From: Zobellia barbeyronii
GTDB lineage: Bacteria > Bacteroidota > Bacteroidia > Flavobacteriales > Flavobacteriaceae
Length of the DNA: 64,000 nucleotides
Assembly: GCF_018603515.1 (NCBI RefSeq)
Contig: NZ_JACATN010000001.1
Location: 372,001 to 436,000 of the forward strand
Direction of reading: 5' to 3'
Shown: piece by piece, positions 1 to 64,000 of the stretch
Position numbering within the stretch: position 1 is the stretch's first letter
Layout of the letters: each line of letters begins with the position of its first letter
Translations under genes and position numbers: made by a program
The notes under the pieces: generated by a model
Told to the model about the DNA's origin: nothing
Databases searched by the model: none
The model's input: only the letters and a program-made list of their open reading frames with translations

Positions 1-594
1 GGAAACCAAAGTGATCTTTTACCTTTATGGTTTACTACTATGCTTCAATACTCTTTAGTTACCACCGTAGGAAGACAATACAATGATTTTGGAATTATTG
101 GCGCAGCAGCTTTACAAATGGTAGCCGCCAATAATGGTATAACATTGACCGAAGAAGAAGCAAGAGAAGCTATTCTAGGTCCTATAAGGTCATTACCCGC
201 GCACCCAGATGTAAAACCAGCACTACAACAATTAAAAGATGCTGGGTATAAATTGGTATCCTTTACCAATTCTTCAAACAAGGGTGTAGAGACTCAATTT
301 ACCAATGCCGGTTTGCTTGATTATTTTGATGAACGCTTAAGCATTGAAGATATGGGTAAATTTAAACCAGATGCAGATGCTTATGATTGGGCTGCCAGAA
401 AAATGGGGATTCAATCCCATGAATGTATGATAGTTGCTGCGCATGGCTGGGATATTGCTGGAGCAATTTGGGCAAAATGGAGAGGCGCATTTGTCAGTAG
501 ACCCGGCGCACAATTATATCCATTAGCTCCTAATCCTGAAATTATTGGGTCAAACCTAACTCCAATAGCACAAAAGTTAATAGCCCTCAAATAA
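1..594 (+). CDS. haloacid dehalogenase type II-like HAD hydrolase (5' end outside window)
   Basis: The reading frame is open from base 1, so the gene begins upstream; the first ATG, at 40, is internal because the preceding residues (GNQSDLLPLWFTTM) fit the cap region of (S)-2-haloacid dehalogenases, including the Trp and the LQYSL stretch. Seen in order: the Ser/Asn loop of HAD motif II (FTNSSN), the motif III lysine in KFKPD, and motif IV in VAAHGWDIAGA, which is characteristic of type II haloacid dehalogenases. The nucleophile Asp of motif I lies before the window. Family role: cytoplasmic hydrolysis of 2-haloacids through an aspartyl ester. Substrate is not certain; related HAD enzymes act on phosphates. 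The SDR gene follows within 25 nt and may be cotranscribed. Confidence 0.85.
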   Translation, partial: GNQSDLLPLWFTTMLQYSLVTTVGRQYNDFGIIGAAALQMVAANNGITLTEEEAREAILGPIRSLPAHPDVKPALQQLKDAGYKLVSFTNSSNKGVETQFTNAGLLDYFDERLSIEDMGKFKPDADAYDWAARKMGIQSHECMIVAAHGWDIAGAIWAKWRGAFVSRPGAQLYPLAPNPEIIGSNLTPIAQKLIALK

Positions 595-616
595 ACAAAA
601 TAACATATTGAATATT

Positions 617-1351
617 ATGAAACTAGAAAGCAAAGTAATCATCGTAACGGGAGCCTCAAGAGGCATAGGAAAAGAAATTGCAATTTTGTTGGCCAAAAAC
701 GGAGCTTCAGTAATTGTAAACCACTCAAACAGTGAAGATGAAGCCAAAAACACAGTAGAAACTATACTTAGCAACGGTGGTAAGGCCATTGCAGTAAAAG
801 CTGATGTTAGTGACGAAATTCAAGTGACCGAATTGTTTGACCAAGCCATTAAAACCTATGGCAAGGTAGACGTGTTAATCAATAACGCGGGAGTTATGGT
901 TTCAAAAAAACTAAAAGACAATACGCAAGAAGATTTTAGTAGACAATTTGATATTAATGTAAAAGGCGTTTTCAACACACTAAAAGAAGCAGATGCCAAG
1001 CTGGCCGATAATGGTAATATTATTAATATATCATCCAGTACCGTTAAATTAATGTTTCCAACCTATTCCTTATACTCTGCATCAAAAGCAGCAGTAGAGC
1101 AAATGACCCGTGTTTTCTCAAAAGAAATAGGCAGAGGTATTTCTGTAAACGCTCTTGCACCGGGTGCAACTGAAACAGATTTATTCATGAAAGGAAAATC
1201 GCAAGAAACTATTGATAAGCTAAGTTCTATGAACGCTTTTAATAGACTGGCAAAACCAATAGATATTGCCCGCGTTGCATTGTTTCTAGCTAGCGATGAT
1301 TCTAAGTGGATTTCAGGCCAAGTTATAGGTGCAAATGGGGCATTGGTTTAA
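617..1351 (+). CDS. SDR-family NAD(P)-dependent oxidoreductase
   Basis: Classical short-chain dehydrogenase of 244 residues when started at the ATG at 617; a TTG at 608 would add three residues. Visible motifs are the cofactor-binding TGASRGIG (residues 11-18), NNAG (89-92), the catalytic Ser in the ISSS run near 140 and the YxxxK pair Tyr153/Lys157. The C-terminal SGQVIGANG segment is typical of 3-oxoacyl-ACP reductase-like SDRs. It probably reduces a small carbonyl compound, but the substrate cannot be read from sequence. It follows the dehalogenase gene closely and is followed by a strong terminator, so the two may form a short operon. Confidence 0.9.
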   Translation: MKLESKVIIVTGASRGIGKEIAILLAKNGASVIVNHSNSEDEAKNTVETILSNGGKAIAVKADVSDEIQVTELFDQAIKTYGKVDVLINNAGVMVSKKLKDNTQEDFSRQFDINVKGVFNTLKEADAKLADNGNIINISSSTVKLMFPTYSLYSASKAAVEQMTRVFSKEIGRGISVNALAPGATETDLFMKGKSQETIDKLSSMNAFNRLAKPIDIARVALFLASDDSKWISGQVIGANGALV

Positions 1352-1460
1352 ATGATAGTATGTATTAAGTAAAAATCTGTCCAAAAATAAATCAACCTAA
1401 TAATTTTAGCATGCTATTCTAAAATTCATAAAGGAACTTCTGGTTTATTATTTAACTTAG

Positions 1461-1498
1461 GGTCATCTCGTTAGTCTGTAACGAGATGACCTTTTTTT
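1461..1498 (+). terminator. Rho-independent terminator after the SDR gene
   Basis: Perfect 13-bp inverted repeat (1461-1473 with 1479-1491), 5-nt loop, followed by seven T. It lies 110 nt after the SDR stop codon and ends 41 nt before the amidase start. Confidence 0.9.
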
Positions 1499-1538
1499 AT
1501 GCGCAGAGCATCCAAAACTATTTATACAAAACCCGAAT

Positions 1539-3116
1539 ATGATAAAAACTAAAGTTTTCTGTTTACTGGTAGTATTAACGTTAGGTTTTTATAGTTGTAA
1601 AGAACAAAAGACGGCACAAACAGATAATAAGGCCATAGAGCTATCTGAATTAACTGTTTCAGATATTCACAAGGCATATGAAGAAGGTTCTTTTAATAGT
1701 GAACAATTGGTTCAGGCATATGTAGAAAGAATCAAGGATTTTGACGGCACTATAAATGCAATCACCACACTAAATCCAAAGGCGCTTGAGATTGCTAAAG
1801 CCCTTGATAAGGAATATAAAGAAACTGGCATTTTACGCCCCTTACATGGAATTCCAATAATTGTAAAAGACAATATTAATACCGCTGGTCTACCAACAAC
1901 AGCCGGTTCATTGGCCTTAAAGGATTTTATACCTGAGGAAGATGCATTTATTATTAAAAAACTTGTTGAAGCCGGGGCTATAGTTATTGCCAAGTCTAAC
2001 ATGGCAGAATGGGCCTTTAGTCCCATGCATACGGAAAGTTCAACAGCCGGAACTACAAGAAACCCATATGATACAGATTACGTTCCCGCGGGATCAAGTG
2101 GTGGAACAGGTGCATCCATTGCTTCTAATTTTGGAACTATTGGTTTAGGGACAGATACGGGGAACTCTATAAGAGGCCCTTCTTCCCATAATGCGTTAGT
2201 AGGATTCCGAACTACATTGGGACTAGTCAGTAGAAGTGCCATTGTTCCTCTTTATTTAAGAAATGATGTGGTTGGCCCTATGGGGAGAACTGTTGAAGAC
2301 GCTACCAAAGTATTAGAAATTATTGCTGGGTATGACTCAGATGACCCGCTTACCAAAAACTCAGAAGGCAAAATACCTACTAGTTATACTCAATTTCTTA
2401 AGAAAGATGCACTTGTTGGTGCTAGAATTGGCATCCTGAGAGAATTAAGTGACAATGACCCTGACCCCGAAATTAAAACGTTGTTTGAACAGTCACTTTC
2501 CGAACTGGATTCTCTTGGCGCTACTGTTGTGGATTCTGTAGTTGTACCCGGTTTCGCTAGTTTGAAAGAAAACCAGTGGTGCGCTCCATTTCGGGAAGAT
2601 GTTGAGGGCTTTTTGGCCAACTACGTAAAAAATGATTCTATAAAAACCATAGAAGATATTATTAAAGCAGGAAGTACTTCTGAATTTGCAAAAGAAAGAT
2701 TACTAAGAAATGCCGAGCATACCGGCAGATGGGAAGATTCAGAAATTCCTTGTTTAGATGCCTACACAGATACCCGTAGAATTGCTTTTCGCGAAGCCAT
2801 AGAAAATGTTATGGATTCTTTAGAACTAGATGCAATCGTTTATCCTTCTTGGAATAATCCTCCTGCAAGAATTGACCACTTCCAAGAAGAATATTTAGGA
2901 GACAACAATCAGGTTATTAGTCCGCATACCGGTCAACCTGCCTTTACAGTTCCTATGGGTTTTACCGCTAAAAACTTACCTGCCGGACTTCAGTTTTTGG
3001 GCAGAATGTATGATGAACCCATATTAATAGGCTTAGCATATTCTTACGAACAAGGAACAAAACACAGAAAAACACCTAACTTGCAAAAGGCACCTACTAA
3101 TGGAAAACTAGATTAG
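1539..3116 (+). CDS. secreted amidase-signature family lipoprotein
   Basis: 525 residues. A lipoprotein signal ends in FYSC with the lipidated Cys at residue 20, so the protein is exported and membrane-anchored. The amidase signature triad is visible: Lys110 in IIVKDN, the cis-Ser in GSSGG (about 187) and the nucleophile Ser210 in DTGNSIRG; the usual second Gly of DTGGS is Asn here. Family members hydrolyse amides by Ser-cisSer-Lys catalysis. Substrate is unknown; exported amidases of this type are often annotated as glutamyl-tRNA amidotransferase A homologues, but GatA is cytoplasmic and acts with GatB/C, which are absent here. It sits alone between a terminator and a GNAT gene. Confidence 0.88.
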   Translation: MIKTKVFCLLVVLTLGFYSCKEQKTAQTDNKAIELSELTVSDIHKAYEEGSFNSEQLVQAYVERIKDFDGTINAITTLNPKALEIAKALDKEYKETGILRPLHGIPIIVKDNINTAGLPTTAGSLALKDFIPEEDAFIIKKLVEAGAIVIAKSNMAEWAFSPMHTESSTAGTTRNPYDTDYVPAGSSGGTGASIASNFGTIGLGTDTGNSIRGPSSHNALVGFRTTLGLVSRSAIVPLYLRNDVVGPMGRTVEDATKVLEIIAGYDSDDPLTKNSEGKIPTSYTQFLKKDALVGARIGILRELSDNDPDPEIKTLFEQSLSELDSLGATVVDSVVVPGFASLKENQWCAPFREDVEGFLANYVKNDSIKTIEDIIKAGSTSEFAKERLLRNAEHTGRWEDSEIPCLDAYTDTRRIAFREAIENVMDSLELDAIVYPSWNNPPARIDHFQEEYLGDNNQVISPHTGQPAFTVPMGFTAKNLPAGLQFLGRMYDEPILIGLAYSYEQGTKHRKTPNLQKAPTNGKLD

Positions 3117-3144
3117 TTGAAATGCAAGTCAGTTTAAACATTCA

Positions 3145-3657
3145 ATGTTTATGGTAGAATTAAAAAACTATCAAACGGATATTACCGAACAGTTTACTGA
3201 ATTCAGAAACAACCCCATTATTTTTGATAATGGTTATGATAAAGTTCCCAATCCTTTTACTTTAAAGGATGCCGAAGAGTTTATAGCTATTCAACTTAAA
3301 AAAACTCCTGCGGAAAGAAAATTAATTTACTGGAAAGGCATTTTTGTTGGCGAAATAGGAATAGACATCAAAAAAGATGTTTTTAGATTAAGTGCCGAAA
3401 TGGGATATTTTATAGGTGAGCCTTTCTGGGGAAATGGAATTGCCACCAAGGCCATAGCATTAATGACCGATTATGCTTTCAGTACTTTTGATATTGTAAG
3501 AATAGAAGCTGGCGTTTTTGAGTTCAACAAGCCTTCTATGCGCGTACTGGAAAAGAATAATTTCACTTTAGAAAGCATTAAAAAAAATGCAGCATTCAAA
3601 AATGATAAAATAATAGATGATTACCTTTGGGTTAAGTTGAAGAAAGGAGTTAAATAA
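3145..3657 (+). CDS. GNAT-family acetyltransferase, RimJ/RimL type
   Basis: 170 residues. The acetyl-CoA binding loop is visible in the central EPFWGNGIATKA segment, followed by the conserved region with VRIEAGVFEFNKPSMRVLEKNNF, whose Asn-Lys-Pro-Ser pattern is typical of the RimJ/RimL subgroup. It probably acetylates the alpha-amino group of a protein or a small amine in the cytoplasm; the acceptor cannot be told. An ATG two codons downstream could be the alternative start. The OsmC gene follows after 16 nt, so the two are likely cotranscribed. Confidence 0.85.
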   Translation: MFMVELKNYQTDITEQFTEFRNNPIIFDNGYDKVPNPFTLKDAEEFIAIQLKKTPAERKLIYWKGIFVGEIGIDIKKDVFRLSAEMGYFIGEPFWGNGIATKAIALMTDYAFSTFDIVRIEAGVFEFNKPSMRVLEKNNFTLESIKKNAAFKNDKIIDDYLWVKLKKGVK

Positions 3658-3673
3658 CATTAATATTCAAGTT

Positions 3674-4078
3674 ATGGAATATTCGATAGCATCACGTTCA
3701 TCTTCAAAAGCTAGTGCTTTAATAGACATTAAACAATCTGAAATTAGTTTTGGAATCACTCCAGAAACGGCAGATAGTCTACCAAACCCTGCCGAATTAT
3801 ATTTAGGATCATTCTCTTCTTGTATTCTTAAAAACGTGGAGCGTTTTTCTATTTTGATGAATTTTGAATATACCAATGCTGAAATTTTGGTAAAAGCCAC
3901 GCGTTTAGAGAAACCTCCAAGAATGGACAATATCAATTACGTTCTAAAAGTATATAGTCAAGACGAAAGTTTAAATATTGACTTACTAAAAAAGAACATT
4001 GAAAAGTTCGGAACCATATATAATACGGTTAAACAATCTTGCACTATACACGGTGAAGTACAAAAAATATCGGAATAA
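3674..4078 (+). CDS. OsmC/Ohr-family protein
   Basis: 134 residues, the usual length of OsmC proteins. Two cysteines in the expected places (Cys50 in GSFSSC and Cys123 in KQSCTIHG) would form the peroxidatic/resolving pair. The family reduces organic hydroperoxides with lipoyl or low-molecular-weight thiols in the cytoplasm. The canonical glutamate/arginine pair of the active site is not obvious by eye, so the peroxidase role is an inference from family. It follows the GNAT gene by 16 nt. Confidence 0.82.
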   Translation: MEYSIASRSSSKASALIDIKQSEISFGITPETADSLPNPAELYLGSFSSCILKNVERFSILMNFEYTNAEILVKATRLEKPPRMDNINYVLKVYSQDESLNIDLLKKNIEKFGTIYNTVKQSCTIHGEVQKISE

Positions 4079-4146
4079 ATAGTAAAGCTGTTTATTCACC
4101 TTTATACAATTCACCCGTTACGGTACATCAATTTCAATACATAATT

Positions 4147-4989
4147 ATGAGAATTTTATTAGTCTTTCTAGTTGCGTTTTTACAAGTGTCGTGTAACGAT
4201 GAAGATGATACTGTTACAAAAGAAGAGACTATTAATCCAATAGTAACCAGTGATGCCATACCAGTTTACAATCATGCTTATAATGAAAATTATGAGCCCG
4301 ACCAAGTAGATTATATTGCTTTGAATGCGAGCAATGCTTACGTATTGCTAGACCCTTTTCAAGATGACGTAGTAGCGTCTGTTGCTAAAATAAAGGCCAA
4401 CGGAAATCAATTGGCGGCATATATAAGTATTGGTACCGGCGAAGACTGGAGAGATGATTTTGCCGATTTACAGCCTTATCTAATTACCAAACAATGGGGC
4501 GAATGGCCCGGGGAATATTTTGTAAACGCTACTACAACGGGAATCGTAGATGTCATGAAAGCCCGTATAGACAAAATAGCCGATTGGGGTTTTGATTGGG
4601 TAGAATTTGATAATATGGATTGGGCCTTATATGATGATGTTAGGGAAACCTATGAGCTGGAAGTTACCAAAGCCGAAGGCATTGCCTACTTTCAAGAACT
4701 TTGCGATTACGTACATGAAAAAGGTATGAAATGCATGGCGAAGAACTTTGTAGAGGATGCAGAAAATTTTGATGGTGTAACCTATGAATCTTACAATACC
4801 GAAAAAAATTGGTGGGATACCTCAGGTGCTCAGAGCTTTTTGACCGCTGGAAAACTGGTAATCATTGTTCATTATAACGAAAGTAATTGTGACCAAGTTT
4901 ATTCTGATTACATGGATATTTACACCAAAGACCTCGCTTTTATATGTGAAGATGCCAACCTCAAAAAGTACGTTCATTACAATGAATGA
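4147..4989 (+). CDS. GH114-like endo-alpha-1,4-polygalactosaminidase family lipoprotein
   Basis: 280 residues. Lipoprotein signal with the lipidated Cys at residue 16 (QVSC). The rest is a TIM-barrel of the GH114/TM1410 type: an early strand ending in YVLLDPFQD, AAYISIGTGEDWR, then WVEFDNMDW, where the acidic residues are the probable catalytic ones, and a late strand with AKNF. The family includes enzymes cutting alpha-1,4-polygalactosamine and other exopolysaccharides. Here it would act at the cell surface or in the periplasm. The exact glycan is not known. No carbohydrate-uptake gene is adjacent. Confidence 0.8.
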   Translation: MRILLVFLVAFLQVSCNDEDDTVTKEETINPIVTSDAIPVYNHAYNENYEPDQVDYIALNASNAYVLLDPFQDDVVASVAKIKANGNQLAAYISIGTGEDWRDDFADLQPYLITKQWGEWPGEYFVNATTTGIVDVMKARIDKIADWGFDWVEFDNMDWALYDDVRETYELEVTKAEGIAYFQELCDYVHEKGMKCMAKNFVEDAENFDGVTYESYNTEKNWWDTSGAQSFLTAGKLVIIVHYNESNCDQVYSDYMDIYTKDLAFICEDANLKKYVHYNE

Positions 4990-5022
4990 TTAAAAGTCAA
5001 CTTACTTTTTTTTTACGAGAGT

Positions 5023-8000
5023 TTATGAAATTCGGTTTGCTTTAGCTTCTGCTTTCTTGTTCTCAAACACTTTTGTGCTGGTTTTCATATCTGCATATCT
5101 TGGGTCTTGGACATAATCTTGCTTTTGCATTTTTATAACTTCAATACTTAAAAAACCAAATTCGCTCACCACCTTACCATAAAATCGATAAATACCTTTG
5201 CCTCTAAAGTTATATTTAGCGGCTACCGGTGGAAAAAGAACGGTATCAAAAACTTGACCGTGCTGATCTACCAAAGTGGCAAAATACATACGTTTCCCAT
5301 TATGCGTACTGGTATTCTTAACCGTTACCAGGTACCCATAAATATCTATATGATGACCAAGATACTTTTCAAGGTCTTTACTGCCTCTACTATTTTTAGG
5401 AGGTTCTATCAATAATTCAAAAGGACTACACAAACAAAAACCCAATAGCTCTAATTGCGTAAAAGCCATTTCCAAATGGGTGGTATACAACTCCGGAATT
5501 TTAAAATCTTGATGCTTAGGAGCAAATAATTTGGGGTGGTCTATTTTCTTTCCTTTACTGAGAAAGAAATAAGCTTTCCATAGCAGTTCATGCTTATTGA
5601 TATTCGTAAACCTAAAAGCATTTATACGGATAAGGACATCTACCTGTTCTACAGAAATAAGCACACGATCCAAAAAATCTTCCAACGATAAAAAAGAACC
5701 GTTGCTGGCGCGTTCTTTTAAAATTCGTTCCACTACCCTACTTTCTAATTCCCGTAAAAAACCAAAGCCTATAAAAACGTCCGTTCCATAGATAGCATTT
5801 GCATAATGGCTTCTATTAACGCACGGCGGATGTACGGTACCACCCAACATACGCACCTCGTGCACATAAAATTCAGGACGATAAAATCCGCCGCCATTGT
5901 TGAGTACGGCCACCATATATTCCAATGGAAAATATGCCCGTAAAAAAAGCGTCTGATAACTTTCTACGGCATACGAAGCAGAATGCCCTTTGGCAAAAGC
6001 ATAGCCGGCAAAACTTGCAATCTGTTCCCATATCTCAAAAATAACGTCATCACTCTCACTCTTTCTTCTACAGTTGTCTATAAACTTATCTTTTACTTTC
6101 TGAAACTCTTCTCGCGACCTAAATTTTCCGCTCATTCCGCGACGCAGCACATCGGCTTCGCCCAAATCTAAATCGGCAAAATGATGAGCCACCTTTATAA
6201 CGTCTTCTTGATAGACCATAACACCATAAGTCTCCGGCATAATGCTTAGCAAAACAGGGTGTGCTTTTTCTTCTGTCCTACCCGGATTCCTATGCCGTAA
6301 AATATACTCGCGCATCATTCCGCTTTTGGCAACCCCAGGTCTAATAATAGAACTGGCAGCCACTAAACCCAAATAATTATCGACCTCTAATTTCTTTAAA
6401 AGCATACGCATAGCAGGAGATTCCACATAAAAGCACCCCATACACTGGGCAGTCTTCACTAGGTTATTAACCGACTCATCAGTCTTTATTTTTTTGATAT
6501 CATGAATATCGAACGTATCTACTTTTTCAGGTTGGTTATACGCTATAATATCTAGCGCCTCCCGTATTTTGGCTAGCCCGCGCTGCCCAAGAATATCAAA
6601 TTTGAACAATCCTACGTCTTCAGCTATCACCATATCAAACTGTACGGTCGGAAACCCTTTGGGAGGCATATGCGTAGCAGAGAAATAATGCAGTGGTTTT
6701 TCACTGATTAAAATACCTCCGGCATGTATACTCAAGTAGTTGGGCATATCTTTAATGAGGCGGCCATACTTTAGTACCAAACGCGAAACCTCATCTAGCC
6801 TAGAAAGGTCCCATCTGCCCTCACAAAGCAAATCTATTTCACTTTTCGGAAGACCAAACACCTTACCCAATTCGCGAATAACACCCCTTTCTTTAAAGGT
6901 TACATAGGTACCCAACAAGGCCACATTTTTAAATCGTTCAAAAATATATTTGGTCATTTCTGGCCGATCACGATGGGAGAAATCGATATCAAAATCTGGT
7001 GGATTGGCACGATATAAATTGATGAACCGCTCAAAATACAAATCGAGTTCCATAGGGTCCACATCCGTTATGCGAAGCAGATAAGCTACAATACTATTAG
7101 CACCACTACCACGGCCTACATAGAAAAAACCTTGTTTACGCGCATGAGAAACAATGTCCCAATTAAGTAGAAAGTAGGATACAAAATCCATGCTTTTGAT
7201 AAGCGATAATTCTTTGTTTACACGGTCCAATATATCCTGATTAACCGTTTCATAACGGTAGGGCAAACCTTCTTCACATAGTCTTTCCAACAGGGCCTCA
7301 TCTTCCTCACTACTGCCTAAATAAGTTTCTTGATTTTGAGGAGGTCTCTTTTCTGAAAAATCAAAAGAAATAGAACAGGCGTTCATTAAACGTTCTGTAT
7401 TCTCAAGAATAAAGGGATATTCAGAAAAGACCATAGCTAGGTTTTGAATCGGAAACATTTTTTCTTCCTCGTTACCCTCTTCGGTCTTATCTAATTTGCT
7501 CAACAAGCAATTATTATCAATGGCACGCAATAACCTATGCGCATTAAAATCGGCTTTATTACGAAACGTAACCGGTTGTTGAACCACCAGCTTATCCTTT
7601 AAATTCAATATTTTTGAAAAGGGTAATCGTCTTAAATCAGAAATTGATATCCCAATAAATTCATTATCGGCGAAAATGGACATGTTGTTCTCAACTACCT
7701 TTTCAAAAGGATATACCACATAGGCATGTTCAAACTTGGGAGCCGCCACCGGTATTTCCTTTTTTTCATGCAAATGCCTAGACAGAAAATTATTGAGCTC
7801 CAGATACCCTTCATTGTTCCTAGCTATACCAACAAAGCACTGGTTAACTCCATTTCTAAAATCGAGACCCAATATAGGTCTGACATTATATTCTGGAGCC
7901 TTTCTTACAAAATTGAGCGCAGCAGAAGTATTATTAATATCAGTCAAAACCACCTGTGTTACATGATTGGCCTGTGCCAAATGCAAGAGTTCGGTCTCTG

Positions 8001-8049
8001 AAAAAGTACCGTAGCGCAGACTGTAATATGTATGGCAGTTTAAATACAA
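5023..8049 (-). CDS. dnaE2: error-prone DNA polymerase III alpha subunit, DnaE2-like
   Basis: 1008 residues, shorter than replicative DnaE. The start must be the TTG at 8049: an in-frame TAA lies 15 nt upstream and the PHP domain begins at once. The PHP domain is degraded (NCHT in motif 1, LTDINN where a His is usual), so no PHP exonuclease is expected. Polymerase motifs are intact: GRGSGANS, the PDFDIDF pair Asp354/Asp356 and Asp485 in FKFDILG. A helix-hairpin-helix region and an OB-fold near the C-terminus follow. No beta-lactamase or epsilon-like part is present. It is read after dinB, 78 nt away, as in translesion mutasome cassettes. Likely role: DNA-damage-induced translesion synthesis. 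Confidence 0.88.
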   Translation of the reverse strand: MYLNCHTYYSLRYGTFSETELLHLAQANHVTQVVLTDINNTSAALNFVRKAPEYNVRPILGLDFRNGVNQCFVGIARNNEGYLELNNFLSRHLHEKKEIPVAAPKFEHAYVVYPFEKVVENNMSIFADNEFIGISISDLRRLPFSKILNLKDKLVVQQPVTFRNKADFNAHRLLRAIDNNCLLSKLDKTEEGNEEEKMFPIQNLAMVFSEYPFILENTERLMNACSISFDFSEKRPPQNQETYLGSSEEDEALLERLCEEGLPYRYETVNQDILDRVNKELSLIKSMDFVSYFLLNWDIVSHARKQGFFYVGRGSGANSIVAYLLRITDVDPMELDLYFERFINLYRANPPDFDIDFSHRDRPEMTKYIFERFKNVALLGTYVTFKERGVIRELGKVFGLPKSEIDLLCEGRWDLSRLDEVSRLVLKYGRLIKDMPNYLSIHAGGILISEKPLHYFSATHMPPKGFPTVQFDMVIAEDVGLFKFDILGQRGLAKIREALDIIAYNQPEKVDTFDIHDIKKIKTDESVNNLVKTAQCMGCFYVESPAMRMLLKKLEVDNYLGLVAASSIIRPGVAKSGMMREYILRHRNPGRTEEKAHPVLLSIMPETYGVMVYQEDVIKVAHHFADLDLGEADVLRRGMSGKFRSREEFQKVKDKFIDNCRRKSESDDVIFEIWEQIASFAGYAFAKGHSASYAVESYQTLFLRAYFPLEYMVAVLNNGGGFYRPEFYVHEVRMLGGTVHPPCVNRSHYANAIYGTDVFIGFGFLRELESRVVERILKERASNGSFLSLEDFLDRVLISVEQVDVLIRINAFRFTNINKHELLWKAYFFLSKGKKIDHPKLFAPKHQDFKIPELYTTHLEMAFTQLELLGFCLCSPFELLIEPPKNSRGSKDLEKYLGHHIDIYGYLVTVKNTSTHNGKRMYFATLVDQHGQVFDTVLFPPVAAKYNFRGKGIYRFYGKVVSEFGFLSIEVIKMQKQDYVQDPRYADMKTSTKVFENKKAEAKANRIS

Positions 8050-8127
8050 ATTGGTTTGTGGTTAATGGTTAAAAAAAATAGTATTCGATTCTTTAAGCTG
8101 AAAAATTATTAGAATTCTAATAGATAA

Positions 8128-9342
8128 TTATTGTTTCCTATGGGCTAGTACAACCGGAGGACGGCCATCAAACGGATTCTGCATTCGGCCAATACTACGT
8201 GCCCCCATAGCCGAAGCTCGAATGACACTTTTATCGCCATATCTATTCCTAATTCTATCCATAGCATCATATAAGTTTAGCGCCTCTTCCGTATCATCAA
8301 AAAGATTAATCTGGTAATTACCGCCTACCAAATGGCTAAAGCGAATACCGATTAAACGCACCAATAACCTGCGATTATATAGTGTTTTGAACAGGTCCAA
8401 TATTTTAGGAATAAGAATATGGTCTCCACTGGTATAGGGTATGCGCAACTGTTTTGAGTAGGTATTAAAATCTGAATATCTAATCTTTACCGCAATACAA
8501 GCCGTAAGTTTTTCACCACGCCGTAGTTGATACGCTAAATTTTCTGTCATGGCAATGAGAATGCCCCGCAGCATGGTTACGTCTATAGTATCCTTATCGA
8601 ACGTACGTTCCGTAGAAATAGATTTCCGCTCACAAAATGGTATTACCGGAGTATTATCTAATCCGTTGGCGCGTTTCCAAATAACCGCTCCGTTTTTTCC
8701 TAGTACATTCCGCATAACTTCTATGGGCATTTCTTGAACAGTATGTATTTTACGAAGCCCCAAGTTCCGAAGGGTCTGATACGTTTTATCGCCTACCATT
8801 GGTATCTTCTTTATGGATAAGGGTGCCAGGAAAGGCTTCTCAAATCCGTAATCTATTTTTAATTGATTACTAGGTTTTGCTTCGCCCGTAGCCACCTTAG
8901 AAACCACCTTATTTGCCGATAGCCCAAAGGAAATAGGCAAACCCGTTTCTCTAATAATGCGCTGCCGCAACTCTGAAGCATATTTATAAGAACCAAAAAA
9001 GCGGTCCATTCCAGAAAGATCTGCATAAAATTCATCTATACTAGATTTTTCAAAAAGAGGCACTTGCTCTTGTATGATTTCCGTTACAACATCTGAATGT
9101 TTACTATAGGTTCCCGCATTACCTCTAATTGCAATAGCTTCCGGGCAAAGTTCTTTTGCCATTTTCATGGGCATACCAGAATGCACACCATAACCTCGGG
9201 TTTCATAGCTACAGGCAGCCACTACGCCCCTATCGCTAAGTCCGCCAACAAGTAGAGGCTTGTTCACCAAATCACTATTGATGAGCCGCTCTACGGACAC
9301 ATAAAATGTATCCAAATCTAGATGTAAAATGGTTTTTTCCAT
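8128..9342 (-). CDS. dinB: Y-family DNA polymerase, DinB/ImuB-like
   Basis: 404 residues. Catalytic carboxylates are present: Asp9 in HLDLDTFY and Asp103/Glu104 in SSIDEFYADL, so this is an active polymerase, unlike ImuB proteins, which lose them. Palm, fingers, thumb helix-hairpin-helix (IPMVGDKTYQTL) and little-finger domain follow in order. It performs translesion synthesis. It lies upstream of the DnaE2-like gene on the same strand and probably shares its promoter. No ImuA or LexA gene is in the window. A perfect 7-3-7 palindrome lies 47 nt upstream of the start codon and could be the operator. Confidence 0.9.
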   Translation of the reverse strand: MEKTILHLDLDTFYVSVERLINSDLVNKPLLVGGLSDRGVVAACSYETRGYGVHSGMPMKMAKELCPEAIAIRGNAGTYSKHSDVVTEIIQEQVPLFEKSSIDEFYADLSGMDRFFGSYKYASELRQRIIRETGLPISFGLSANKVVSKVATGEAKPSNQLKIDYGFEKPFLAPLSIKKIPMVGDKTYQTLRNLGLRKIHTVQEMPIEVMRNVLGKNGAVIWKRANGLDNTPVIPFCERKSISTERTFDKDTIDVTMLRGILIAMTENLAYQLRRGEKLTACIAVKIRYSDFNTYSKQLRIPYTSGDHILIPKILDLFKTLYNRRLLVRLIGIRFSHLVGGNYQINLFDDTEEALNLYDAMDRIRNRYGDKSVIRASAMGARSIGRMQNPFDGRPPVVLAHRKQ

Positions 9343-9388
9343 AACTGCGTTGAAACAACAATGCTAAATTATGGAATATTTCCTGTTA

Positions 9389-9405
9389 TTTGGATTATAT
9401 CCAAA
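9389..9405. promoter_or_regulatory. candidate operator palindrome upstream of dinB
   Basis: TTTGGAT, three bases, ATCCAAA: perfect 7-bp arms at 9389-9395 and 9399-9405. It is 47 nt upstream of the dinB ATG, in the gap between dinB and the divergent HTCS gene, where a damage-response repressor could bind. No experimental link; the element may also serve the HTCS gene. Confidence 0.4.
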
Positions 9406-9565
9406 AACTAGTGTGTTAAATTTTGGAGGTAAGAAACCCACCCCTGTCTAATACTACAACTCTAACGAGAGTTTCATAACCTAAACACAAAGTGTTCAAC
9501 CCAAACTTATGGCTTTATTTTGCTATTTTAGCTCATCCACTACTATTGTACTACACCCACCCATT

Positions 9566-12500
9566 ATGAGACCGCTACGTTTTCTTTTTTTCGCTTTTTT
9601 CATAATGTTCTTCAGCAAATCTGCTTCCGGACAGAACATAAAGTTTAAAACCCTCAGCACCAATGACGGGCTTTCAAACAACTCTATAACTGATTTAGTA
9701 AGCGACAATGATGGTATGTTATGGATTGCTACTTGGGATGGGCTCAACAGCTATAACGGGAACACTTTTACGGTATACAAACATGACTTAAAAACAGCAA
9801 AATCAATAGCTGGAAACAACATTAGTAAATTAAAAAAAGACAGAAAAGGTAATATTTGGGTATTCACTAATGACAAAAAGATAAGTAAATACATTGGCAA
9901 CAATAAATTTCAAAATTTTGTCTTCGATGCTACTCCACAAAATTTAATGGTTACCCAAAATGGTACTATTGGGGTTAGAACCGATAAAACTAGCTATGAG
10001 TTTATAGATGGTGAGTTCAAAACGACCCAATTTGTTGAAGAAAAAAAGGAAGATGAAAGCATTTTAAAAGGCATTTTACTGAACAAATACCCAGATGTTA
10101 TTATTAATGATGTCCTTAAAGATAAGTCTGGACATATCTGGTACGCCACAAGAAGAAATGGTGTTTATATCATTCCCAATAATACCGATAACCGTAATAA
10201 TGAACAGGTAGATCATTATTTTCATGACCTATACGACCCTCATAGTTTTAACAGTGACGAAGTAGAAAAAATATACGAAGATGCTTTTGGCAACATATGG
10301 CTTGGACACAAAGATGGCGGACTAAGCATGGCCTATAGTGGTTCTGAACAGATTACGACCATTGTACCGCACCCAAACAAATATCCACATTTACCCAACG
10401 AAACTATCCGCGCAATAACTACGGATTTTGACAGTCGTATTTGGCTTGGCTATTATACAAAAGGCATTTTCCATTTTGACCAAAAAAAGAAGTGCTTCGT
10501 AAAGTATAACCTAAACGAAGCTCATGACAATTCTGACTGGGACCGTATTCGCTCACTATACACAACCTCTTCCGGAGAAATCTGGGTGGGTACCTACGCA
10601 GGTATCATTAGAATAAAAAATAATGGTTATCAACTATACGAATCAAAAAACATTGCCGAACTCCCCAGTGACAGAAATTATTCTTTTAAAGAAGATAATG
10701 AAGGTCAGCTATGGGTAGCTTGTTGGAGCGGTGTGGCTAAATTTGATTTTAAAACGGATAAATTTCAATATTTCAAAGGGCAAGAAGCACTAAGTCCATA
10801 CAACATCAGAAATATAGAATATGCAGATGGAGAACTCTTAATCAGCACGGAAAATGAGGGTCTTATTCTTTTAGATATTTCTACAGGAGCATTAAAAAAC
10901 ATTACCGTAAACAACGGTATTTCAGGCAACAGTGTTTATTCTTCTATTAAGGACAAACAATCTGGTTATTATTGGATTGCAAGCCTGGGCGGCATCAGTA
11001 TTTACGATAAAAACGAGGGTCTTATTCATCACATTTCCGAAAAGGAAGGACTACCGAGCCATATGGTTTATGGCCTGCTTTTAGATAGTGACAAAGTATG
11101 GATAAGTACCACTAAAGGTATTGCCACAATAGACCGGAACAATTTTTCGGTAACGTCTTTAAATATGGATGAAGGATGGCAAGCTAGGGAATTCTCCGAA
11201 GGAGCCTATTACCAAGATCGAAAAGGAACCTTGTTCTTTGCAGGAATCAACGGTTTAAACCATTTCTCTCCCGCTACCCTGAACATAACAAAAGAACTGC
11301 CCAAACTTAAAGTACATATTGATGATACCCGCGATTTTTCTGAGGGTATCATAAAAAGCTACAAAGACAATTCAATAGATATTACAATAGAACCCGTTGT
11401 TTTCACCAAAGACCCTAATAATAAGATACTTTACAGGCTATTGGGATATGATGATAGCTTTCAAAATTTCAACAACTCTCCTATCCATTATACAAATCTG
11501 CCCGATGGCGAATATATTTTTGAGGTAAAAAATTCCTTAGCCAAAGACCTTGCCTTTAAAAGCATACCTATAATTATTAACAAACCGTTTTACAAAACCA
11601 CCTGGTTCTTTATTTTACTACTGGTAACTTCCTTTATAACCTTTACCAGTTGGGTACTAGTCAGAAACCAAAATATTGCGAAAAATCAAAAAAAATTAGA
11701 ACTTAAAATAGAGGAAAGAACTGATACTATAAATCGCCAAAAAGAACGTCTAATAAAGGTTAACCATACATTAGATGAAAAAAACAAAGAGATTAACCGC
11801 CAAAGGGAAGAACTCTTAAACTCGTATCATCAACTTAAAAATGAAGATTTTGAAATTGAAAAATTCAAAACCTTTGTCTTATCTGAATTTAAAGAACCGG
11901 TTTCTAAAATTATTGAGAGCTCCAAAGAACTGATTGAAAACGAAAGACTAAAACAAAATATAAACAGCGAATCCAATAAGCTGATAACGTTACTTTCTGA
12001 ATGGGATTATCTAACCAATTCAAAAGATATTGGCGAATTAAAAAAATCCGCCACCAAAATAAAACAAACCATAAAAGTACTTATTGATGGTCTCTCTATA
12101 CATGCTAAAAAATCTAAAGTAAATCTAGATTATTCCCTAGACATACAAGATCAATGGATTGAGTTGGACTCCCTCCGCTTTAAGTTATTTTTCAAGTATC
12201 TTTTTAATGATATTCTAAAGTATATTTCTAAAAGCAGTTACTTAAAAGTAGTCGTGAGAACAAAAGATGACTCCCTAGAACTTCTTATAGAATCTAACAG
12301 CAAGGTTCTTGCTGATAATTTTTTCAGCATACAGCATTATAGCCCGTATTACAAAGCAGCAAATACTTTATTAACAGCTATGGACGGAACGCTCACTGTC
12401 AACAATGAAAATAACTTAACAATTTTGGCGTATCTACCAATTAAAGTAGTTGACACCCAAAATAACAAAATTGAAGAAGTACTATGGAAGCATCTTGACC

Positions 12501-13291
12501 TTAACCAAAAACTACCGTCAGACAAAAATAATATTCTCGTCTTCTGTAATGACAATGACTACCTACCCGCATTTCAACTGTTTGACGACCAAGAAAACAA
12601 TTTGGTTTTTGAACGAACCACCTCTGCTATTTCTTCAGCTATAAAACATGTAAACATACATTGTTTAGTCCTATACAACATTCCTGTTGACGAACAGCTG
12701 GTACAACTCTTTCATCTTATAAAGAACAGTACCGCACAAACTACCTTACCAATTATTTATATATCGGAAGATATTGATCACTCCTTACGCGTACAGACTA
12801 CTGAGCTTGGCGTAGATGCCTTTATTCAATTGCCTGTTAGTAAATCTTTTATTCAAAGTAAAACAACAAAACTCTTATCCGTAAGGAAAAAATATGCGAG
12901 CAATACATCTAAACAGGTATTTTTTGAAACACCATTTGATGACGACAAAAGACTATCCGTAAATGAAAAACTAGCAAAAAAAGCATTAAACCTTATAAAC
13001 GAAAACCTGAACAATCCCTCATTTAACGTTCAAAAGCTACAGGAAACCCTGTTCGTATCAAAAATAAAATGCTACCGAGCATTTAAAGAAGTATTGCAAC
13101 AGTCTCCTTCTGACGTGATTATAAAACTACGTCTACAAAAAGCGGAATATCTTCTCAAAAACCACACCTTAAACATTTCAGAAATTAGTATGGAATGTGG
13201 CTTTAACGACCCCAAATACTTTAGCCGCCTTTTTAAGAAAAATTTTGAGTGCAGCCCAAAAGAATATCGTGCAAGAATAATGAAGGTTTAA
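9566..13291 (+). CDS. HTCS-type sensor/AraC regulator with degenerate kinase and receiver
   Basis: 1241 residues from the ATG at 9566, chosen because it starts a clear signal peptide (to about residue 23, SASGQ); an upstream ATG at 9509 adds 19 non-signal residues. Order: beta-propeller Reg_prop repeats (about 25-600), Y_Y_Y domain, one membrane segment (about 678-702), a coiled coil, then HisKA, ATPase and receiver remnants and an intact AraC-type helix-turn-helix at the C-terminus. The H-box His is replaced by Ser773 (LSEFKEP), the ATPase N and G boxes are not recognisable, and the receiver Asp is Asn1038 (LYNIP). So it cannot signal by the usual phosphorelay. It sits directly upstream of susC and likely controls it. 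Confidence 0.85.
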   Translation: MRPLRFLFFAFFIMFFSKSASGQNIKFKTLSTNDGLSNNSITDLVSDNDGMLWIATWDGLNSYNGNTFTVYKHDLKTAKSIAGNNISKLKKDRKGNIWVFTNDKKISKYIGNNKFQNFVFDATPQNLMVTQNGTIGVRTDKTSYEFIDGEFKTTQFVEEKKEDESILKGILLNKYPDVIINDVLKDKSGHIWYATRRNGVYIIPNNTDNRNNEQVDHYFHDLYDPHSFNSDEVEKIYEDAFGNIWLGHKDGGLSMAYSGSEQITTIVPHPNKYPHLPNETIRAITTDFDSRIWLGYYTKGIFHFDQKKKCFVKYNLNEAHDNSDWDRIRSLYTTSSGEIWVGTYAGIIRIKNNGYQLYESKNIAELPSDRNYSFKEDNEGQLWVACWSGVAKFDFKTDKFQYFKGQEALSPYNIRNIEYADGELLISTENEGLILLDISTGALKNITVNNGISGNSVYSSIKDKQSGYYWIASLGGISIYDKNEGLIHHISEKEGLPSHMVYGLLLDSDKVWISTTKGIATIDRNNFSVTSLNMDEGWQAREFSEGAYYQDRKGTLFFAGINGLNHFSPATLNITKELPKLKVHIDDTRDFSEGIIKSYKDNSIDITIEPVVFTKDPNNKILYRLLGYDDSFQNFNNSPIHYTNLPDGEYIFEVKNSLAKDLAFKSIPIIINKPFYKTTWFFILLLVTSFITFTSWVLVRNQNIAKNQKKLELKIEERTDTINRQKERLIKVNHTLDEKNKEINRQREELLNSYHQLKNEDFEIEKFKTFVLSEFKEPVSKIIESSKELIENERLKQNINSESNKLITLLSEWDYLTNSKDIGELKKSATKIKQTIKVLIDGLSIHAKKSKVNLDYSLDIQDQWIELDSLRFKLFFKYLFNDILKYISKSSYLKVVVRTKDDSLELLIESNSKVLADNFFSIQHYSPYYKAANTLLTAMDGTLTVNNENNLTILAYLPIKVVDTQNNKIEEVLWKHLDLNQKLPSDKNNILVFCNDNDYLPAFQLFDDQENNLVFERTTSAISSAIKHVNIHCLVLYNIPVDEQLVQLFHLIKNSTAQTTLPIIYISEDIDHSLRVQTTELGVDAFIQLPVSKSFIQSKTTKLLSVRKKYASNTSKQVFFETPFDDDKRLSVNEKLAKKALNLINENLNNPSFNVQKLQETLFVSKIKCYRAFKEVLQQSPSDVIIKLRLQKAEYLLKNHTLNISEISMECGFNDPKYFSRLFKKNFECSPKEYRARIMKV

Positions 13292-13292
13292 T

Positions 13293-13336
13293 GTTACCTA
13301 CATATTATTACAATGTTACGCTATAATTATTGTAAC
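13293..13336. promoter_or_regulatory. 11-bp phased (G/A)TTA array upstream of susC, candidate Pho box
   Basis: Four tetramers at exactly 11-bp spacing: GTTA at 13293, ATTA at 13304, GTTA at 13315 and ATTA at 13326. The array begins just after the HTCS stop codon and ends 133 nt before the susC start. PhoB/PhoP boxes in other bacteria are direct repeats with an 11-bp period (for example TTAACA-type repeats in Bacillus). The same pattern occurs upstream of the PhoB-like gene in this window. A 7-bp inverted repeat (13308-13314 with 13329-13335) overlaps the same bases and is an alternative reading. Confidence 0.45.
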
Positions 13337-13338
13337 TA

Positions 13339-13389
13339 AAGTGCACTAAAAAGAAACAATCCACCCCCTTTTTTGAGCCATAAGTGCAC
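13339..13389. promoter_or_regulatory. paired AAGTGCAC sites upstream of susC
   Basis: The octamer AAGTGCAC, containing the palindrome GTGCAC, occurs at 13339-13346 and again at 13382-13389, 43 bp apart, about four helical turns. It lies between the phased array and the susC start. The spacing on one face of the helix fits a dimeric activator such as the AraC domain of the upstream HTCS protein. A TACTTTTG element at 13432-13439 resembles a Bacteroidota -7 box, though no good -33 is seen. Confidence 0.35.
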
Positions 13390-13469
13390 CTTTATGATTC
13401 CTTTTTCATCTGGTAAAGCATTGTCTCCAACTACTTTTGGTTGATAACCAATTTTAAAATTTTACCTAA

Positions 13470-16400
13470 ATGAAAAAAGTATACTTAGTTCTGCTAATAG
13501 CATTAGGATGTATTTCCTTTTCTTATTCGCAAGTAACAGTAAAGGGAACGGTAGTTTCCGAAACGGACGGAATGCCCATTCCATCTGCATCAATTATTTT
13601 AAAGGGAAATACCCAAGTAGGCACTTCTACTGATTTTGACGGTAATTTCTCATTGAACCTTTCCGAAGAAAACGGAACGCTCGTAGTTTCTTCTTTGGGT
13701 TTTGCTACCAAAGAAATAGCATATTCTGGAGATGACACTATAAACATATCTATGAGCGTAGAGGCCAGTTTCTTAGATGAAGTAGTACTTATAGGCTACG
13801 GTTCATCTAGAAAAGGGGATTTAACCACGGCCATTGCCACAGTAAACAATGTAGAAAGTATTGCTTCTAGGCCCGTATCCAATGTTACCGAGTTTTTACA
13901 GGGTAATGTTGCCGGTGTAACCGTAATGTCTCAAGGAGGAGACCCTACCGCTAGCGGTAACGTAGTTATTCGTGGACTCGGAACTTTTGCTAATGAAAGT
14001 CCACTTACTGTAGTAGATGGTGTACCTTATTACGGCCCTGCAATCAACCCTAATGACATAGCATCCGTTTCTGTTCTTAAAGATGCGGCATCTGCAGCAA
14101 TATATGGAGCTCAAGCTGCTTCGGGCGTTATCGTTATACAGACCAAAAAAGGAAAGACAGGCAAACCTCGTATAACAGTAGATTACTACGGTGGTATGCA
14201 AGAAGCAACAAACCTACCTACTCCGCTAACAGCCCTACAACAGTCTCAAGTTTACAATACGGCGGCTGATAATGCGGGAACCCCAAGACAGTCTGCTCAT
14301 GATGCAGAACAGAATCCTTACGGACAAGTAAACCGTACCAATTGGGTAGATGCTATTTTTAGACCTGCAGGCATCAACAATGCCAACGTAAATATTAGTG
14401 GCGCAGGAGAAAGCATGAATTACCTAACCTCTTTTGGATATACTAAAAGAGATGGCCTTTTAGAGGGAACAAGTTCTGAGCGCTATAATTTCAGAGTGAA
14501 ATCAGATTTTGACCTTTCCGATAAAATTAAAATAGGCGAAAACGTTTATTTCTCACGAACTGAAGCTGTAGGTACCAACACAGACAACCCATATTCCGGT
14601 ACTATTATAAATGCAATTTATATGCCTTCTGCTTCTCCAACACGTTATGCAGACGGAAGTTTTGCAGGTGTTGCTCCTGAAAGCCTTTCGCAATTTGCCG
14701 GGGCATACGGAGATGTTTATAACCCATTGGCCTTGCTATTGAGACCAACAACCTCTGCGCCTACCAACTTTTTGAATGCCAATGTCTTTTTAGAGTATAA
14801 TATTGTGAACGGTCTGTCTTTCAAAACAACTTATTCCTATAGTTACACGAATTCAGAATACAAAAGGTTTCAACCCAGAGTACCAGAACTTGGGCGTTCT
14901 AACCCCAACAACTACCTTGAACAAAGCAACGCAACCACCAACCGATGGGTATGGGACAATCAGCTAAGCTACAAGAAGTCATTTGGCGACCACAATCTTG
15001 ATGTTACCGCCATCTATTCCTCTCAGCATACTGATTTTGAAAAACTAACCAGTAAAGGAGAAGGTTTTAGTAACGAACAAGCTTTTAATCAGTATTTATC
15101 TAATGCTTCCGTTATACGGAACCCTAGCACGGAGGTGTATGAAGATGCATTGACATCCGCTATAGGAAGGGTAATGTATAATTACAAAAATCGTTATTTT
15201 ATTTCCGGCAGTATTAGAAGAGATATGACTTCTCGCTTGGCCGCAAACAACCAAGCGGACAACTTCCCTTCCGCTACAGTAGGTTGGAGGTTATCAGATG
15301 AATCTTTTTTTAATGTTGGCGCAATCAATGATTTAAAATTTAGAGCATCTTGGGGGCAGATTGGAAACATCAACTCTGTAGGTTACTATTCTTTTGATGT
15401 TCCGTTGAACACTACCGTAGTGACTATTGGCGAGGATGCATCATTTGATGATAAGGGTGCTTTTGTTGGAAAACAATCTAACCCAGATTTAAATTGGGAA
15501 GTATCTGAATCAATCAACTTTGGTCTGGACGCAGCTCTTTTCAACAACAGCTTAAGCCTTACTTTTGATTACTTTGAAAAAAGTACCAAAGGAATGATTC
15601 TTCCCGGTCTTGAAGATCTTAACCAAGGCACCAGTGCTGCCGATGTAAACGGTGGAGAAGTTAAAAACAATGGTTTTGAAATCTCCGCCAGCTATTCTAA
15701 CAAAATAGGGGATTTAGATTTTACCGTTAATGCCAACACAAGTGTTCTTGACAATGAATTGGTAAACCTTGACGGGTACAACAAAAGTGGTATAGATTTT
15801 ATTGCACATAGTGACAATGTTAGAGGCGTATTAAGGCCCTACCGTTCAGAAGTCAACAGAGCCCTATACTCGGTATACGTAGTGCCTCAAGTAGGTATTT
15901 TCCAAAACCAGGCAGAGATTGATGCTTATGCAAAAGATGGGGGCCTAATACAGCCCAATGCTCAACCTGGAGATTTCAAATTTACCGATAGTAATGATGA
16001 TGGTAAAATAGATGACAATGACAAGGTTTTCTACGATAGCTACCAACCAGATTTCACGTACAACTTTGGTTTGAATCTGAACTACAAGAACTTTGATTTA
16101 GGCATGTTGTTCCAAGGTGTTTCCGGTGTTGAAGTCTTTAACGGTTATAAGTTCTCTACTTACAATGCCTCACTATCAGGTTACAACCTAGATAACAGAG
16201 CATTAGATGCATGGTCTTCTTCCAATACAGGTGCAACTACACCTAGATTATCAACTAAAGACGATAATCAAAACTTTGGTCTGGCCTCTAGCTGGTATCT
16301 TGAAGATGCTTCGTATTTAAGAATGAAGAACGTTACGTTGGGTTACACTATAGATGACCGCATCATGCGTACTGTATTGCCTGGCTCGTCTTTACGTTTC

Positions 16401-16535
16401 TACATTTCTGCGGAAAACCTATTTACAATAACAGATTATACTGGTATTGACCCAGAGGTTGGCGGTAAAGGATTAGATATCGCCCGGTACCCTCTTTCTC
16501 GAACAATTACAGCAGGATTGTCTTTATCTCTTTAA
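13470..16535 (+). CDS. SusC/RagA-family TonB-linked outer-membrane transporter
   Basis: 1021 residues. Signal peptide ends near SYSQ (about 20), followed by a carboxypeptidase-regulatory-like domain (about 22-100), the SusC linker VVLIGYGSSRKGDL, a plug domain and a beta-barrel of normal SusC length ending in an aromatic-poor strand (TAGLSLSL). An EF-hand-like loop DSNDDGKIDDND is visible in the late barrel, as in many SusC proteins. It forms the outer-membrane channel that, with SusD as the lid, imports an oligomeric ligand using TonB energy. SusD follows after 19 nt. The ligand is not known; the neighbouring phosphodiesterase-phosphatase hints at a phosphorylated one. Confidence 0.95.
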   Translation: MKKVYLVLLIALGCISFSYSQVTVKGTVVSETDGMPIPSASIILKGNTQVGTSTDFDGNFSLNLSEENGTLVVSSLGFATKEIAYSGDDTINISMSVEASFLDEVVLIGYGSSRKGDLTTAIATVNNVESIASRPVSNVTEFLQGNVAGVTVMSQGGDPTASGNVVIRGLGTFANESPLTVVDGVPYYGPAINPNDIASVSVLKDAASAAIYGAQAASGVIVIQTKKGKTGKPRITVDYYGGMQEATNLPTPLTALQQSQVYNTAADNAGTPRQSAHDAEQNPYGQVNRTNWVDAIFRPAGINNANVNISGAGESMNYLTSFGYTKRDGLLEGTSSERYNFRVKSDFDLSDKIKIGENVYFSRTEAVGTNTDNPYSGTIINAIYMPSASPTRYADGSFAGVAPESLSQFAGAYGDVYNPLALLLRPTTSAPTNFLNANVFLEYNIVNGLSFKTTYSYSYTNSEYKRFQPRVPELGRSNPNNYLEQSNATTNRWVWDNQLSYKKSFGDHNLDVTAIYSSQHTDFEKLTSKGEGFSNEQAFNQYLSNASVIRNPSTEVYEDALTSAIGRVMYNYKNRYFISGSIRRDMTSRLAANNQADNFPSATVGWRLSDESFFNVGAINDLKFRASWGQIGNINSVGYYSFDVPLNTTVVTIGEDASFDDKGAFVGKQSNPDLNWEVSESINFGLDAALFNNSLSLTFDYFEKSTKGMILPGLEDLNQGTSAADVNGGEVKNNGFEISASYSNKIGDLDFTVNANTSVLDNELVNLDGYNKSGIDFIAHSDNVRGVLRPYRSEVNRALYSVYVVPQVGIFQNQAEIDAYAKDGGLIQPNAQPGDFKFTDSNDDGKIDDNDKVFYDSYQPDFTYNFGLNLNYKNFDLGMLFQGVSGVEVFNGYKFSTYNASLSGYNLDNRALDAWSSSNTGATTPRLSTKDDNQNFGLASSWYLEDASYLRMKNVTLGYTIDDRIMRTVLPGSSLRFYISAENLFTITDYTGIDPEVGGKGLDIARYPLSRTITAGLSLSL

Positions 16536-16554
16536 CTAAAAAACATCTAAAAAA

Positions 16555-18144
16555 ATGAAATTCAATAGAATAAAAACAATGAGTTTGCTAATAGGTTTCG
16601 CCGGCCTTAACCTAATTACATGCTCGGACGATTTTACAGAGGTCACCCCTTTAGGCAGCACCTCATACGCCAACTTTTGGGCTTCTGAACAAGACGCTTC
16701 GGAAGCGGTGAACACTATGTACGCCTATATGACAGATCAGGAAATGTTCTCCAGAGGATTCTTTTGGTACATTAATGCTTCCGATGACATGATTACGGGC
16801 CGTATTAAAGCTTCCGCGGATAATATCAAAGATTTCAACATAACAGGAGGCGAAGGTGGCTATACCTCAACATGCTACCCCAATAGCTACAAAGTTATTC
16901 GTAGGGCCAATGATGTTATTTTGAACATCCCAAATATGGACATCAGCGAAACACTAAAAAATCAATATTTGGGCGAGGCTTACTTTATGCGTGCTTTCAG
17001 TTATTTCTGGGTAGCTCATACCTACGGTGATGACGGAAACAACGGAGGCGTTCCTATTGTCACCGAAGCTAATATGAACGATGAACCTGGTAGCTACTCC
17101 AGACCTGCCAGTGTAGTTGAAAACTACAAACAGATAGAAGCAGATTTAATGAAAGCCGCAGAACTGTTACCATTGTTCACAGACTATTCATCCGAGAACT
17201 ATGGGCGTCCGCATAAAGATGCCGCATTGGCATATATGGCCAAAACCAATCTTTATTGGGCACAATATGACGCCGCTAGATATGCCGAAGTTGTAAAATA
17301 TGCGGATGCGGTTACCAATAGTGGTTCGGGAAGGGCATTGATCAATACGGGCAATCCATCTCAAGATTACCGTGAACTGCACAGCAACTTGAACAATTGG
17401 ACCAGCGAGTATATTTGGTCCGTAAATTCCGGAGTAGACAAAGGCAGTATCCTTACAGGGGTTATGCTCGAAAACAAAGGCTGGGGTAAATACAATGGTT
17501 GGGGCTATTACACTCCTTCCGAAGGCCTGTACAATGAATTTGAAGATGGTGATGCTCGAAAAGCTGTAACCATTTTGAATTTTGGTGATGATTTCACATT
17601 TTTTGGTGAGGCTAGAAGATACCAATCAGAAAACTCTTTATCTGGTTTTCAGTTCAACAAATACATGTACGAGTTTCAGTTCGAAAACCCTATTGGCACT
17701 TATCTCAATAGTAATGGCGATGACCCTTCTACTATTTACAATGTTCCTTTAATGCGCTACGCGGAAGTGTTGCTCATGAAGGCTGAAGCACTTATCATGG
17801 ATGGTAAAAATGGAGATGCTCCATTAAATATGGTTCGCGAAAGAGCTGGGCTTCCTACCATTACCAATGCAACCATGGTAGATTTAAAACATGAACGACG
17901 CGTTGAGCTTGCCGGTGAATTTGCCAACAGACATTTTGATTTAGTCCGCTGGGGCGATGCCGCAGAAACATATGCCGAGCCAATTTACGGACGTATTTAC
18001 ACAGATCGCTCCAACCCTGATTCGCCTTACACATCAGAAATTGTTTGGCCCACAAGAAATTTTGATGCTTCCTACATGAATGTTTGGCCCATACCCAGTA
18101 CAGTTATTGAATCATCTGGAATCCCCCAAAATAAAGGATGGTAG
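16555..18144 (+). CDS. SusD/RagB-family surface lipoprotein
   Basis: 529 residues. Lipoprotein signal with Cys at residue 23 (ITCSDD; the acidic residues after Cys fit surface export in Bacteroidota). N-terminal SusD-like part with EAVNTMYAYM and repeated helical hairpins (LGEAYFMRAFSYFW), C-terminal SusD/RagB domain with LMRYAEVLLMKAEAL, the HERRVELAGE motif and RHFDLVRWG, then VWPIPS near the end. It binds ligand and closes the SusC barrel. A strong hairpin with a short T tract lies just downstream, before the phosphatase gene. Confidence 0.95.
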   Translation: MKFNRIKTMSLLIGFAGLNLITCSDDFTEVTPLGSTSYANFWASEQDASEAVNTMYAYMTDQEMFSRGFFWYINASDDMITGRIKASADNIKDFNITGGEGGYTSTCYPNSYKVIRRANDVILNIPNMDISETLKNQYLGEAYFMRAFSYFWVAHTYGDDGNNGGVPIVTEANMNDEPGSYSRPASVVENYKQIEADLMKAAELLPLFTDYSSENYGRPHKDAALAYMAKTNLYWAQYDAARYAEVVKYADAVTNSGSGRALINTGNPSQDYRELHSNLNNWTSEYIWSVNSGVDKGSILTGVMLENKGWGKYNGWGYYTPSEGLYNEFEDGDARKAVTILNFGDDFTFFGEARRYQSENSLSGFQFNKYMYEFQFENPIGTYLNSNGDDPSTIYNVPLMRYAEVLLMKAEALIMDGKNGDAPLNMVRERAGLPTITNATMVDLKHERRVELAGEFANRHFDLVRWGDAAETYAEPIYGRIYTDRSNPDSPYTSEIVWPTRNFDASYMNVWPIPSTVIESSGIPQNKGW

Positions 18145-18175
18145 AAGTTAGTTCGTTAGTTTAGTTTTTTTTATG

Positions 18176-18205
18176 AAAGAGTGTCTCTTGATGAGACACT
18201 CTTTT
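18176..18205 (+). terminator. strong hairpin between susD and the phosphatase fusion
   Basis: Perfect 12-bp stem (18176-18187 with 18193-18204), 5-nt loop TTGAT, closing in a T run. It lies 31 nt after the susD stop and only 15 nt before the next start codon, so there is no room for a promoter after it. It either terminates most susCD transcripts or protects their 3' end, giving less phosphatase mRNA than susCD mRNA. Confidence 0.8.
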
Positions 18206-18219
18206 CTTAATTTTATGAT

Positions 18220-20028
18220 ATGTACAGATTTAAAACAAAGTTCTCTTTCTTATTCTTCCTTTTTTGCGTCACCATGCTTAAAGCACAGCAAAACAGAAAA
18301 ACATTAATTCATTCGCATAACGATTATCTTCAAAATGTACCGTTTTGGAAAGCTTATTCAAATGGACTTGATATTATGGAAGCCGATGTTTTTCTTAAAA
18401 ATGGCAAACTGAACATCACTCATACAGAGGCCGAAATTATTGAGGGCAACACATTACAAGTGCTTTACCTAGAACCTTTAGAATATGCTATTGAAAACCA
18501 TATAGGAGACCCAACTGGCCTTATGATAATGTTGGATATAAAGTCCGATGCCGGGCCTACTTTAAAAAAAATACTTTCCGTACTCAAAAAATATCCTGAA
18601 ATCACCTCAAGACCTGATTTAAAAATCGTCATTTCTGGGCATAGACCCAACCCTGAAACCTATGATTCCTACCCTGACTATGTTTATTTTGATCATCAAA
18701 AGCTAGAAAGCAACCTAGATCCTGATGATTGGAAAAAGGTAGCTTTTATAAGCGTTAATTTTAAAAACTATTCGGAATGGAACGGCAAAGGTAGACTCAC
18801 CCAAGAGGATTATAAAAATGTATCCGAAACTATAAAAAAAGCTCATGACCTCAACAAGCCTTTTCGTTTTTGGGGCACACCAGATTCCAATACTGCTTGG
18901 AAGGCCTTTTCAGATTTAGGTGTTGATATCATCAATACAAATATGCCCCATAAGACTGCCACTTACTTAAACTCCCTTGAAAAACGCACCTATAAAAATA
19001 CAGTAAACTCAGAAGTGTACCGTCCTACTTATGCCACGGACCAAAAAGACACGCTTATTAAAAATGTCATTCTGCTAATTGGTGATGGTAATGGTCTAAA
19101 CCAGATTTCATCAGCTATTTTGGCCAATGGAGGTGAACTTACCCTTTCGCAATTAAAGAGTATCGGTTTTCTAAAAACTCAATCTTCAGATGATTTTACT
19201 ACGGATTCGGCCGCGGCTGGTACAGCATTGGCTACAGGCACTAAAACCTACAACAGAGCTATTGGACTCAATCCGGAAAGGCAACCTATTGAGAACATGC
19301 CAGAGTTTTTTTCAAAACATAATTTTGTATCCGGCATCATAACTACCGATCATGTTACGGGAGCAACCCCCGCATCTTTCTTCGCACATCAAAAAGACCG
19401 TTCCGATACGGAGCTTATTGCTAACGACCTTTTAAAAAGTAACATTTCACTTTTTATAGGAGGAGGAGCTGAAGATTTTACATTCGATTGGAAAAAAACC
19501 GATTTCACGCTGCTGAACAATATTAGCGAAATAGGTAAAAATCAATCCGACAAAGTAGGTCATTTTCTTTCCGAAGGTGGTGTACCTAGTGTACTTGAAG
19601 GTCGTGACAACGCGCTTGCCATTGCAACAAAAAATGGTATCGACTTTTTGAATTCCAAGAACAAACCCTTTTTCTTAATGGTTGAGGCAGCCCAAATTGA
19701 TAGTAATGGACATTACAATAACGTAGGCGGTATTGTTACCGAAGGAATTGACTTTGATAGGGCCATTACCGAAGCAGTGAAATTTTCAGACGCATCAGGC
19801 AACACTTTGGTAGTTATTACCGCAGACCACGAAACCTCTGGTTTTAGCATTCCACAGGGCAATCTAAAAGAAAGTATAATTGAAGGAACTTTTACTACCT
19901 TCGACCACACCGCCACTATGGTTCCCATATTTGCTTATGGTCCACAATCGCAGTCTTTCCAAGGAATTTATGAAAACAGCGATTTATTTGAAAAGATCAA
20001 AAGAGCGCTTAACTTAGAGGGCAACTAA
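18220..20028 (+). CDS. fusion of PI-PLC-like/AIM6-type phosphodiesterase and alkaline phosphatase
   Basis: 602 residues with a signal peptide (to about 22, LKAQQ). Residues about 27-250 match PI-PLC-like phosphodiesterases of the AIM6 type: HSHNDY, then IMEADVF and NITHTEAE supply the His/Glu/Asp set. Residues about 285-600 are an alkaline phosphatase: LIGDGNG (metal Asp), TTDSAAAGT with the nucleophile Ser, DHVTGATPAS, QIDSNGH, TADHETSG and the late DHTATMVP His. Both halves keep their key residues. The pair would cut a phosphodiester and then strip the resulting monoester, releasing phosphate in the periplasm or outside. It sits between susCD and a DUF5009 gene (13 nt gap) and is probably read through the upstream hairpin. 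Confidence 0.88.
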   Translation: MYRFKTKFSFLFFLFCVTMLKAQQNRKTLIHSHNDYLQNVPFWKAYSNGLDIMEADVFLKNGKLNITHTEAEIIEGNTLQVLYLEPLEYAIENHIGDPTGLMIMLDIKSDAGPTLKKILSVLKKYPEITSRPDLKIVISGHRPNPETYDSYPDYVYFDHQKLESNLDPDDWKKVAFISVNFKNYSEWNGKGRLTQEDYKNVSETIKKAHDLNKPFRFWGTPDSNTAWKAFSDLGVDIINTNMPHKTATYLNSLEKRTYKNTVNSEVYRPTYATDQKDTLIKNVILLIGDGNGLNQISSAILANGGELTLSQLKSIGFLKTQSSDDFTTDSAAAGTALATGTKTYNRAIGLNPERQPIENMPEFFSKHNFVSGIITTDHVTGATPASFFAHQKDRSDTELIANDLLKSNISLFIGGGAEDFTFDWKKTDFTLLNNISEIGKNQSDKVGHFLSEGGVPSVLEGRDNALAIATKNGIDFLNSKNKPFFLMVEAAQIDSNGHYNNVGGIVTEGIDFDRAITEAVKFSDASGNTLVVITADHETSGFSIPQGNLKESIIEGTFTTFDHTATMVPIFAYGPQSQSFQGIYENSDLFEKIKRALNLEGN

Positions 20029-20041
20029 AATGTAACCGACC

Positions 20042-21145
20042 ATGAAAAGATTCAAAGCACTCGATGTATTTCGGGGATTGACCATTTGCTTAATGATCAT
20101 TGTAAATACGCCTGGAGACTGGAACATGACCTTTTCACCCTTGCTACATGCCAACTGGCATGGCTTTACCCCTACCGATTTGGTTTTTCCTTCTTTTCTG
20201 TTCGCGGTCGGTAACGCCTTTGCCTTTGTAAAGACCAAATGGGCAGACAAACCCTTATCCCAAGTTTTCAAAAAAATAGCAAAGCGGACTTTAATTATAT
20301 TTCTGCTAGGATATACCATGTATTGGATTCCCTTTGTTTCTTGGACAGAAACCGGAGACCTTGCTGCTATTCCTTTTAGCGAAACAAGAATACTTGGGGT
20401 TCTACAACGCATAGCCCTCTGTTACTTCATTGGTGCCGTGATGATATACTTTCTAACCAATAAGCAACTGATTATAGCCTCGGTAGTGATACTTCTAGGG
20501 TACTGGGGTGTACTGAGTGCTTTTGGCGATTATACTTTAGAAGGAAACTTTGCAAGGACAGTAGATCACTTTTTTTTAGGAGACAATCACGTATATATGG
20601 GCAACGGTATACCGTTTGACCCTGAAGGTCTTTTAAGCACCCTGCCCTCCATTTGTAATGTGCTGGTGGGCTATCTTATAGGTAAGTATATTATTGACGG
20701 TGGTATGAACTACGAAAAGCTGGCAAAAATGCTGCTGATGGGCGCAGGTTTATTGGTTGTAGCTTATCTCTGGGACCTAGGCTTCCCTGTAAATAAAAAA
20801 CTATGGTCAAGTTCGTTCGTGGTACTTACCGTAGGTCTTGATATTGTGGTATTGTCAATACTTATCTATACTATTGATTTTGTGAAGAAACCAGTTAACT
20901 ATAACTTTTTTGAAGTATTCGGAAAGAATCCGCTTTTCATCTATCTGCTATCGGAATATGTGGCCATTGGCATGCATTTCATTCGAGTTGATGGAGAACA
21001 AAGTCTATTCAACTATGTATATCAAAAAGGATTTAGCTGGATAGGCCCTTACTTTGGATCTTTTGCCTTTGCCCTAGTTTTTATGCTCTTTTGCTGGAGT
21101 ATTGGTCTTTGGCTAGATAGAAAGAAGATTTATATAAAGGTGTAG
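20042..21145 (+). CDS. DUF5009/HGSNAT-like membrane acyltransferase
   Basis: 367 residues with about ten hydrophobic segments. The N-terminal RFKALDVFRGLTICLMIIVN and the HANWHGFTPTDLVFP loop, with the His shared by heparan-alpha-glucosaminide N-acetyltransferase (HGSNAT/NagX) relatives, place it in this family. Family members transfer acetyl groups across the membrane, in HGSNAT to the amino group of terminal glucosamine. In this locus it may modify an amino sugar released from the imported ligand; this is inference. It follows the phosphatase fusion by 13 nt and ends before a bidirectional terminator. Confidence 0.82.
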   Translation: MKRFKALDVFRGLTICLMIIVNTPGDWNMTFSPLLHANWHGFTPTDLVFPSFLFAVGNAFAFVKTKWADKPLSQVFKKIAKRTLIIFLLGYTMYWIPFVSWTETGDLAAIPFSETRILGVLQRIALCYFIGAVMIYFLTNKQLIIASVVILLGYWGVLSAFGDYTLEGNFARTVDHFFLGDNHVYMGNGIPFDPEGLLSTLPSICNVLVGYLIGKYIIDGGMNYEKLAKMLLMGAGLLVVAYLWDLGFPVNKKLWSSSFVVLTVGLDIVVLSILIYTIDFVKKPVNYNFFEVFGKNPLFIYLLSEYVAIGMHFIRVDGEQSLFNYVYQKGFSWIGPYFGSFAFALVFMLFCWSIGLWLDRKKIYIKV

Positions 21146-21220
21146 GTTACTAGAAATACTTAAATAGACCCCATTTATATGTGGTTTTAATTGACCTTCT
21201 ATTTCAAATAGGAAAACAAC

Positions 21221-21243
21221 AAAGCCCGCAATAGCGGGCTTTT
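21221..21243. terminator. bidirectional terminator between convergent operons
   Basis: Perfect 9-bp stem (21221-21229 with 21234-21242), AATA loop, T-rich on both sides. It separates the plus-strand susCD locus from the minus-strand receptor-lipoprotein operon. Confidence 0.88.
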
Positions 21244-21271
21244 AAAATTATATGATTGCTATTTTGATAGC

Positions 21272-23320
21272 TTATTTAGTTGCCCAAGCAAAGATGGCAA
21301 CATCAACAGCTGTACCGTTGAAAACATCATCTTCAGCAGTAGTAAGAGCTGTTTCATCAACAATTACGTTTGCAAGAGGTCCTGCATCCTTCATATCAAC
21401 GTTAGTATCGTAACCAGTAAGACTAACGTTAGTTAAAGTTGCACCAGAAGTAGCTTTAAATTGAAGACCAGTTCCACCAACAGTAGAAACAGCAGTAAAG
21501 TCAATCAATTTTGGATTACCATTAGCTTTATCAGCTTCAACAGCAGTAGAGAATCCTTCTTTACTATGAACAACATAAGAAGTAGTTACTGTACCGTTCC
21601 AACCTTCTGTCCAGTCAATAGAATCATCTTGGTTGTTCTCAAAGTAAAGGTTAGAAGCAGAAACAGTTCCACCAAAGAACTCAACACCGTCATCATCACC
21701 ATCTATCATAGCAACGTTGTCAATAGTAGTTCCAGAACCTACAGCATACAATGTAAGACCATTGTATTGAGACTCAGCATTAATCTGCGCTCCAGCATTC
21801 TCTATAATCAAGTAGGTAATAGAACCAGAGTTGTCATCATCTGCAGTACCACCGTATTTAAAGTTACTTACTTCAGCAGTAGCATCTACACCAGCTGTTG
21901 TAGTAGCATCTCCCAAAATAACTAAGCCACCCCAATCACCAGCGTTACCGTTGGTAGATGTCATTACAACTGGGTTTGCTTCAGTACCTTCAACCATAAT
22001 CATACCTCCTTTTTGAACAACTATAAAAGTTTCAGTTTCATCACCAGACTCAACTTGAGCACTGATTTTAGTTCCAGCAGGAATAGTTAAAGTAGCTCCG
22101 GACTCAACACTTAAGCTTGTAGACAAAAGGTAGCTTATAGAAGCATCTAATGTACGATCGCTAGTTACAGTTCCTGTTAAAATACTGCTTTCACCTGCAG
22201 AAGTATCAGTATTCACCCAGTCAAAAATTGCAACATCTACACTTGCATTGTTGTTGTAAGTACTTTCTGGATTTCCAGCTTCACCTTCAATAATAACGTT
22301 AGCCAAAGGACCATCATCTTTCATATCTATAGAAGTATCATAACCGCTCAAAGAAAGACCAGTGATTGTTGCACCTGAAGTAGCTTTGAACTGCAAAGCA
22401 GTACCACCAACAGTTGAAACAGCTGTAAAGTTTATCAATTTAGGGTTTCCGTTATCCTTATCTGCTTCAACAGCAGTAGAGAATCCTTCTTCTGTATGTA
22501 ATACGTATGCATTTGTAACCGTACCGTTCCAACCTTCTGTCCAGTCAATAGAATCATCTTGGTTGTTTTCAAAGTAAAGGTTAGAAGCAGAAACAGTTCC
22601 ACCGAAGAACTCAACACCATCATCTTCACCATCTATCATAGCAACGTTGTCAATAGTAGTTCCAGAACCTACAGCATAAAGTGTAAGACCGTTATATTGA
22701 GACTCTGCATTGATCTGAGCACCAGCATGCTTAATGATTAAATACTTAATAGAACCTGAGTTGTCATCATCAGCAGTACCACCATATTTGAAGTTACTTA
22801 CCTCAGCAGTAGCATCTACACCAGCTGTTGTAGTAGCATCTCCTAAAATAACCAAACCACCCCATTCTCCTGGCTCACCACCAGTAGATTGCATAGTTAC
22901 AGGTGCAGCTTCAGTACCTTGAACATCAATTTCACCACCTTTTTGAACAACAATAAAAGTTTCGGTCTCATCACCAGACTCAACTGTTGCGTTAATAACT
23001 GTACCTGCAGGAATTATTAATTTACCCCCAGCTTCTATACTGTAGCTTTTTTCTAAACTATAAGTTTTAGTAGCGTCAAGTGTTCTCTCTTCTGTTAAAA
23101 CGCCCGTTAATTTTGTTCCTTCTTCTGACGCATCACACGCAGTACAAGATCCACCGCAATCTACACCAGTTTCATCACCGTTTTTAACACCATCGGTACA
23201 CGTAGGTGTTTCCCCGTCAGGACCTGCATCCGGAGCATTGTCATCACTACTACAGCTCGCAAGGGTAATAGCAGCGACCATTGCCAATACTTTTACAAAA
23301 TTTGTTGTTTTCAATTTCAT
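21272..23320 (-). CDS. lipoprotein of two tandem 310-residue repeats, beta-helix-like
   Basis: 682 residues. Lipoprotein signal with Cys23 (LASCSSDD, acidic residues after Cys fit surface export). Residues about 41-63 form a Cys-rich motif (CTDGVKNGDETGVDCGG then SCTAC), seen in other flavobacterial lipoproteins. Then two nearly identical units, about 71-380 and 381-682, offset by exactly 310 residues. Each starts with a TLDA...IPAGT segment and contains VVQKGG, WGGLVILGDA and FFGGTVSASNLYFENNQDDSIDW, with short hydrophobic strands and Asn/Asp-Gly turns typical of right-handed beta-helices. No enzyme motif is recognised. It follows the TonB receptor by 50 nt and is probably its surface partner. 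Confidence 0.85.
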   Translation of the reverse strand: MKLKTTNFVKVLAMVAAITLASCSSDDNAPDAGPDGETPTCTDGVKNGDETGVDCGGSCTACDASEEGTKLTGVLTEERTLDATKTYSLEKSYSIEAGGKLIIPAGTVINATVESGDETETFIVVQKGGEIDVQGTEAAPVTMQSTGGEPGEWGGLVILGDATTTAGVDATAEVSNFKYGGTADDDNSGSIKYLIIKHAGAQINAESQYNGLTLYAVGSGTTIDNVAMIDGEDDGVEFFGGTVSASNLYFENNQDDSIDWTEGWNGTVTNAYVLHTEEGFSTAVEADKDNGNPKLINFTAVSTVGGTALQFKATSGATITGLSLSGYDTSIDMKDDGPLANVIIEGEAGNPESTYNNNASVDVAIFDWVNTDTSAGESSILTGTVTSDRTLDASISYLLSTSLSVESGATLTIPAGTKISAQVESGDETETFIVVQKGGMIMVEGTEANPVVMTSTNGNAGDWGGLVILGDATTTAGVDATAEVSNFKYGGTADDDNSGSITYLIIENAGAQINAESQYNGLTLYAVGSGTTIDNVAMIDGDDDGVEFFGGTVSASNLYFENNQDDSIDWTEGWNGTVTTSYVVHSKEGFSTAVEADKANGNPKLIDFTAVSTVGGTGLQFKATSGATLTNVSLTGYDTNVDMKDAGPLANVIVDETALTTAEDDVFNGTAVDVAIFAWATK
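21586..23110. repeat. 930-bp intragenic tandem duplication
   Basis: The two halves of the lipoprotein gene are near-identical in DNA in many stretches with a constant 930-bp offset: for example GTACCGTTCC at 21591-21600 and again at 22521-22530, with about 90 following bases almost the same. The nucleotide likeness shows a recent duplication or ongoing gene conversion. The repeat ends given are approximate. Confidence 0.85.
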
Positions 23321-23370
23321 AATAAAGACTTTAAAAATTTAAAATTATTTATTGTTGATTAGGTAAATGA

Positions 23371-26199
23371 TTAAAATTTGTAGCTAAGACCTAAACTAAT
23401 GTCCATACCTGTTGTGTATGAAAGCACAGTCTGTTCTGTTTCTATTTCAGTTATCGGGTTACGAACTAACTGTGTTTGCTTAATTTCAGGATTCAGAAGA
23501 TTTGAACCTGTTAGGCTTATTTTTATGTGCTCACCTATCTCTTTACTGATAAGTGCGTTTAGGACAACAAATCCTTTTTCTACAACTGCATCGTCATAAA
23601 AAATATCTCTGTTTGTCTGGTCTGTAGGAACTCCTAAAGAGTAAATTTTATCTGAAGCATAGTTTGCAGAAAGTGATGCTGCAAAAGGATTTTCTGTAGC
23701 AGCCTCAAAATTTAGGCTTGTATTAAAAATCCAATCCGATGCACCTTGCAGGTCAGACTCTGTAATTCCCTTGTATTGAAAACTTCTTACCAGTGTACCG
23801 TTTTCGTTATATATTTCTTTAAGATCTTGTTGGTGCCACATGCGTGTTACATTAAGAACCATATTTAAATCATATCCAGATTCTGAACCGTCATCATCAT
23901 TAAGTATTGGCTTTACTAAGTCTAGTTTTGTTTCGGCTTCAAGACCAAAAATTTCAGCTTTCTCACCAGAGTTGAAATAAGAAAATATACCTGCAGAACC
24001 TGTTTCTCTTACTCTGTTTATTGGGTCAGAAATATCTTTATAGAAAGCAGCAACAGAAACCAATTGGCCAGCAGAAGGAAAATACTCCCATTTAAGATCT
24101 AGGTTAATATCTTTAGAAGCAACCAAATCTGGATTACCACGGCTAATTTGCCCTGTTGGAGACACATAACTAAAAGGGGCTATTTCTTTAAACTCCGGTA
24201 ATGTTATTGTGCGGCTTACTGCCAAACGTAATGCGTGAAGTTCGTTTACCGTGTACTTAATATTTAAACTAGGATAGAAATTACTGTAGTCTTGATTGCT
24301 TTCGCCCGTTCTTGGTGAAAGGTTACCAATATCGTAGGTTACTTTTATCTCATCACTTTGGTACCGGATACCAGCGTCAAAATTCCATTTATCAAGTCCA
24401 ACATTAAAGGCAAAAAATGCAGCCTTAGAATCCAAAGTACCTAAGTACAAATCTTTTCGCTCTCCATTGGCATTAGACCCCAAAAGGTTAATCTCTAAAA
24501 GACCTGCATCAAAATTAGATTGACGGAAAATACTACCTAAGTTATCAATAGAAGGTGGGTTTATGGCGTTGGTACTTTGCTCTTCCACACCAACAAACTC
24601 TGAACTAAAATCTCTTTCTTTATTTCTATAAGAAACCCCAAAATTCATCTTAAAGGTTCTGGTCTCCTCATCTATAATTTTTAGCTCATCTTTGATATAA
24701 CCACTATACTCTATATCCTCAATATTCTGGCTAGATTTACGCTGTTGAAAACCACCGTTTCTACCAAGTTGCACAAAATTACCGTCTGGATCAAAGTTTA
24801 CCTCGTTACGAATACGGTTAGGTTCATCGGCTTTTAAAAAGTTATAACCACCTGCCCAATGCAGTGTATTCTTTTCTCCAAGTTGGTGTCTACCTATTAA
24901 TTGGGTAACTAACAACCTTGTTTGTTTGGTGTTCTGGTCTCTTATGAATTGAAACAAGCCTTCAGATGCCGCAGTCTCTTCAAAAATAGTAGCCTCACCA
25001 TTACGGCCTCCTTCAAAAACATATTCGTCTAATTTATTTACGAAGAATGTGCTTGACTTAATCTTGTTCTTGTCATTGGCCAAGTAGGTAATATCTAGAA
25101 GACCTGTGTTTACAATTTTCTTGCGAAATGTGGTTGCATCTGTAATGGTATCATCAATAAAATTTGAACGATATTGTCTAAACAAACCTTCTCTATGTTC
25201 AAAAGAACGTGAATGAGATGCACTAAGAAAAACCGAAAGTTTATCGGCAAACTTTTTACCAGCTGCGATAGACATAGAATAATCCATTGGGTTATCCTGT
25301 TGAAGTGTATTCCAACCTTGGTTGGTTATCAATTGCTGCGTATTCAGGTTTTGATCATAAAAACCGAAATCCGTATTTTTTGAATTCTGTGAAACCTTAA
25401 AGTTATCGTAGACTCCGCTTTTTGCTACATTAGAGTTAACCCCTCCTGAAACACCAACTGAAAGTTCGCTTGAACCAGAAAGCTCTCTAGAAGTAATATT
25501 AACCGCTCCGGAAGCTTCATCCGCAGAACCATCTACAGCAAAAGTCTTGCTAATACTTACATTTTGCAGAACACGTGTTGGAAAAAGTCCAAGGTTAATG
25601 TTCTTTTTATCAATATCATCAGAAGGAATTGGCAGACCATTTAAAGTCGTAGACAAGTATCTATCTCCCAAGCCTCTAACAAATACATCTCCAGAAGCTT
25701 CACTACTAGTAACACCGGAAATTTTAGTAGTAGCAGTAGCAGCATCGGACACCCCAATTTTAGCAAGCTCTACAGCCCCAATACTTTCTTTTATTTCTGT
25801 CGCTTTTTTCTGATCAAGCAAAAGTGCTGTTTCAGAATCTTTACGTGCTGTAGTCATTACAACAACCTCATCTAACGAAACACCTTCCGAGGCGCTCATA
25901 GGCACATTAACTGTTGTTACTTTTCCTGCTTCAATTATTACATCTGCAATATCTACTGTCTCATATCCTAAATAACTATAGGATACTATATAAGTACCAG
26001 GCTCAAGTCCTGAAATTTCATAAAGTCCATCAAAGTCAGAAGTAGTACCAATTGTTGTACCTTTAATAACTACGTTGGCAAATGGAAGGGGATCATCATT
26101 AAGTTCTTTATCAGTAAGTGTACCTACTATGCTTCCCGTATCTTGGGCGCTGAGTTGAAAAGAAAAAAGTAATAGTGCAATAGAATATATTAGTCTCAT
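23371..26199 (-). CDS. TonB-dependent outer-membrane receptor
   Basis: 942 residues. Signal peptide to about residue 19 (LSAQ), carboxypeptidase-regulatory-like domain (about 24-105, with TDKELNDDPLPFANV and the SYLGYET end), a plug domain (KISGVTSSEASGDVFVRGLGDRYLSTTLNG) and a barrel ending in SLGLSYKF, whose terminal Phe fits BAM recognition. It is not SusC-like in its linker or length. The lipoprotein gene follows on the same strand after 50 nt, making a receptor/lipoprotein pair. It is divergent from the PhoB-like gene, and the 11-bp phased array lies between them, so it may be phosphate-controlled. Confidence 0.92.
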   Translation of the reverse strand: MRLIYSIALLLFSFQLSAQDTGSIVGTLTDKELNDDPLPFANVVIKGTTIGTTSDFDGLYEISGLEPGTYIVSYSYLGYETVDIADVIIEAGKVTTVNVPMSASEGVSLDEVVVMTTARKDSETALLLDQKKATEIKESIGAVELAKIGVSDAATATTKISGVTSSEASGDVFVRGLGDRYLSTTLNGLPIPSDDIDKKNINLGLFPTRVLQNVSISKTFAVDGSADEASGAVNITSRELSGSSELSVGVSGGVNSNVAKSGVYDNFKVSQNSKNTDFGFYDQNLNTQQLITNQGWNTLQQDNPMDYSMSIAAGKKFADKLSVFLSASHSRSFEHREGLFRQYRSNFIDDTITDATTFRKKIVNTGLLDITYLANDKNKIKSSTFFVNKLDEYVFEGGRNGEATIFEETAASEGLFQFIRDQNTKQTRLLVTQLIGRHQLGEKNTLHWAGGYNFLKADEPNRIRNEVNFDPDGNFVQLGRNGGFQQRKSSQNIEDIEYSGYIKDELKIIDEETRTFKMNFGVSYRNKERDFSSEFVGVEEQSTNAINPPSIDNLGSIFRQSNFDAGLLEINLLGSNANGERKDLYLGTLDSKAAFFAFNVGLDKWNFDAGIRYQSDEIKVTYDIGNLSPRTGESNQDYSNFYPSLNIKYTVNELHALRLAVSRTITLPEFKEIAPFSYVSPTGQISRGNPDLVASKDINLDLKWEYFPSAGQLVSVAAFYKDISDPINRVRETGSAGIFSYFNSGEKAEIFGLEAETKLDLVKPILNDDDGSESGYDLNMVLNVTRMWHQQDLKEIYNENGTLVRSFQYKGITESDLQGASDWIFNTSLNFEAATENPFAASLSANYASDKIYSLGVPTDQTNRDIFYDDAVVEKGFVVLNALISKEIGEHIKISLTGSNLLNPEIKQTQLVRNPITEIETEQTVLSYTTGMDISLGLSYKF

Positions 26200-26248
26200 T
26201 ATCTAGTTTTATAACGCCGCAAATAACGCCACGTGAAGTAAAAGACGA

Positions 26249-26303
26249 GTTACGTGTATGTTAAACCTTTATTGCAATAAGGTTAGCTTAATGTTACTAT
26301 ATT
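26249..26303. promoter_or_regulatory. 11-bp phased GTTA array, candidate Pho box, between TonB receptor and PhoB-like gene
   Basis: Five units of exactly 11 bp: GTTA at 26249 and 26260, ATTG at 26271, GTTA at 26282 and 26293. Two further GTT-containing sites (26312 and 26322) are off by a few bases from this phase. The array ends 19 nt before the -33 element of the PhoB-like gene and is 50-104 nt upstream of the receptor start. Direct repeats of 11-bp period are the hallmark of PhoB/PhoP binding sites, so autoregulation of phoBR and control of the receptor operon are plausible. Confidence 0.55.
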
Positions 26304-26322
26304 AAATCAACGTTAAGAGACG

Positions 26323-26351
26323 TTGGTATGTCGGTATTATATTTACTTTTG
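26323..26351 (+). promoter_or_regulatory. Bacteroidota-type promoter of the PhoB-like gene
   Basis: TTG at 26323-26325, an 18-nt spacer, and TACTTTTG at 26344-26351, matching the TTG/TAnnTTTG consensus. It ends 26 nt before the ATG at 26378 and lies just after the phased GTTA array. Confidence 0.65.
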
Positions 26352-26377
26352 ACAGAATTAACCATCCTTAAAGACCT

Positions 26378-27064
26378 ATGAAAAAGAAAGACATTAAGAT
26401 ATTACTTGTTGACGATGAGCCAGATATACTAGAAATAGTAGGATACAATCTTACTAACGAGGGCTACCAAGTCTTTACTGCCAAAAACGGAGTAGAAGGC
26501 GTTGCCATGGCTAAGAAAAAGCAACCACATTTAATTATCTTGGATGTAATGATGCCAGAAATGGACGGTATTGAAGCCTGCGAAACTATTCGTAGCACAG
26601 CCGGTCTTGAAAATTCTATCATTACCTTTCTTACCGCTCGTGGCGAAGATTATTCCCAAGTAGCCGGTTTTGACGCGGGTGCAGATGATTATATTACAAA
26701 ACCGATTAGACCAAAAGTTTTGGTCAGTAAGGTAAAGGCCTTATTGAGAAGGTTAAAAGAAGAAAACGCCCAACAAGAAGATATTGTACAGGTTGGTAAT
26801 ATCATTATCAATAGAGAAGAGTACAAAATAGTAAACGATGGTAAAGAAATTGTTCTGCCTAGAAAGGAATTTGAACTTTTATCTCTACTAACTTCAAAAC
26901 CAAGTAAAGTTTTCAAGAGAGAAGTTATTCTTGATAGAGTCTGGGGTAATGAGGTAGTTGTTGGTGGTCGTACCATTGATGTTCACATAAGAAAACTACG
27001 TGAAAAAATTGGCGAAGACCATTTTAAAACCGTAAAAGGGGTTGGTTATAAGTTCGTTCTTTAA
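26378..27064 (+). CDS. OmpR/PhoB-family response regulator
   Basis: 228 residues. Receiver domain with the acidic pair in VDDEPD, the phospho-acceptor Asp56 (LIILDVMMPEMDG) and the conserved Lys in ITKPIRP, then a winged-helix DNA-binding domain (about 130-228) with RKEFELL, the recognition region GRTIDVHIRKLREKI and GVGYKF. Complete and apparently active. The paired kinase gene follows after 111 nt. In Flavobacteriia this arrangement next to a TonB receptor is commonly annotated PhoB-like; the phosphate role is inferred from the kinase architecture, the phased array and the nearby phosphatase. Confidence 0.92.
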   Translation: MKKKDIKILLVDDEPDILEIVGYNLTNEGYQVFTAKNGVEGVAMAKKKQPHLIILDVMMPEMDGIEACETIRSTAGLENSIITFLTARGEDYSQVAGFDAGADDYITKPIRPKVLVSKVKALLRRLKEENAQQEDIVQVGNIIINREEYKIVNDGKEIVLPRKEFELLSLLTSKPSKVFKREVILDRVWGNEVVVGGRTIDVHIRKLREKIGEDHFKTVKGVGYKFVL

Positions 27065-27175
27065 TTAAGTCTCCACATTAATTCAGTTATACATCATTTT
27101 TATAGTAATTTTGGGCCTGGAATTGCCCAATAATGATGTATAACTGCTCTTTGGCGAAAATAAAACAAGTTTCTT

Positions 27176-28237
27176 ATGGCTGCTGCTAAGCTTAGAAAGT
27201 CATATCGCTTTGCGTTAAGGTCTTCCTTAATGGTTACCGCAGTGTTTATTTCGCTTTTGGCATTATTCCTATATCTCTTTGGAAAATTAGACTGGACGAT
27301 GATTCTTATATCCGCTCTGTTGCTTTTCCCTATTGCATTTATAGTAATGCAAATACGCATAGAAAGATTCATTTACCGCCGTATAAAGAAAATTTACGAT
27401 GATGTTGCCATGTTAGAAACATCATCCATTACCACGGGTCCGATTACTACGGACATGAAAACCCTTACCGAAGAAATAGAGAAATTTGCAAAAGATAAAC
27501 GCGTAGAGATAGATACCCTAAAGATTAGGGAAGAGTACCGAAAAGACTTTCTAGGTAATGTATCTCACGAACTTAAAACACCGCTTTTTACAGTACAAGG
27601 CTATATAGAGACGTTATTAGACGGGGCTCTGGAGGACAAAAATGTACGCCGTAAGTACTTACAACGTGCTAGCAAAGGGGTAGATCGCCTTATCTATATT
27701 GTTAAGGACCTTGATATGATTACCAAACTAGAAGTTGGAGACCTCAACCTAAAAAGAGAGTCTTTTGACATTATTGAACTTATTCAAAATGTATTTGATC
27801 TTCTAGAGATGAAATCGGCAAAAAAGAGAATCATTCTCACTTTTGACATGGAGTACGATAAACCTGTTATGGTATACGCCGATAAGGAAAAGATAGAACA
27901 GGTACTGACCAACTTTCTCGTAAATTCCATAAAATATGGACAATCTAACGGTACTACCGAGGTAAGCGTAGAAAACTTGATTAAAAATAAGGTTATAGTA
28001 AGGGTAACTGATAATGGCGAAGGTATTCCCAAACAGCATATACCACGATTGTTTGAACGTTTTTATAGAGTAGATAAAAGTGGTAGCCGTAGCGAAGGCG
28101 GCTCTGGTCTAGGCCTTGCTATTGTAAAACATATTGTTGAAGCCCATGGAGAAAAGATATATGTTGAAAGTGAAATAGGCGTAGGTTCTGAATTTTCATT
28201 TACTTTGGAAAAATCAGAGAGTAAAAAAATCGATTAA
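27176..28237 (+). CDS. PhoR-like sensor histidine kinase
   Basis: 353 residues. Two membrane segments (about 16-36 and 40-60) with almost no periplasmic loop, as in PhoR, then a cytoplasmic linker, the H-box with His131 (GNVSHELKTPL), the N-box NFLVNSIKYG and the G boxes DNGEGIP and GSGLGLAIV. It lacks a recognisable periplasmic sensor, so the signal is probably sensed inside or through a partner such as the Pst/PhoU system, which is not in this window. The cognate regulator gene lies 111 nt upstream. A TAATTTTG -7-like element at 27106-27113 may give it its own promoter. Confidence 0.92.
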   Translation: MAAAKLRKSYRFALRSSLMVTAVFISLLALFLYLFGKLDWTMILISALLLFPIAFIVMQIRIERFIYRRIKKIYDDVAMLETSSITTGPITTDMKTLTEEIEKFAKDKRVEIDTLKIREEYRKDFLGNVSHELKTPLFTVQGYIETLLDGALEDKNVRRKYLQRASKGVDRLIYIVKDLDMITKLEVGDLNLKRESFDIIELIQNVFDLLEMKSAKKRIILTFDMEYDKPVMVYADKEKIEQVLTNFLVNSIKYGQSNGTTEVSVENLIKNKVIVRVTDNGEGIPKQHIPRLFERFYRVDKSGSRSEGGSGLGLAIVKHIVEAHGEKIYVESEIGVGSEFSFTLEKSESKKID

Positions 28238-28266
28238 AAACTAACTGAAAATTTAATTTTATACCA

Positions 28267-28935
28267 TTGGGAAGCAAAAACAAACTTAAACGGTTTAAAG
28301 AAAACGAAACTTTTTCAAATGTCATCCAACCAAATCGGGAAGACGTAAAACAGGGGTTTGAGCAGAAAGGTAAGTGGAAAGACTTTTTTGGCAACGACAA
28401 CCCTATTGTACTTGAGTTAGGGTGTGGAAAAGGAGAATATACCATAGGTTTAGCCAAGCAAAATCCCAACAAAAATTTTATTGGTATCGATATTAAGGGA
28501 GCTCGTCTATGGAGAGGTGCAAAAACCGCCTTAGAAGACAACCTTAAAAACGTAGCTTTTCTAAGAACTCAGATAGAACTGGTAGACGAACTTTTTGATA
28601 AAGGCGAGGTTTCTGAAATCTGGATTACCTTTCCTGATCCTCAAATAAAATACCAACGCACCAAGCACCGGATGACTAACGAAAACTTCTTGGCCAAATA
28701 CAAAGAAATATTACGTCCTGATGGTCTTATGCATCTAAAAACAGATAGCGAGTTCATGCACGGCTATACTTTAGGGCTTTTACAAGGGTTAGGTTTGGAA
28801 ATAAATTATGCCAACCACGATGTGTATAAAAACGAAGGCAGTCCAAAAGAGGTATTAGAACTTCAGACTTTCTACGAAAAACAGTATCTTGAAAGAGGTA
28901 AGGCCATTACCTACATCCAATTCAAGGTAAACTAG
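28267..28935 (+). CDS. trmB: tRNA (guanine-N7)-methyltransferase TrmB
   Basis: 222 residues starting at a TTG codon; MGSKNKLKRF is the family's usual N-terminus in Flavobacteriia and no ATG lies nearby, so TTG is well supported. The SAM-binding motif LELGCGKGEYT, the IGIDIKGARLWRG loop and the catalytic TFPDPQIKYQRTKHR region are present. It methylates G46 in the variable loop of tRNAs. Its start lies 29 nt after the kinase gene and it is followed by the LysE gene after 3 nt. Confidence 0.95.
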   Translation: MGSKNKLKRFKENETFSNVIQPNREDVKQGFEQKGKWKDFFGNDNPIVLELGCGKGEYTIGLAKQNPNKNFIGIDIKGARLWRGAKTALEDNLKNVAFLRTQIELVDELFDKGEVSEIWITFPDPQIKYQRTKHRMTNENFLAKYKEILRPDGLMHLKTDSEFMHGYTLGLLQGLGLEINYANHDVYKNEGSPKEVLELQTFYEKQYLERGKAITYIQFKVN

Positions 28936-28938
28936 TCC

Positions 28939-29568
28939 ATGCAACATCTTTTGATTCTTTTTTTTGCTACTTTCTCGGCTGCTTTCATGGCAACGGTACC
29001 TCCGGGGCTTCTAAACATGAACGCCGCAAAGGTTAGTGTAGAAAAAGGCAAGTTAAACGGTATTATTTTTAGCTTAGGAGTGGCTGTTATGGTTATTCTT
29101 CAGGCTACAATTGCTGTATACATCTCGAAATTTCTTCATAAAAACCCTGAAGTAGTTGATGTGCTGCTCAAAATTGCAGTCGTTGTTTTTACCTTTTTTA
29201 TGGTCTATTTTTTTATAGCTGCAGGACGAAATAAAAAGAAGGTAAAAAAGATTGTTAAAGTCAGCAAAAAAAATAGTTTTTTTAAAGGAATACTTCTGGC
29301 GGCATTAAACCTTTTGACCATACCCTATTACAGCGGCCTCAATATTATGTGGAACGCCTCTGGTTGGATCAAGTTTGAGGTCTGGGATATTCTAGTTTTT
29401 ATATTCGCTGCAGGCTCAGGAACTTTTACCGTGCTTTATATGTACACGGTATATTTTAATAAATTAGAGAATAAATCCAATCGGTTTTCTAAGAATAGCA
29501 ACTATATTCTTAGCGGACTAATGCTAGTATTGCTGACTATAACCGTTTTTAGAATAGCCTATCGCTAA
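28939..29568 (+). CDS. LysE-family amino-acid exporter
   Basis: 209 residues with about six hydrophobic segments. The N-terminal region with TVPPGLLNMNAAKVSVEKG matches the conserved PGP-type start of LysE/RhtB transporters, which export amino acids such as lysine or homoserine across the inner membrane. Substrate unknown. It begins 3 nt after trmB and its stop codon overlaps the start of the next gene (TAATG), so the three are probably cotranscribed. Confidence 0.85.
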   Translation: MQHLLILFFATFSAAFMATVPPGLLNMNAAKVSVEKGKLNGIIFSLGVAVMVILQATIAVYISKFLHKNPEVVDVLLKIAVVVFTFFMVYFFIAAGRNKKKVKKIVKVSKKNSFFKGILLAALNLLTIPYYSGLNIMWNASGWIKFEVWDILVFIFAAGSGTFTVLYMYTVYFNKLENKSNRFSKNSNYILSGLMLVLLTITVFRIAYR

Positions 29569-29903
29569 TGAATCCTGAGAACAAAAATTTCTTTCAAAAA
29601 GTATACGAAGTGGCTAGGCTCATACCTGAAGGCAGAGTAACCTCTTATGGTGCTATAGCCAAATATTTAGGAGCCGCCCGAAGCGCTCGTATGGTAGGCT
29701 GGGCAATGAACGGAGCAGGAAGTATGCCAGATGTACCTGCTCACAGAGTAGTTAACAAAATTGGACTACTTACCGGAAAACATCATTTTGATGGTACTAA
29801 TCTCATGCAGCAATTATTGGAAAATGAAGGGATTACGGTAATAGAAAATCAGATTATCGATTTAGAAAAGCACTTTTGGGATCCTTTTAAAGAACTAGGA
29901 TAA
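29568..29903 (+). CDS. alkyltransferase-like (ATL) protein without the reactive Cys
   Basis: 111 residues, the DNA-binding half of O6-alkylguanine-DNA methyltransferase. The region EGRVTSYGAIAKYLG, the arginine finger in SARMVGWAM, and the active-site loop are visible, but the usual PCHRV is PAHRV, with Ala58 in place of the alkyl-accepting Cys. Such ATL proteins bind O6-alkylguanine, flip it and hand the lesion to nucleotide excision repair rather than repairing it themselves. E. coli ATL has Trp at this place; Ala is another known variant. It overlaps the LysE gene by one base. Confidence 0.92.
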   Translation: MNPENKNFFQKVYEVARLIPEGRVTSYGAIAKYLGAARSARMVGWAMNGAGSMPDVPAHRVVNKIGLLTGKHHFDGTNLMQQLLENEGITVIENQIIDLEKHFWDPFKELG

Positions 29904-30071
29904 TCCTTTATATTCCAAAAAATATAATTTTCGTCTTCAAAACACTTCTTCCGGATACTATTTTTCTCATATTCATCAACAATACCTATTAAGACATACC
30001 ATTTTTCAATGTCATCTCTTTACCCTCTCGACGCTATGGCGTATCTTTGTTCTTTAGAATGATTTTATATA

Positions 30072-31211
30072 ATGAAGATTGATAAAAAAGAAGTTTTAAG
30101 AGCACTAGAGAATATTACCGTACCTGGCGAAGGACAGAATATGGTAGAAAGTGGTGCCGTAAAGAATATACAGATTTTTGGTGATGAGGTTGAGGTTGAT
30201 ATTACCATCAGCAACCCAAGCTTACAGGCTAGAAAAAAGACCGAGGTCGAAATTCTGAAAATCATACACCGAGAGGTATATGAAAAGGCCAAAATAAAAA
30301 TCAACATTAAAGTTGATGCTCCTGCAAAGCCAAAAACCAACGAAATAAAAGGAAAACCCCTACCGGGTATCAAGAACATTATTGCCGTTGCTTCAGGTAA
30401 AGGTGGTGTTGGAAAATCTACGGTTACTGCAAATTTAGCTGTAACCCTGGCCAAAATGGGCTTTAAAGTCGGGATTTTAGATGCAGATATCTACGGACCT
30501 TCTATTCCTATTATGTTTGATGTTCCTATGGAAAAACCATTGGCCATTAACGTTGATGGGAAATCTAAAATGAAACCAGTAGAAAACTATGGTGTAAAGC
30601 TATTGTCCATCGGGTTCTTTACCCAACCGGATCAAGCGGTTATCTGGCGTGGCCCTATGGCTGCAAAAGCGCTTAACCAGATGATTTTTGATGCACACTG
30701 GGGAGAATTAGATTTTATGTTGCTTGACCTTCCTCCAGGAACTGGAGATATACATTTAAGTATCATGCAAGCTATGCCTATTACTGGTGCTGTAGTGGTT
30801 AGTACCCCACAGAATGTTGCTTTGGCAGATGCTAGAAAAGGTGTTGCTATGTTCCAGCAAGAATCCATAAATGTTCCTGTATTGGGAATCGTGGAAAATA
30901 TGGCTTATTTTACTCCTGATGAGCTTCCAGACAACAAGTATTATATTTTTGGTAAAGAAGGTGCAAAAAATCTTTCTGAAGATTTAAAAGTACCTTTCTT
31001 AGGTGAGGTTCCTTTAGTACAAAGTATACGAGAAGCTGGTGATATTGGAAGACCAGCTGCTATGCAAACGGCTACACCAGTAGAATTGGCGTTTGAAGAA
31101 ATTACAAAAAATGTAGTGCGAGAAGTTGTGGGTAGAAATAAAACTCTTCCTCCTACCGAAGCAATTAAGATAACAACTATGGCGGGTTGTTCTGTCGTTA
31201 AGAAAAAATAA
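30072..31211 (+). CDS. Mrp/NBP35-type P-loop ATPase, Fe-S cluster carrier
   Basis: 379 residues. N-terminal DUF59/FSCA domain (about 1-95) and a ParA/MinD-like ATPase with deviant Walker A GKGGVGKST, switch LDADIYGPSIP and LLDLPPGTGD. Mrp proteins load Fe-S clusters onto targets as an ATP-dependent scaffold. The CxxC found in the ENMxYF region of many Mrp proteins is absent here (TPDELPDN instead), as commonly in Bacteroidota; one Cys remains near the C-terminus (MAGCS). The Nfu gene follows after 1 nt. A TATCTTTG -7-like element lies at 30042-30049. Confidence 0.9.
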   Translation: MKIDKKEVLRALENITVPGEGQNMVESGAVKNIQIFGDEVEVDITISNPSLQARKKTEVEILKIIHREVYEKAKIKINIKVDAPAKPKTNEIKGKPLPGIKNIIAVASGKGGVGKSTVTANLAVTLAKMGFKVGILDADIYGPSIPIMFDVPMEKPLAINVDGKSKMKPVENYGVKLLSIGFFTQPDQAVIWRGPMAAKALNQMIFDAHWGELDFMLLDLPPGTGDIHLSIMQAMPITGAVVVSTPQNVALADARKGVAMFQQESINVPVLGIVENMAYFTPDELPDNKYYIFGKEGAKNLSEDLKVPFLGEVPLVQSIREAGDIGRPAAMQTATPVELAFEEITKNVVREVVGRNKTLPPTEAIKITTMAGCSVVKKK

Positions 31212-31212
31212 T

Positions 31213-31455
31213 ATGACATCTGAAGAATTAAAACAGAATGTAGAAAAAGCGTTAGAAGAAATTCGCCCGTTTTTACAGAGTGATGGAGGAGATATTTCTT
31301 TGGTTTCCATAGATAACGAGAAGTCCGTAAAGGTGAAGTTAGAAGGAGCATGTGTTGGATGTAGCGTTAATCAAATGACTTTAAAAAGTGGTGTTGAAAT
31401 GACTATAAAAAAATACGCTCCACAAATTGAAGAGGTGATTAATATTGGTGCATAA
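31213..31455 (+). CDS. Nfu-type Fe-S scaffold (NifU C-terminal domain)
   Basis: 80 residues, just the NifU C-terminal domain, with the cluster-binding pair Cys47/Cys50 (GACVGCSVNQM). It carries a 4Fe-4S cluster between two subunits and delivers it to apoproteins. One base after mrp, so the two are translationally linked and act together in Fe-S cluster delivery. Confidence 0.93.
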   Translation: MTSEELKQNVEKALEEIRPFLQSDGGDISLVSIDNEKSVKVKLEGACVGCSVNQMTLKSGVEMTIKKYAPQIEEVINIGA

Positions 31456-31525
31456 TACACTGATTTTAATCATGTTCTTATCAATTTTTTAATCCTAATT
31501 TTGTCCGAATTTTAATGTAAACCCG

Positions 31526-32584
31526 ATGATCAAAACAGATATATTGATTATTGGAGCTGGCCCAACAGGGCTTTTTGCCGTTTTTGAGGCAGGCCTTCTA
31601 CAGCTCAAATGTCATCTAATAGACGCGCTACCACAATCTGGTGGGCAATGTTCCGAAATTTATCCTAAAAAACCGATTTACGATATACCGGGTTTCCCTG
31701 AGGTATTGGCAGGCGATTTGGTGAATAATCTAATAGAACAAATAAAACCTTTTGAACCTGGATTTACTTTAGGCGAAAGGGCGCAGACCATAGAAAAACT
31801 AGAAGACGGTACATTTATAGTAACGACCAACAAAGGAACCAAGCACCATGCTCCTATTGTGGCCATTGCTGGTGGGTTAGGTAGTTTTGAACCCCGTAAA
31901 CCATTACTTGAAAATCTTAAGAAATACGAAGACAATGGCGTTGCCTATATCATAAAAGACCCTGAGGTCTACCGTGATAAAAGAGTGGTTATAGCTGGTG
32001 GTGGTGATTCTGCTTTGGATTGGAGTATATTTTTAGCAGATATAGCTTCACAGGTTACCTTGGTTCACCGTAGAAGTGAATTTAGAGGCGCACTAGACTC
32101 CGTAGAGAAAGTACAACACCTTAAGAACGAAGGAAAAATCAACCTAATTACTCCAGGTGAAATTATTGGTCTTCAAGGTAAAGACACACTTGAAGCTGTT
32201 TCCATTAGAAAAACAACAAATCCTGATGAGGATGTTATCCTAGAAGTTGATAATTTTGTTCCACTTTTTGGACTTTCTCCCAAATTAGGACCCATTGCAG
32301 ATTGGGGTCTTGATATTGAGAAAAATGCTATTAAAGTAGACACATTCGATTATCAAACTAACGTACCGGGAATTTACGCTATTGGTGATGTAAACACCTA
32401 TCCTGGAAAATTAAAGTTGATTCTTTGTGGTTTTCACGAAGCAACGTTAATGTGCCAAAGTGCTTATCAGCGTATTTATCCTGATAAGAGATATGTAATG
32501 AAATATACTACCGTAGGCGGTGTAACTGGTTTTGACGGTAGTAAGAAAGAAGCACCAAAGGCAGTTGTAAAGTCTATTGATTAA
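31526..32584 (+). CDS. TrxR-type ferredoxin-NADP+ reductase
   Basis: 352 residues. Two Rossmann domains: FAD-binding IIGAGPTGLFA at the N-terminus, NADPH-binding VVIAGGGDSALDW and the FAD-contacting GIYAIGDVNTY. It lacks the CxxC of thioredoxin reductase, so it belongs to the thioredoxin-reductase-like ferredoxin-NADP+ reductases. It would move electrons between NADPH and the ferredoxin encoded 36 nt downstream. A -7-like TAATTTTG occurs at 31496-31503. Confidence 0.88.
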   Translation: MIKTDILIIGAGPTGLFAVFEAGLLQLKCHLIDALPQSGGQCSEIYPKKPIYDIPGFPEVLAGDLVNNLIEQIKPFEPGFTLGERAQTIEKLEDGTFIVTTNKGTKHHAPIVAIAGGLGSFEPRKPLLENLKKYEDNGVAYIIKDPEVYRDKRVVIAGGGDSALDWSIFLADIASQVTLVHRRSEFRGALDSVEKVQHLKNEGKINLITPGEIIGLQGKDTLEAVSIRKTTNPDEDVILEVDNFVPLFGLSPKLGPIADWGLDIEKNAIKVDTFDYQTNVPGIYAIGDVNTYPGKLKLILCGFHEATLMCQSAYQRIYPDKRYVMKYTTVGGVTGFDGSKKEAPKAVVKSID

Positions 32585-32620
32585 TAGTGACTAAAGGCCA
32601 AATCATAATCAAGTATCCTA

Positions 32621-32950
32621 ATGACCGACATTAAAATAAAAATTACCGACCGAGACGGTGTTGCCCATGAGGTAGATGCCCCGACTGATATGAACATGAA
32701 TCTTATGGAAGTAGTTCGTTCGTACGAATTAGCTCCTGAAGGTACTATTGGTATTTGTGGCGGTATGGCCATGTGCGCTTCTTGCCAGTGCTATGTTACT
32801 TCAGATCATAATCTTCCTGAGAAATCAGATGATGAAGACGCCATGCTAGCAGAGGCTTTTAACGTAGAAGACAACAGCCGCTTGGGTTGTCAAATTCATA
32901 TGACTCCAGATTTAGACGGACTAGAAGTGGTACTGGCTCCTGAGAGTTAG
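32621..32950 (+). CDS. adrenodoxin-type 2Fe-2S ferredoxin
   Basis: 109 residues with the vertebrate/adrenodoxin-type cluster-binding set Cys46, Cys52, Cys55 and Cys90 (CGGMAMCASC and LGCQIH), plus an extra Cys57. A small electron carrier; with the upstream reductase and the Mrp/Nfu genes it may supply electrons for Fe-S assembly, as Isc ferredoxins do. The last 4 bases overlap the end of the convergent ABC transporter gene. Confidence 0.93.
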   Translation: MTDIKIKITDRDGVAHEVDAPTDMNMNLMEVVRSYELAPEGTIGICGGMAMCASCQCYVTSDHNLPEKSDDEDAMLAEAFNVEDNSRLGCQIHMTPDLDGLEVVLAPES

Positions 32951-34683
32951 ATTCTTGCCTGATATGTAAATAGATTAAAGTACCTACCTTCTTTAGCAAT
33001 TAGCTCATCGTGGGTACCTTCTTCAGCAATTTTACCATTTTCAATAACCAAAATCTGATTGGCTTTGCGAATAGTACTTAACCTGTGTGCTATTACAAAA
33101 GTGGTACGGCCTTCTGTTAAGGCTGCCAAACTCTTTTGAATCAAAGCTTCGCTTTCTGTATCCAGGTTGGATGTAGCCTCATCTAGTATTAGGATTTTAG
33201 GATCAGCCAAAACAGCTCGTGCAATAGCAATACGTTGGCGTTGACCACCGGAAAGTTTAACGCCCCGCTCTCCTATTAAAGTATCCAATCCTTCTTCGAA
33301 CCTATCTGTGAATTCATTTACATAAGCAGCTAGTACTGCTTGTTGCAATTGCTCTTCCGAAGCATTAGGCCGTGGGAACAAAATATTCTCACGTATTGTA
33401 CCCTCAAAAAGGAAATCGTCCTGTAAAACAACTCCAAGGTGCTGTCTGAAACTATTCAAATTAACTTTTGCCACATCTTTACCGTCTATCGTAATTTTAC
33501 CTGACTGTGGATTTAAGAAAGTCGCTGCTAAACCAGCTATAGTAGATTTCCCAGAACCAGAACTCCCCACCAAAGCAACAACGTTACCTGATTTCACCTC
33601 AAAGTTGATATTATGTAATACCTCCTTATCTTCCTCATAAGCAAAGGAAACATCATCAAAAACAATATCACCTTGAATATCATCTAAAATTATAGTCCGG
33701 TTCTCTTCATCAGATTCCGGTATCATATTCATTAGCTCTTCAGTACGATCTAATCCCGCTAAAGCTTCAGTCAATTGACTTCCTATATTACTCATCTGAA
33801 CAATAGGTGCAACCATCAAACCTAATAAAAAAGTAAAGGTTAAGAATTCACCTATCGTAAGCTCATCCATCATTATTTTATATCCACCAATACCCATGAT
33901 TCCCGTTGTGGCAATCCCTAGAAGAAAAGTAGATGAACTGGTCATAAAAGCAGTAGCGGTCAAACTCTTTTTCACATTTTGAAAAAGACGATCAACTCCT
34001 TTTTCAAATATTTTATTTTCTTGTTCCTCGGCATTGAAGCCTTTAATTACTCGTACACCTCCTAAAGTCTCGGTAAGCCTACCCGTAACCTCAGCATTTA
34101 TTTTACCACGGTTTCTAAAAATGGGTCTAATGATTTTAAACGCCTTAAGCGCAATTAATGCAAAAATGGCCAGAGGCACTAATGTGAAGATTGTCATTGT
34201 CCAACTAATACGCAAAAGCAATATAAGCGATACTACAGCCGTAATAGTACCTCCCACAAGTTGTACCAGACCTGTGCCGATTAGATTACGTACCCCTTCT
34301 ACATCACTCATTATACGAGACACCAAAGCTCCAGACTTGGCATTATCAAAGAAGCTAATAGGTAACGATAGTACTTTTTTCTGTACTTGAGCCCTAAGTT
34401 CAGAAATAAGAAATTGTGCCTGAACACTAAGTATTTTTGTCAATAAAAACGAGGTGACAGATTGTACCAATATAGCGAATGCCACAGCACCTACAAGTAA
34501 TTTTAAAAAATCTATATCCTTATTTGGTATAATGTCATCCATCAAATATTTGAGGGATAAAGGCGCAACAAAACTTGCTGCTTTACTAATTACTATAAGG
34601 AGAAGTCCTATAAAAACCAGATTTCTTCTTGGCCATATAATGGTCTTAAACGCGGTAAGCATACTAACTTTTTTCTCGGCCAT
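32947..34683 (-). CDS. ABC exporter with fused membrane and ATPase domains
   Basis: 578 residues. Six-helix ABC transmembrane domain (about 15-310), then an ATPase with Walker A GSSGSGKST, signature LSGGQRQR, Walker B ILILDEATSNLD and a switch His (IAHRLST). It is a homodimeric half-transporter of the MsbA/LmrA type that exports lipids or drugs across the inner membrane; the substrate is unknown. Convergent with the ferredoxin gene, overlapping by 4 bases. A TAACTTTG -7-like element lies on the minus strand at 34704-34711. Confidence 0.92.
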   Translation of the reverse strand: MAEKKVSMLTAFKTIIWPRRNLVFIGLLLIVISKAASFVAPLSLKYLMDDIIPNKDIDFLKLLVGAVAFAILVQSVTSFLLTKILSVQAQFLISELRAQVQKKVLSLPISFFDNAKSGALVSRIMSDVEGVRNLIGTGLVQLVGGTITAVVSLILLLRISWTMTIFTLVPLAIFALIALKAFKIIRPIFRNRGKINAEVTGRLTETLGGVRVIKGFNAEEQENKIFEKGVDRLFQNVKKSLTATAFMTSSSTFLLGIATTGIMGIGGYKIMMDELTIGEFLTFTFLLGLMVAPIVQMSNIGSQLTEALAGLDRTEELMNMIPESDEENRTIILDDIQGDIVFDDVSFAYEEDKEVLHNINFEVKSGNVVALVGSSGSGKSTIAGLAATFLNPQSGKITIDGKDVAKVNLNSFRQHLGVVLQDDFLFEGTIRENILFPRPNASEEQLQQAVLAAYVNEFTDRFEEGLDTLIGERGVKLSGGQRQRIAIARAVLADPKILILDEATSNLDTESEALIQKSLAALTEGRTTFVIAHRLSTIRKANQILVIENGKIAEEGTHDELIAKEGRYFNLFTYQARI

Positions 34684-34810
34684 GGATGAAGTTTTGAAGA
34701 TGGCAAAGTTACGGTAAAAACAAGTACTTTGCCTTATGGCGAAGTTGTCTAAATAGATAGCATTTTGGAGAAAGGTTTATTATAGTTTGAGGCAAACAGA
34801 AAAAACAAGG

Positions 34811-35473
34811 CTAGTCACCTTCTTTCGTAATAATCAACGTTGCTTTTGAACCTTCAGAAAGCAGCCATTTGGTAGCATAAATAACTTCACCCTTGTCATC
34901 ATAGACATTTACCTGAGCGGTATTAGGCGCATAAGCACCAACATTAAGAGCTTCAAAATCAATACGGTTGAATCCTTTTTTCAAATCTACATTTATCCCT
35001 TTAAAAGAACTTGTTAAGAGTATATTAGTATCAACCACGTCACCATTTACATAAATTTTTACACGGTCACCATCTACATTTTCGTGATCACGACACATAA
35101 TACCAACGAACTTCCCGTTGTTTTTAACATCACCCAAGTACATATCAGCAAAGTGTTGTTTGGAACCTTCTTCGGGTTGTCTTGGTCCCACTTTTGGGTC
35201 AATTTTCATACCAGCACCCGCTTGTACAAGTTCGCGGTCGTCAATCATTTTTACAGGATTACGCTTGGCAATATCAAAATCTACCTGAGGTTGATCTTCT
35301 ACTACGGATGGAATGTTTAGAGAAGTACCTTGATTAGGCTCGGCATTATCATCAATCTTATTAGCCGTTTCTATTTTCAACTCTTTCTTTTGAGGAATAT
35401 CGGTCTGGGCCATCATCCCCGAAAAGGAAAACAGCATTACAGCGAACAACATTACCGAATAGTTTTTGGTCAT
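34811..35473 (-). CDS. secreted protein of unknown function
   Basis: 220 residues from the ATG at 35473, chosen because it opens a clean signal peptide (ending MMAQ); a longer frame to 35566 would run into the next gene. The mature part has an acidic, proline-containing low-complexity stretch and a C-terminal beta-rich domain (about 120-220) with DRVKIYVNGDVV, KKGFNRIDFEALN and NTAQVNVYDD. I do not recognise an enzyme motif. It lies 58 nt downstream of the SGNH hydrolase gene on the same strand and could be its cotranscribed partner. Confidence 0.7.
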   Translation of the reverse strand: MTKNYSVMLFAVMLFSFSGMMAQTDIPQKKELKIETANKIDDNAEPNQGTSLNIPSVVEDQPQVDFDIAKRNPVKMIDDRELVQAGAGMKIDPKVGPRQPEEGSKQHFADMYLGDVKNNGKFVGIMCRDHENVDGDRVKIYVNGDVVDTNILLTSSFKGINVDLKKGFNRIDFEALNVGAYAPNTAQVNVYDDKGEVIYATKWLLSEGSKATLIITKEGD

Positions 35474-35531
35474 CGAATAAAAAATCAGGATAAAGATAAC
35501 AAATACCCTGCCACGTGGACTTAAGGCAATG

Positions 35532-36272
35532 TTAAAACGATAAATTACCAAAAATCGTATCGGCAATCAGTCTATGACCTTTCTTATTAGGATGAATAGG
35601 ATCCTTATCATAGCAATCCTTTTGACTTGCAAAAAGAGGTTTCCGAATGTTTATCTCGGCACTTGCATAAGGATGCTGCATCTCTAAAATGATATCCGTA
35701 AACTTTTCCAGTACCTCCTTATCATATTTAGGGTAGGGATGTTTATAGCTATACGAAGTGATGTTCTGGTCACCCGAGTGTCTCTCAGCCAATGGTGGTG
35801 GAGTTAATAAAATGGTCTTAATATCTCTCTGGCGCATTTTTTCAAGAAATGAATAAACCCCTATTTTAAAGCTTCTAAAAAGTTCCTCTGAAGGTTTTCC
35901 GTAAATTCCGTCATTAATTCCGTAGCAAAAAAGCGCCACATCTATTGGGTTTTTATCTAAAATTTCATCTAAGCGTTCAAAAAGATAAGGTCTTGGGCCA
36001 GGATGGTCTTCTTCTGAGAGTCCGCTTACGGTTTCACTACTTTTCCCAAAATTGATAAACTTAATATTGAGCTCTGGTTTTTCTTTGTTGAATATCTCTT
36101 GAAGCATTTCAACATAGCCACCAGTACCACCAGCAAAAGTGATGCTATCTCCAAAACAACCAACTACTTGATTTTTCTTTAATTCGAATTTAGAGTGGTC
36201 AAAACACCCTATTAAACTAGTACCTACTATGGCAAGAGCCGTTCGGTTTATGAATTGTCTTCTCTTCATCAT
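35532..36272 (-). CDS. SGNH/GDSL hydrolase, probable Tat-exported lipoprotein
   Basis: 246 residues. The N-terminus has a twin-arginine-like KRRQFIN and a lipobox with Cys23 (LIGC), so it is probably a Tat-exported lipoprotein. SGNH block I is GDSIT with Ser43, block III is GIND, and the block V DPIHPN pair supplies Asp/His. Family members are esterases or deacetylases, often removing acetyl groups from sugars. It follows the GntP permease gene by 18 nt, so a sugar acid ester is a possible substrate; that is inference. Confidence 0.85.
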   Translation of the reverse strand: MMKRRQFINRTALAIVGTSLIGCFDHSKFELKKNQVVGCFGDSITFAGGTGGYVEMLQEIFNKEKPELNIKFINFGKSSETVSGLSEEDHPGPRPYLFERLDEILDKNPIDVALFCYGINDGIYGKPSEELFRSFKIGVYSFLEKMRQRDIKTILLTPPPLAERHSGDQNITSYSYKHPYPKYDKEVLEKFTDIILEMQHPYASAEINIRKPLFASQKDCYDKDPIHPNKKGHRLIADTIFGNLSF

Positions 36273-36290
36273 CGTGCAACAATCAATAAT

Positions 36291-37607
36291 TTATATGAAA
36301 ATATCTAAAACAAGAACTCCAATAAGTCCCATAACACCAACGGTTGTTTCCATTACCGTCCATGTTTTTAAAGTATCCTTTACCGAAAGATTAAAATATT
36401 CTTTATAAAGCCAGAATCCACTATCATTAACATGGGACAGCATTAAACTTCCAGAACCAATAGCTAAAACCATTAGTTCCGGGCTAACATCTGTATTAGC
36501 AATTAAAGGCAGCACTATACCCGCGGCCGTAAGACCCGCAACCGTTGCAGAACCTACACACACTCTAATGACAGTGGCAATAAGCCAAGCCAATATTAAA
36601 GGTGAAACTGTAGAGCCTTTAAGCATATCTCCAATATAGTCACTTACACCGCTATCTATGAGCACTTGTTTTAAAGCGCCTGCCCCTGCTATAATAAGAA
36701 GTACCATAGTAATACCTGAAACGGCACTCGCTACGGAGTCCATTACATCTTTCATTTTCTTTCCCCTTGCCAATCCTAATGTATAAATGGCCACTAAAAC
36801 CGATATTAGCATAGCCATTACAGGATTCCCTAAAATATCCGTTGCTTTTCTAATAACATTTTCTTCAGGAAGCACCAATGCAATTACAGATGCAAGAGCA
36901 ATAAGAATAACCGGAAGTAAGGCCGTAAGAATACTAGTAGCCGTACTTGGCATTTCATCATCAGTTAAAATTTTTGGGTTCAAAAACTCCTTTAATGGTG
37001 TTGCTTCTACATTTTTAATGGAACGCGACAAAAGAGGCCCCGCAACAATGATGGCGGGTATAGCAACAAGAATACCATATAATAATGTTTTTCCAATATC
37101 AGCATTAAAAATAACAGCGATACCCGTAGGAGCCGGATGCGGAGGAAGGTAACCATGTGTTACCGAAAGGGATGCCAACATAGGTAAACCTACATAAATT
37201 AAAGGAAGCCTAGTAGCTGCGGCAACCGTAAATACCAATGGAATTAAAATAACAAAACCTACCGTATAGAACATAGGTATACCCACAATGAAACCCGTAA
37301 GAACTACTGCCCATTGAATATATTTCTTCCCGAATTTTTCAATCATTTGCGTAGTAATACGCTGTGCTGCTCCACTATCTGCTACAAGCTTACCCAGCAT
37401 TGCTCCAAGACCAAGAATTAGAATCAAATAACCCAAAGTATTACCTATACCCGACTGTATGGACTTTGTAACGGTTTCAAAATCCATTCCTTCCGCAACG
37501 CCTACCAATAGGGAGACAATGATAAAAGCGATGAAAGCATTAAGTTTAAAACGAGCTATTAAAATAAAAAGAATAAAAATTCCGGCAATAACAATGGCAA
37601 GTGGCAT
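36291..37607 (-). CDS. GntP-family gluconate:H+ symporter
   Basis: 438 residues, hydrophobic throughout with about 12 membrane segments. GntP signatures are visible: VAEGMDFETV, the GLGAMLGKL segment, GIPMFYTVGFVIL, GYLPPHPAPTG and SHVNDSGFWLYKEYF near the C-terminus. It takes up gluconate or a related sugar acid with protons. It is the first gene of an apparent minus-strand group with the SGNH hydrolase and the unknown secreted protein. No gluconokinase is nearby. Confidence 0.93.
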   Translation of the reverse strand: MPLAIVIAGIFILFILIARFKLNAFIAFIIVSLLVGVAEGMDFETVTKSIQSGIGNTLGYLILILGLGAMLGKLVADSGAAQRITTQMIEKFGKKYIQWAVVLTGFIVGIPMFYTVGFVILIPLVFTVAAATRLPLIYVGLPMLASLSVTHGYLPPHPAPTGIAVIFNADIGKTLLYGILVAIPAIIVAGPLLSRSIKNVEATPLKEFLNPKILTDDEMPSTATSILTALLPVILIALASVIALVLPEENVIRKATDILGNPVMAMLISVLVAIYTLGLARGKKMKDVMDSVASAVSGITMVLLIIAGAGALKQVLIDSGVSDYIGDMLKGSTVSPLILAWLIATVIRVCVGSATVAGLTAAGIVLPLIANTDVSPELMVLAIGSGSLMLSHVNDSGFWLYKEYFNLSVKDTLKTWTVMETTVGVMGLIGVLVLDIFI

Positions 37608-37791
37608 GGGCTAGGTTGGTGTTGAGACTTCTAAGATACTAAAATTGATGATAATTAAAAGTTATGAAGACACCTTCAAAACCCTCAAAAACAAAAACAA
37701 GAAAAAAGTTTAAATGACTTCTATACCTGGGCTAGTACTTTAACCAAAGTCGGCTCAAGAAATGACTTCCCAAACATTTTAAATGGTGGGG

Positions 37792-38847
37792 TTAGTCATA
37801 TCTCTTGTCGGAAACTTGATTATCGTTTTCATACACGCGTTCCTGCTTTAGCTTTCCGCTCTCGTGATAATATTTCCAAGTGCCTTCTCGTTGACCCTTT
37901 ATGCGTTGCCCTTCCAATGCCAGCTTTCCACTAGGATAGTATTCCTTGTAGATTCCATCGAGAATATCGTTCTTATATTCCTGCTCGACATATTTGTTAC
38001 CGTTGGAGTAGTTATAAGTAATATCAACACCCTGTAGATGACCATCAACATAAGGCGTATGTCTAATTTTCATGCCTTTTTCATTGAAGTTCTCTCTTGC
38101 TCCAATAGGACCTTTGGCGTTGTAGGTTACTGAAAGCGCCAATTTTCCGTTGTCATGGTATTTCTTTTCCATTACCTTGACACCGTTCTCGAAGACTTCT
38201 TCATTTTTTTTAAAACCGTTTTCGAAATATTCAGTGAGGGAATACGATTTGGGTCCGGAATAGACTTTTACAGATATTTTCTGGTCGCCCTTCGTTTTTT
38301 CCCAAGTCCCCGTAGGTTCATTGTTTTTATAATTTTCGGTGGTTATGGAAGTTACAGCTCCATTAGAATTCCGTGAGGTTTGCACCCATTTCCCTTCCTT
38401 TAAACCCTCGTTGTAGTTTTCCATTTGATAAACTCCGTGCTTATTCCTATATAGCCATTCCCCGTCCGGTTCACCATTTTTATAGGCATAAGTATTCAGT
38501 ACGCTACCATCTTGGGAATAAGTCTCCCCTTTTCCGTTACCAATGCCTTTAGCAAAAGTTGAGTAATACTCAAGCTTGCCAGAGCTATCATAACCTTCCC
38601 ATTTGCCATCGGGTTTTCCATCTATAAAGGTAGCCTCGCTATAAGCTCCCGAACTTTCGGAAATCTTAAATGTACCATTGAGCACCTTATCATCTTGGCC
38701 ATAATAAACGATTTCTTTACCAAATCTAGCCGTGCGTACGTATTCTATGGTGGGCACGCTTTTCTGTGCGATGGACGAAACGGTCACGGTCGTTACCAAA
38801 AATAAGGTCAAGATACTTTTAGAGAATTTTTTGATAGTATTTTTCAT
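37792..38847 (-). CDS. secreted MORN-repeat protein (YwqK-like)
   Basis: 351 residues with a signal peptide (to about residue 27, SIAQK). The mature part is about ten MORN-like repeats of some 23 residues, with patterns such as GKPDGKWEGYDSSGKL and NGEPDGEWLY. Databases call such proteins 'toxin-antitoxin YwqK family antitoxin', but an exported repeat protein is unlikely to be an antitoxin. It may bind other proteins or the cell envelope. It stands alone, with about 180-230 nt of non-coding DNA on either side in which I see nothing notable. Confidence 0.82.
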   Translation of the reverse strand: MKNTIKKFSKSILTLFLVTTVTVSSIAQKSVPTIEYVRTARFGKEIVYYGQDDKVLNGTFKISESSGAYSEATFIDGKPDGKWEGYDSSGKLEYYSTFAKGIGNGKGETYSQDGSVLNTYAYKNGEPDGEWLYRNKHGVYQMENYNEGLKEGKWVQTSRNSNGAVTSITTENYKNNEPTGTWEKTKGDQKISVKVYSGPKSYSLTEYFENGFKKNEEVFENGVKVMEKKYHDNGKLALSVTYNAKGPIGARENFNEKGMKIRHTPYVDGHLQGVDITYNYSNGNKYVEQEYKNDILDGIYKEYYPSGKLALEGQRIKGQREGTWKYYHESGKLKQERVYENDNQVSDKRYD

Positions 38848-39080
38848 GGCTTGATTGTTATTGATGTTTTACTAAGCTAGCTTTTGTACCAGACAAATAG
38901 CGAAAATATATAAACGTTGGTTGTTTTTTAATTTTTTAGCAAATTACATATTCTGAATCAAATTGGCTCCACTAAAAAATTCCGAAATATTAGATTATTG
39001 TTTCTAGATTATTGTAAAAGTAGCTCGGCAACAAAAAGCCGTGATTATAATTTTAGATGAAACATTCTAAGGGTAACACA

Positions 39081-39491
39081 TTATCCATTTTCTGAATAAT
39101 TTTTAGACAATTGCCTTAAAACGGTTACCGCTTTTTGAGCATCTTTATGATCAACAAAAATATGGTCATGATAATAGGCAGCAACTACGTTACAACTAAT
39201 ATTATTTTTTGCCAACTCTGAAGAAAATAGTGCAGTGAGCCCCACTCCTTCTAAAGAAGAATGTATTTCTAAGGTTATCCAAGAAGCAACATATTCATAT
39301 GGAAGGCGTAAAGCATCAGCTTTTTGTTTTGCTATTATAACAGTTGTTCCCTCCTGTTCTTTGAACTCACAAAGGGTATCAGCTCTAGAAATTTGGTTTG
39401 CATCCGTCAAGGTTATAAATACATATTCACCTTCATTTAATTTGGGGGTCATACCCTTTATCATTTCCGCTAAGTTCTTCTCTCCTGCCAT
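39081..39491 (-). CDS. ACT-domain protein
   Basis: 136 residues without signal or membrane segments. It matches small proteins with tandem ACT-like folds: an N-terminal domain with TLTDANQISRADTLCE, and a C-terminal ACT domain with HSSLEGVGLTALFSSELAKNNISC. ACT domains bind amino acids. No catalytic partner is adjacent, so it is probably a stand-alone regulator of amino-acid metabolism. Confidence 0.75.
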   Translation of the reverse strand: MAGEKNLAEMIKGMTPKLNEGEYVFITLTDANQISRADTLCEFKEQEGTTVIIAKQKADALRLPYEYVASWITLEIHSSLEGVGLTALFSSELAKNNISCNVVAAYYHDHIFVDHKDAQKAVTVLRQLSKNYSENG

Positions 39492-39648
39492 TTTGCTTTA
39501 ATTTAATACCATCCACTATTTAAAAATCCTTTCTCACGAAATTATCTTCCTATAAAATGAACTCTAAAAATACGGTGCTTTAAACTCTTGAACAAGATTA
39601 AAAACCTCTAACTAGATGGTCATAAAAGAAATATCCTAGATAGAATCA

Positions 39649-39682
39649 AAAAAGAGAAGACTCTAGCGAGTCTTCTCTTTTT
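39649..39682 (-). terminator. terminator after the pirin gene
   Basis: Perfect 15-bp stem (39649-39663 with 39668-39682), TAGC loop, ending in A/T runs on both sides, 22 nt past the pirin stop codon. It can work in both directions. Confidence 0.9.
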
Positions 39683-39704
39683 AAATTACAACTAGTACAA
39701 ATTA

Positions 39705-40583
39705 TTAGTTCTCTAAATATCCAAATTTGCCATTATTAAAATCTTGAAAAGCTTTCATCAACTCTTCTTTAGTATTCATAACAAATGGACCGTGAGCGGC
39801 AATAGGCTCATTTAGAGGTTCACCACTTAAAACCAGCACCAAAGCATCTTCCGAAGCTTCTACGGTAAAGTTTTCTCCATCATTTGCCATCAAAACCAAA
39901 TGATCCGTAGGTACATTGTCATTTCCGTTTACCGTAATACTGCCTTCAATCACCAATACCACAGTATTGTAATTTTTAGGAAACGAAAAATCTGCTTTAC
40001 CTCCTTTTTTCAATCTGGCATTCAGCATGTTTATTCTAGTGAAAGTAGTTGCCGCTCCTTTCACTCCCTTATATTCACCGGCTATTACTTCAACCTCTCC
40101 ACTGTTATCAGAAAGCTCATATCGGCTTAAATCTTCTTTTTTGATTGCCTGGTATTTTGGCGTGCTCATTTTGTCTTTTTTAGGCAAGTTTACCCAAAGC
40201 TGCACCATTTGAAAATCACCTCCAGTTTTTGCCCATTCTTCCTCGTGATATTCTTTATGTAACACCCCGATTGCGGCCGTCATCCATTGGACATCGCCTT
40301 CGCCAATTACACCTCCACCGCCACTGCTATCATGGTGTGCGACTTTACCCTTGTATGCTATAGTAACGGTTTCAAAACCTCTATGCGGATGCACATCTAC
40401 CCCTCTAGGATTATCCGTTGCCGAAAAGTGAAATTTTGAATTATAATCCATCATGATAAATGGATTCATGCGCTCCATTTCTAATCTGAAACCGCTAGGA
40501 ATGAAATTATGTACTCTAAAACCATCACCAACAAAATGTGGTTCTCTAGGTCTTGCCACTAATTCTACTGTTCTTGTTTTCAT
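39705..40583 (-). CDS. pirin-family protein
   Basis: 292 residues, a bicupin. The N-terminal cupin carries the pirin metal ligands His65 and His67 (DVHPHRGFE), His109 and Glu111 (LHKEYH). The C-terminal domain has DDGENF-type turns near LVLSGEPLNEPIAAHGPFVMN, the usual end of the family. Some pirins have quercetin 2,3-dioxygenase activity; others regulate. The Crp/Fnr regulator gene lies 68 nt upstream on the same strand and may control it. Confidence 0.92.
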   Translation of the reverse strand: MKTRTVELVARPREPHFVGDGFRVHNFIPSGFRLEMERMNPFIMMDYNSKFHFSATDNPRGVDVHPHRGFETVTIAYKGKVAHHDSSGGGGVIGEGDVQWMTAAIGVLHKEYHEEEWAKTGGDFQMVQLWVNLPKKDKMSTPKYQAIKKEDLSRYELSDNSGEVEVIAGEYKGVKGAATTFTRINMLNARLKKGGKADFSFPKNYNTVVLVIEGSITVNGNDNVPTDHLVLMANDGENFTVEASEDALVLVLSGEPLNEPIAAHGPFVMNTKEELMKAFQDFNNGKFGYLEN

Positions 40584-40651
40584 GTCTTTAAGATTTTATA
40601 CCACAAATATATTGTGATGACCCAACCCGTGCATTGATGTATGATAAGAAC

Positions 40652-41245
40652 CTATTTCTTGAAGTTTTTCTGTGCAAGAGCCTTCCTGACCCTACTCAAA
40701 CTTTCTGGGGTAATGCCCAAATAAGATGCTACCATAGTTTGTGGTACACGCAAAAGAATATCTGGATACATCTCCACAAACTGCAAATACCGTTCTTCTG
40801 CAGATGCACTCAGGAGCCAGTTTACCCGTTTCTGCAAATGTCTAATATGGTTGTGCAGCAATCTAGTATTGAAGTCTGTGAATGAGGGAACTTTCTTAGA
40901 CAGTAGTTGAATAAAATTTTCATCCATTAAAACTACCTCACTATCTTCTAAAGTTTGTATATAATATACTGAAGGTTCATTGAAATAGCTGCTTTCACGG
41001 TCTGTTACGAACCAGTTTTCCGGAGCAAAAGCAATTACGTGCTCTTTTCCTTTAGTATCTATTGAATATTGCCTGAGCAAACCTTTCTCTACAAAAAAAG
41101 TATGCTTACAACGTTCGTCTTTACGTAACAGAAATGTGTCTTTTTTGACCGTTTTAGTCGTGCAATTATCCAGTATTGCAACAACTTCGTTCTCATTAAC
41201 ATTAAGATTTGTTGTCAAAAATCTTTTAAAGGTAGTACTGTTCAT
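40652..41245 (-). CDS. Crp/Fnr-family transcription regulator
   Basis: 197 residues. N-terminal cyclic-nucleotide-binding-like domain (about 20-115, with LLRKDERCKHTFFVEKGLLR) and a C-terminal helix-turn-helix with VPQTMVASYLGITPESLSRVRKAL. It lacks the Fe-S cysteines of Fnr and the cAMP-contact set is not evident. Bacteroidota have many such regulators; the ligand is unknown. Its gene precedes pirin on the same strand by 68 nt, suggesting local control. Confidence 0.87.
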   Translation of the reverse strand: MNSTTFKRFLTTNLNVNENEVVAILDNCTTKTVKKDTFLLRKDERCKHTFFVEKGLLRQYSIDTKGKEHVIAFAPENWFVTDRESSYFNEPSVYYIQTLEDSEVVLMDENFIQLLSKKVPSFTDFNTRLLHNHIRHLQKRVNWLLSASAEERYLQFVEMYPDILLRVPQTMVASYLGITPESLSRVRKALAQKNFKK

Positions 41246-41311
41246 CCTCTTTATTTACTTCTAATCTTTAAAGCTAAAGGAATATGAACAAATTATGGCT
41301 CAAATTTAATT

Positions 41312-42463
41312 TTATGCCAAGCTAAGATTAGCTTTTTGGGGATTTCCCAGAGGGATAGTAAACTTAAAATCACTACCCTTATCCAAAGTGCTTTCTGCCC
41401 AAATGTCTCCTCCTAGTTTCTCTACAAACTCTTTGCAGAGCACCAACCCAAAACCAGAACCCTTTTCACTTGCCGTACCAACACGGGCCATATTGGTGTT
41501 TACACAAAATAATTTGTCGCAGATATCCGGACTCATACCCACACCATTATCGGAAACAGTTATTTCCAAATGAGTTTCATTCTGCGTTGTTGAAACATTG
41601 ATATTTCCTCCCGGCTTAGTAAACTTAATAGAGTTTGAGACAAGATTACGGATTATCGTTTTTATAATTTTATGGTCAGAACGTACTTGAATAGCATCGC
41701 TTTCTACATAGTTCAGCTCTATGTTTTTAGTGCTTGCAATTGCTTTTGACAATTCTAACGTTTGGCTCACCACCTTATTAATATCCACAATTTCCGACTT
41801 AAAATCTATTTGACCTGTTTGAGATTTTGACCAATTCAAAAGATTATCGAGTAAAGTAAGGGTGTTTTGAGTGGTTCTATTAATCAATTCTAAATATTCC
41901 TCAGATTGCTCAACATCATTTCTTTTAACCGAATCGCTTAACAAATCTGATAATAGGGTGACATTATTAAACGGACTTCTTAGGTCATGAGCAATTATGG
42001 ACAGTAACCTGTCTTTAGTAGCAAGCACTTCTTTTAATTTAGTCTCACTTTCATGTAAAGCTTCTTCCGCTTTTTTCTTATCCGTAATGTCACGTACCAC
42101 ACAGATAAGAAATTTATTTCCGTTTTCATCAATAAAACGTGATTTCCGAGTCGATAAAATATGTGTCTCACCTCCTCTTACTGTCATCTCTTCTTCGTTG
42201 ATTTTTTCTACACCATCTGCTAAGACTTGCCAATCTATCTTAAGAAAAGATTCCCTTTCTTCTGGCGTAACTTCCTCCGCAAGGGTTTTACCTAACATCT
42301 CTTCACGCGGGAGCCCCATCATTTTACAAAAAGCATCGTTAACCAATACCATTTTGCTTTCTGCATCCTTTACAAACACAGAATCGCCCATGTTATTAAG
42401 AACAGTTTGGGTGTAAAAATTATCTTTGTCTAAATGATTATTCGGGCTAGTTTGTAGGCTCAT
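41312..42463 (-). CDS. cytoplasmic PAS-domain histidine kinase
   Basis: 383 residues from the ATG at 42463; an ATG at 42508 would add 15 residues. No membrane segment. A PAS domain with C-terminal PAC (about 15-135; MGDSVFVKDAESKMVLVN, then LICVVRDITDKKKAEE) precedes the H-box LSIIAHDLRSPFNNV, the N-box NLVSNSIKFT and G boxes DNGVGM and GSGFGLVLC. All catalytic boxes are present. No response regulator is adjacent, so it is an orphan kinase that likely senses a small molecule or redox state through PAS. Confidence 0.88.
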   Translation of the reverse strand: MSLQTSPNNHLDKDNFYTQTVLNNMGDSVFVKDAESKMVLVNDAFCKMMGLPREEMLGKTLAEEVTPEERESFLKIDWQVLADGVEKINEEEMTVRGGETHILSTRKSRFIDENGNKFLICVVRDITDKKKAEEALHESETKLKEVLATKDRLLSIIAHDLRSPFNNVTLLSDLLSDSVKRNDVEQSEEYLELINRTTQNTLTLLDNLLNWSKSQTGQIDFKSEIVDINKVVSQTLELSKAIASTKNIELNYVESDAIQVRSDHKIIKTIIRNLVSNSIKFTKPGGNINVSTTQNETHLEITVSDNGVGMSPDICDKLFCVNTNMARVGTASEKGSGFGLVLCKEFVEKLGGDIWAESTLDKGSDFKFTIPLGNPQKANLSLA

Positions 42464-42548
42464 TTTAGGTTTTATGGTTGTAAAAATTAAAATCGGGGAC
42501 AAAGCCATTATACACTACTTCAAAAACAGCTCTAAGTCTATATCATCT

Positions 42549-42570
42549 ATTTCTATGGGGGAATAGAAAT
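42549..42570. promoter_or_regulatory. 8-bp inverted repeat upstream of the PAS kinase
   Basis: ATTTCTAT, six bases, ATAGAAAT (42549-42556 and 42563-42570). It lies in the 286-nt gap between the kinase and DUF3037 genes, 86 nt upstream of the kinase start. It could be an operator or a weak hairpin; nothing else stands out in this gap. Confidence 0.3.
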
Positions 42571-42749
42571 CTACAAATCGATATATAGCACTCCTTAAAT
42601 TTAGTCTTTATTTTGGACAAAGGATGTAAAAGGCTTACATTTTCGTACTACAGAGGTTTTAAAATTTAACAATACTATTTATATAAACCGAAGTAAAGGA
42701 CTACTTGCTTTTAGCGTTTAAAGAAGAAAATATTAAAACACCACCTACT

Positions 42750-43133
42750 CTAAAGCACATGTTTTTTAAAGAGGCTATCCAATTCTTTCTGAGGGTCAAG
42801 ACATAGACCTGGATGCGGTTTTGAGCTTTGTATAATTGTACTTCTAGACGCTGTAAGCCAACGAAACCTTGATGGTAAATCTAGTTTTCCAATAGCTCCA
42901 CTTTTTGATTCACCTTCACAAACCAATTCCCAAGCTTTTAAATACGCCTCAATAGCTTCTGCATCTACCTCAGATGCAAATGCCTTAATACGTGCCCGGT
43001 CTATTGTGAATCTCATTTTCAGAAATTTTTTCCTTTTTGAGAATACGATAGCACCTACGTTTATAAACTCTTCGCGCTCAACTCTTGGCACCAGCCTAAT
43101 AATGGCAAATTCATAAGTAACTCTATCTTGCAT
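42750..43133 (-). CDS. DUF3037 protein paired with a HipA-like kinase
   Basis: 127 residues. It starts with TYEFAIIRLVPRVEREEFINVGAIVF, the DUF3037 signature, and ends in SKPHPGLCLDP. No enzyme is known for this family. It overlaps the end of the HipA-like kinase gene by 11 nt, and the two families are commonly found together, which suggests that they work as a unit, possibly kinase and partner. Confidence 0.85.
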   Translation of the reverse strand: MQDRVTYEFAIIRLVPRVEREEFINVGAIVFSKRKKFLKMRFTIDRARIKAFASEVDAEAIEAYLKAWELVCEGESKSGAIGKLDLPSRFRWLTASRSTIIQSSKPHPGLCLDPQKELDSLFKKHVL

Positions 43134-43902
43134 CCTGCGCCTCTTTAACCAATACCTCTAATTTTTCCAACCGGGTATTTAAAAATTCTTTATAGGCTGC
43201 ACGCATCTCTTCTGGCGATAATGGATCAGAATCACTCAAAAGCCAATCTTCAGGTATTTTAGATACGATTTCTGCAATGGTATTTTTATCTATTTGAGCT
43301 CTAATTTCTTCTTCAGCCTTTGGCAACTCAGTAGCACGTTCCAAAAGCACATGGTCTTTAATAGCCGGAAAAGTTCTTTCTAAATGAGTTTGCCAAGTTT
43401 CCCAATTATGATGAAAATAGAAACTAGACCCATGATCAATTAGCCAAAGTTCTTTATGCCAATTAAGTAGATTGGTATTCTTTGCTGTGCGGTCTATATT
43501 ACTAATCATACTATCTAGAAGAACCACTTTTGAAGCTGATAAAGGGTCTGCGATAGAAACCAACGGATCATAAATAATAGATCCTGACAGAAAATGTAAC
43601 CCTAGGTTCAGACCAACACTAAATTTCAGTAAATCTTGAATTTCTTCGTCAGGTTCCGTCTTACTAAAACTATCGTCTAAATTCATAAAAACGATTTCGG
43701 GCACATTAAGACCTATTGCACGGGCAAGTTCTGCGCCCATAAGTTCTGCAATCAAAGCTTTTTTACCTTGCCCTGCCCCTCTAAACTTTATAACGTACAA
43801 AAATTCATCATCTGCCTTTACCAGACCGGGAAGCGAACCTCCTTCGCGCAAAGGTTTGATATATTGAACCACGTCTACCGTTCGAATTTCAATTGCATTC
43901 AT
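43123..43902 (-). CDS. HipA-like kinase
   Basis: 259 residues, about 60% of the length of E. coli HipA and lacking its N-terminal subdomain. Kinase features are intact: the ATP-binding Lys39 (YVIKFRG), the catalytic Asp137 with a following Asn (NIDRTAKNTN) and the metal-binding Asp156 (LIDHGSSF). HipA phosphorylates glutamyl-tRNA synthetase; the target here is unknown. No HipB-like helix-turn-helix antitoxin is adjacent; instead the partner gene encodes DUF3037, overlapping by 11 nt. Confidence 0.85.
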   Translation of the reverse strand: MNAIEIRTVDVVQYIKPLREGGSLPGLVKADDEFLYVIKFRGAGQGKKALIAELMGAELARAIGLNVPEIVFMNLDDSFSKTEPDEEIQDLLKFSVGLNLGLHFLSGSIIYDPLVSIADPLSASKVVLLDSMISNIDRTAKNTNLLNWHKELWLIDHGSSFYFHHNWETWQTHLERTFPAIKDHVLLERATELPKAEEEIRAQIDKNTIAEIVSKIPEDWLLSDSDPLSPEEMRAAYKEFLNTRLEKLEVLVKEAQDAR

Positions 43903-43979
43903 GATTGCTAAGGTAGTGAAAGTTGTATTTTACTATCAAGTACTATTCTAGATAAATTTATCTAGTAATCATACAAAAA

Positions 43980-44007
43980 GCAAGAGCCTCTTTTCAGAGG
44001 CTCTTGC
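43980..44007 (-). terminator. terminator after the alpha/beta hydrolase gene
   Basis: Perfect 11-bp stem (43980-43990 with 43997-44007), 6-nt loop, followed on the minus strand by a T run. It is 20 nt past the hydrolase stop codon. Confidence 0.88.
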
Positions 44008-44027
44008 AATTCAAATTGAATGTTTAA

Positions 44028-44999
44028 TTATTTCCCAACCTTCCTCATAAAACTTCTTATTTTAGGGATAATCTTATCCCCATCTTCCTCTAAAGCAAAA
44101 TGACCGGTATCATAAATATTATAGTCAATATTTTTTACGTCTTTTTTAAAGGCAACCGCACCACTCTCAGGAAAGAAGGCATCGTTTTTTCCCCAAACGA
44201 TTAGTAAAGGGGGCTGATTGTCTCTTAAATATTGCTGCCATTTTGAATATAGTTTTACATTATTCTGATAGTCATAAAACAAATCTAATTGGACCGCATG
44301 GGCATTAGGTCTTGACATTCTTAAATAATCCAGATGCCAAGTATCAGGATTAATATTTTCCGGATTTCGGGTTCCGTGCGTATATTGCCACTCAAGACCC
44401 TCTAACGTAAAAGAGGGCAACAGGGCTTCCTCACTCTGTTTGTTTCTATTTGCCCAAAATGCCTTAGTATCTTTCCATGCAGCTCCCAATCCTTCTTCGT
44501 AAGCATTACCATTTTGATTAATAATGGCGGTAATCCTTTCCGGGTGGGCCGTGGCTATTCTAAAGCCAATAGGAGCCCCATAATCCTGCATCATTAATGC
44601 ATAAGACTTAATTTCCTTCTTCTCTAGAAAAGCATCTATTGTTGCTGCAAGATTATCAAAAGTATATGCAAAGGCACTGGCATCGGGGAAATCACTATTA
44701 CCAAATCCTGGATAATCTGGTGCTATTAAATGAAACTCGTCTGATAATTGATTTAAAACCTTTCTATATTGATGTGAAGAAGTTGGAAAACCATGAAGCA
44801 AAACTATTGTCTGGTTTTGAGGATCACCTGCTTCCCTATATGCTATGTTTACTCCGTTAACTTCAAGAGTCCGATATTTAATAGTGTTCATATTTTCTTT
44901 GTTTTTAAAATTTTTATTTGATATTTCTATATCAGGGGGTGTTGCTCCAGACATGAATAGAGGTACAATAGCCAAAGCGTAAAGAATTAAATTTTTCAT
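44028..44999 (-). CDS. exported alpha/beta hydrolase with Asp nucleophile (dehalogenase/epoxide hydrolase type)
   Basis: 323 residues with a signal peptide (to about 19). Oxyanion-hole motif LLHGFPTSS, then the nucleophile elbow MQDYGAPIG with Asp139 rather than Ser, and a late His in DTGHFALEE. The Asp nucleophile places it with haloalkane dehalogenases, fluoroacetate dehalogenases and epoxide hydrolases, not with lipases. Substrate is not known. It is 52 nt downstream of the tetR gene, and a palindrome that also occurs upstream of tetR lies 16 nt before its start, so it is very probably repressed by that TetR protein. Confidence 0.87.
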   Translation of the reverse strand: MKNLILYALAIVPLFMSGATPPDIEISNKNFKNKENMNTIKYRTLEVNGVNIAYREAGDPQNQTIVLLHGFPTSSHQYRKVLNQLSDEFHLIAPDYPGFGNSDFPDASAFAYTFDNLAATIDAFLEKKEIKSYALMMQDYGAPIGFRIATAHPERITAIINQNGNAYEEGLGAAWKDTKAFWANRNKQSEEALLPSFTLEGLEWQYTHGTRNPENINPDTWHLDYLRMSRPNAHAVQLDLFYDYQNNVKLYSKWQQYLRDNQPPLLIVWGKNDAFFPESGAVAFKKDVKNIDYNIYDTGHFALEEDGDKIIPKIRSFMRKVGK

Positions 45000-45015
45000 A
45001 GTTCAAAATTGTTTA

Positions 45016-45033
45016 TTACCGAATGTTCGGTAA
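45016..45033. promoter_or_regulatory. TetR operator upstream of the hydrolase gene
   Basis: TTACCGAA-TG-TTCGGTAA, perfect 8-bp arms. It lies 16 nt upstream of the hydrolase start codon, where bound repressor would block transcription or elongation. A near copy lies in front of tetR. Confidence 0.8.
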
Positions 45034-45051
45034 AATCATTTAATAAATTTT

Positions 45052-45615
45052 TTATTTGTTTAAATATCTTAGTTCAATATCCTTTAATGTTTGTTCAAAT
45101 ATGCTCAAATCATTCAATCCTTTAGTGACCACAAGACTACCTTGAATTTCCAATAAAGTTTGTATAGCATATTGCTGAGCCAGTGTATCCGACAATCCAA
45201 AAGCCAGACCTAAACTTTTGAAAGCCTTTACCCATTCTTTCATTCCACTCTCAATTTGCTCACCGAACAATTCCAAACCAGAGCCTAATGAAAACGCCCT
45301 CAGAATACATGCGTCTTTCCCTCCTGTATATATAGACCTAATGTTATCCAATCCGTTAGCTAATCTTTGAACAGCAGAAACACTTTCATCCCGCAAAGCA
45401 CTAAAAACCTTTTCTTCCGCCCTTTCACCAAGGTGATTCATAACAGCCACTGCCATACCTTGCTTCCCATCTGGAAAACGATGATACAGACTAGCCTTCT
45501 TTAAACCTGTTTTTTCTGCCAAATCAGAAAGACTTGCGCCGTCATAACCCTTAGACCTAAAAACGTCAACTAGGTTTGCTACAATATCTTTATCCAATAC
45601 TTTCTGTGGTCTCAT
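45052..45615 (-). CDS. TetR/AcrR-family transcription repressor
   Basis: 187 residues. N-terminal helix-turn-helix (about 8-55) with SLSDLAEKTGLKKASLYHRFPDGKQGM, followed by the helical ligand domain with a TetR_C-type ending. It likely binds the two near-identical 18-bp palindromes before itself and before the hydrolase gene, so it represses both. The inducer is probably the hydrolase substrate. No terminator separates the two genes. Confidence 0.9.
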   Translation of the reverse strand: MRPQKVLDKDIVANLVDVFRSKGYDGASLSDLAEKTGLKKASLYHRFPDGKQGMAVAVMNHLGERAEEKVFSALRDESVSAVQRLANGLDNIRSIYTGGKDACILRAFSLGSGLELFGEQIESGMKEWVKAFKSLGLAFGLSDTLAQQYAIQTLLEIQGSLVVTKGLNDLSIFEQTLKDIELRYLNK

Positions 45616-45642
45616 AGGACAAATCTAAACTATTATTTTTAA

Positions 45643-45660
45643 TTACCTAACGTTCGGTAA
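45643..45660. promoter_or_regulatory. TetR operator upstream of tetR
   Basis: TTACCTAA-CG-TTCGGTAA, identical to the operator at 45016 in the right arm and one base different in the left. It lies 28 nt upstream of the tetR start, as expected for autorepression. Confidence 0.75.
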
Positions 45661-45757
45661 AATATTTTTATTCTATCAACTACAGCTATATCCTATTTTC
45701 CTGCATTATGATTAACACCCATTATTTTTTTAATACGAGATTTTTGGGCATAAAAAA

Positions 45758-45783
45758 AGCTGAGAATACATCTCAGCTTTTTT
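45758..45783 (-). terminator. terminator downstream of tRNA-Leu
   Basis: 8-bp stem (45758-45765 with 45771-45778), 5-nt loop, with A and T runs extending it on both sides. It lies 14 nt after the tRNA 3' end. Confidence 0.8.
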
Positions 45784-45796
45784 ATTTTTAACTCTG

Positions 45797-45877
45797 TACT
45801 CGAGGCGGGAATCGAACCCGCACTCCAAAGGAACTGGATTTTGAATCCAGCGCGTCTACCAGTTCCGCCACTCGAGC
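45797..45877 (-). tRNA. tRNA-Leu (anticodon CAA)
   Basis: 81 nt, class II with a long variable arm. Seen on the minus strand: acceptor GCTCGAG pairing with CTCGAGT (six Watson-Crick pairs and a terminal G1-U72 wobble), D-arm with TGGTAGAC, anticodon stem CTGGA/TCCAG around TTCAAAA, T-arm GCGGG/CCCGC around TTCGATT, discriminator A73. CCA is not encoded. Reads UUG codons. Confidence 0.97.
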
Positions 45878-46024
45878 ATTAATTTCGACTGCAAAAGTAA
45901 AATTTTTTTTGTTCCAAACACAAAAAATAACAACATTTATCCTTTAGCAACACAAATAAATTTCTAAATTTGCACCTCGCTAACAAAACGACTTGTCAAT
46001 AAACTAATTAACAATACGTTACCC

Positions 46025-46966
46025 ATGGCTTACCAAGTTCCCGAACCTAAAATTTTCGCCTGTACCCAGAGTACTGAGTTGGCAAAAAAGATTGCCAAAT
46101 TTTACGGCGCCGAATTAGGCAACGTACTCTTCTCTAGATACAGTGATGGTGAATTCCAACCATCGTTTGAAGAATCAGTACGTGGAGCTCGTATTTTTAT
46201 CATAGGTTCTACGAACCCAAGTTCAGAACATTTAATGGAAATGTTGTTGATGCTAGATGCAGCCAAACGCGCATCTGCAAGGCATATAACGGCCGTAATG
46301 CCTTATTTTGGCTGGGCTAGACAAGATAGAAAAGATAAACCTAGAGTACCAATTGCAGCAAAGCTAATTGCAAAAATGCTTGAAGCGGCTGGTGCAACTA
46401 GAATAATTACAATGGATTTGCATGCAGATCAGATTCAAGGTTTTTTCGAAAAACCTGTGGATCATTTGTTCGCATCTACCATGTTCTTGCCTTATCTAAA
46501 GAAATTAAATTTAGATAATCTTACCATTGCATCACCTGATATGGGTGGTTCTAAAAGAGCCTATGCCTATTCAAAAGCATTAGGATGCGATGTGGTTATC
46601 TGCTACAAACAGCGGGCAAAGGCAAACATAATATCGCATATGGAGTTAATTGGCGATGTACAGGGTAAAAATGTGGTCTTAGTAGATGACATGGTAGATA
46701 CCGCTGGAACATTGACAAAAGCTGCCGATTTAATGATGGAAAGAGGTGCATTGAGTGTAAGGGCCATTACAACACACGCCCTTTTATCCGGTGACGCTTA
46801 CGAGAAAATAGAAAAATCACAATTGTTGGAATTGATTGTTACAGATTCTATTCCTTCCAAGAGAGATTCAAACAAAGTAAAAGTATTGAGCTGTGCAGAG
46901 CTTTTTGCAGACGTAATGCACAGAGTACACCATAATACTTCTATTGCATCAAAATTTTTAATGTAG
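46025..46966 (+). CDS. prs: ribose-phosphate pyrophosphokinase
   Basis: 313 residues, the normal PRPP synthetase length. The ATP-binding region FSDG/YSDGEFQPSFEESVRG, the flexible loop with ARQDRKDKPRVPI, the metal/ribose site TMDLHADQIQGFF and the PRPP loop LVDDMVDTAGTL are present. It makes PRPP from ribose 5-phosphate and ATP for nucleotide, His and Trp synthesis. A TAAATTTG -7 element lies at 45965-45972. Ribosomal protein L25 follows after 53 nt. Confidence 0.97.
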   Translation: MAYQVPEPKIFACTQSTELAKKIAKFYGAELGNVLFSRYSDGEFQPSFEESVRGARIFIIGSTNPSSEHLMEMLLMLDAAKRASARHITAVMPYFGWARQDRKDKPRVPIAAKLIAKMLEAAGATRIITMDLHADQIQGFFEKPVDHLFASTMFLPYLKKLNLDNLTIASPDMGGSKRAYAYSKALGCDVVICYKQRAKANIISHMELIGDVQGKNVVLVDDMVDTAGTLTKAADLMMERGALSVRAITTHALLSGDAYEKIEKSQLLELIVTDSIPSKRDSNKVKVLSCAELFADVMHRVHHNTSIASKFLM

Positions 46967-47019
46967 CCGCCCGTAAATAGGCTACATCAGTTAAGAGTAT
47001 TAATTTTTTAAATCATATA

Positions 47020-47658
47020 ATGAAGTCAATTAAAATTAAAGGATCAGAAAGAGAAAGCGTGGGCAAAAAGGCAACTAAAGCCCTACGTAATGCTGGACAG
47101 GTTCCTTGCGTTGTATACGGAGGGGAGAAACCATTACACTTTTCAGCAGAAGAGTTAGCGTTCAGAGATTTAGTTTACACCCCAGCCGCACACACCGTAG
47201 AGGTTGACTTAGGTCATGGTAAGGTAAGAGCGATTATGCAAGACATTCAGTTTCACCCAGTGACTGACAAAATTTTGCATATCGATTTCTATCAACTTTT
47301 TGATGACAAAGAAGTTACAATGAACATTCCTGTTCGTTTAGAAGGTAATGCTCCTGGTGTTAAAGCCGGTGGTCGTTTACTTTTCAGAAAGAGAAAACTT
47401 GCCATTAAAGCACTTCCAGACAATTTGCCAGATTATTTTGATGTTGATATATCAAAATTAAAAATTGCTGACAACATTACTGTTGAATCTTTATTGAAAG
47501 ATGAATTCACAATCTTACACCCTGACACAACCGTTGTTGTTCAAGTTAAAACTCAGCGTACAGCAGTGGTCGTTGATGAAGACGAAGAAGGTGAAGGTGC
47601 AGAAGGTGCAGAAGCTACTGAAGGTGCAGCTACTGAAGGTGCAGAAAGCCAAGAATAA
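47020..47658 (+). CDS. rplY: ribosomal protein L25/Ctc family
   Basis: 212 residues: L25 5S-rRNA-binding domain (about 1-92) and the TL5/Ctc C-terminal domain, then an acidic low-complexity tail of repeated EGA and ATEGA units. It binds 5S rRNA in the large subunit. The pairing prs-L25-pth is a conserved bacterial order. A good terminator follows, before pth. Confidence 0.96.
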
Positions 47659-47678
47659 ATTTCTATTGAAGTTTTATA

Positions 47679-47709
47679 AAAAGCGCCCTAATTTAGGGCG
47701 CTTTTGTAT
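47679..47709 (+). terminator. terminator after the L25 gene
   Basis: 12-bp stem (47679-47690 with 47694-47705), 3-nt loop, T-rich tail. It lies 20 nt after the L25 stop codon. Confidence 0.88.
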
Positions 47710-47792
47710 TTTTATAACTTTAAATTGCGGCTTGCATTTACTTTAAAACATAATCGTGCGCAAGAACACAAACATTCTAAAAACGACGCATT

Positions 47793-48422
47793 ATGTTACA
47801 ATTTCTAAAATCAATTTTCAACAAGAGCAAAAGTGTTCTAGAAGAAACAGATAACATGAAAAAATACCTAATCATTGGTCTAGGAAACATAGGTAGTGAG
47901 TATTCAGAGACTCGCCATAATATTGGATTCAAAGTTTTAGATGCCCTAGCGAAAGCATTAGATTTTTCTTTTGAGACTGTTAAATTAGGTGATGTAGGTA
48001 CATTCAAAATTAAAGGCCGAAGTGTACTTTGCCTAAAACCGTCTACTTATATGAACCTTAGTGGCAAGGCATTAAAGTATTGGATGGATAAAGAGAATAT
48101 TCCTTTAGAAAACGTTCTAGTAATTACAGATGACATTAACTTGGAATTTGGATCACTACGTTTAAAAACAAAAGGAAGCAATGGAGGCCATAATGGTCTT
48201 AAAGACATTCAGAACGTTCTACAGACCACAAATTACAACCGACTTAGATTTGGCGTAGGAGCTGACTTTGGTAAAGGGAGACAGGTTGAATATGTACTAG
48301 GTAAATGGAGTGAAACTGAAAAAGATGCATTAAAAGAGCGTTTTGAGAAAACTACTGAACTGGTTCAATCTTTTGTTTTGGCCGGTGTTGCACTAACGAT
48401 GAACGAATTTAACGGGTCTTAA
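47793..48422 (+). CDS. pth: peptidyl-tRNA hydrolase
   Basis: 209 residues from the ATG at 47793; the conserved core begins at an internal Met at 47856 (MKKYLIIGLGNIG), so the first 21 residues are an extension, which is common in Flavobacteriia. The catalytic His in ETRHNIGF and the DDINLEFG and GGHNGLKDI motifs are present. It cleaves peptidyl-tRNA released from stalled ribosomes. Its last 14 bases overlap the end of a convergent lipoprotein gene. Confidence 0.95.
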   Translation: MLQFLKSIFNKSKSVLEETDNMKKYLIIGLGNIGSEYSETRHNIGFKVLDALAKALDFSFETVKLGDVGTFKIKGRSVLCLKPSTYMNLSGKALKYWMDKENIPLENVLVITDDINLEFGSLRLKTKGSNGGHNGLKDIQNVLQTTNYNRLRFGVGADFGKGRQVEYVLGKWSETEKDALKERFEKTTELVQSFVLAGVALTMNEFNGS

Positions 48423-49089
48423 ATTCTGAAACTGTACTAGTAGAGACATTCCCTTCCTCATCAGTAGTTACTACTTTCCAAAAGTAAACCTCATCAGCAG
48501 CCACTTCCACTATTAGCTCGCTTACCCCTGCATCTGTAGTTTTCAATAATGTTGTAGGCGGATTTTCATTAGAAAGATATATCCCATAACTTTCTATATC
48601 ATTATCTAAATCCTTACCAACCCACTTTAAACTTATTTCGTTATTTACGTCTCTAAAAGCTGTGGAACCCTGTACCGGAAAAGATAATTCTGCAGGAAAA
48701 GGTACATGAGTAATTTCGGATCCCGGATTATAGAACAACCAAGAATCGCTACTAACAGAGGCTGTTGTTTCTGAATTTTCAGATACCACTACCCATGAAA
48801 ACGGCGTGCCTTTGGTTAATGACAACGTTTCTACCGTACTAGACGTATTTCTATACTGAACCGTTCCTGTATTTAAATTGGTAACCTGTAGCTCATAAAC
48901 TTCGGTATGGTCTGCAGCATTCCAATTAAACCGAACAATGCTACTATTATCTCCATCACTTTGAACCGGCGTGCATTCCGAATTTTTAGCAGGAGCCACC
49001 AAACTCACCTTTCCTGGCGTATTTGACGAGTCTTTTTTACAACCCGAAAAGAGCACCAAACTCAATACTATAAAAGTTAGTATTCTCAT
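48409..49089 (-). CDS. lipoprotein with fibronectin type III-like domains
   Basis: 226 residues. Lipoprotein signal with Cys17 (FSGCKKD). Two FN3-like repeats follow, with VRFNWNAADHTEVYELQV and SLKWVGKDLDNDIESYGIYL and the Trp of the B strand in each. It probably binds a protein or glycan at the cell surface. The metalloprotease gene upstream overlaps by 4 nt, so the two are coupled and may act together. It is convergent with pth, overlapping by 14 nt. Confidence 0.85.
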   Translation of the reverse strand: MRILTFIVLSLVLFSGCKKDSSNTPGKVSLVAPAKNSECTPVQSDGDNSSIVRFNWNAADHTEVYELQVTNLNTGTVQYRNTSSTVETLSLTKGTPFSWVVVSENSETTASVSSDSWLFYNPGSEITHVPFPAELSFPVQGSTAFRDVNNEISLKWVGKDLDNDIESYGIYLSNENPPTTLLKTTDAGVSELIVEVAADEVYFWKVVTTDEEGNVSTSTVSEFKTR

Positions 49090-52000
49090 CGTTTTATTAC
49101 TTTAACCGTTCCTTCAATGGTTTCCCCTTTAACTTTCACAATATAAATACCTGAATGTAATGACGTAAAATCTAAATCTATTCCCCCGCTTCTAGGCGTA
49201 CCCTCTTCCGTTTTCACCAAAGCTCCACTTATACTAAAGATATCAATTCTCACTTTTTCGGTAGATGCACCTAACACAAGCCTTGTATTGGAATCAAATG
49301 GATTAGGAAAAACTATTGGATCACTACCCACAAAGAAACTATCTTCATGAATTCCTTGGCACGAAAGCCCAGTAGACACACGTAACGTATTACCTCCTGA
49401 CTGAAGATCTAACGTTATCTCCGACTTATCTGTAAGTACGGTTTTCCCATTTAGTTCTACTGTATACGCATCTGCGCCCTCCATAGAAAGAATAATTTGT
49501 TTTCCATCTGGAGAAATAGACGAAGTAACGCCCAATGGATCAGGCTGAGATACGATTACTTGCGCACAGAATTCTTCATAATCAGCATCGGCGCCAGAAG
49601 CATTTACACACAAAGTATATACTCCCGAGGTTAAACTTGAAAGAGAGAAAACATTAGTAAATGTATTGGTAACATCCGTATTATTCCCAGATATAGAGAT
49701 TGAATAATCCAAAGGCAACAAAGTACTTATAGTTATGACACCATCATCATTGTTCCTACAAGATTCACTCTGTACAGTAATCTCAAAATTATCAGGAGCA
49801 AAGCGGTATACCTCACAACCGGATGAATCTACCTCGGCACCCTCAGGGGTATTAAGACATTGGTCATCACCATCATCAAAAACACCATCATTATCAACAT
49901 CTGGTCTAAATTCACCTTCTACACAAATATCCAAAGAGAACCCGTTTATAATACCACCATCCCTAGCTGCATTATCAATAACGGTTAAAGTCCATTCACC
50001 CAGTACAGACTCTCCGTTAAACGAGCTTAGCGAACCAAGTGGCTTTACAGTTCCACTTATTGCTGTGGTAGCTGTTGCTCCACACGTAAAATTGGCGGCA
50101 TCATCGTCAAAAGTTGCATCTATATTTTTAAGGTTTCCACATGAACTAGAAATTAGCGGAACTACCGTATTATTGGGCGATGTAAGAGTAATTACCAAAT
50201 CTTCTAGATACTCATGATCAATATTTAATTTCACATTAATATCGTCTACCTTCAAATCTTCAAAGAAGGTTATTTTTGAAATTACCGTAGCTCTTTCTAT
50301 TGCGCTAATTTCCAAAGGAAGGTCTCGAGCTCGCTTATTAGTACAATCTACTTGGATTGTAGAAAACTTCCGGACAACACTAAATTCGCCTTCTCCACAT
50401 ACGTTTAGAGGTTTCACACGCCAGTAATAGTCTGACTGGTTATCCAGTTCAGTAGGCACGTAACTATTTGTAGTAACCGTAACTAATTCCACTAAATTGG
50501 CAAAAGCATCATCAGTAGCAATATGTACTTCATAAGAAGTATAAGAAACATCGTCTTCCCATTCCAAAAGCTCCGTTGTTGCTGCATCAACTAAATTATC
50601 CGCCGGCGCTATCAACGCAACCGCTGGGAAATCGGTATCATATATTTTTATATCTATGGCAACCTCCTTAGACACGCTTGCCGAAACTGCCATAACTGTT
50701 AATGAATAAGCACCTTCTAGAACATTTTCCGTATTCTCCAACAACATATCCACTCTTGTTCCATCCACAGATACCGTATCTGGCGTAAAAGTAACTCCCA
50801 AATTTTCCGGTGCATCTGTCACGGTAAAAACAACCTCTTCATCAAAACCTAAATAGGTTTCGTACATAAAAGGAATAATAAGGTCATCAAAATGACATGC
50901 TTCAAATTCTAGCTCTGAAAAATTCATTACAAATTGTGAAGCTTCAATACTAAAGTCTGTTGAATTTACCGCATAATAGATATTATCTGATGCTTTAACC
51001 ATAATGCGCGCTTTCTCGGCAGAAACGCCTGGAACCACAACTTTATGAGACCCATCATTCACTACTCCCATAGCTAAAGGAACTGTAAACGTAACCCCTC
51101 CATCAACAGAAAGCATAATATCTACACTTTTAGTTGCAATAGGTAATATATCGGTACCTGCAACATCCCAATCTACTTGTAACACTTCTCCGGCAACATA
51201 AGTTTCAGCAGCTGCTTGTGAGGTAACCTGAAAAGGACCTGCACTATTTACAACAGCAATATTCGTTAGTTCCGACACTACTTGTCCTCCTCCTGGTGCA
51301 TTGTCCCGTACTGAGAAAGCAAAATTCATTTCTCTTTCAACATCTGACACGGTTTCCCAAGCTGAACCTCTGGTAGGATAGGTCTGGGTTAGATTACCCT
51401 TAACCACTTGTGAAAGCATTGGAAAATATCTTATTGGAGCTAAACTTGGTAGCCTGGATCGGAAATTTGCACCGCTAGCATTATTAGGACCAAAAGAGGC
51501 CTGAGTAACAACACCATTATCTATCTGCTCCCAAGTATAGGTCAAAACATCTCCCACATCAGGGTCCGTAGCAGTACCATCCAACACAAAAGCAGTAGAT
51601 TTTGGAATGACGTAATCTTCTAAATCAGTAACTACTGGTGGGTTATTAGCAATACTTATTACGTCCCCACAAGTCTTATTCTCTAAGTTTTCTATAATTT
51701 GTTTTATACTGATATAATGAAAATAATCATCTCCTCTAGCAGCCACATCATTTACATCTGTGATACCTGCGTAGCCCATAATAGTAGACCCGCTACCGGG
51801 TTCTACCTGAACCAAAGTACCTTCAAACTCATGAGACCATGTATGATTTGCACCTAACTGATGCCCCATCTCATGTGCCACAAAATCTAAATCGAACTTA
51901 TCTCCCTTTGGAACTTTACTGGAAGAATAAGCGCTCCCCTTTCTATTGGTCACACAAATAGCACCTATAAAGCCCGCGTTACCGCCATTCTCTCCTTCAT

Positions 52001-52895
52001 GAAAAACATGGCCAATATCATAATTGGCTTCTCCTATTTCGCTTGTCATTGCTGCTTGAGCCTGCTCGCCCAACGTACTTAAACTCACTGTACTTGTAGA
52101 TGAACCTGAAGATTTATATGGATCTGTAGCCGCATTGGTATAAATAATTTTATCGGTACCGGCCACTAGTTCCAAACGAACGGCTAAATCAGTTTCAAAA
52201 ACTTCATTTATCCTAGTTATTGTAGCATTGATTCCCGCTAACGCATCAGCTACAGTACCACCATGGTAAGCAGTATATTCCGCAGTTGCAGAAACAGCCA
52301 ACCTATATTTTCTAAGCACGCGACCATCAGAAGGTTTTGCAGTTAAATTAGCTCCAGCAGATAACACCTTGTCTTGAGTGCTACAAATAAAATCTAGCTC
52401 ATCTTCAGTTTTAGCACTTCTGGAATACACGATATACTTATCGTTATCTACCTTTTCTATAAAACTACTTTCACTTTTCTCAGCAGACACAATCATGGCC
52501 TGCACATCTTTCTGGGAAATACTAAATCTTATACGATTTTGTCTATTATTTACAGCTTGACCAGAAAAAGATTTTATTTCAGGGTATTTTTTTGAAAGAG
52601 CTTCAGACAAAACAGGAGTTTCTTTCACGCTATATGCGACCATTTTTCCACTTGAATTTGGAAAATAGACAATTTTTGAAGTACTTTTAGAAGTAGAAGA
52701 GGATTTTAAATCTTCCTTAAAAAGTTTTTCCTGTAAGGCAAAAACTTTTCCGCCTTGTGTGTTCAATTCCTGCGAAACTCTCTTGTAAGAAGATTTATTC
52801 ATAGAAGAACTTTCCCAGTATTCACTCTGTGCCGAGGCGTAAAAGGAAAGAAATGCTATGGTAATTGAAAAAACAAGACGTAATTTTGTAACCAT
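49086..52895 (-). CDS. secreted zinc metalloprotease with P-domain and T9SS sorting tail
   Basis: About 1269 residues from the ATG at 52895 (a TTG one codon earlier is the alternative). Signal peptide to about 23 (ASAQ), a propeptide, then a reprolysin/M12B-like catalytic domain with HExxHxxGxxH at about 342-352 (HEMGHQLGANH) and a Met-turn-like MGYAGI. Then Ig-like and FN3-like domains, a proprotein-convertase P-domain (about 830-960; DLVITLTSP, WTLTVIDNA), a Ca-binding thrombospondin-type loop (DNDGVFDDGDDQC) and a C-terminal Por secretion tail (VFPNPF, IYIVKVKG). It is exported by the type IX system and may digest proteins outside the cell. Confidence 0.92.
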   Translation of the reverse strand: MVTKLRLVFSITIAFLSFYASAQSEYWESSSMNKSSYKRVSQELNTQGGKVFALQEKLFKEDLKSSSTSKSTSKIVYFPNSSGKMVAYSVKETPVLSEALSKKYPEIKSFSGQAVNNRQNRIRFSISQKDVQAMIVSAEKSESSFIEKVDNDKYIVYSRSAKTEDELDFICSTQDKVLSAGANLTAKPSDGRVLRKYRLAVSATAEYTAYHGGTVADALAGINATITRINEVFETDLAVRLELVAGTDKIIYTNAATDPYKSSGSSTSTVSLSTLGEQAQAAMTSEIGEANYDIGHVFHEGENGGNAGFIGAICVTNRKGSAYSSSKVPKGDKFDLDFVAHEMGHQLGANHTWSHEFEGTLVQVEPGSGSTIMGYAGITDVNDVAARGDDYFHYISIKQIIENLENKTCGDVISIANNPPVVTDLEDYVIPKSTAFVLDGTATDPDVGDVLTYTWEQIDNGVVTQASFGPNNASGANFRSRLPSLAPIRYFPMLSQVVKGNLTQTYPTRGSAWETVSDVEREMNFAFSVRDNAPGGGQVVSELTNIAVVNSAGPFQVTSQAAAETYVAGEVLQVDWDVAGTDILPIATKSVDIMLSVDGGVTFTVPLAMGVVNDGSHKVVVPGVSAEKARIMVKASDNIYYAVNSTDFSIEASQFVMNFSELEFEACHFDDLIIPFMYETYLGFDEEVVFTVTDAPENLGVTFTPDTVSVDGTRVDMLLENTENVLEGAYSLTVMAVSASVSKEVAIDIKIYDTDFPAVALIAPADNLVDAATTELLEWEDDVSYTSYEVHIATDDAFANLVELVTVTTNSYVPTELDNQSDYYWRVKPLNVCGEGEFSVVRKFSTIQVDCTNKRARDLPLEISAIERATVISKITFFEDLKVDDINVKLNIDHEYLEDLVITLTSPNNTVVPLISSSCGNLKNIDATFDDDAANFTCGATATTAISGTVKPLGSLSSFNGESVLGEWTLTVIDNAARDGGIINGFSLDICVEGEFRPDVDNDGVFDDGDDQCLNTPEGAEVDSSGCEVYRFAPDNFEITVQSESCRNNDDGVITISTLLPLDYSISISGNNTDVTNTFTNVFSLSSLTSGVYTLCVNASGADADYEEFCAQVIVSQPDPLGVTSSISPDGKQIILSMEGADAYTVELNGKTVLTDKSEITLDLQSGGNTLRVSTGLSCQGIHEDSFFVGSDPIVFPNPFDSNTRLVLGASTEKVRIDIFSISGALVKTEEGTPRSGGIDLDFTSLHSGIYIVKVKGETIEGTVKVIKR

Positions 52896-52949
52896 CAAGG
52901 GGGTTTAGAAACAAAAATCAAATATAAGTCTTTTTATTATTTTTAACAG

Positions 52950-53876
52950 GTGGTAACAGTCCAAAGCATTTCCAAATACGATAAACGGCATCCGACTGCC
53001 ATTACCATAGGCACTTTTGATGGTGTTCACATTGGTCATCGCAAAATACTGGAGCATTTGATTAATAATGCCACTTCTCTAAATCTCAAATCTACTGTAT
53101 TGACCTTTTTTCCACATCCGCGTATGGTTTTGCAAAAAGATGCGGACATAAAAATGCTCAATACCATTGAAGAAAAGACAAAAATTCTAGAAAGTTTAGG
53201 ATTAGACCAATTAATCATTCACCCTTTTACGCAAGAATTTTCTCGACTTTCAGCCACTGAATTCGTTAGGGACAACTTAGTGAACCAGTTGCATACAAAA
53301 AAAATAATCATTGGCTATGACCATCGTTTTGGTAGAAACCGGAATGCCAACATTACAGACCTAAGGACCTTTGGCAGCACCTTCAATTTTGAAGTCGAAG
53401 AAATATCTGCTCAAGAAATAAACGAAGTATCAGTCAGTTCTACCAAAATCCGTAAAGCACTTCAAGAAGGTGATATTACCACAGCAAATGCTTACCTCGG
53501 TTATAATTACATGCTTACAGGCACTATTCAAAAAGGAAAAGGTCTAGGCAGACAGATTGGTTTTCCTACAGCAAACCTACATATTGCGGAGTCCTATAAG
53601 TTGATTCCTAAAAACGGTGTGTACGTTGTTAAAAGTAAGTTATCAGGAAAAACTGTTTACGGCATGATGAATATTGGCTATAACCCTACCGTTGCCGGAA
53701 AAGAAAAAACCATTGAAATCAACTTTTTTGATTTTAACCAAGACCTTTATGGTCAAGAACTACAGATAGACATCCTGCACCGCATACGCGACGAGCATAA
53801 ATTTGAATCTGTAGAGGCACTAAAAAAACAGTTAGAAAAAGACAAACAAACCTCGCTCGCTCTAATCTCAGAATAA
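52950..53876 (+). CDS. ribF: bifunctional riboflavin kinase/FAD synthetase
   Basis: 308 residues starting at GTG; the preceding frame has no usable ATG and the family starts at this point. FAD synthetase domain with TIGTFDGVHIGH (nucleotide-binding), FGRNR/HRFG and the SSTKIRKAL motif, then the riboflavin kinase domain with GKGLGRQIGFPTANL and FFDFNQDLYG. It makes FMN and FAD. The HTTM gene starts immediately after its stop codon. Confidence 0.95.
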   Translation: MVTVQSISKYDKRHPTAITIGTFDGVHIGHRKILEHLINNATSLNLKSTVLTFFPHPRMVLQKDADIKMLNTIEEKTKILESLGLDQLIIHPFTQEFSRLSATEFVRDNLVNQLHTKKIIIGYDHRFGRNRNANITDLRTFGSTFNFEVEEISAQEINEVSVSSTKIRKALQEGDITTANAYLGYNYMLTGTIQKGKGLGRQIGFPTANLHIAESYKLIPKNGVYVVKSKLSGKTVYGMMNIGYNPTVAGKEKTIEINFFDFNQDLYGQELQIDILHRIRDEHKFESVEALKKQLEKDKQTSLALISE

Positions 53877-55208
53877 ATGCTGAATCGTTTTCTCTTTTCG
53901 AAAATCGATAATTCACAACTGATTATTTTCCGTATTTTTTTTGGCATCCTTGTTTCCCTAGAATGCTATGGCGCCATTTTGACCGGATGGGTCAGAAGAA
54001 CACTCGTTGAACCCAAGTTTACTTTCAATTTCATTGGTTTTGATTGGCTGCAGCCATTACCAGGTTTTGGTATGTATTATTATTTCTTTGTAATGGGTAC
54101 GCTAGGATTACTTATAGCTCTTGGGTACAAATACCGCTTTGCTATAATTTCATTCACTTTAATGTGGACAGGTGTGTACCTAATGCAAAAAACATCATAC
54201 AACAATCACTACTACCTTCTAGTACTTATTTCACTTATCATGTGCTTTTTACCCGCACAAAGAAGCCACTCTTTAGATGTAAAGAGCAATCCAAGTTTAA
54301 AAAGCGACAATATGTTCGCTTATGTAAAATGGATTATAATTTTTCAGCTTCTTATTGTTTATACCTACGCATCCATTGCAAAGCTCTATGGAGATTGGTT
54401 TGACTTAGGTATTATTCGTATTCTTATGCTCAGCAAAGCTGGTTACCCTATTATTGGAGATCTTTTACAAGAGCCATTTATTCATAAAATTATAAGTATA
54501 TCCGGTATCCTGTTTGACTTATTGATTGTACCTGCCCTACTCTGGAAACCCACTCGGAAAATTGCTTTTTTTGCATCGATATTCTTTCACCTGTTCAACT
54601 CCATTGTTTTTCAAATTGGGATATTTCCTTATTTATCATTGGCATTCACCGTATTCTTTTTTGAACCCGAAACTATCCGTAATATCTTTTTCAAAAAGAA
54701 GAAGCCCTTCATTTTACAAAAGGTGGAACTTCCATCATACAAAAATCTTTTTTACGTTTTAGGAGGCATCTATTTTCTAATACAACTTAGTTTACCAATC
54801 AGGCATCATTTTATTAAAGATGATGTTTTATGGACGGAAGAAGGCCACAGACTTAGTTGGCGCATGATGTTACGTAGCCGTACGGGAAAACTAAAATTCC
54901 AGGTAGTGAATACAGAAAATGGAAAAACGACTATAATTAAAACCGAGGACTACCTGTCTGGAAAGCAACGAAGGAGAATAGCAGGTTACCCAGATTTTAT
55001 TTGGCAATTTGCACAAAGGTTAAAAAAGGAATATGCTGAAAAAGGAGAACATATAGAGGTATATGCCCAAAACTCTAAAGTGAGTATAAACGGAAAACCA
55101 TATCGCCCATTTATAGACCCAAAAGTAGATTTAGCCAGTGCTAAATGGAATTACTTTTGGCATAATGAATGGATATTCCCTTCCCCTACAGAAGAAAAAA
55201 ATCCTTAA
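53877..55208 (+). CDS. HTTM/vitamin K-dependent gamma-carboxylase-like membrane protein
   Basis: 443 residues with about five or six membrane segments in the N-terminal 300 residues (HTTM domain), then a soluble C-terminal part with WRMMLRSRTG. The N-terminal pattern IFFGILVSLECYG and the conserved YNNHYYLLVLI match bacterial relatives of gamma-glutamyl carboxylase. Whether it carboxylates anything is unknown; many bacterial homologues have no assigned role. It starts on the first base after the ribF stop, so it is probably cotranscribed, and it overlaps the convergent VOC gene by 4 nt. Confidence 0.82.
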   Translation: MLNRFLFSKIDNSQLIIFRIFFGILVSLECYGAILTGWVRRTLVEPKFTFNFIGFDWLQPLPGFGMYYYFFVMGTLGLLIALGYKYRFAIISFTLMWTGVYLMQKTSYNNHYYLLVLISLIMCFLPAQRSHSLDVKSNPSLKSDNMFAYVKWIIIFQLLIVYTYASIAKLYGDWFDLGIIRILMLSKAGYPIIGDLLQEPFIHKIISISGILFDLLIVPALLWKPTRKIAFFASIFFHLFNSIVFQIGIFPYLSLAFTVFFFEPETIRNIFFKKKKPFILQKVELPSYKNLFYVLGGIYFLIQLSLPIRHHFIKDDVLWTEEGHRLSWRMMLRSRTGKLKFQVVNTENGKTTIIKTEDYLSGKQRRRIAGYPDFIWQFAQRLKKEYAEKGEHIEVYAQNSKVSINGKPYRPFIDPKVDLASAKWNYFWHNEWIFPSPTEEKNP

Positions 55209-55585
55209 AATTTTATTGGTCGTTCACAGAGTTGCAGTGGCATTCCCCATGGGTCGCGAAGCATCACTAAATGTGTGCCACCTTCTCGTATCACCTCTTC
55301 CACAAAAGTAGCCCCTTCAGCCATAAGTCTTTGTTTATCGGCCTCAGCATGATCAGAAACAAAAGCAAGGTGAAAAGTTGAAGGCTGGCGTTCTTTAAAA
55401 TTATTTAAAGGCTCTTCCTCTTTTTGATACAACTCAATTATTACCCTACCCGTAGAATCTGCCAAAAAAGTCATGAAAGGCGCCTTTTCTTTGGCAACTA
55501 CTACTTTAAGACCCAAATGAGTCACAAACCAGTCTACTCTTTTCTTTATATCCGTAACGTTCAGTGCAAAATGTTCAAAAACCAT
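55205..55585 (-). CDS. VOC-family (glyoxalase-like) protein
   Basis: 126 residues with the two beta-alpha-beta-beta-beta modules of the vicinal oxygen chelate fold: EHFALNVTDIKKRVDWFVTHLG and TFHLAFVSDHAEADKQRL, ending in LRDPWGMPLQL. Metal ligands are probably His4/His-type residues and a C-terminal Glu, but the set is not certain. Could be a glyoxalase, dioxygenase or resistance protein. It is convergent with the HTTM gene. Confidence 0.82.
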   Translation of the reverse strand: MVFEHFALNVTDIKKRVDWFVTHLGLKVVVAKEKAPFMTFLADSTGRVIIELYQKEEEPLNNFKERQPSTFHLAFVSDHAEADKQRLMAEGATFVEEVIREGGTHLVMLRDPWGMPLQLCERPIKF

Positions 55586-55617
55586 AAAATAATAAGATTA
55601 TAACGGCAGTAAATGTA

Positions 55618-55645
55618 TTGGTTTTTAATCATTAGTTTAAATTTG
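55618..55645 (+). promoter_or_regulatory. promoter of serS
   Basis: TTG at 55618-55620, 17-nt spacer, TAAATTTG at 55638-55645, a full match to the Bacteroidota consensus, ending 19 nt before the serS ATG. Confidence 0.7.
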
Positions 55646-55664
55646 CAGACTAAATTTAAGAGCA

Positions 55665-56936
55665 ATGTTACAGCTACAGGTCGTTCGAGACAAAAAAGAC
55701 GACATCATAAACGCACTAAAAAAGCGAAATATAGATGCCGCACCCTTAATTAATGAAGTATTGGAATTGGATGAAAAAAGGCGTTCAACCCAAACTTCCT
55801 TGGACGAAATCTTAGCGGAAAGCAATAAGCTTTCCAAAGAAATAGGAATGCTCTATAAAAGTGGAAAAGCTCAAGAAGCCAATGTACTCAAAGAGAAAAC
55901 CGGAACTTTAAAAGAAGATTCCAAAAAGCTAGGCGAAGAGCTCAACACTATTTCTGAAGACCTGCAAAAAGCACTTTACCAGATACCTAACGTACCGCAC
56001 GAATCGGTACCTGCAGGTAACACTGATGAGGATAATGAAGAAATATTTAAAGAAGGTGAAATCCCTACTTTAATTACAGACGCCCTTCCCCACTGGGAGT
56101 TGGCAAAAAAATACGACATCATAGATTTTGAATTAGGCGTAAAGATTGCCGGTGCCGGTTTTCCTGTTTATAAGGGAAAAGGTGCTCGTTTGCAACGTGC
56201 CCTAATTTCTTATTTTTTGGATAAAAACACAGAAGCCGGTTATACAGAAATACAAGTTCCGCATTTGGTAAATGAAGCGTCTGGTTTTGGAACAGGTCAA
56301 TTGCCTGACAAAGAAGGGCAAATGTACCACGTAGGCGAAGACGATTTATATCTCATCCCTACGGCAGAAGTACCTGTAACCAACATTTTTCGTGACGTAA
56401 TAGTTACCGAAAGTGATTTCCCTATTCGCTACACCGCCTACACACCTTGTTTTAGAAGAGAAGCTGGTAGCTATGGAGCACATGTACGTGGCCTAAACCG
56501 TCTGCACCAGTTTGATAAAGTTGAAATAGTACGTGTGGAAAACCCTGCTAATTCATACAAAGCTTTAGATGGGATGGTAGAACACGTAAAAAACATCCTT
56601 AGAGAGCTAAAATTGCCTTACCGTATTCTTAGGCTTTGTGGAGGCGACTTAGGTTTTACTGCAGCAATCACTTTTGATTTTGAAGTGTTTTCTACGGCAC
56701 AAGACCGTTGGTTGGAAATAAGTTCTGTATCAAATTTTGAAACATACCAAGCCAACAGATTAAAACTCCGCTACAAAGATGAAAACGGAAAAAGTCAATT
56801 GGCACACACGCTAAACGGAAGCTCTTTAGCTTTACCGCGAGTTTTAGCAGGGATTTTAGAAAATTACCAAACTGCCGATGGTATTGAGATTCCCGAGGTA
56901 TTGAGGCCTTATTGTGGATTTGACCGCATAGATTAA
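55665..56936 (+). CDS. serS: seryl-tRNA synthetase
   Basis: 423 residues. N-terminal coiled-coil arm (about 30-100) that grips the tRNA-Ser long arm, then the class II catalytic core with motif 2 (TPCFRREAGSYG) and motif 3 (LNGSSLALPRVLAGILENYQ). It charges tRNA-Ser with serine. Complete, normal length. A consensus promoter lies 20 nt upstream. Confidence 0.98.
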   Translation: MLQLQVVRDKKDDIINALKKRNIDAAPLINEVLELDEKRRSTQTSLDEILAESNKLSKEIGMLYKSGKAQEANVLKEKTGTLKEDSKKLGEELNTISEDLQKALYQIPNVPHESVPAGNTDEDNEEIFKEGEIPTLITDALPHWELAKKYDIIDFELGVKIAGAGFPVYKGKGARLQRALISYFLDKNTEAGYTEIQVPHLVNEASGFGTGQLPDKEGQMYHVGEDDLYLIPTAEVPVTNIFRDVIVTESDFPIRYTAYTPCFRREAGSYGAHVRGLNRLHQFDKVEIVRVENPANSYKALDGMVEHVKNILRELKLPYRILRLCGGDLGFTAAITFDFEVFSTAQDRWLEISSVSNFETYQANRLKLRYKDENGKSQLAHTLNGSSLALPRVLAGILENYQTADGIEIPEVLRPYCGFDRID

Positions 56937-56959
56937 ATTAGAGAAATAGAGAATATAAT

Positions 56960-56990
56960 CGGCCGGAAGCAGAAGTGCTCTGGCCGTTTT
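56960..56990 (+). terminator. probable terminator after serS
   Basis: Imperfect hairpin: CGGCC at 56960-56964 pairs with GGCCG at 56982-56986, with an inner AGCA/TGCT stem, followed by four T. It lies 23 nt after the serS stop. A TAAATTTG -7 element for the next gene is at 57096-57103. Confidence 0.6.
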
Positions 56991-57116
56991 CGTTATAACC
57001 CTACATGGCTCTCTATTTACGATTTCACAACTTTAACTAAAGGGTTGCGCACCCAAATTATCTATCCCTTAACAGATTCTTTTCGGGGGCTGGCGTAAAT
57101 TTGTTAAATTTCAAGT

Positions 57117-58901
57117 ATGAAGGTTCTCCTTAATATCGCCATTCTTCTAATTACATTTTCCACTGTGGCCCAGGACGACTTCTTGGCAAAACAGTACTTC
57201 AACGACGGCGATTTTGAAAAAGCCGTAGTTTACTATGAAAAATTAGTTGAAAAAAATCCTCGTAGAACAGATTATACAGAAGCCCTCACAGCTACTTATC
57301 AGCAATTGGAGCGTTATACAGATGCAGAAAATTTACTGCTGGAAAAAATTAAGGATACCAACGTTTATCCTACACTTCTCATAGAAATGGGATATAATTA
57401 CAGGTTACAGAACCAACTAGAAAAAGCACAAGAATATTACCAAAAAGCGATTTCTCAAATCGAAAAAAATCCTAATTATGGATATGGTATTGGTTCTCGT
57501 TTTCAAAATTATGCCTTATTAGACGAAGCTTTAACAGCTTACACTAAAGCAATGAAACTGAATCCTCAACTAGATTTTAATTACCAAATGGCCCGAATTT
57601 ATGGGGAGCAAGGTGATATTAAGAAGATGTATGTTTCATATTTGACTCTTATTAGCGAAGGCAAAACATCAAAATCTAAAGTACTCCGGAATATTGATGA
57701 GTTCATTACTGCCGATCCAGAGAACGAGAATAACATCAAACTAAAAAAAATACTATTACAAAATGCACAAAAGAATCCCGAAATTCTTTGGAACGAACTT
57801 TTAAGTTGGCTCTTTGTACAACAGAAACAATACGGCAGTGCTTTTAGACAAGAAAAAGCTATCTACAAGCGTGTGGACGGAGCCAATACACAACGGCTGA
57901 ACACACTTGGGAATTTAGCTTTTGTTGAAAAAGAGCCCGAAACTGCTCAAGATATTTATCAATACATAGCAGACAATAGTGGTGATCTGGTAACTAAGCT
58001 AAATGCTCAATTGAACCTAATAGATATTCAGCTTTTGGATCCTACGGAAAAAGACTTGGAGGAGGTACAAAAGCAATTTGAAGGACTCATTGATATTCAT
58101 GGATTCAAGTCACAAACATTGCAGTTGCAAGTGGCGTACTCCAATTTCTTAACGTTTAAAAAAGAAAATCCTGAAAAGGCCATTCAAATTTTAAAGCAAA
58201 GCTTAGAACTTCCGTTGAATGAACGCGGCAAAGCTTTTGTAAAATTGGCATTAGGAGACATTTTAGTCTATGATAAACGGTTCAATGAAGCACTCATCTA
58301 TTTCTCCCAGATACAGCAAAATTTAAAAAATGATGTCCTAGGGCAAAATGCACGGTATAAAGTAGCGCAGACCAGTTTTTACAAAGGCGATTTTGATTGG
58401 GCGCTCACCCAATTAAAAGTTTTGCGTAGCTCAACCTCCCAGCTTATTGCCAATGACGCTATGCAATTAAGCTTATTGATATCAGACAATTCATTAGAAG
58501 ATTCTACCCAGACAGCACTAAAAAAGTACGCCAGAGCAGACCTTCTTGCCTATCAAAATAAAACAAAAGAGTCCATAACAGAACTTGATGATATTCTTCA
58601 AAATCATAAAGGCGAAAAAATAGAAGACGAGGCCCTCTTAAAACAAGGTCAGCTTTTAGAACTCTCCAATGATTACGAAGCTGCAGAATACAACTATCAA
58701 AAAATAACTGAGTTTTATGCCAATGGAATATTGGCTGATGATGCTCATTTTGCACTCGCCGAGCTCTATAGAAACAAAATGAACCAGCCCGAAAAAGCCA
58801 AGTCTCACTACGAGAAAATAATTTACAATTATCAAGACAGTTATTATTTTCCTCAGGCCCGAAAGAATTTTAGAATTTTACGAGGTGATGCCTTGAATTA
58901 A
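57117..58901 (+). CDS. secreted or periplasmic tetratricopeptide-repeat protein
   Basis: 594 residues with a short signal peptide (to about 18, TVAQ). The remainder is TPR-like helical hairpins, for example YFNDGDFEKAVVYYEKLVEKNP, LEKAQEYYQKAI and YRNKMNQPEKAKSHYEKIIYNY, spread over the whole length. No enzyme motif. Such proteins are scaffolds in envelope biogenesis in Bacteroidota. The small DUF4286 gene begins 26 nt after its stop. Confidence 0.85.
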   Translation: MKVLLNIAILLITFSTVAQDDFLAKQYFNDGDFEKAVVYYEKLVEKNPRRTDYTEALTATYQQLERYTDAENLLLEKIKDTNVYPTLLIEMGYNYRLQNQLEKAQEYYQKAISQIEKNPNYGYGIGSRFQNYALLDEALTAYTKAMKLNPQLDFNYQMARIYGEQGDIKKMYVSYLTLISEGKTSKSKVLRNIDEFITADPENENNIKLKKILLQNAQKNPEILWNELLSWLFVQQKQYGSAFRQEKAIYKRVDGANTQRLNTLGNLAFVEKEPETAQDIYQYIADNSGDLVTKLNAQLNLIDIQLLDPTEKDLEEVQKQFEGLIDIHGFKSQTLQLQVAYSNFLTFKKENPEKAIQILKQSLELPLNERGKAFVKLALGDILVYDKRFNEALIYFSQIQQNLKNDVLGQNARYKVAQTSFYKGDFDWALTQLKVLRSSTSQLIANDAMQLSLLISDNSLEDSTQTALKKYARADLLAYQNKTKESITELDDILQNHKGEKIEDEALLKQGQLLELSNDYEAAEYNYQKITEFYANGILADDAHFALAELYRNKMNQPEKAKSHYEKIIYNYQDSYYFPQARKNFRILRGDALN

Positions 58902-58927
58902 TTAGATTGAACCATAAAACTACTTAC

Positions 58928-59239
58928 ATGTACATATACAACGTAACAACAAATATTGAAGAATCCGCTCATGATCAATGGCTGGTATGGATGCGTGAAG
59001 TTCATATTCCAGACATACTTGCAACTGGAAAATTCTTGAATGCCAAAATGAGCAAAATCTTAGTAGAAGAAGATATGGGCGGCGTAAGTTATTCGGTGCA
59101 GTTCACAACTTTAAGCAAAGAGATCCTAGAAAGCTATTATGCGGAAGACGCACCAAGATTACGGGAAGATGCTCACCAACGGTTTCCGAATAAATTTGTA
59201 TCCTTCAGAACAGAAATGGAAATTATAAGCGAGCATTAA
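58928..59239 (+). CDS. DUF4286 protein
   Basis: 103 residues from the ATG at 58928, since the family starts MYIYNVTTNI; a TTG at 58907 would add seven residues. It has a ferredoxin-like fold pattern with HDQWLVWMREVHIPDIL and FPNKFVSFRTEMEII. No function is known for DUF4286. It lies just upstream of a broken gamma-glutamylcyclotransferase-like gene and of rsmA. Confidence 0.85.
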   Translation: MYIYNVTTNIEESAHDQWLVWMREVHIPDILATGKFLNAKMSKILVEEDMGGVSYSVQFTTLSKEILESYYAEDAPRLREDAHQRFPNKFVSFRTEMEIISEH

Positions 59240-59244
59240 ACAAG

Positions 59245-59547
59245 ATGCACTATCTTTTTACGTACGGCACCCTTCAAGACCTTTCTATCCAAAAATAAGT
59301 TTTTGGACGCACGTTGGTTGGAATTCAAGATGTTCTAAATGGATATTATATTTCCTTAGAAAAAATAATGGGTAGATACCTCGTTATTGAAAAAGCCATT
59401 AATAAGGAAAGTAAAATTGAAGGCATTGTCTACGAACTGCAAGATAATGAGTTTTTAAAAGTAGATTTGTACGAAGGTGAAGCATACAAGAAAATAAAAG
59501 TCGTTTTAAAATCAGGCAAAAGCGCTTGGGTTTATGTAAAGGCTTAA
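59245..59547 (+). pseudogene. gamma-glutamylcyclotransferase-like gene with an in-frame stop
   Basis: The frame from the ATG at 59245 reads MHYLFTYGTLQDLSIQK, then TAA at 59296-59298, then continues in the same frame (VFGRTLVG, GRYLVIEKA, KVDLYEGEAYKKIKV, AWVYVKA) to a normal stop at 59547. The YGTLQ start and the YEG motif identify the GGCT/AIG2-like family, with the catalytic Glu in LYEGEAY. One base (TAT or TAC to TAA) makes the break, so it is a recent inactivation, a sequencing error or a readthrough case. An initiation at 59314 would miss the YGTL active-site loop. rsmA starts 9 nt later. Confidence 0.85.
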
Positions 59548-59556
59548 AAGAAATAT

Positions 59557-60420
59557 ATGGTCAAGAAAAAGAAGAAAAGCTACGATAATAAATTTGCAAG
59601 ACCTTGGAAAGAAAATAGTCCTGTAAAAGCCAAAAAGCATCTAGGACAGCACTTTTTAAAAGATGAGGAGATTGCTGAAAAAATTGCAAATACCCTTTCT
59701 TTAGATGGTTACAGAAATGTTGTAGAAATAGGCCCTGGTACCGGTGTGCTTACAAAATACCTACTTAAACAAGACATGAAACTCGTAGCTATGGATCTTG
59801 ATACGGACTCCATAGTTTACCTCAACAACAATTTTCCCCTAGAACACGCAGAAGTGATGTCGGGCAAAAGCACCCTTCAGGTAATAGAAGGAGATTTTTT
59901 AAAATATGACATATCCACTCTTTTTGGTGATGAGCAATTTGCTATAACCGGGAACTTTCCATACAATATATCTACCCAAATTGTTTTCAAAATGTTGGAA
60001 ATAAAGGAACAAGTACCCGAGTTTTCAGGTATGTTCCAAATGGAGGTAGCCAAACGTATTTGTGAAGGAGAAGGAAATAAAACGTACGGTATTTTATCGG
60101 TATTAGTTCAAGCCTATTATGACGCAGAATACCTATTTACAGTGTCTCCCGAAGTATTTGACCCACCACCAAAAGTACAATCTGGCGTACTACGCTTGGT
60201 TCGTAAAAAAGAGTTTACACTAGACTGCGATGAAAAATTATTCTTCAGAGTTGTAAAAGCTGCTTTCAACCAACGTAGAAAGACCATCCGTAACAGCTTA
60301 AAAACATTTGAACTTTCACCGGAACTTAGAGAAGAAATCATTTTTAATAAACGTCCAGAACAACTTAGTGTAGCTGATTTTATTGAATTGACTAAAAAAA
60401 TAGCATCAGATTTGGGCTAA
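59557..60420 (+). CDS. rsmA: 16S rRNA (A1518/A1519) dimethyltransferase RsmA/KsgA
   Basis: 287 residues. [11 protein letters not shown] at the start, SAM-binding [10 protein letters not shown] and the catalytic NFPYNIS, then the C-terminal helical domain with [13 protein letters not shown] Lys-rich 25-residue N-terminal stretch precedes the core. It dimethylates two adjacent adenosines near the 3' end of 16S rRNA in late 30S assembly. Confidence 0.97.
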
Positions 60421-60568
60421 AAATTTCTACCAAAACCACCTACACCATCCAGTAAAGTAGATTTTATGAATAAAGCATGCTAAGAAATCGTAAAGAGCAC
60501 AAAGCTTTAAGCGTTTTTCTTTAGCTTTGCCGCAGTTTCGTCATAACCGTTTTATATGATAGCATAAA

Positions 60569-61921
60569 ATGACACCGTTTAAACTCACAGATGAACTTCT
60601 AGCTGAAATAGAACAGCTTATTGAATCCCGAGGGGATGCCAATTTGGTAAACCTTATGGATGATATTCATTACGCTGATATTGCCGATATCATTGATGAG
60701 CTAAATGAAGAAGAAGCCACCTACATTATTAAGCTTCTTGAAAGCGACAAAACTTCTGACGTTCTTACGGAACTTGATGAAGATGTGCGTGAATCTATTT
60801 TAAACAATCTATCTGCCAAAGAGATTGCGGAAGAACTAGACGAGCTAGATACGGATGATGCCGCAGATATTATTGGAGAACTTCCCAATGAAATTATCCA
60901 AGAGGTTATTTCTGAACTTGAAGATCGTGATCACGCCAAACATATTGTAGACCTTTTGCGGTATGATGAGAATTCTGCCGGTGGTCTTATGGCAAAAGAA
61001 TTAGTAAAGGTTAGAGAAAACTGGGATGTACTTAAATGCGTAAAAGAAATGCGCGCCCAGGCAGAAAATGTTACTAGAGTACACTCTATTTACGTAGTAG
61101 ATGATAATGACAAATTAAAAGGTCGTCTGTCTCTAAAAGATTTACTGACAACCTCTACGCGCACCCATATTAGCGAAGTTTATATACCAAAAGTTGATTA
61201 TGTAAACGTCAACGAAAAACCTGAGGAAGTAGCTAAAATCATGTCAAAATATGATTTAGAGGCCATTCCTGTAGTTGATGAAATTGGCCGTTTGGTTGGC
61301 CGTATTACTATTGATGATATTGTAGACGTTATTCGTGAGGAAGCGGAGAAAGATTATCAAATGGCAGCTGGTATTTCGCAAGATGTTGAAGCAGATGATA
61401 GCATTTGGGACCTTACCCGAGCGCGCCTTCCATGGTTATTTTTAGGCCTAGTAGGTGGTATTGGAGCAGCAGGTATCATGGGTGGGTTTGAAGAAATGAT
61501 AAAGCAACACGCCGTATTGTTCTTCTTTACCCCGTTAATTGCCGCTATGGCAGGTAACGTAGGCGTACAATCTAGCGCCATTATCGTTCAGGGCCTTGCC
61601 AATGACGATTTAAAAGGTAGTGTAGGGAATCGTTTAATAAAAGAAATGTTACTAGCATTGCTCAACGGTTCTATCTTAGCAGCCATTTTACTTATATTTA
61701 CTTGGCTCTGGAAAGGTGATTTTCTTACCTCATTATCTATTTGCTTGTCTTTGATTGCCGTTATTTTGGTAGCCGGCTTCATTGGCACTTTTATTCCCTT
61801 GTTTTTACACAAACGTGGTATTGACCCTGCAATTGCTACAGGGCCCTTTATTACAACTAGTAATGACATATTCGGTATTCTTATTTATTTCTCGATTGCT
61901 AAGGTTATCTTGGGCATCTAG
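60569..61921 (+). CDS. mgtE: MgtE magnesium transporter
   Basis: 450 residues. N-terminal superhelical domain with repeated acidic pairs (LDEDVRESIL, LDELDTDDAADII), two CBS domains (about 140-260; RVHSIYVVDDNDKL and DLEAIPVVDEIGRLVGRIT) and a five-helix channel with PLIAAMAGNVGVQSSAI and GPFITTSND. It is a Mg2+-gated channel in the inner membrane. A TAGCTTTG -7-like element lies at 60522-60529. Confidence 0.96.
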   Translation: MTPFKLTDELLAEIEQLIESRGDANLVNLMDDIHYADIADIIDELNEEEATYIIKLLESDKTSDVLTELDEDVRESILNNLSAKEIAEELDELDTDDAADIIGELPNEIIQEVISELEDRDHAKHIVDLLRYDENSAGGLMAKELVKVRENWDVLKCVKEMRAQAENVTRVHSIYVVDDNDKLKGRLSLKDLLTTSTRTHISEVYIPKVDYVNVNEKPEEVAKIMSKYDLEAIPVVDEIGRLVGRITIDDIVDVIREEAEKDYQMAAGISQDVEADDSIWDLTRARLPWLFLGLVGGIGAAGIMGGFEEMIKQHAVLFFFTPLIAAMAGNVGVQSSAIIVQGLANDDLKGSVGNRLIKEMLLALLNGSILAAILLIFTWLWKGDFLTSLSICLSLIAVILVAGFIGTFIPLFLHKRGIDPAIATGPFITTSNDIFGILIYFSIAKVILGI

Positions 61922-62105
61922 CGCAAAACATTTACTTTAGCATCATTGGTGACTATTCAATAGATAATGAAATATAAATTTTCATTCTAATCAAAGACAA
62001 TCACCTTAACTGAACCAACAACCTTTTCGACATATAAGCTTCTTACCAACGTAAGAATACTACCTATATTGACAATTTGAAAAGAGGCAAAACGCCAGAA
62101 GAACT

Positions 62106-63080
62106 ATGGAAGGAAAAATGAAAATTTTACATGTGGATGTTAACCATCCGCTACTAATAGAACAGTTTAATGAATTAGGTTTTCAGAACGATGAGGACTA
62201 CACTTCTTCTAAAGCGGAAATTGAAGCTAAAATTCATGAATACGACGGACTTATTATTCGTAGCCGTTTTAGCATTGACAGTGAATTTTTAAACAAGGCT
62301 TCCAAACTAAAATTTATAGGAAGACTAGGTGCTGGATTAGAAAATATTGATGTTCTTCATGCCGAAGCCAATGATATATTCTTGGCCGCCGCTCCAGAAG
62401 GCAATAGAAATGCCGTTGGAGAGCATACTTTGGGCATGCTACTATCACTCTTCAACAAACTACAAAAAGCCGATAGGGAAGTTCGCACGGGAAAATGGGA
62501 CCGCGAAGGTAACCGTGGCATTGAATTAGATGGCAAAACCGTTGGCATTGTTGGTTATGGCAATATGGGTAAAGCCTTTGCCAAAAAACTCCGTGGTTTT
62601 GATGTAGAAGTTATCTGTTATGACATTCAAGGTGGTGTAGGCGATGAAAATGCACGCCAAGTAGGCATTATGGAACTGCACCAACGTACGGATGTTCTAA
62701 GCCTACATGTTCCCCAAACCGAACTTACTATTGGCATGGTGAACACTGAGTTTATAGAAAAGTTTCACAACCCTTTTTGGATATTGAACACAGCAAGAGG
62801 CAAGGCTGTTATCAGCGATGATTTAGTGTCGGGATTAAAATTAGGTAAAGTTTTAGGCGCTGGCCTAGATGTACTTGAATATGAAAAAGCCTCTTTTGAA
62901 AATATGTTTGGTATTAGTGCTAGTGGCACTCCGGACTTGAGTAAAATGCCGGAAGCTTTTCAATACCTGATTCAAGCAGAAAATGTATTGCTTACACCTC
63001 ACGTAGCTGGTTGGACGATAGAAAGTCTTGAAAAACTGGCTCAAACTGTAGTAGATAAGGTAAAGGCAAAATTTTGCTAA
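62106..63080 (+). CDS. D-2-hydroxyacid dehydrogenase, phosphoglycerate dehydrogenase-like
   Basis: 324 residues from 62106; an ATG at 62118, where the family usually starts (MKILHVD), is equally possible. NAD-binding GIVGYGNMGKAFA, catalytic Arg in NTARGKAV, the Glu after DVLEYE and His in LTPHVAGWT are present. No ACT or regulatory tail. It may reduce 2-oxo acids or oxidise 3-phosphoglycerate; the latter cannot be proved here. About 180 nt of preceding non-coding DNA shows no clear promoter. Confidence 0.85.
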   Translation: MEGKMKILHVDVNHPLLIEQFNELGFQNDEDYTSSKAEIEAKIHEYDGLIIRSRFSIDSEFLNKASKLKFIGRLGAGLENIDVLHAEANDIFLAAAPEGNRNAVGEHTLGMLLSLFNKLQKADREVRTGKWDREGNRGIELDGKTVGIVGYGNMGKAFAKKLRGFDVEVICYDIQGGVGDENARQVGIMELHQRTDVLSLHVPQTELTIGMVNTEFIEKFHNPFWILNTARGKAVISDDLVSGLKLGKVLGAGLDVLEYEKASFENMFGISASGTPDLSKMPEAFQYLIQAENVLLTPHVAGWTIESLEKLAQTVVDKVKAKFC

Positions 63081-63163
63081 CTTAGAAGACCATAGTCCAA
63101 ATTGCATATACCTCCCCCATCGGATTATGAGGCGTATAGTTTATTCATCTAAAATCAAAAACG

Positions 63164-63535
63164 ATGCAATTAGGAAACTTTTCAGTAAGCCTGAATGTCA
63201 AGAACATTCAGGCTTCCAAACAATTTTACAAAACTCTTGGCTTCTCTGTTTTTGGAGGAGATATTTCTCAAAATTGGTTAATCATGAAAAACGGCAATGC
63301 TACTATTGGCCTTTTTCAAGAAATGTTCGACCAGAATATCTTAACTTTTAATCCAGGTTGGAATTCCAACGCTGAAGCTCTTGATTCTTTTATGGATATT
63401 CGGGAAATTCAAAAGCAACTTAAGAACAAAGATGTTGAACTAGACCTAGAAGCAGATGAAAAATCTAGCGGACCTGCAAATATTATACTGAAGGACCCGG
63501 ACGGTAATCCCATCTTGATTGACCAACATATTTAG
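63164..63535 (+). CDS. VOC-family (glyoxalase-like) protein
   Basis: 123 residues. FSVSLNVKNIQASKQFYKTLGFSVFGG at the start and IILKDPDGNPILIDQH at the end are the two ends of a VOC pair of modules. Similar to the VOC gene at 55205 in general type only. Substrate unknown. It stands 83 nt after the dehydrogenase gene. Confidence 0.82.
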   Translation: MQLGNFSVSLNVKNIQASKQFYKTLGFSVFGGDISQNWLIMKNGNATIGLFQEMFDQNILTFNPGWNSNAEALDSFMDIREIQKQLKNKDVELDLEADEKSSGPANIILKDPDGNPILIDQHI

Positions 63536-63656
63536 CAATAAAATTCGCCTATAAGTTTCAAGGAACAAATTAGTTATGTGAACCAGTATACATTACCTTT
63601 TTATTTTCGAATAAACTAGTTACACTTAAAATTTTATAATCAACAAAACCAATACA

Positions 63657-64000
63657 ATGGCAGACGAGAATAAAGATTTTGGAAAAGACTTTGCAGATGA
63701 TGCCAAGAAAGCGGCAGATGATTTTAAAGAAGAGGTAAAGAAAACTTTTGACCCCAATAGTCCGGACAACGGTAAAATTGTGGCCATTATAGCTCACCTT
63801 ACTATTATAGGGTGGGTTGTAGCACTTATAATGAACTCTCAGAACAGAACTGAGTTTGGGAGCTTCTATATTCGTCAAACACTCGGAATTTGGCTACTGA
63901 CCATTGTTTTGGGTATCATACCTATTGTAGGTTGTTTTGCCGCCGTAATAGGACTTGTATTGATTATAATGAGCTTAATAAATGCAGCCAGCAACAAAAT
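63657..64000 (+). CDS. DUF4870-like membrane protein (3' end outside window)
   Basis: The frame is open from the ATG at 63657 to the window end (114 codons seen). An acidic/lysine-rich N-terminal 45 residues (AKKAADDFKEEVKK) is followed by KIVAIIAHLTIIGWVVALI, FYIRQTLGIWLL and a further hydrophobic segment. The short FYIRQTLG motif after the first membrane helix is typical of the DUF4870/Tic20-like membrane proteins. Function unknown. Confidence 0.75.
   Translation, partial: MADENKDFGKDFADDAKKAADDFKEEVKKTFDPNSPDNGKIVAIIAHLTIIGWVVALIMNSQNRTEFGSFYIRQTLGIWLLTIVLGIIPIVGCFAAVIGLVLIIMSLINAASNK

Follow-up and report, generated by a model that had tools for sequence, protein, structure and literature searches.

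The 64,000-nucleotide stretch of the Zobellia barbeyronii genome analysed here (the window) includes a locus in which a TonB-dependent receptor, followed by a lipoprotein-like protein, and a response regulator, followed by a histidine kinase, are encoded divergently (Table 1). The regulator has the receiver and Trans_reg_C domains of a PhoB-like member of the OmpR family, and it stands beside the kinase that matches PnpS and PhoR. Its two best NCBIfam matches are TIGR02154 and NF053854, though at scores below the curated cut-offs (214.4 vs 296.2 and 209.3 vs 270); because it falls short of these PhoB equivalog thresholds, we call it PhoB-like. The kinase is also below the curated cut-offs of its profiles (249.2 vs 400 and 242.2 vs 334.2). 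A search of this genome with the regulator as query gave 57 first-look candidates, 19 of them scored, and only one at E <= 1e-70. The lipoprotein-like protein has no Pfam or NCBIfam match, and by position it is the counterpart of the FII lipoprotein of F. johnsoniae.

Table 1. Features of the regulator-receptor locus and of the candidate second target in the window
Feature	Position	Strand	Basis or remark
Second phased array, GTTA-ATTA-GTTA-ATTA	13293-13329	+	Upstream of SusC-SusD-alkaline phosphatase operon
PUS-type operon, putative second target (SusC 13470-16535, SusD 16555-18144)	13470-20028	+	Domains
Alkaline phosphatase with GDPD_2, third gene of SusC-SusD operon	18220-20028	+	
Lipoprotein-like protein 3' of receptor	21272-23320	-	Homologous to 21-member lipoprotein cluster
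Divergent TonB-dependent receptor (CarbopepD_reg_2, plug, barrel)	23371-26199	-	Domains
Receptor promoter -7 element, GTTATTTG	26220-26227	-	Fixed offsets; sole window match of two-unit pattern
Unit 1, TTAC (GTAA on +)	26238-26241	-	Proximal to receptor promoter; TTTACA slot in 128-site consensus
Unit 2, TAAC (GTTA on +)	26249-26252	-	Exact letters, orthologue offsets, 128-site consensus
Unit 3, TAAC (GTTA on +)	26260-26263	-	Exact letters, orthologue offsets, 128-site consensus
Unit 4, weak, CAAT (ATTG on +)	26271-26274	-	Slot degenerate over 128 sites too
Unit 5, TAAC (GTTA on +)	26282-26285	-	With unit 6, pair kept upstream of phoB
Unit 6, TAAC (GTTA on +)	26293-26296	-	With unit 5, pair kept upstream of phoB
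Second 11-bp pair, ATTAAATN4GTTAA, phoB-specific	26301-26316	+	ATTA 26301, GTTA 26312; register differs from array
Probable phoB -7 element, TATATTTA	26338-26345	+	Near-constant distance 25-27 from GTTAA
Alternative phoB -7 element, TACTTTTG	26344-26351	+	Near-constant distance 31-33 from GTTAA
PhoB-like response regulator (receiver, winged helix)	26378-27064	+	Pfam and NCBIfam domains
PhoR-like histidine kinase	27176-28237	+	Best NCBIfam matches PnpS and PhoR

An earlier, sequence-only reading of this DNA had drawn attention to five tetramers at 11-bp intervals between the two divergent genes, four of them GTTA and an intermediate one ATTG. Their positions are exact, the five slots spanning 26249-26296. 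Five is an undercount, as a conserved sixth in-phase unit, GTAA, is found at 26238, and the ATTG is not a random flaw, the corresponding slot being consistently weak at other sites. On the receptor strand the repeats read TAAC, with TTTAC as the promoter-proximal unit.

With 18 of 20 letters, the array has the highest five-slot 11-bp GTTA score on either strand of the window; the next unrelated scores are 15, at 13293 and 51377, and at other periods from 5 to 22 no five-slot GTTA series exceeds 16 letters. A score of 18 was reached in one of 4000 dinucleotide shuffles of the 178-bp intergenic region, and with both tetramer and period (5-22) left free, four of five copies were obtained in 6 of 1500 shuffles. 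By itself the array is only modestly improbable and, in 64 kb, proves little; it is therefore conservation that decides.

Conservation upstream of the regulator and of the receptor

Of the 149 family genomes, 141 have a match to the regulator at E <= 1e-70. Upstream regions were compared at 107 loci, i.e., 110 loci (80 named contigs and 30 further genome loci) less a duplicate (L101, identical to L005) and two with less than 200 bp upstream (L014 and L044). Distances between GTTA tetramers in these regions peak at 11 (83 cases), 33 (57), 44 (42) and 22 (27), with further peaks at 19 (33), 30 (23) and 52 (21), and each remaining distance up to 60 occurs at most 7 times. The reversed tetramer, ATTG, has no 11-bp peak in the same 107 regions (2 pairs). 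The sequence-only reading had named loss of the phased tetramers in orthologous regions as evidence against a Pho box; the comparison was made, and no such loss was seen, at least three in-phase GTTA units being present in 44 of the 107 regions vs 1 of 535 shuffled sequences. These include 41 of 70 Flavobacteriaceae-like loci and 3 of the 37 remaining ones, and the array is present in Maribacter, Flavobacterium, Kordia and Croceivirga records, among others.

The array is also kept at a fixed distance from the receptor promoter. GCAAA, the complement of TTTGC in the receptor -7 element, occurs within 300 bp in 72 of the 107 loci, and relative to it GTAA is found at offset 19 (25 instances) and GTTA at offsets 30 (38), 41 (24), 63 (28) and 74 (37), while the weak slot, offset 52, has a single GTTA instance. 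In the window, the two-unit pattern TAAYN7TWACN14TTTG has its sole match at 26252-26220, with TTTG 14 nt past unit 1 and 20 nt ahead of the receptor start.

On the phoB side, the pair GTTA-N7-GTTA is retained in 31 of the 35 loci where a divergent receptor was detected. Of the 72 where none was, 33 have it, an upper bound for target-free loci because some of the 72 have a divergent gene of the lipoprotein type. Compared with the canonical pair on the receptor side, the one facing phoB is reversed. The last GTTA precedes TAnnTTT[AG] by 42-46 in 19 of 45 distances at the divergent-receptor loci and by 50-52 in 18; where no receptor was detected, a -7-like element follows at 42-45 in 17 of 43 distances, with the remaining 26 anywhere from 21 to 76. 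The second 11-bp pair, written as TTAAATN4GT[TA]AA, is kept in 39 of 107 loci. The phoB -7 element had been placed at TACTTTTG, which does recur at its own distance from GTTAA; the overlapping TATATTTA also recurs and is the probable element, and some Flavobacterium loci (L038-L041, inspected by eye) keep only TATATTTA. Measured from the last GTTA at loci with a divergent receptor, the two candidates recur at 44-46 (TATATTTA) and 50-52 (TACTTTTG).

The composite GTTAN7GTTAN5TTAAATN4GTTAA was tried as a genome-wide box and rejected. With up to three mismatches, it gave 43 matches vs 64 for its reverse in four genomes, and since there is no excess over the reversed control, we take it as phoB-specific and not as a regulon box. 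In the same four genomes the perfect composite occurs once each in Z. barbeyronii and a sister species, at phoB, and with one mismatch at one place each in the other two (G149 and G150). In the Z. barbeyronii genome alone, up to three mismatches gave 8 matches vs 2 reversed.

A promoter pattern and its candidate regulon

We searched a draw of 149 family genomes with the three-unit pattern TAAY-N7-TAAY-N7-TWAC-N14-TTTG, and found 128 sites in 94 of them, vs 18 sites for the reversed pattern and 14 for a pattern with 10-bp spacing (13 for the reverse of the latter). The pattern is missing from 55 of the 149 genomes and occurs once in that of Z. barbeyronii. All 128 distinct sites (30 loci and 98 stretches) were examined. 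The N14 distance to TTTG is fixed in them by the search pattern itself; the 33 bases 5' of the pattern were free to vary, and they have TAAC at -33 (0.81/0.77/0.76/0.72), TAAC at -22 (0.76/0.82/0.80/0.73), and the slot at -11 is degenerate (T-n-A-Y). This profile is that of the array in the window, six units with a weak fourth. The complete consensus over the 128 sites is TAAC-N7-TAAC-N7-(weak)-N7-TAAY-N7-TAAC-N6-TTTACA-N9-TTTCTTTG, in which TTTCTTTG is the receptor-type -7 element, and the start codon lies at a median of 23 nt past the -7 in the receptor cluster. No conserved TTG appears in this consensus between the array and the -7 element, at the place where a -33 element would be expected.

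Downstream frames were grouped by blastp (single linkage, E 1e-8), and cluster representatives only were scanned against Pfam. The sites precede 73 receptor-like proteins, 21 lipoproteins, 11 porins, 4 metallophosphoesterases (PlcP-like) and 14 singletons, with no frame after 5 sites. Seventy-two of the downstream proteins match the receptor of the window, and all 21 members of the lipoprotein cluster match its 21272-23320 protein; 14 of the 73 receptor-like proteins, judged by length, are of a short CarbopepD_reg type (118-136 aa). The singletons include a PBP-like PstS-type protein, a phosphate-selective porin (Porin_O_P) and an Exo_endo_phos protein. Altogether, 112 of the 128 sites precede genes for receptors, lipoproteins, phosphate-selective porins, PlcP-like, PstS or phosphatase-fold proteins, and the other 16 precede unrelated genes or none, which is close to the chance level (18 in the reversed control).

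Only 20 of the 128 sites are found less than 1.5 kb from phoB, and one more at 5 kb; two sit in a genome without a phoB match, and 105 are far from phoB (on another contig or more than 10 kb away). The motif therefore follows its target genes. Not every phoB-linked site faces a receptor: in at least four (L292, L327, L329, L338) the gene is of the lipoprotein type. As a separate observation, four loci (L227, L236, L246 and L247, the first of these Pfam-scanned) have CarbopepD_reg-type proteins of 125-133 aa, without a barrel, under a Pho-type promoter of their own, and in L236 the next gene is that of a receptor, again with a site of its own.

A wider set consisted of 198 genomes of the class, 6 of them from the same family. 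It gave 40 sites vs 19 reversed, or 34 vs 19 outside the family, a small excess and weaker than the one within it. Twelve of 25 outside-family loci examined precede telling genes: three PhoB homologues in genomes of other families (63-65% identical to the regulator of the window), two PstS-type proteins, a Na/Pi cotransporter with a PhoU domain, a polyphosphate kinase (Ppk), a Porin_O_P protein, a PlcP-like phosphoesterase and three lipoprotein homologues of the 21272-23320 protein. In three of those twelve (L353, L365, L374) the frame begins 157-197 nt on, not 17-42. The other 13 loci precede other genes (three of them receptor-like) or none.

In the window itself, a weight-matrix scan singles out one place besides 26249, the array at 13293, which ties with 51377 in the five-slot letter count; the matrix alone is noisy, its maxima reaching 22.8 among 48 control stretches, each of 3 kb. 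The 13293 array is in GTTA orientation, about 100 bp from its -7 and beside a gene for an AraC-type regulator. By eye, phased RTTA units are seen upstream of seven close orthologues of the SusC gene (L143-L149): L149 shows two clear ones, L143 and L147 three, and the rest four. The more distant homologues L150 and L151 are uninformative, their matches beginning at query residue 20-21 inside longer frames. Given the distance of its array from the -7 and the adjacent regulator gene, the SusC operon is a less certain target, possibly under dual control. TGAAAC-type direct repeats about 21 bp apart, between 13293 and 13470, also recur in several orthologues (by eye), and are a possible candidate site of the adjacent Reg_prop/AraC regulator (9509-13291). 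A GTTA-oriented four-unit pattern with one mismatch was discarded as too noisy (26 matches vs 11 in the control, two genomes).

Known phosphate-related genes were also inspected directly. PhoX, present in 10 of 30 genomes, showed no clear array at any of the loci scanned (10 of the 11 matches), although it is among the most strongly induced genes of F. johnsoniae (PMC8115612). The two-unit promoter pattern is absent from 18 phytase loci taken with 1.5-kb flanks (phytase is present in 17 of 38 genomes). PstS (TIGR02136) was matched in 3 of 20 family genomes. Of five PstS loci over the cut-off, L163 has a box directly upstream and L164 one upstream of the preceding gene; in G037 there is a site on the same strand, some 2 kb upstream; and in L166 and L167 phased TAAC units are followed, as judged by eye, by near-miss -7 elements. 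No TIGR02136 match was found in Z. barbeyronii and 16 others of the 20, and outer-membrane systems may therefore carry more of the load; PhoX (PF05787) and BPP phytase (PF02333) have no match in the Z. barbeyronii genome either. Two further arrays, both TAAC-oriented with one mismatch, are worth recording: one in Z. barbeyronii (C32:751698) directly before a Phytase-like (PF13449) gene, and one in the sister species at the end of a FecR gene, before an STN-containing SusC gene.

Interpretation and relation to known Pho boxes

The array had been proposed to be a Pho box controlling both phoBR and the divergent receptor operon. As regards the Pho box, comparative sequence evidence favors the proposal: the direct repeats have the 11-bp period, and a pattern derived from them finds genes of the phosphate-starvation type in many family genomes, recurring before genes of phosphate acquisition. 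Very probably, then, the array is the operator of the neighboring PhoB-like regulator. Counting against this are the scores of the regulator below the PhoB cut-offs, the PhoX loci without a clear array, the 55 genomes that lack the exact pattern, the noise of the weight matrix, the reversed orientation of the phoB-facing pair and of the 13293 array, the small excess outside the family and the absence of significant PhoR induction in F. johnsoniae. As regards the targets, the canonical geometry toward the divergent receptor agrees with the claim, and toward phoB the array presents a reversed pair.

Upon phosphate starvation PhoR would phosphorylate PhoB, and dimers of PhoB would line up head to tail along a single face of the helix, as many as three of them filling the six half-sites. 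Units 1-2 may substitute for the -33 element and bring RNA polymerase to the receptor promoter. Units 5-6, which present GTTA-N7-GTTA toward phoB, about 42-46 bp from its -7 in many loci, could account for autoregulation of phoB, in which the phoB-specific pair at 26301-26316 would assist. The chances seem evenly divided on a broader proposal, a Bacteroidota-wide class of Pho promoters, in which PhoB dimers on up to six half-sites (the fourth weak) take the place of the -33 element and work directly with the Bacteroidota housekeeping sigma factor at a TTTCTTTG -7, one array here serving two divergent promoters, in canonical orientation toward the receptor and reversed toward phoB.

Several other explanations have to be weighed. 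Chance phasing in AT-rich intergenic DNA would draw on the shuffles with free tetramer and period, by which some such array is expected in 64 kb, but conservation of phase and promoter distance across genera, and 128 sites vs 14-18 in the controls, refute it, and its probability is negligible. A different regulator of the OmpR/PhoB family, for example an ArcA-like one, might bind the array, and the regulon would then not be the phosphate regulon. The Riemerella PhoP motif resembles that of ArcA (PMC9603813), so that a motif alone does not name its regulator, and the genome has other candidates (57 at first look, only one at E <= 1e-70). We nevertheless consider this improbable: the array adjoins phoB in many Flavobacteriaceae, in three genomes from other families it stands before a PhoB homologue, it marks porin, PstS, Ppk, Na/Pi and PlcP-like genes, and the low-phosphate receptors of F. 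johnsoniae are reported to respond to depletion of phosphate and not to iron or nitrogen limitation (PMC8115612).

The array could also serve the divergent receptor only, with the adjacent phoB transcribed from an unrelated promoter. In its favor, the canonical orientation and spacing aim at the receptor, and in F. johnsoniae the induction of PhoB falls well short of that of the receptor (3.06 vs 8.02; PMC8115612). Yet the phoB-side pair persists in 33 of the 72 loci where no divergent receptor was detected (with 17 of 43 distances at 42-45), and the second element in 39 of 107. We regard a receptor-only function as rather unlikely, though less so than the other two explanations.

If the array is indeed the operator of the PhoB-like regulator, a working consensus for the Bacteroidota Pho box would make phosphate regulons predictable from genome sequences across a phylum that is common in the sea, in soil and in the gut. 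Receptors and lipoproteins that are still uncharacterised could then be attributed to phosphate scavenging, and the receptor promoter would lend itself to the study of activation where no conserved -33 element is present.

The published low-phosphate induction of the F. johnsoniae PhoBR locus fits the Pho box interpretation. Upon phosphate depletion its receptor is induced by a log2 of 8.02, the FII lipoprotein by 9.91 and PhoB by 3.06, with no significant change in PhoR (0.76) and OprP (-1.3) (PMC8115612). For the low-phosphate receptors of this species, induction is reported upon depletion of phosphate alone, and limitation for iron or nitrogen did not elicit it. The PUSII of F. johnsoniae resembles the SusC-SusD-alkaline phosphatase operon of the window; the words Pho box, motif and promoter are absent from the main text (PMC8115612). 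F. panici, with a regulator 75% identical to that of the window, has a receptor divergent from the regulator, a 361-aa frame in the kinase position and Porin_O_P, which is the gene order of the F. johnsoniae locus (receptor, regulator, porin).

In the literature consulted, mainly open-access papers, we found no consensus for a Bacteroidota Pho box besides the core from Riemerella anatipestifer. There, DAP-seq of PhoP gave 583 peaks with TTTAACA as the most conserved nucleotides, one of the binding places being upstream of its own operon, and the motif is highly similar to that of E. coli ArcA (PMC9603813). TTTAACA is the same core as in the units described here; the available part of that report describes no 11-bp array or promoter geometry (PMC9603813). 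PhoB of Bacteroides fragilis is a Bacteroidota PhoB with a bound promoter, that of pstC, shown by gel shift with a 512-bp fragment, within which the available text does not locate a box; the main text contains neither "motif" nor "consensus" nor "binding site" (PMC3547664). Putative PhoB sites have been predicted upstream of plcP clusters in marine bacteria, with no consensus given in the portion available (PMC4796936), and plcP is one of the gene types found here.

Outside the phylum, two systems bear comparison. The E. coli PHO box repeats replace the -35 element, about one turn from the -10, and the Bacillus subtilis PhoP box has 11-bp repeats with a TTAACA-like core and several units per promoter. 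The array described here differs from the latter in phylum, sigma factor and targets, among which receptors and lipoproteins dominate. In E. coli, a winged-helix regulator of the OmpR family binds head to tail to the PHO box, a series of 11-nt direct repeats whose core differs between species (PMC4415409). The direct repeats and the 11-bp period are shared by the flavobacterial array; unlike in E. coli, however, its core is TAAC/TTTACA and not CTGTCAT, the units number up to six, and they are combined with a Bacteroidota -7 element, TTTCTTTG.
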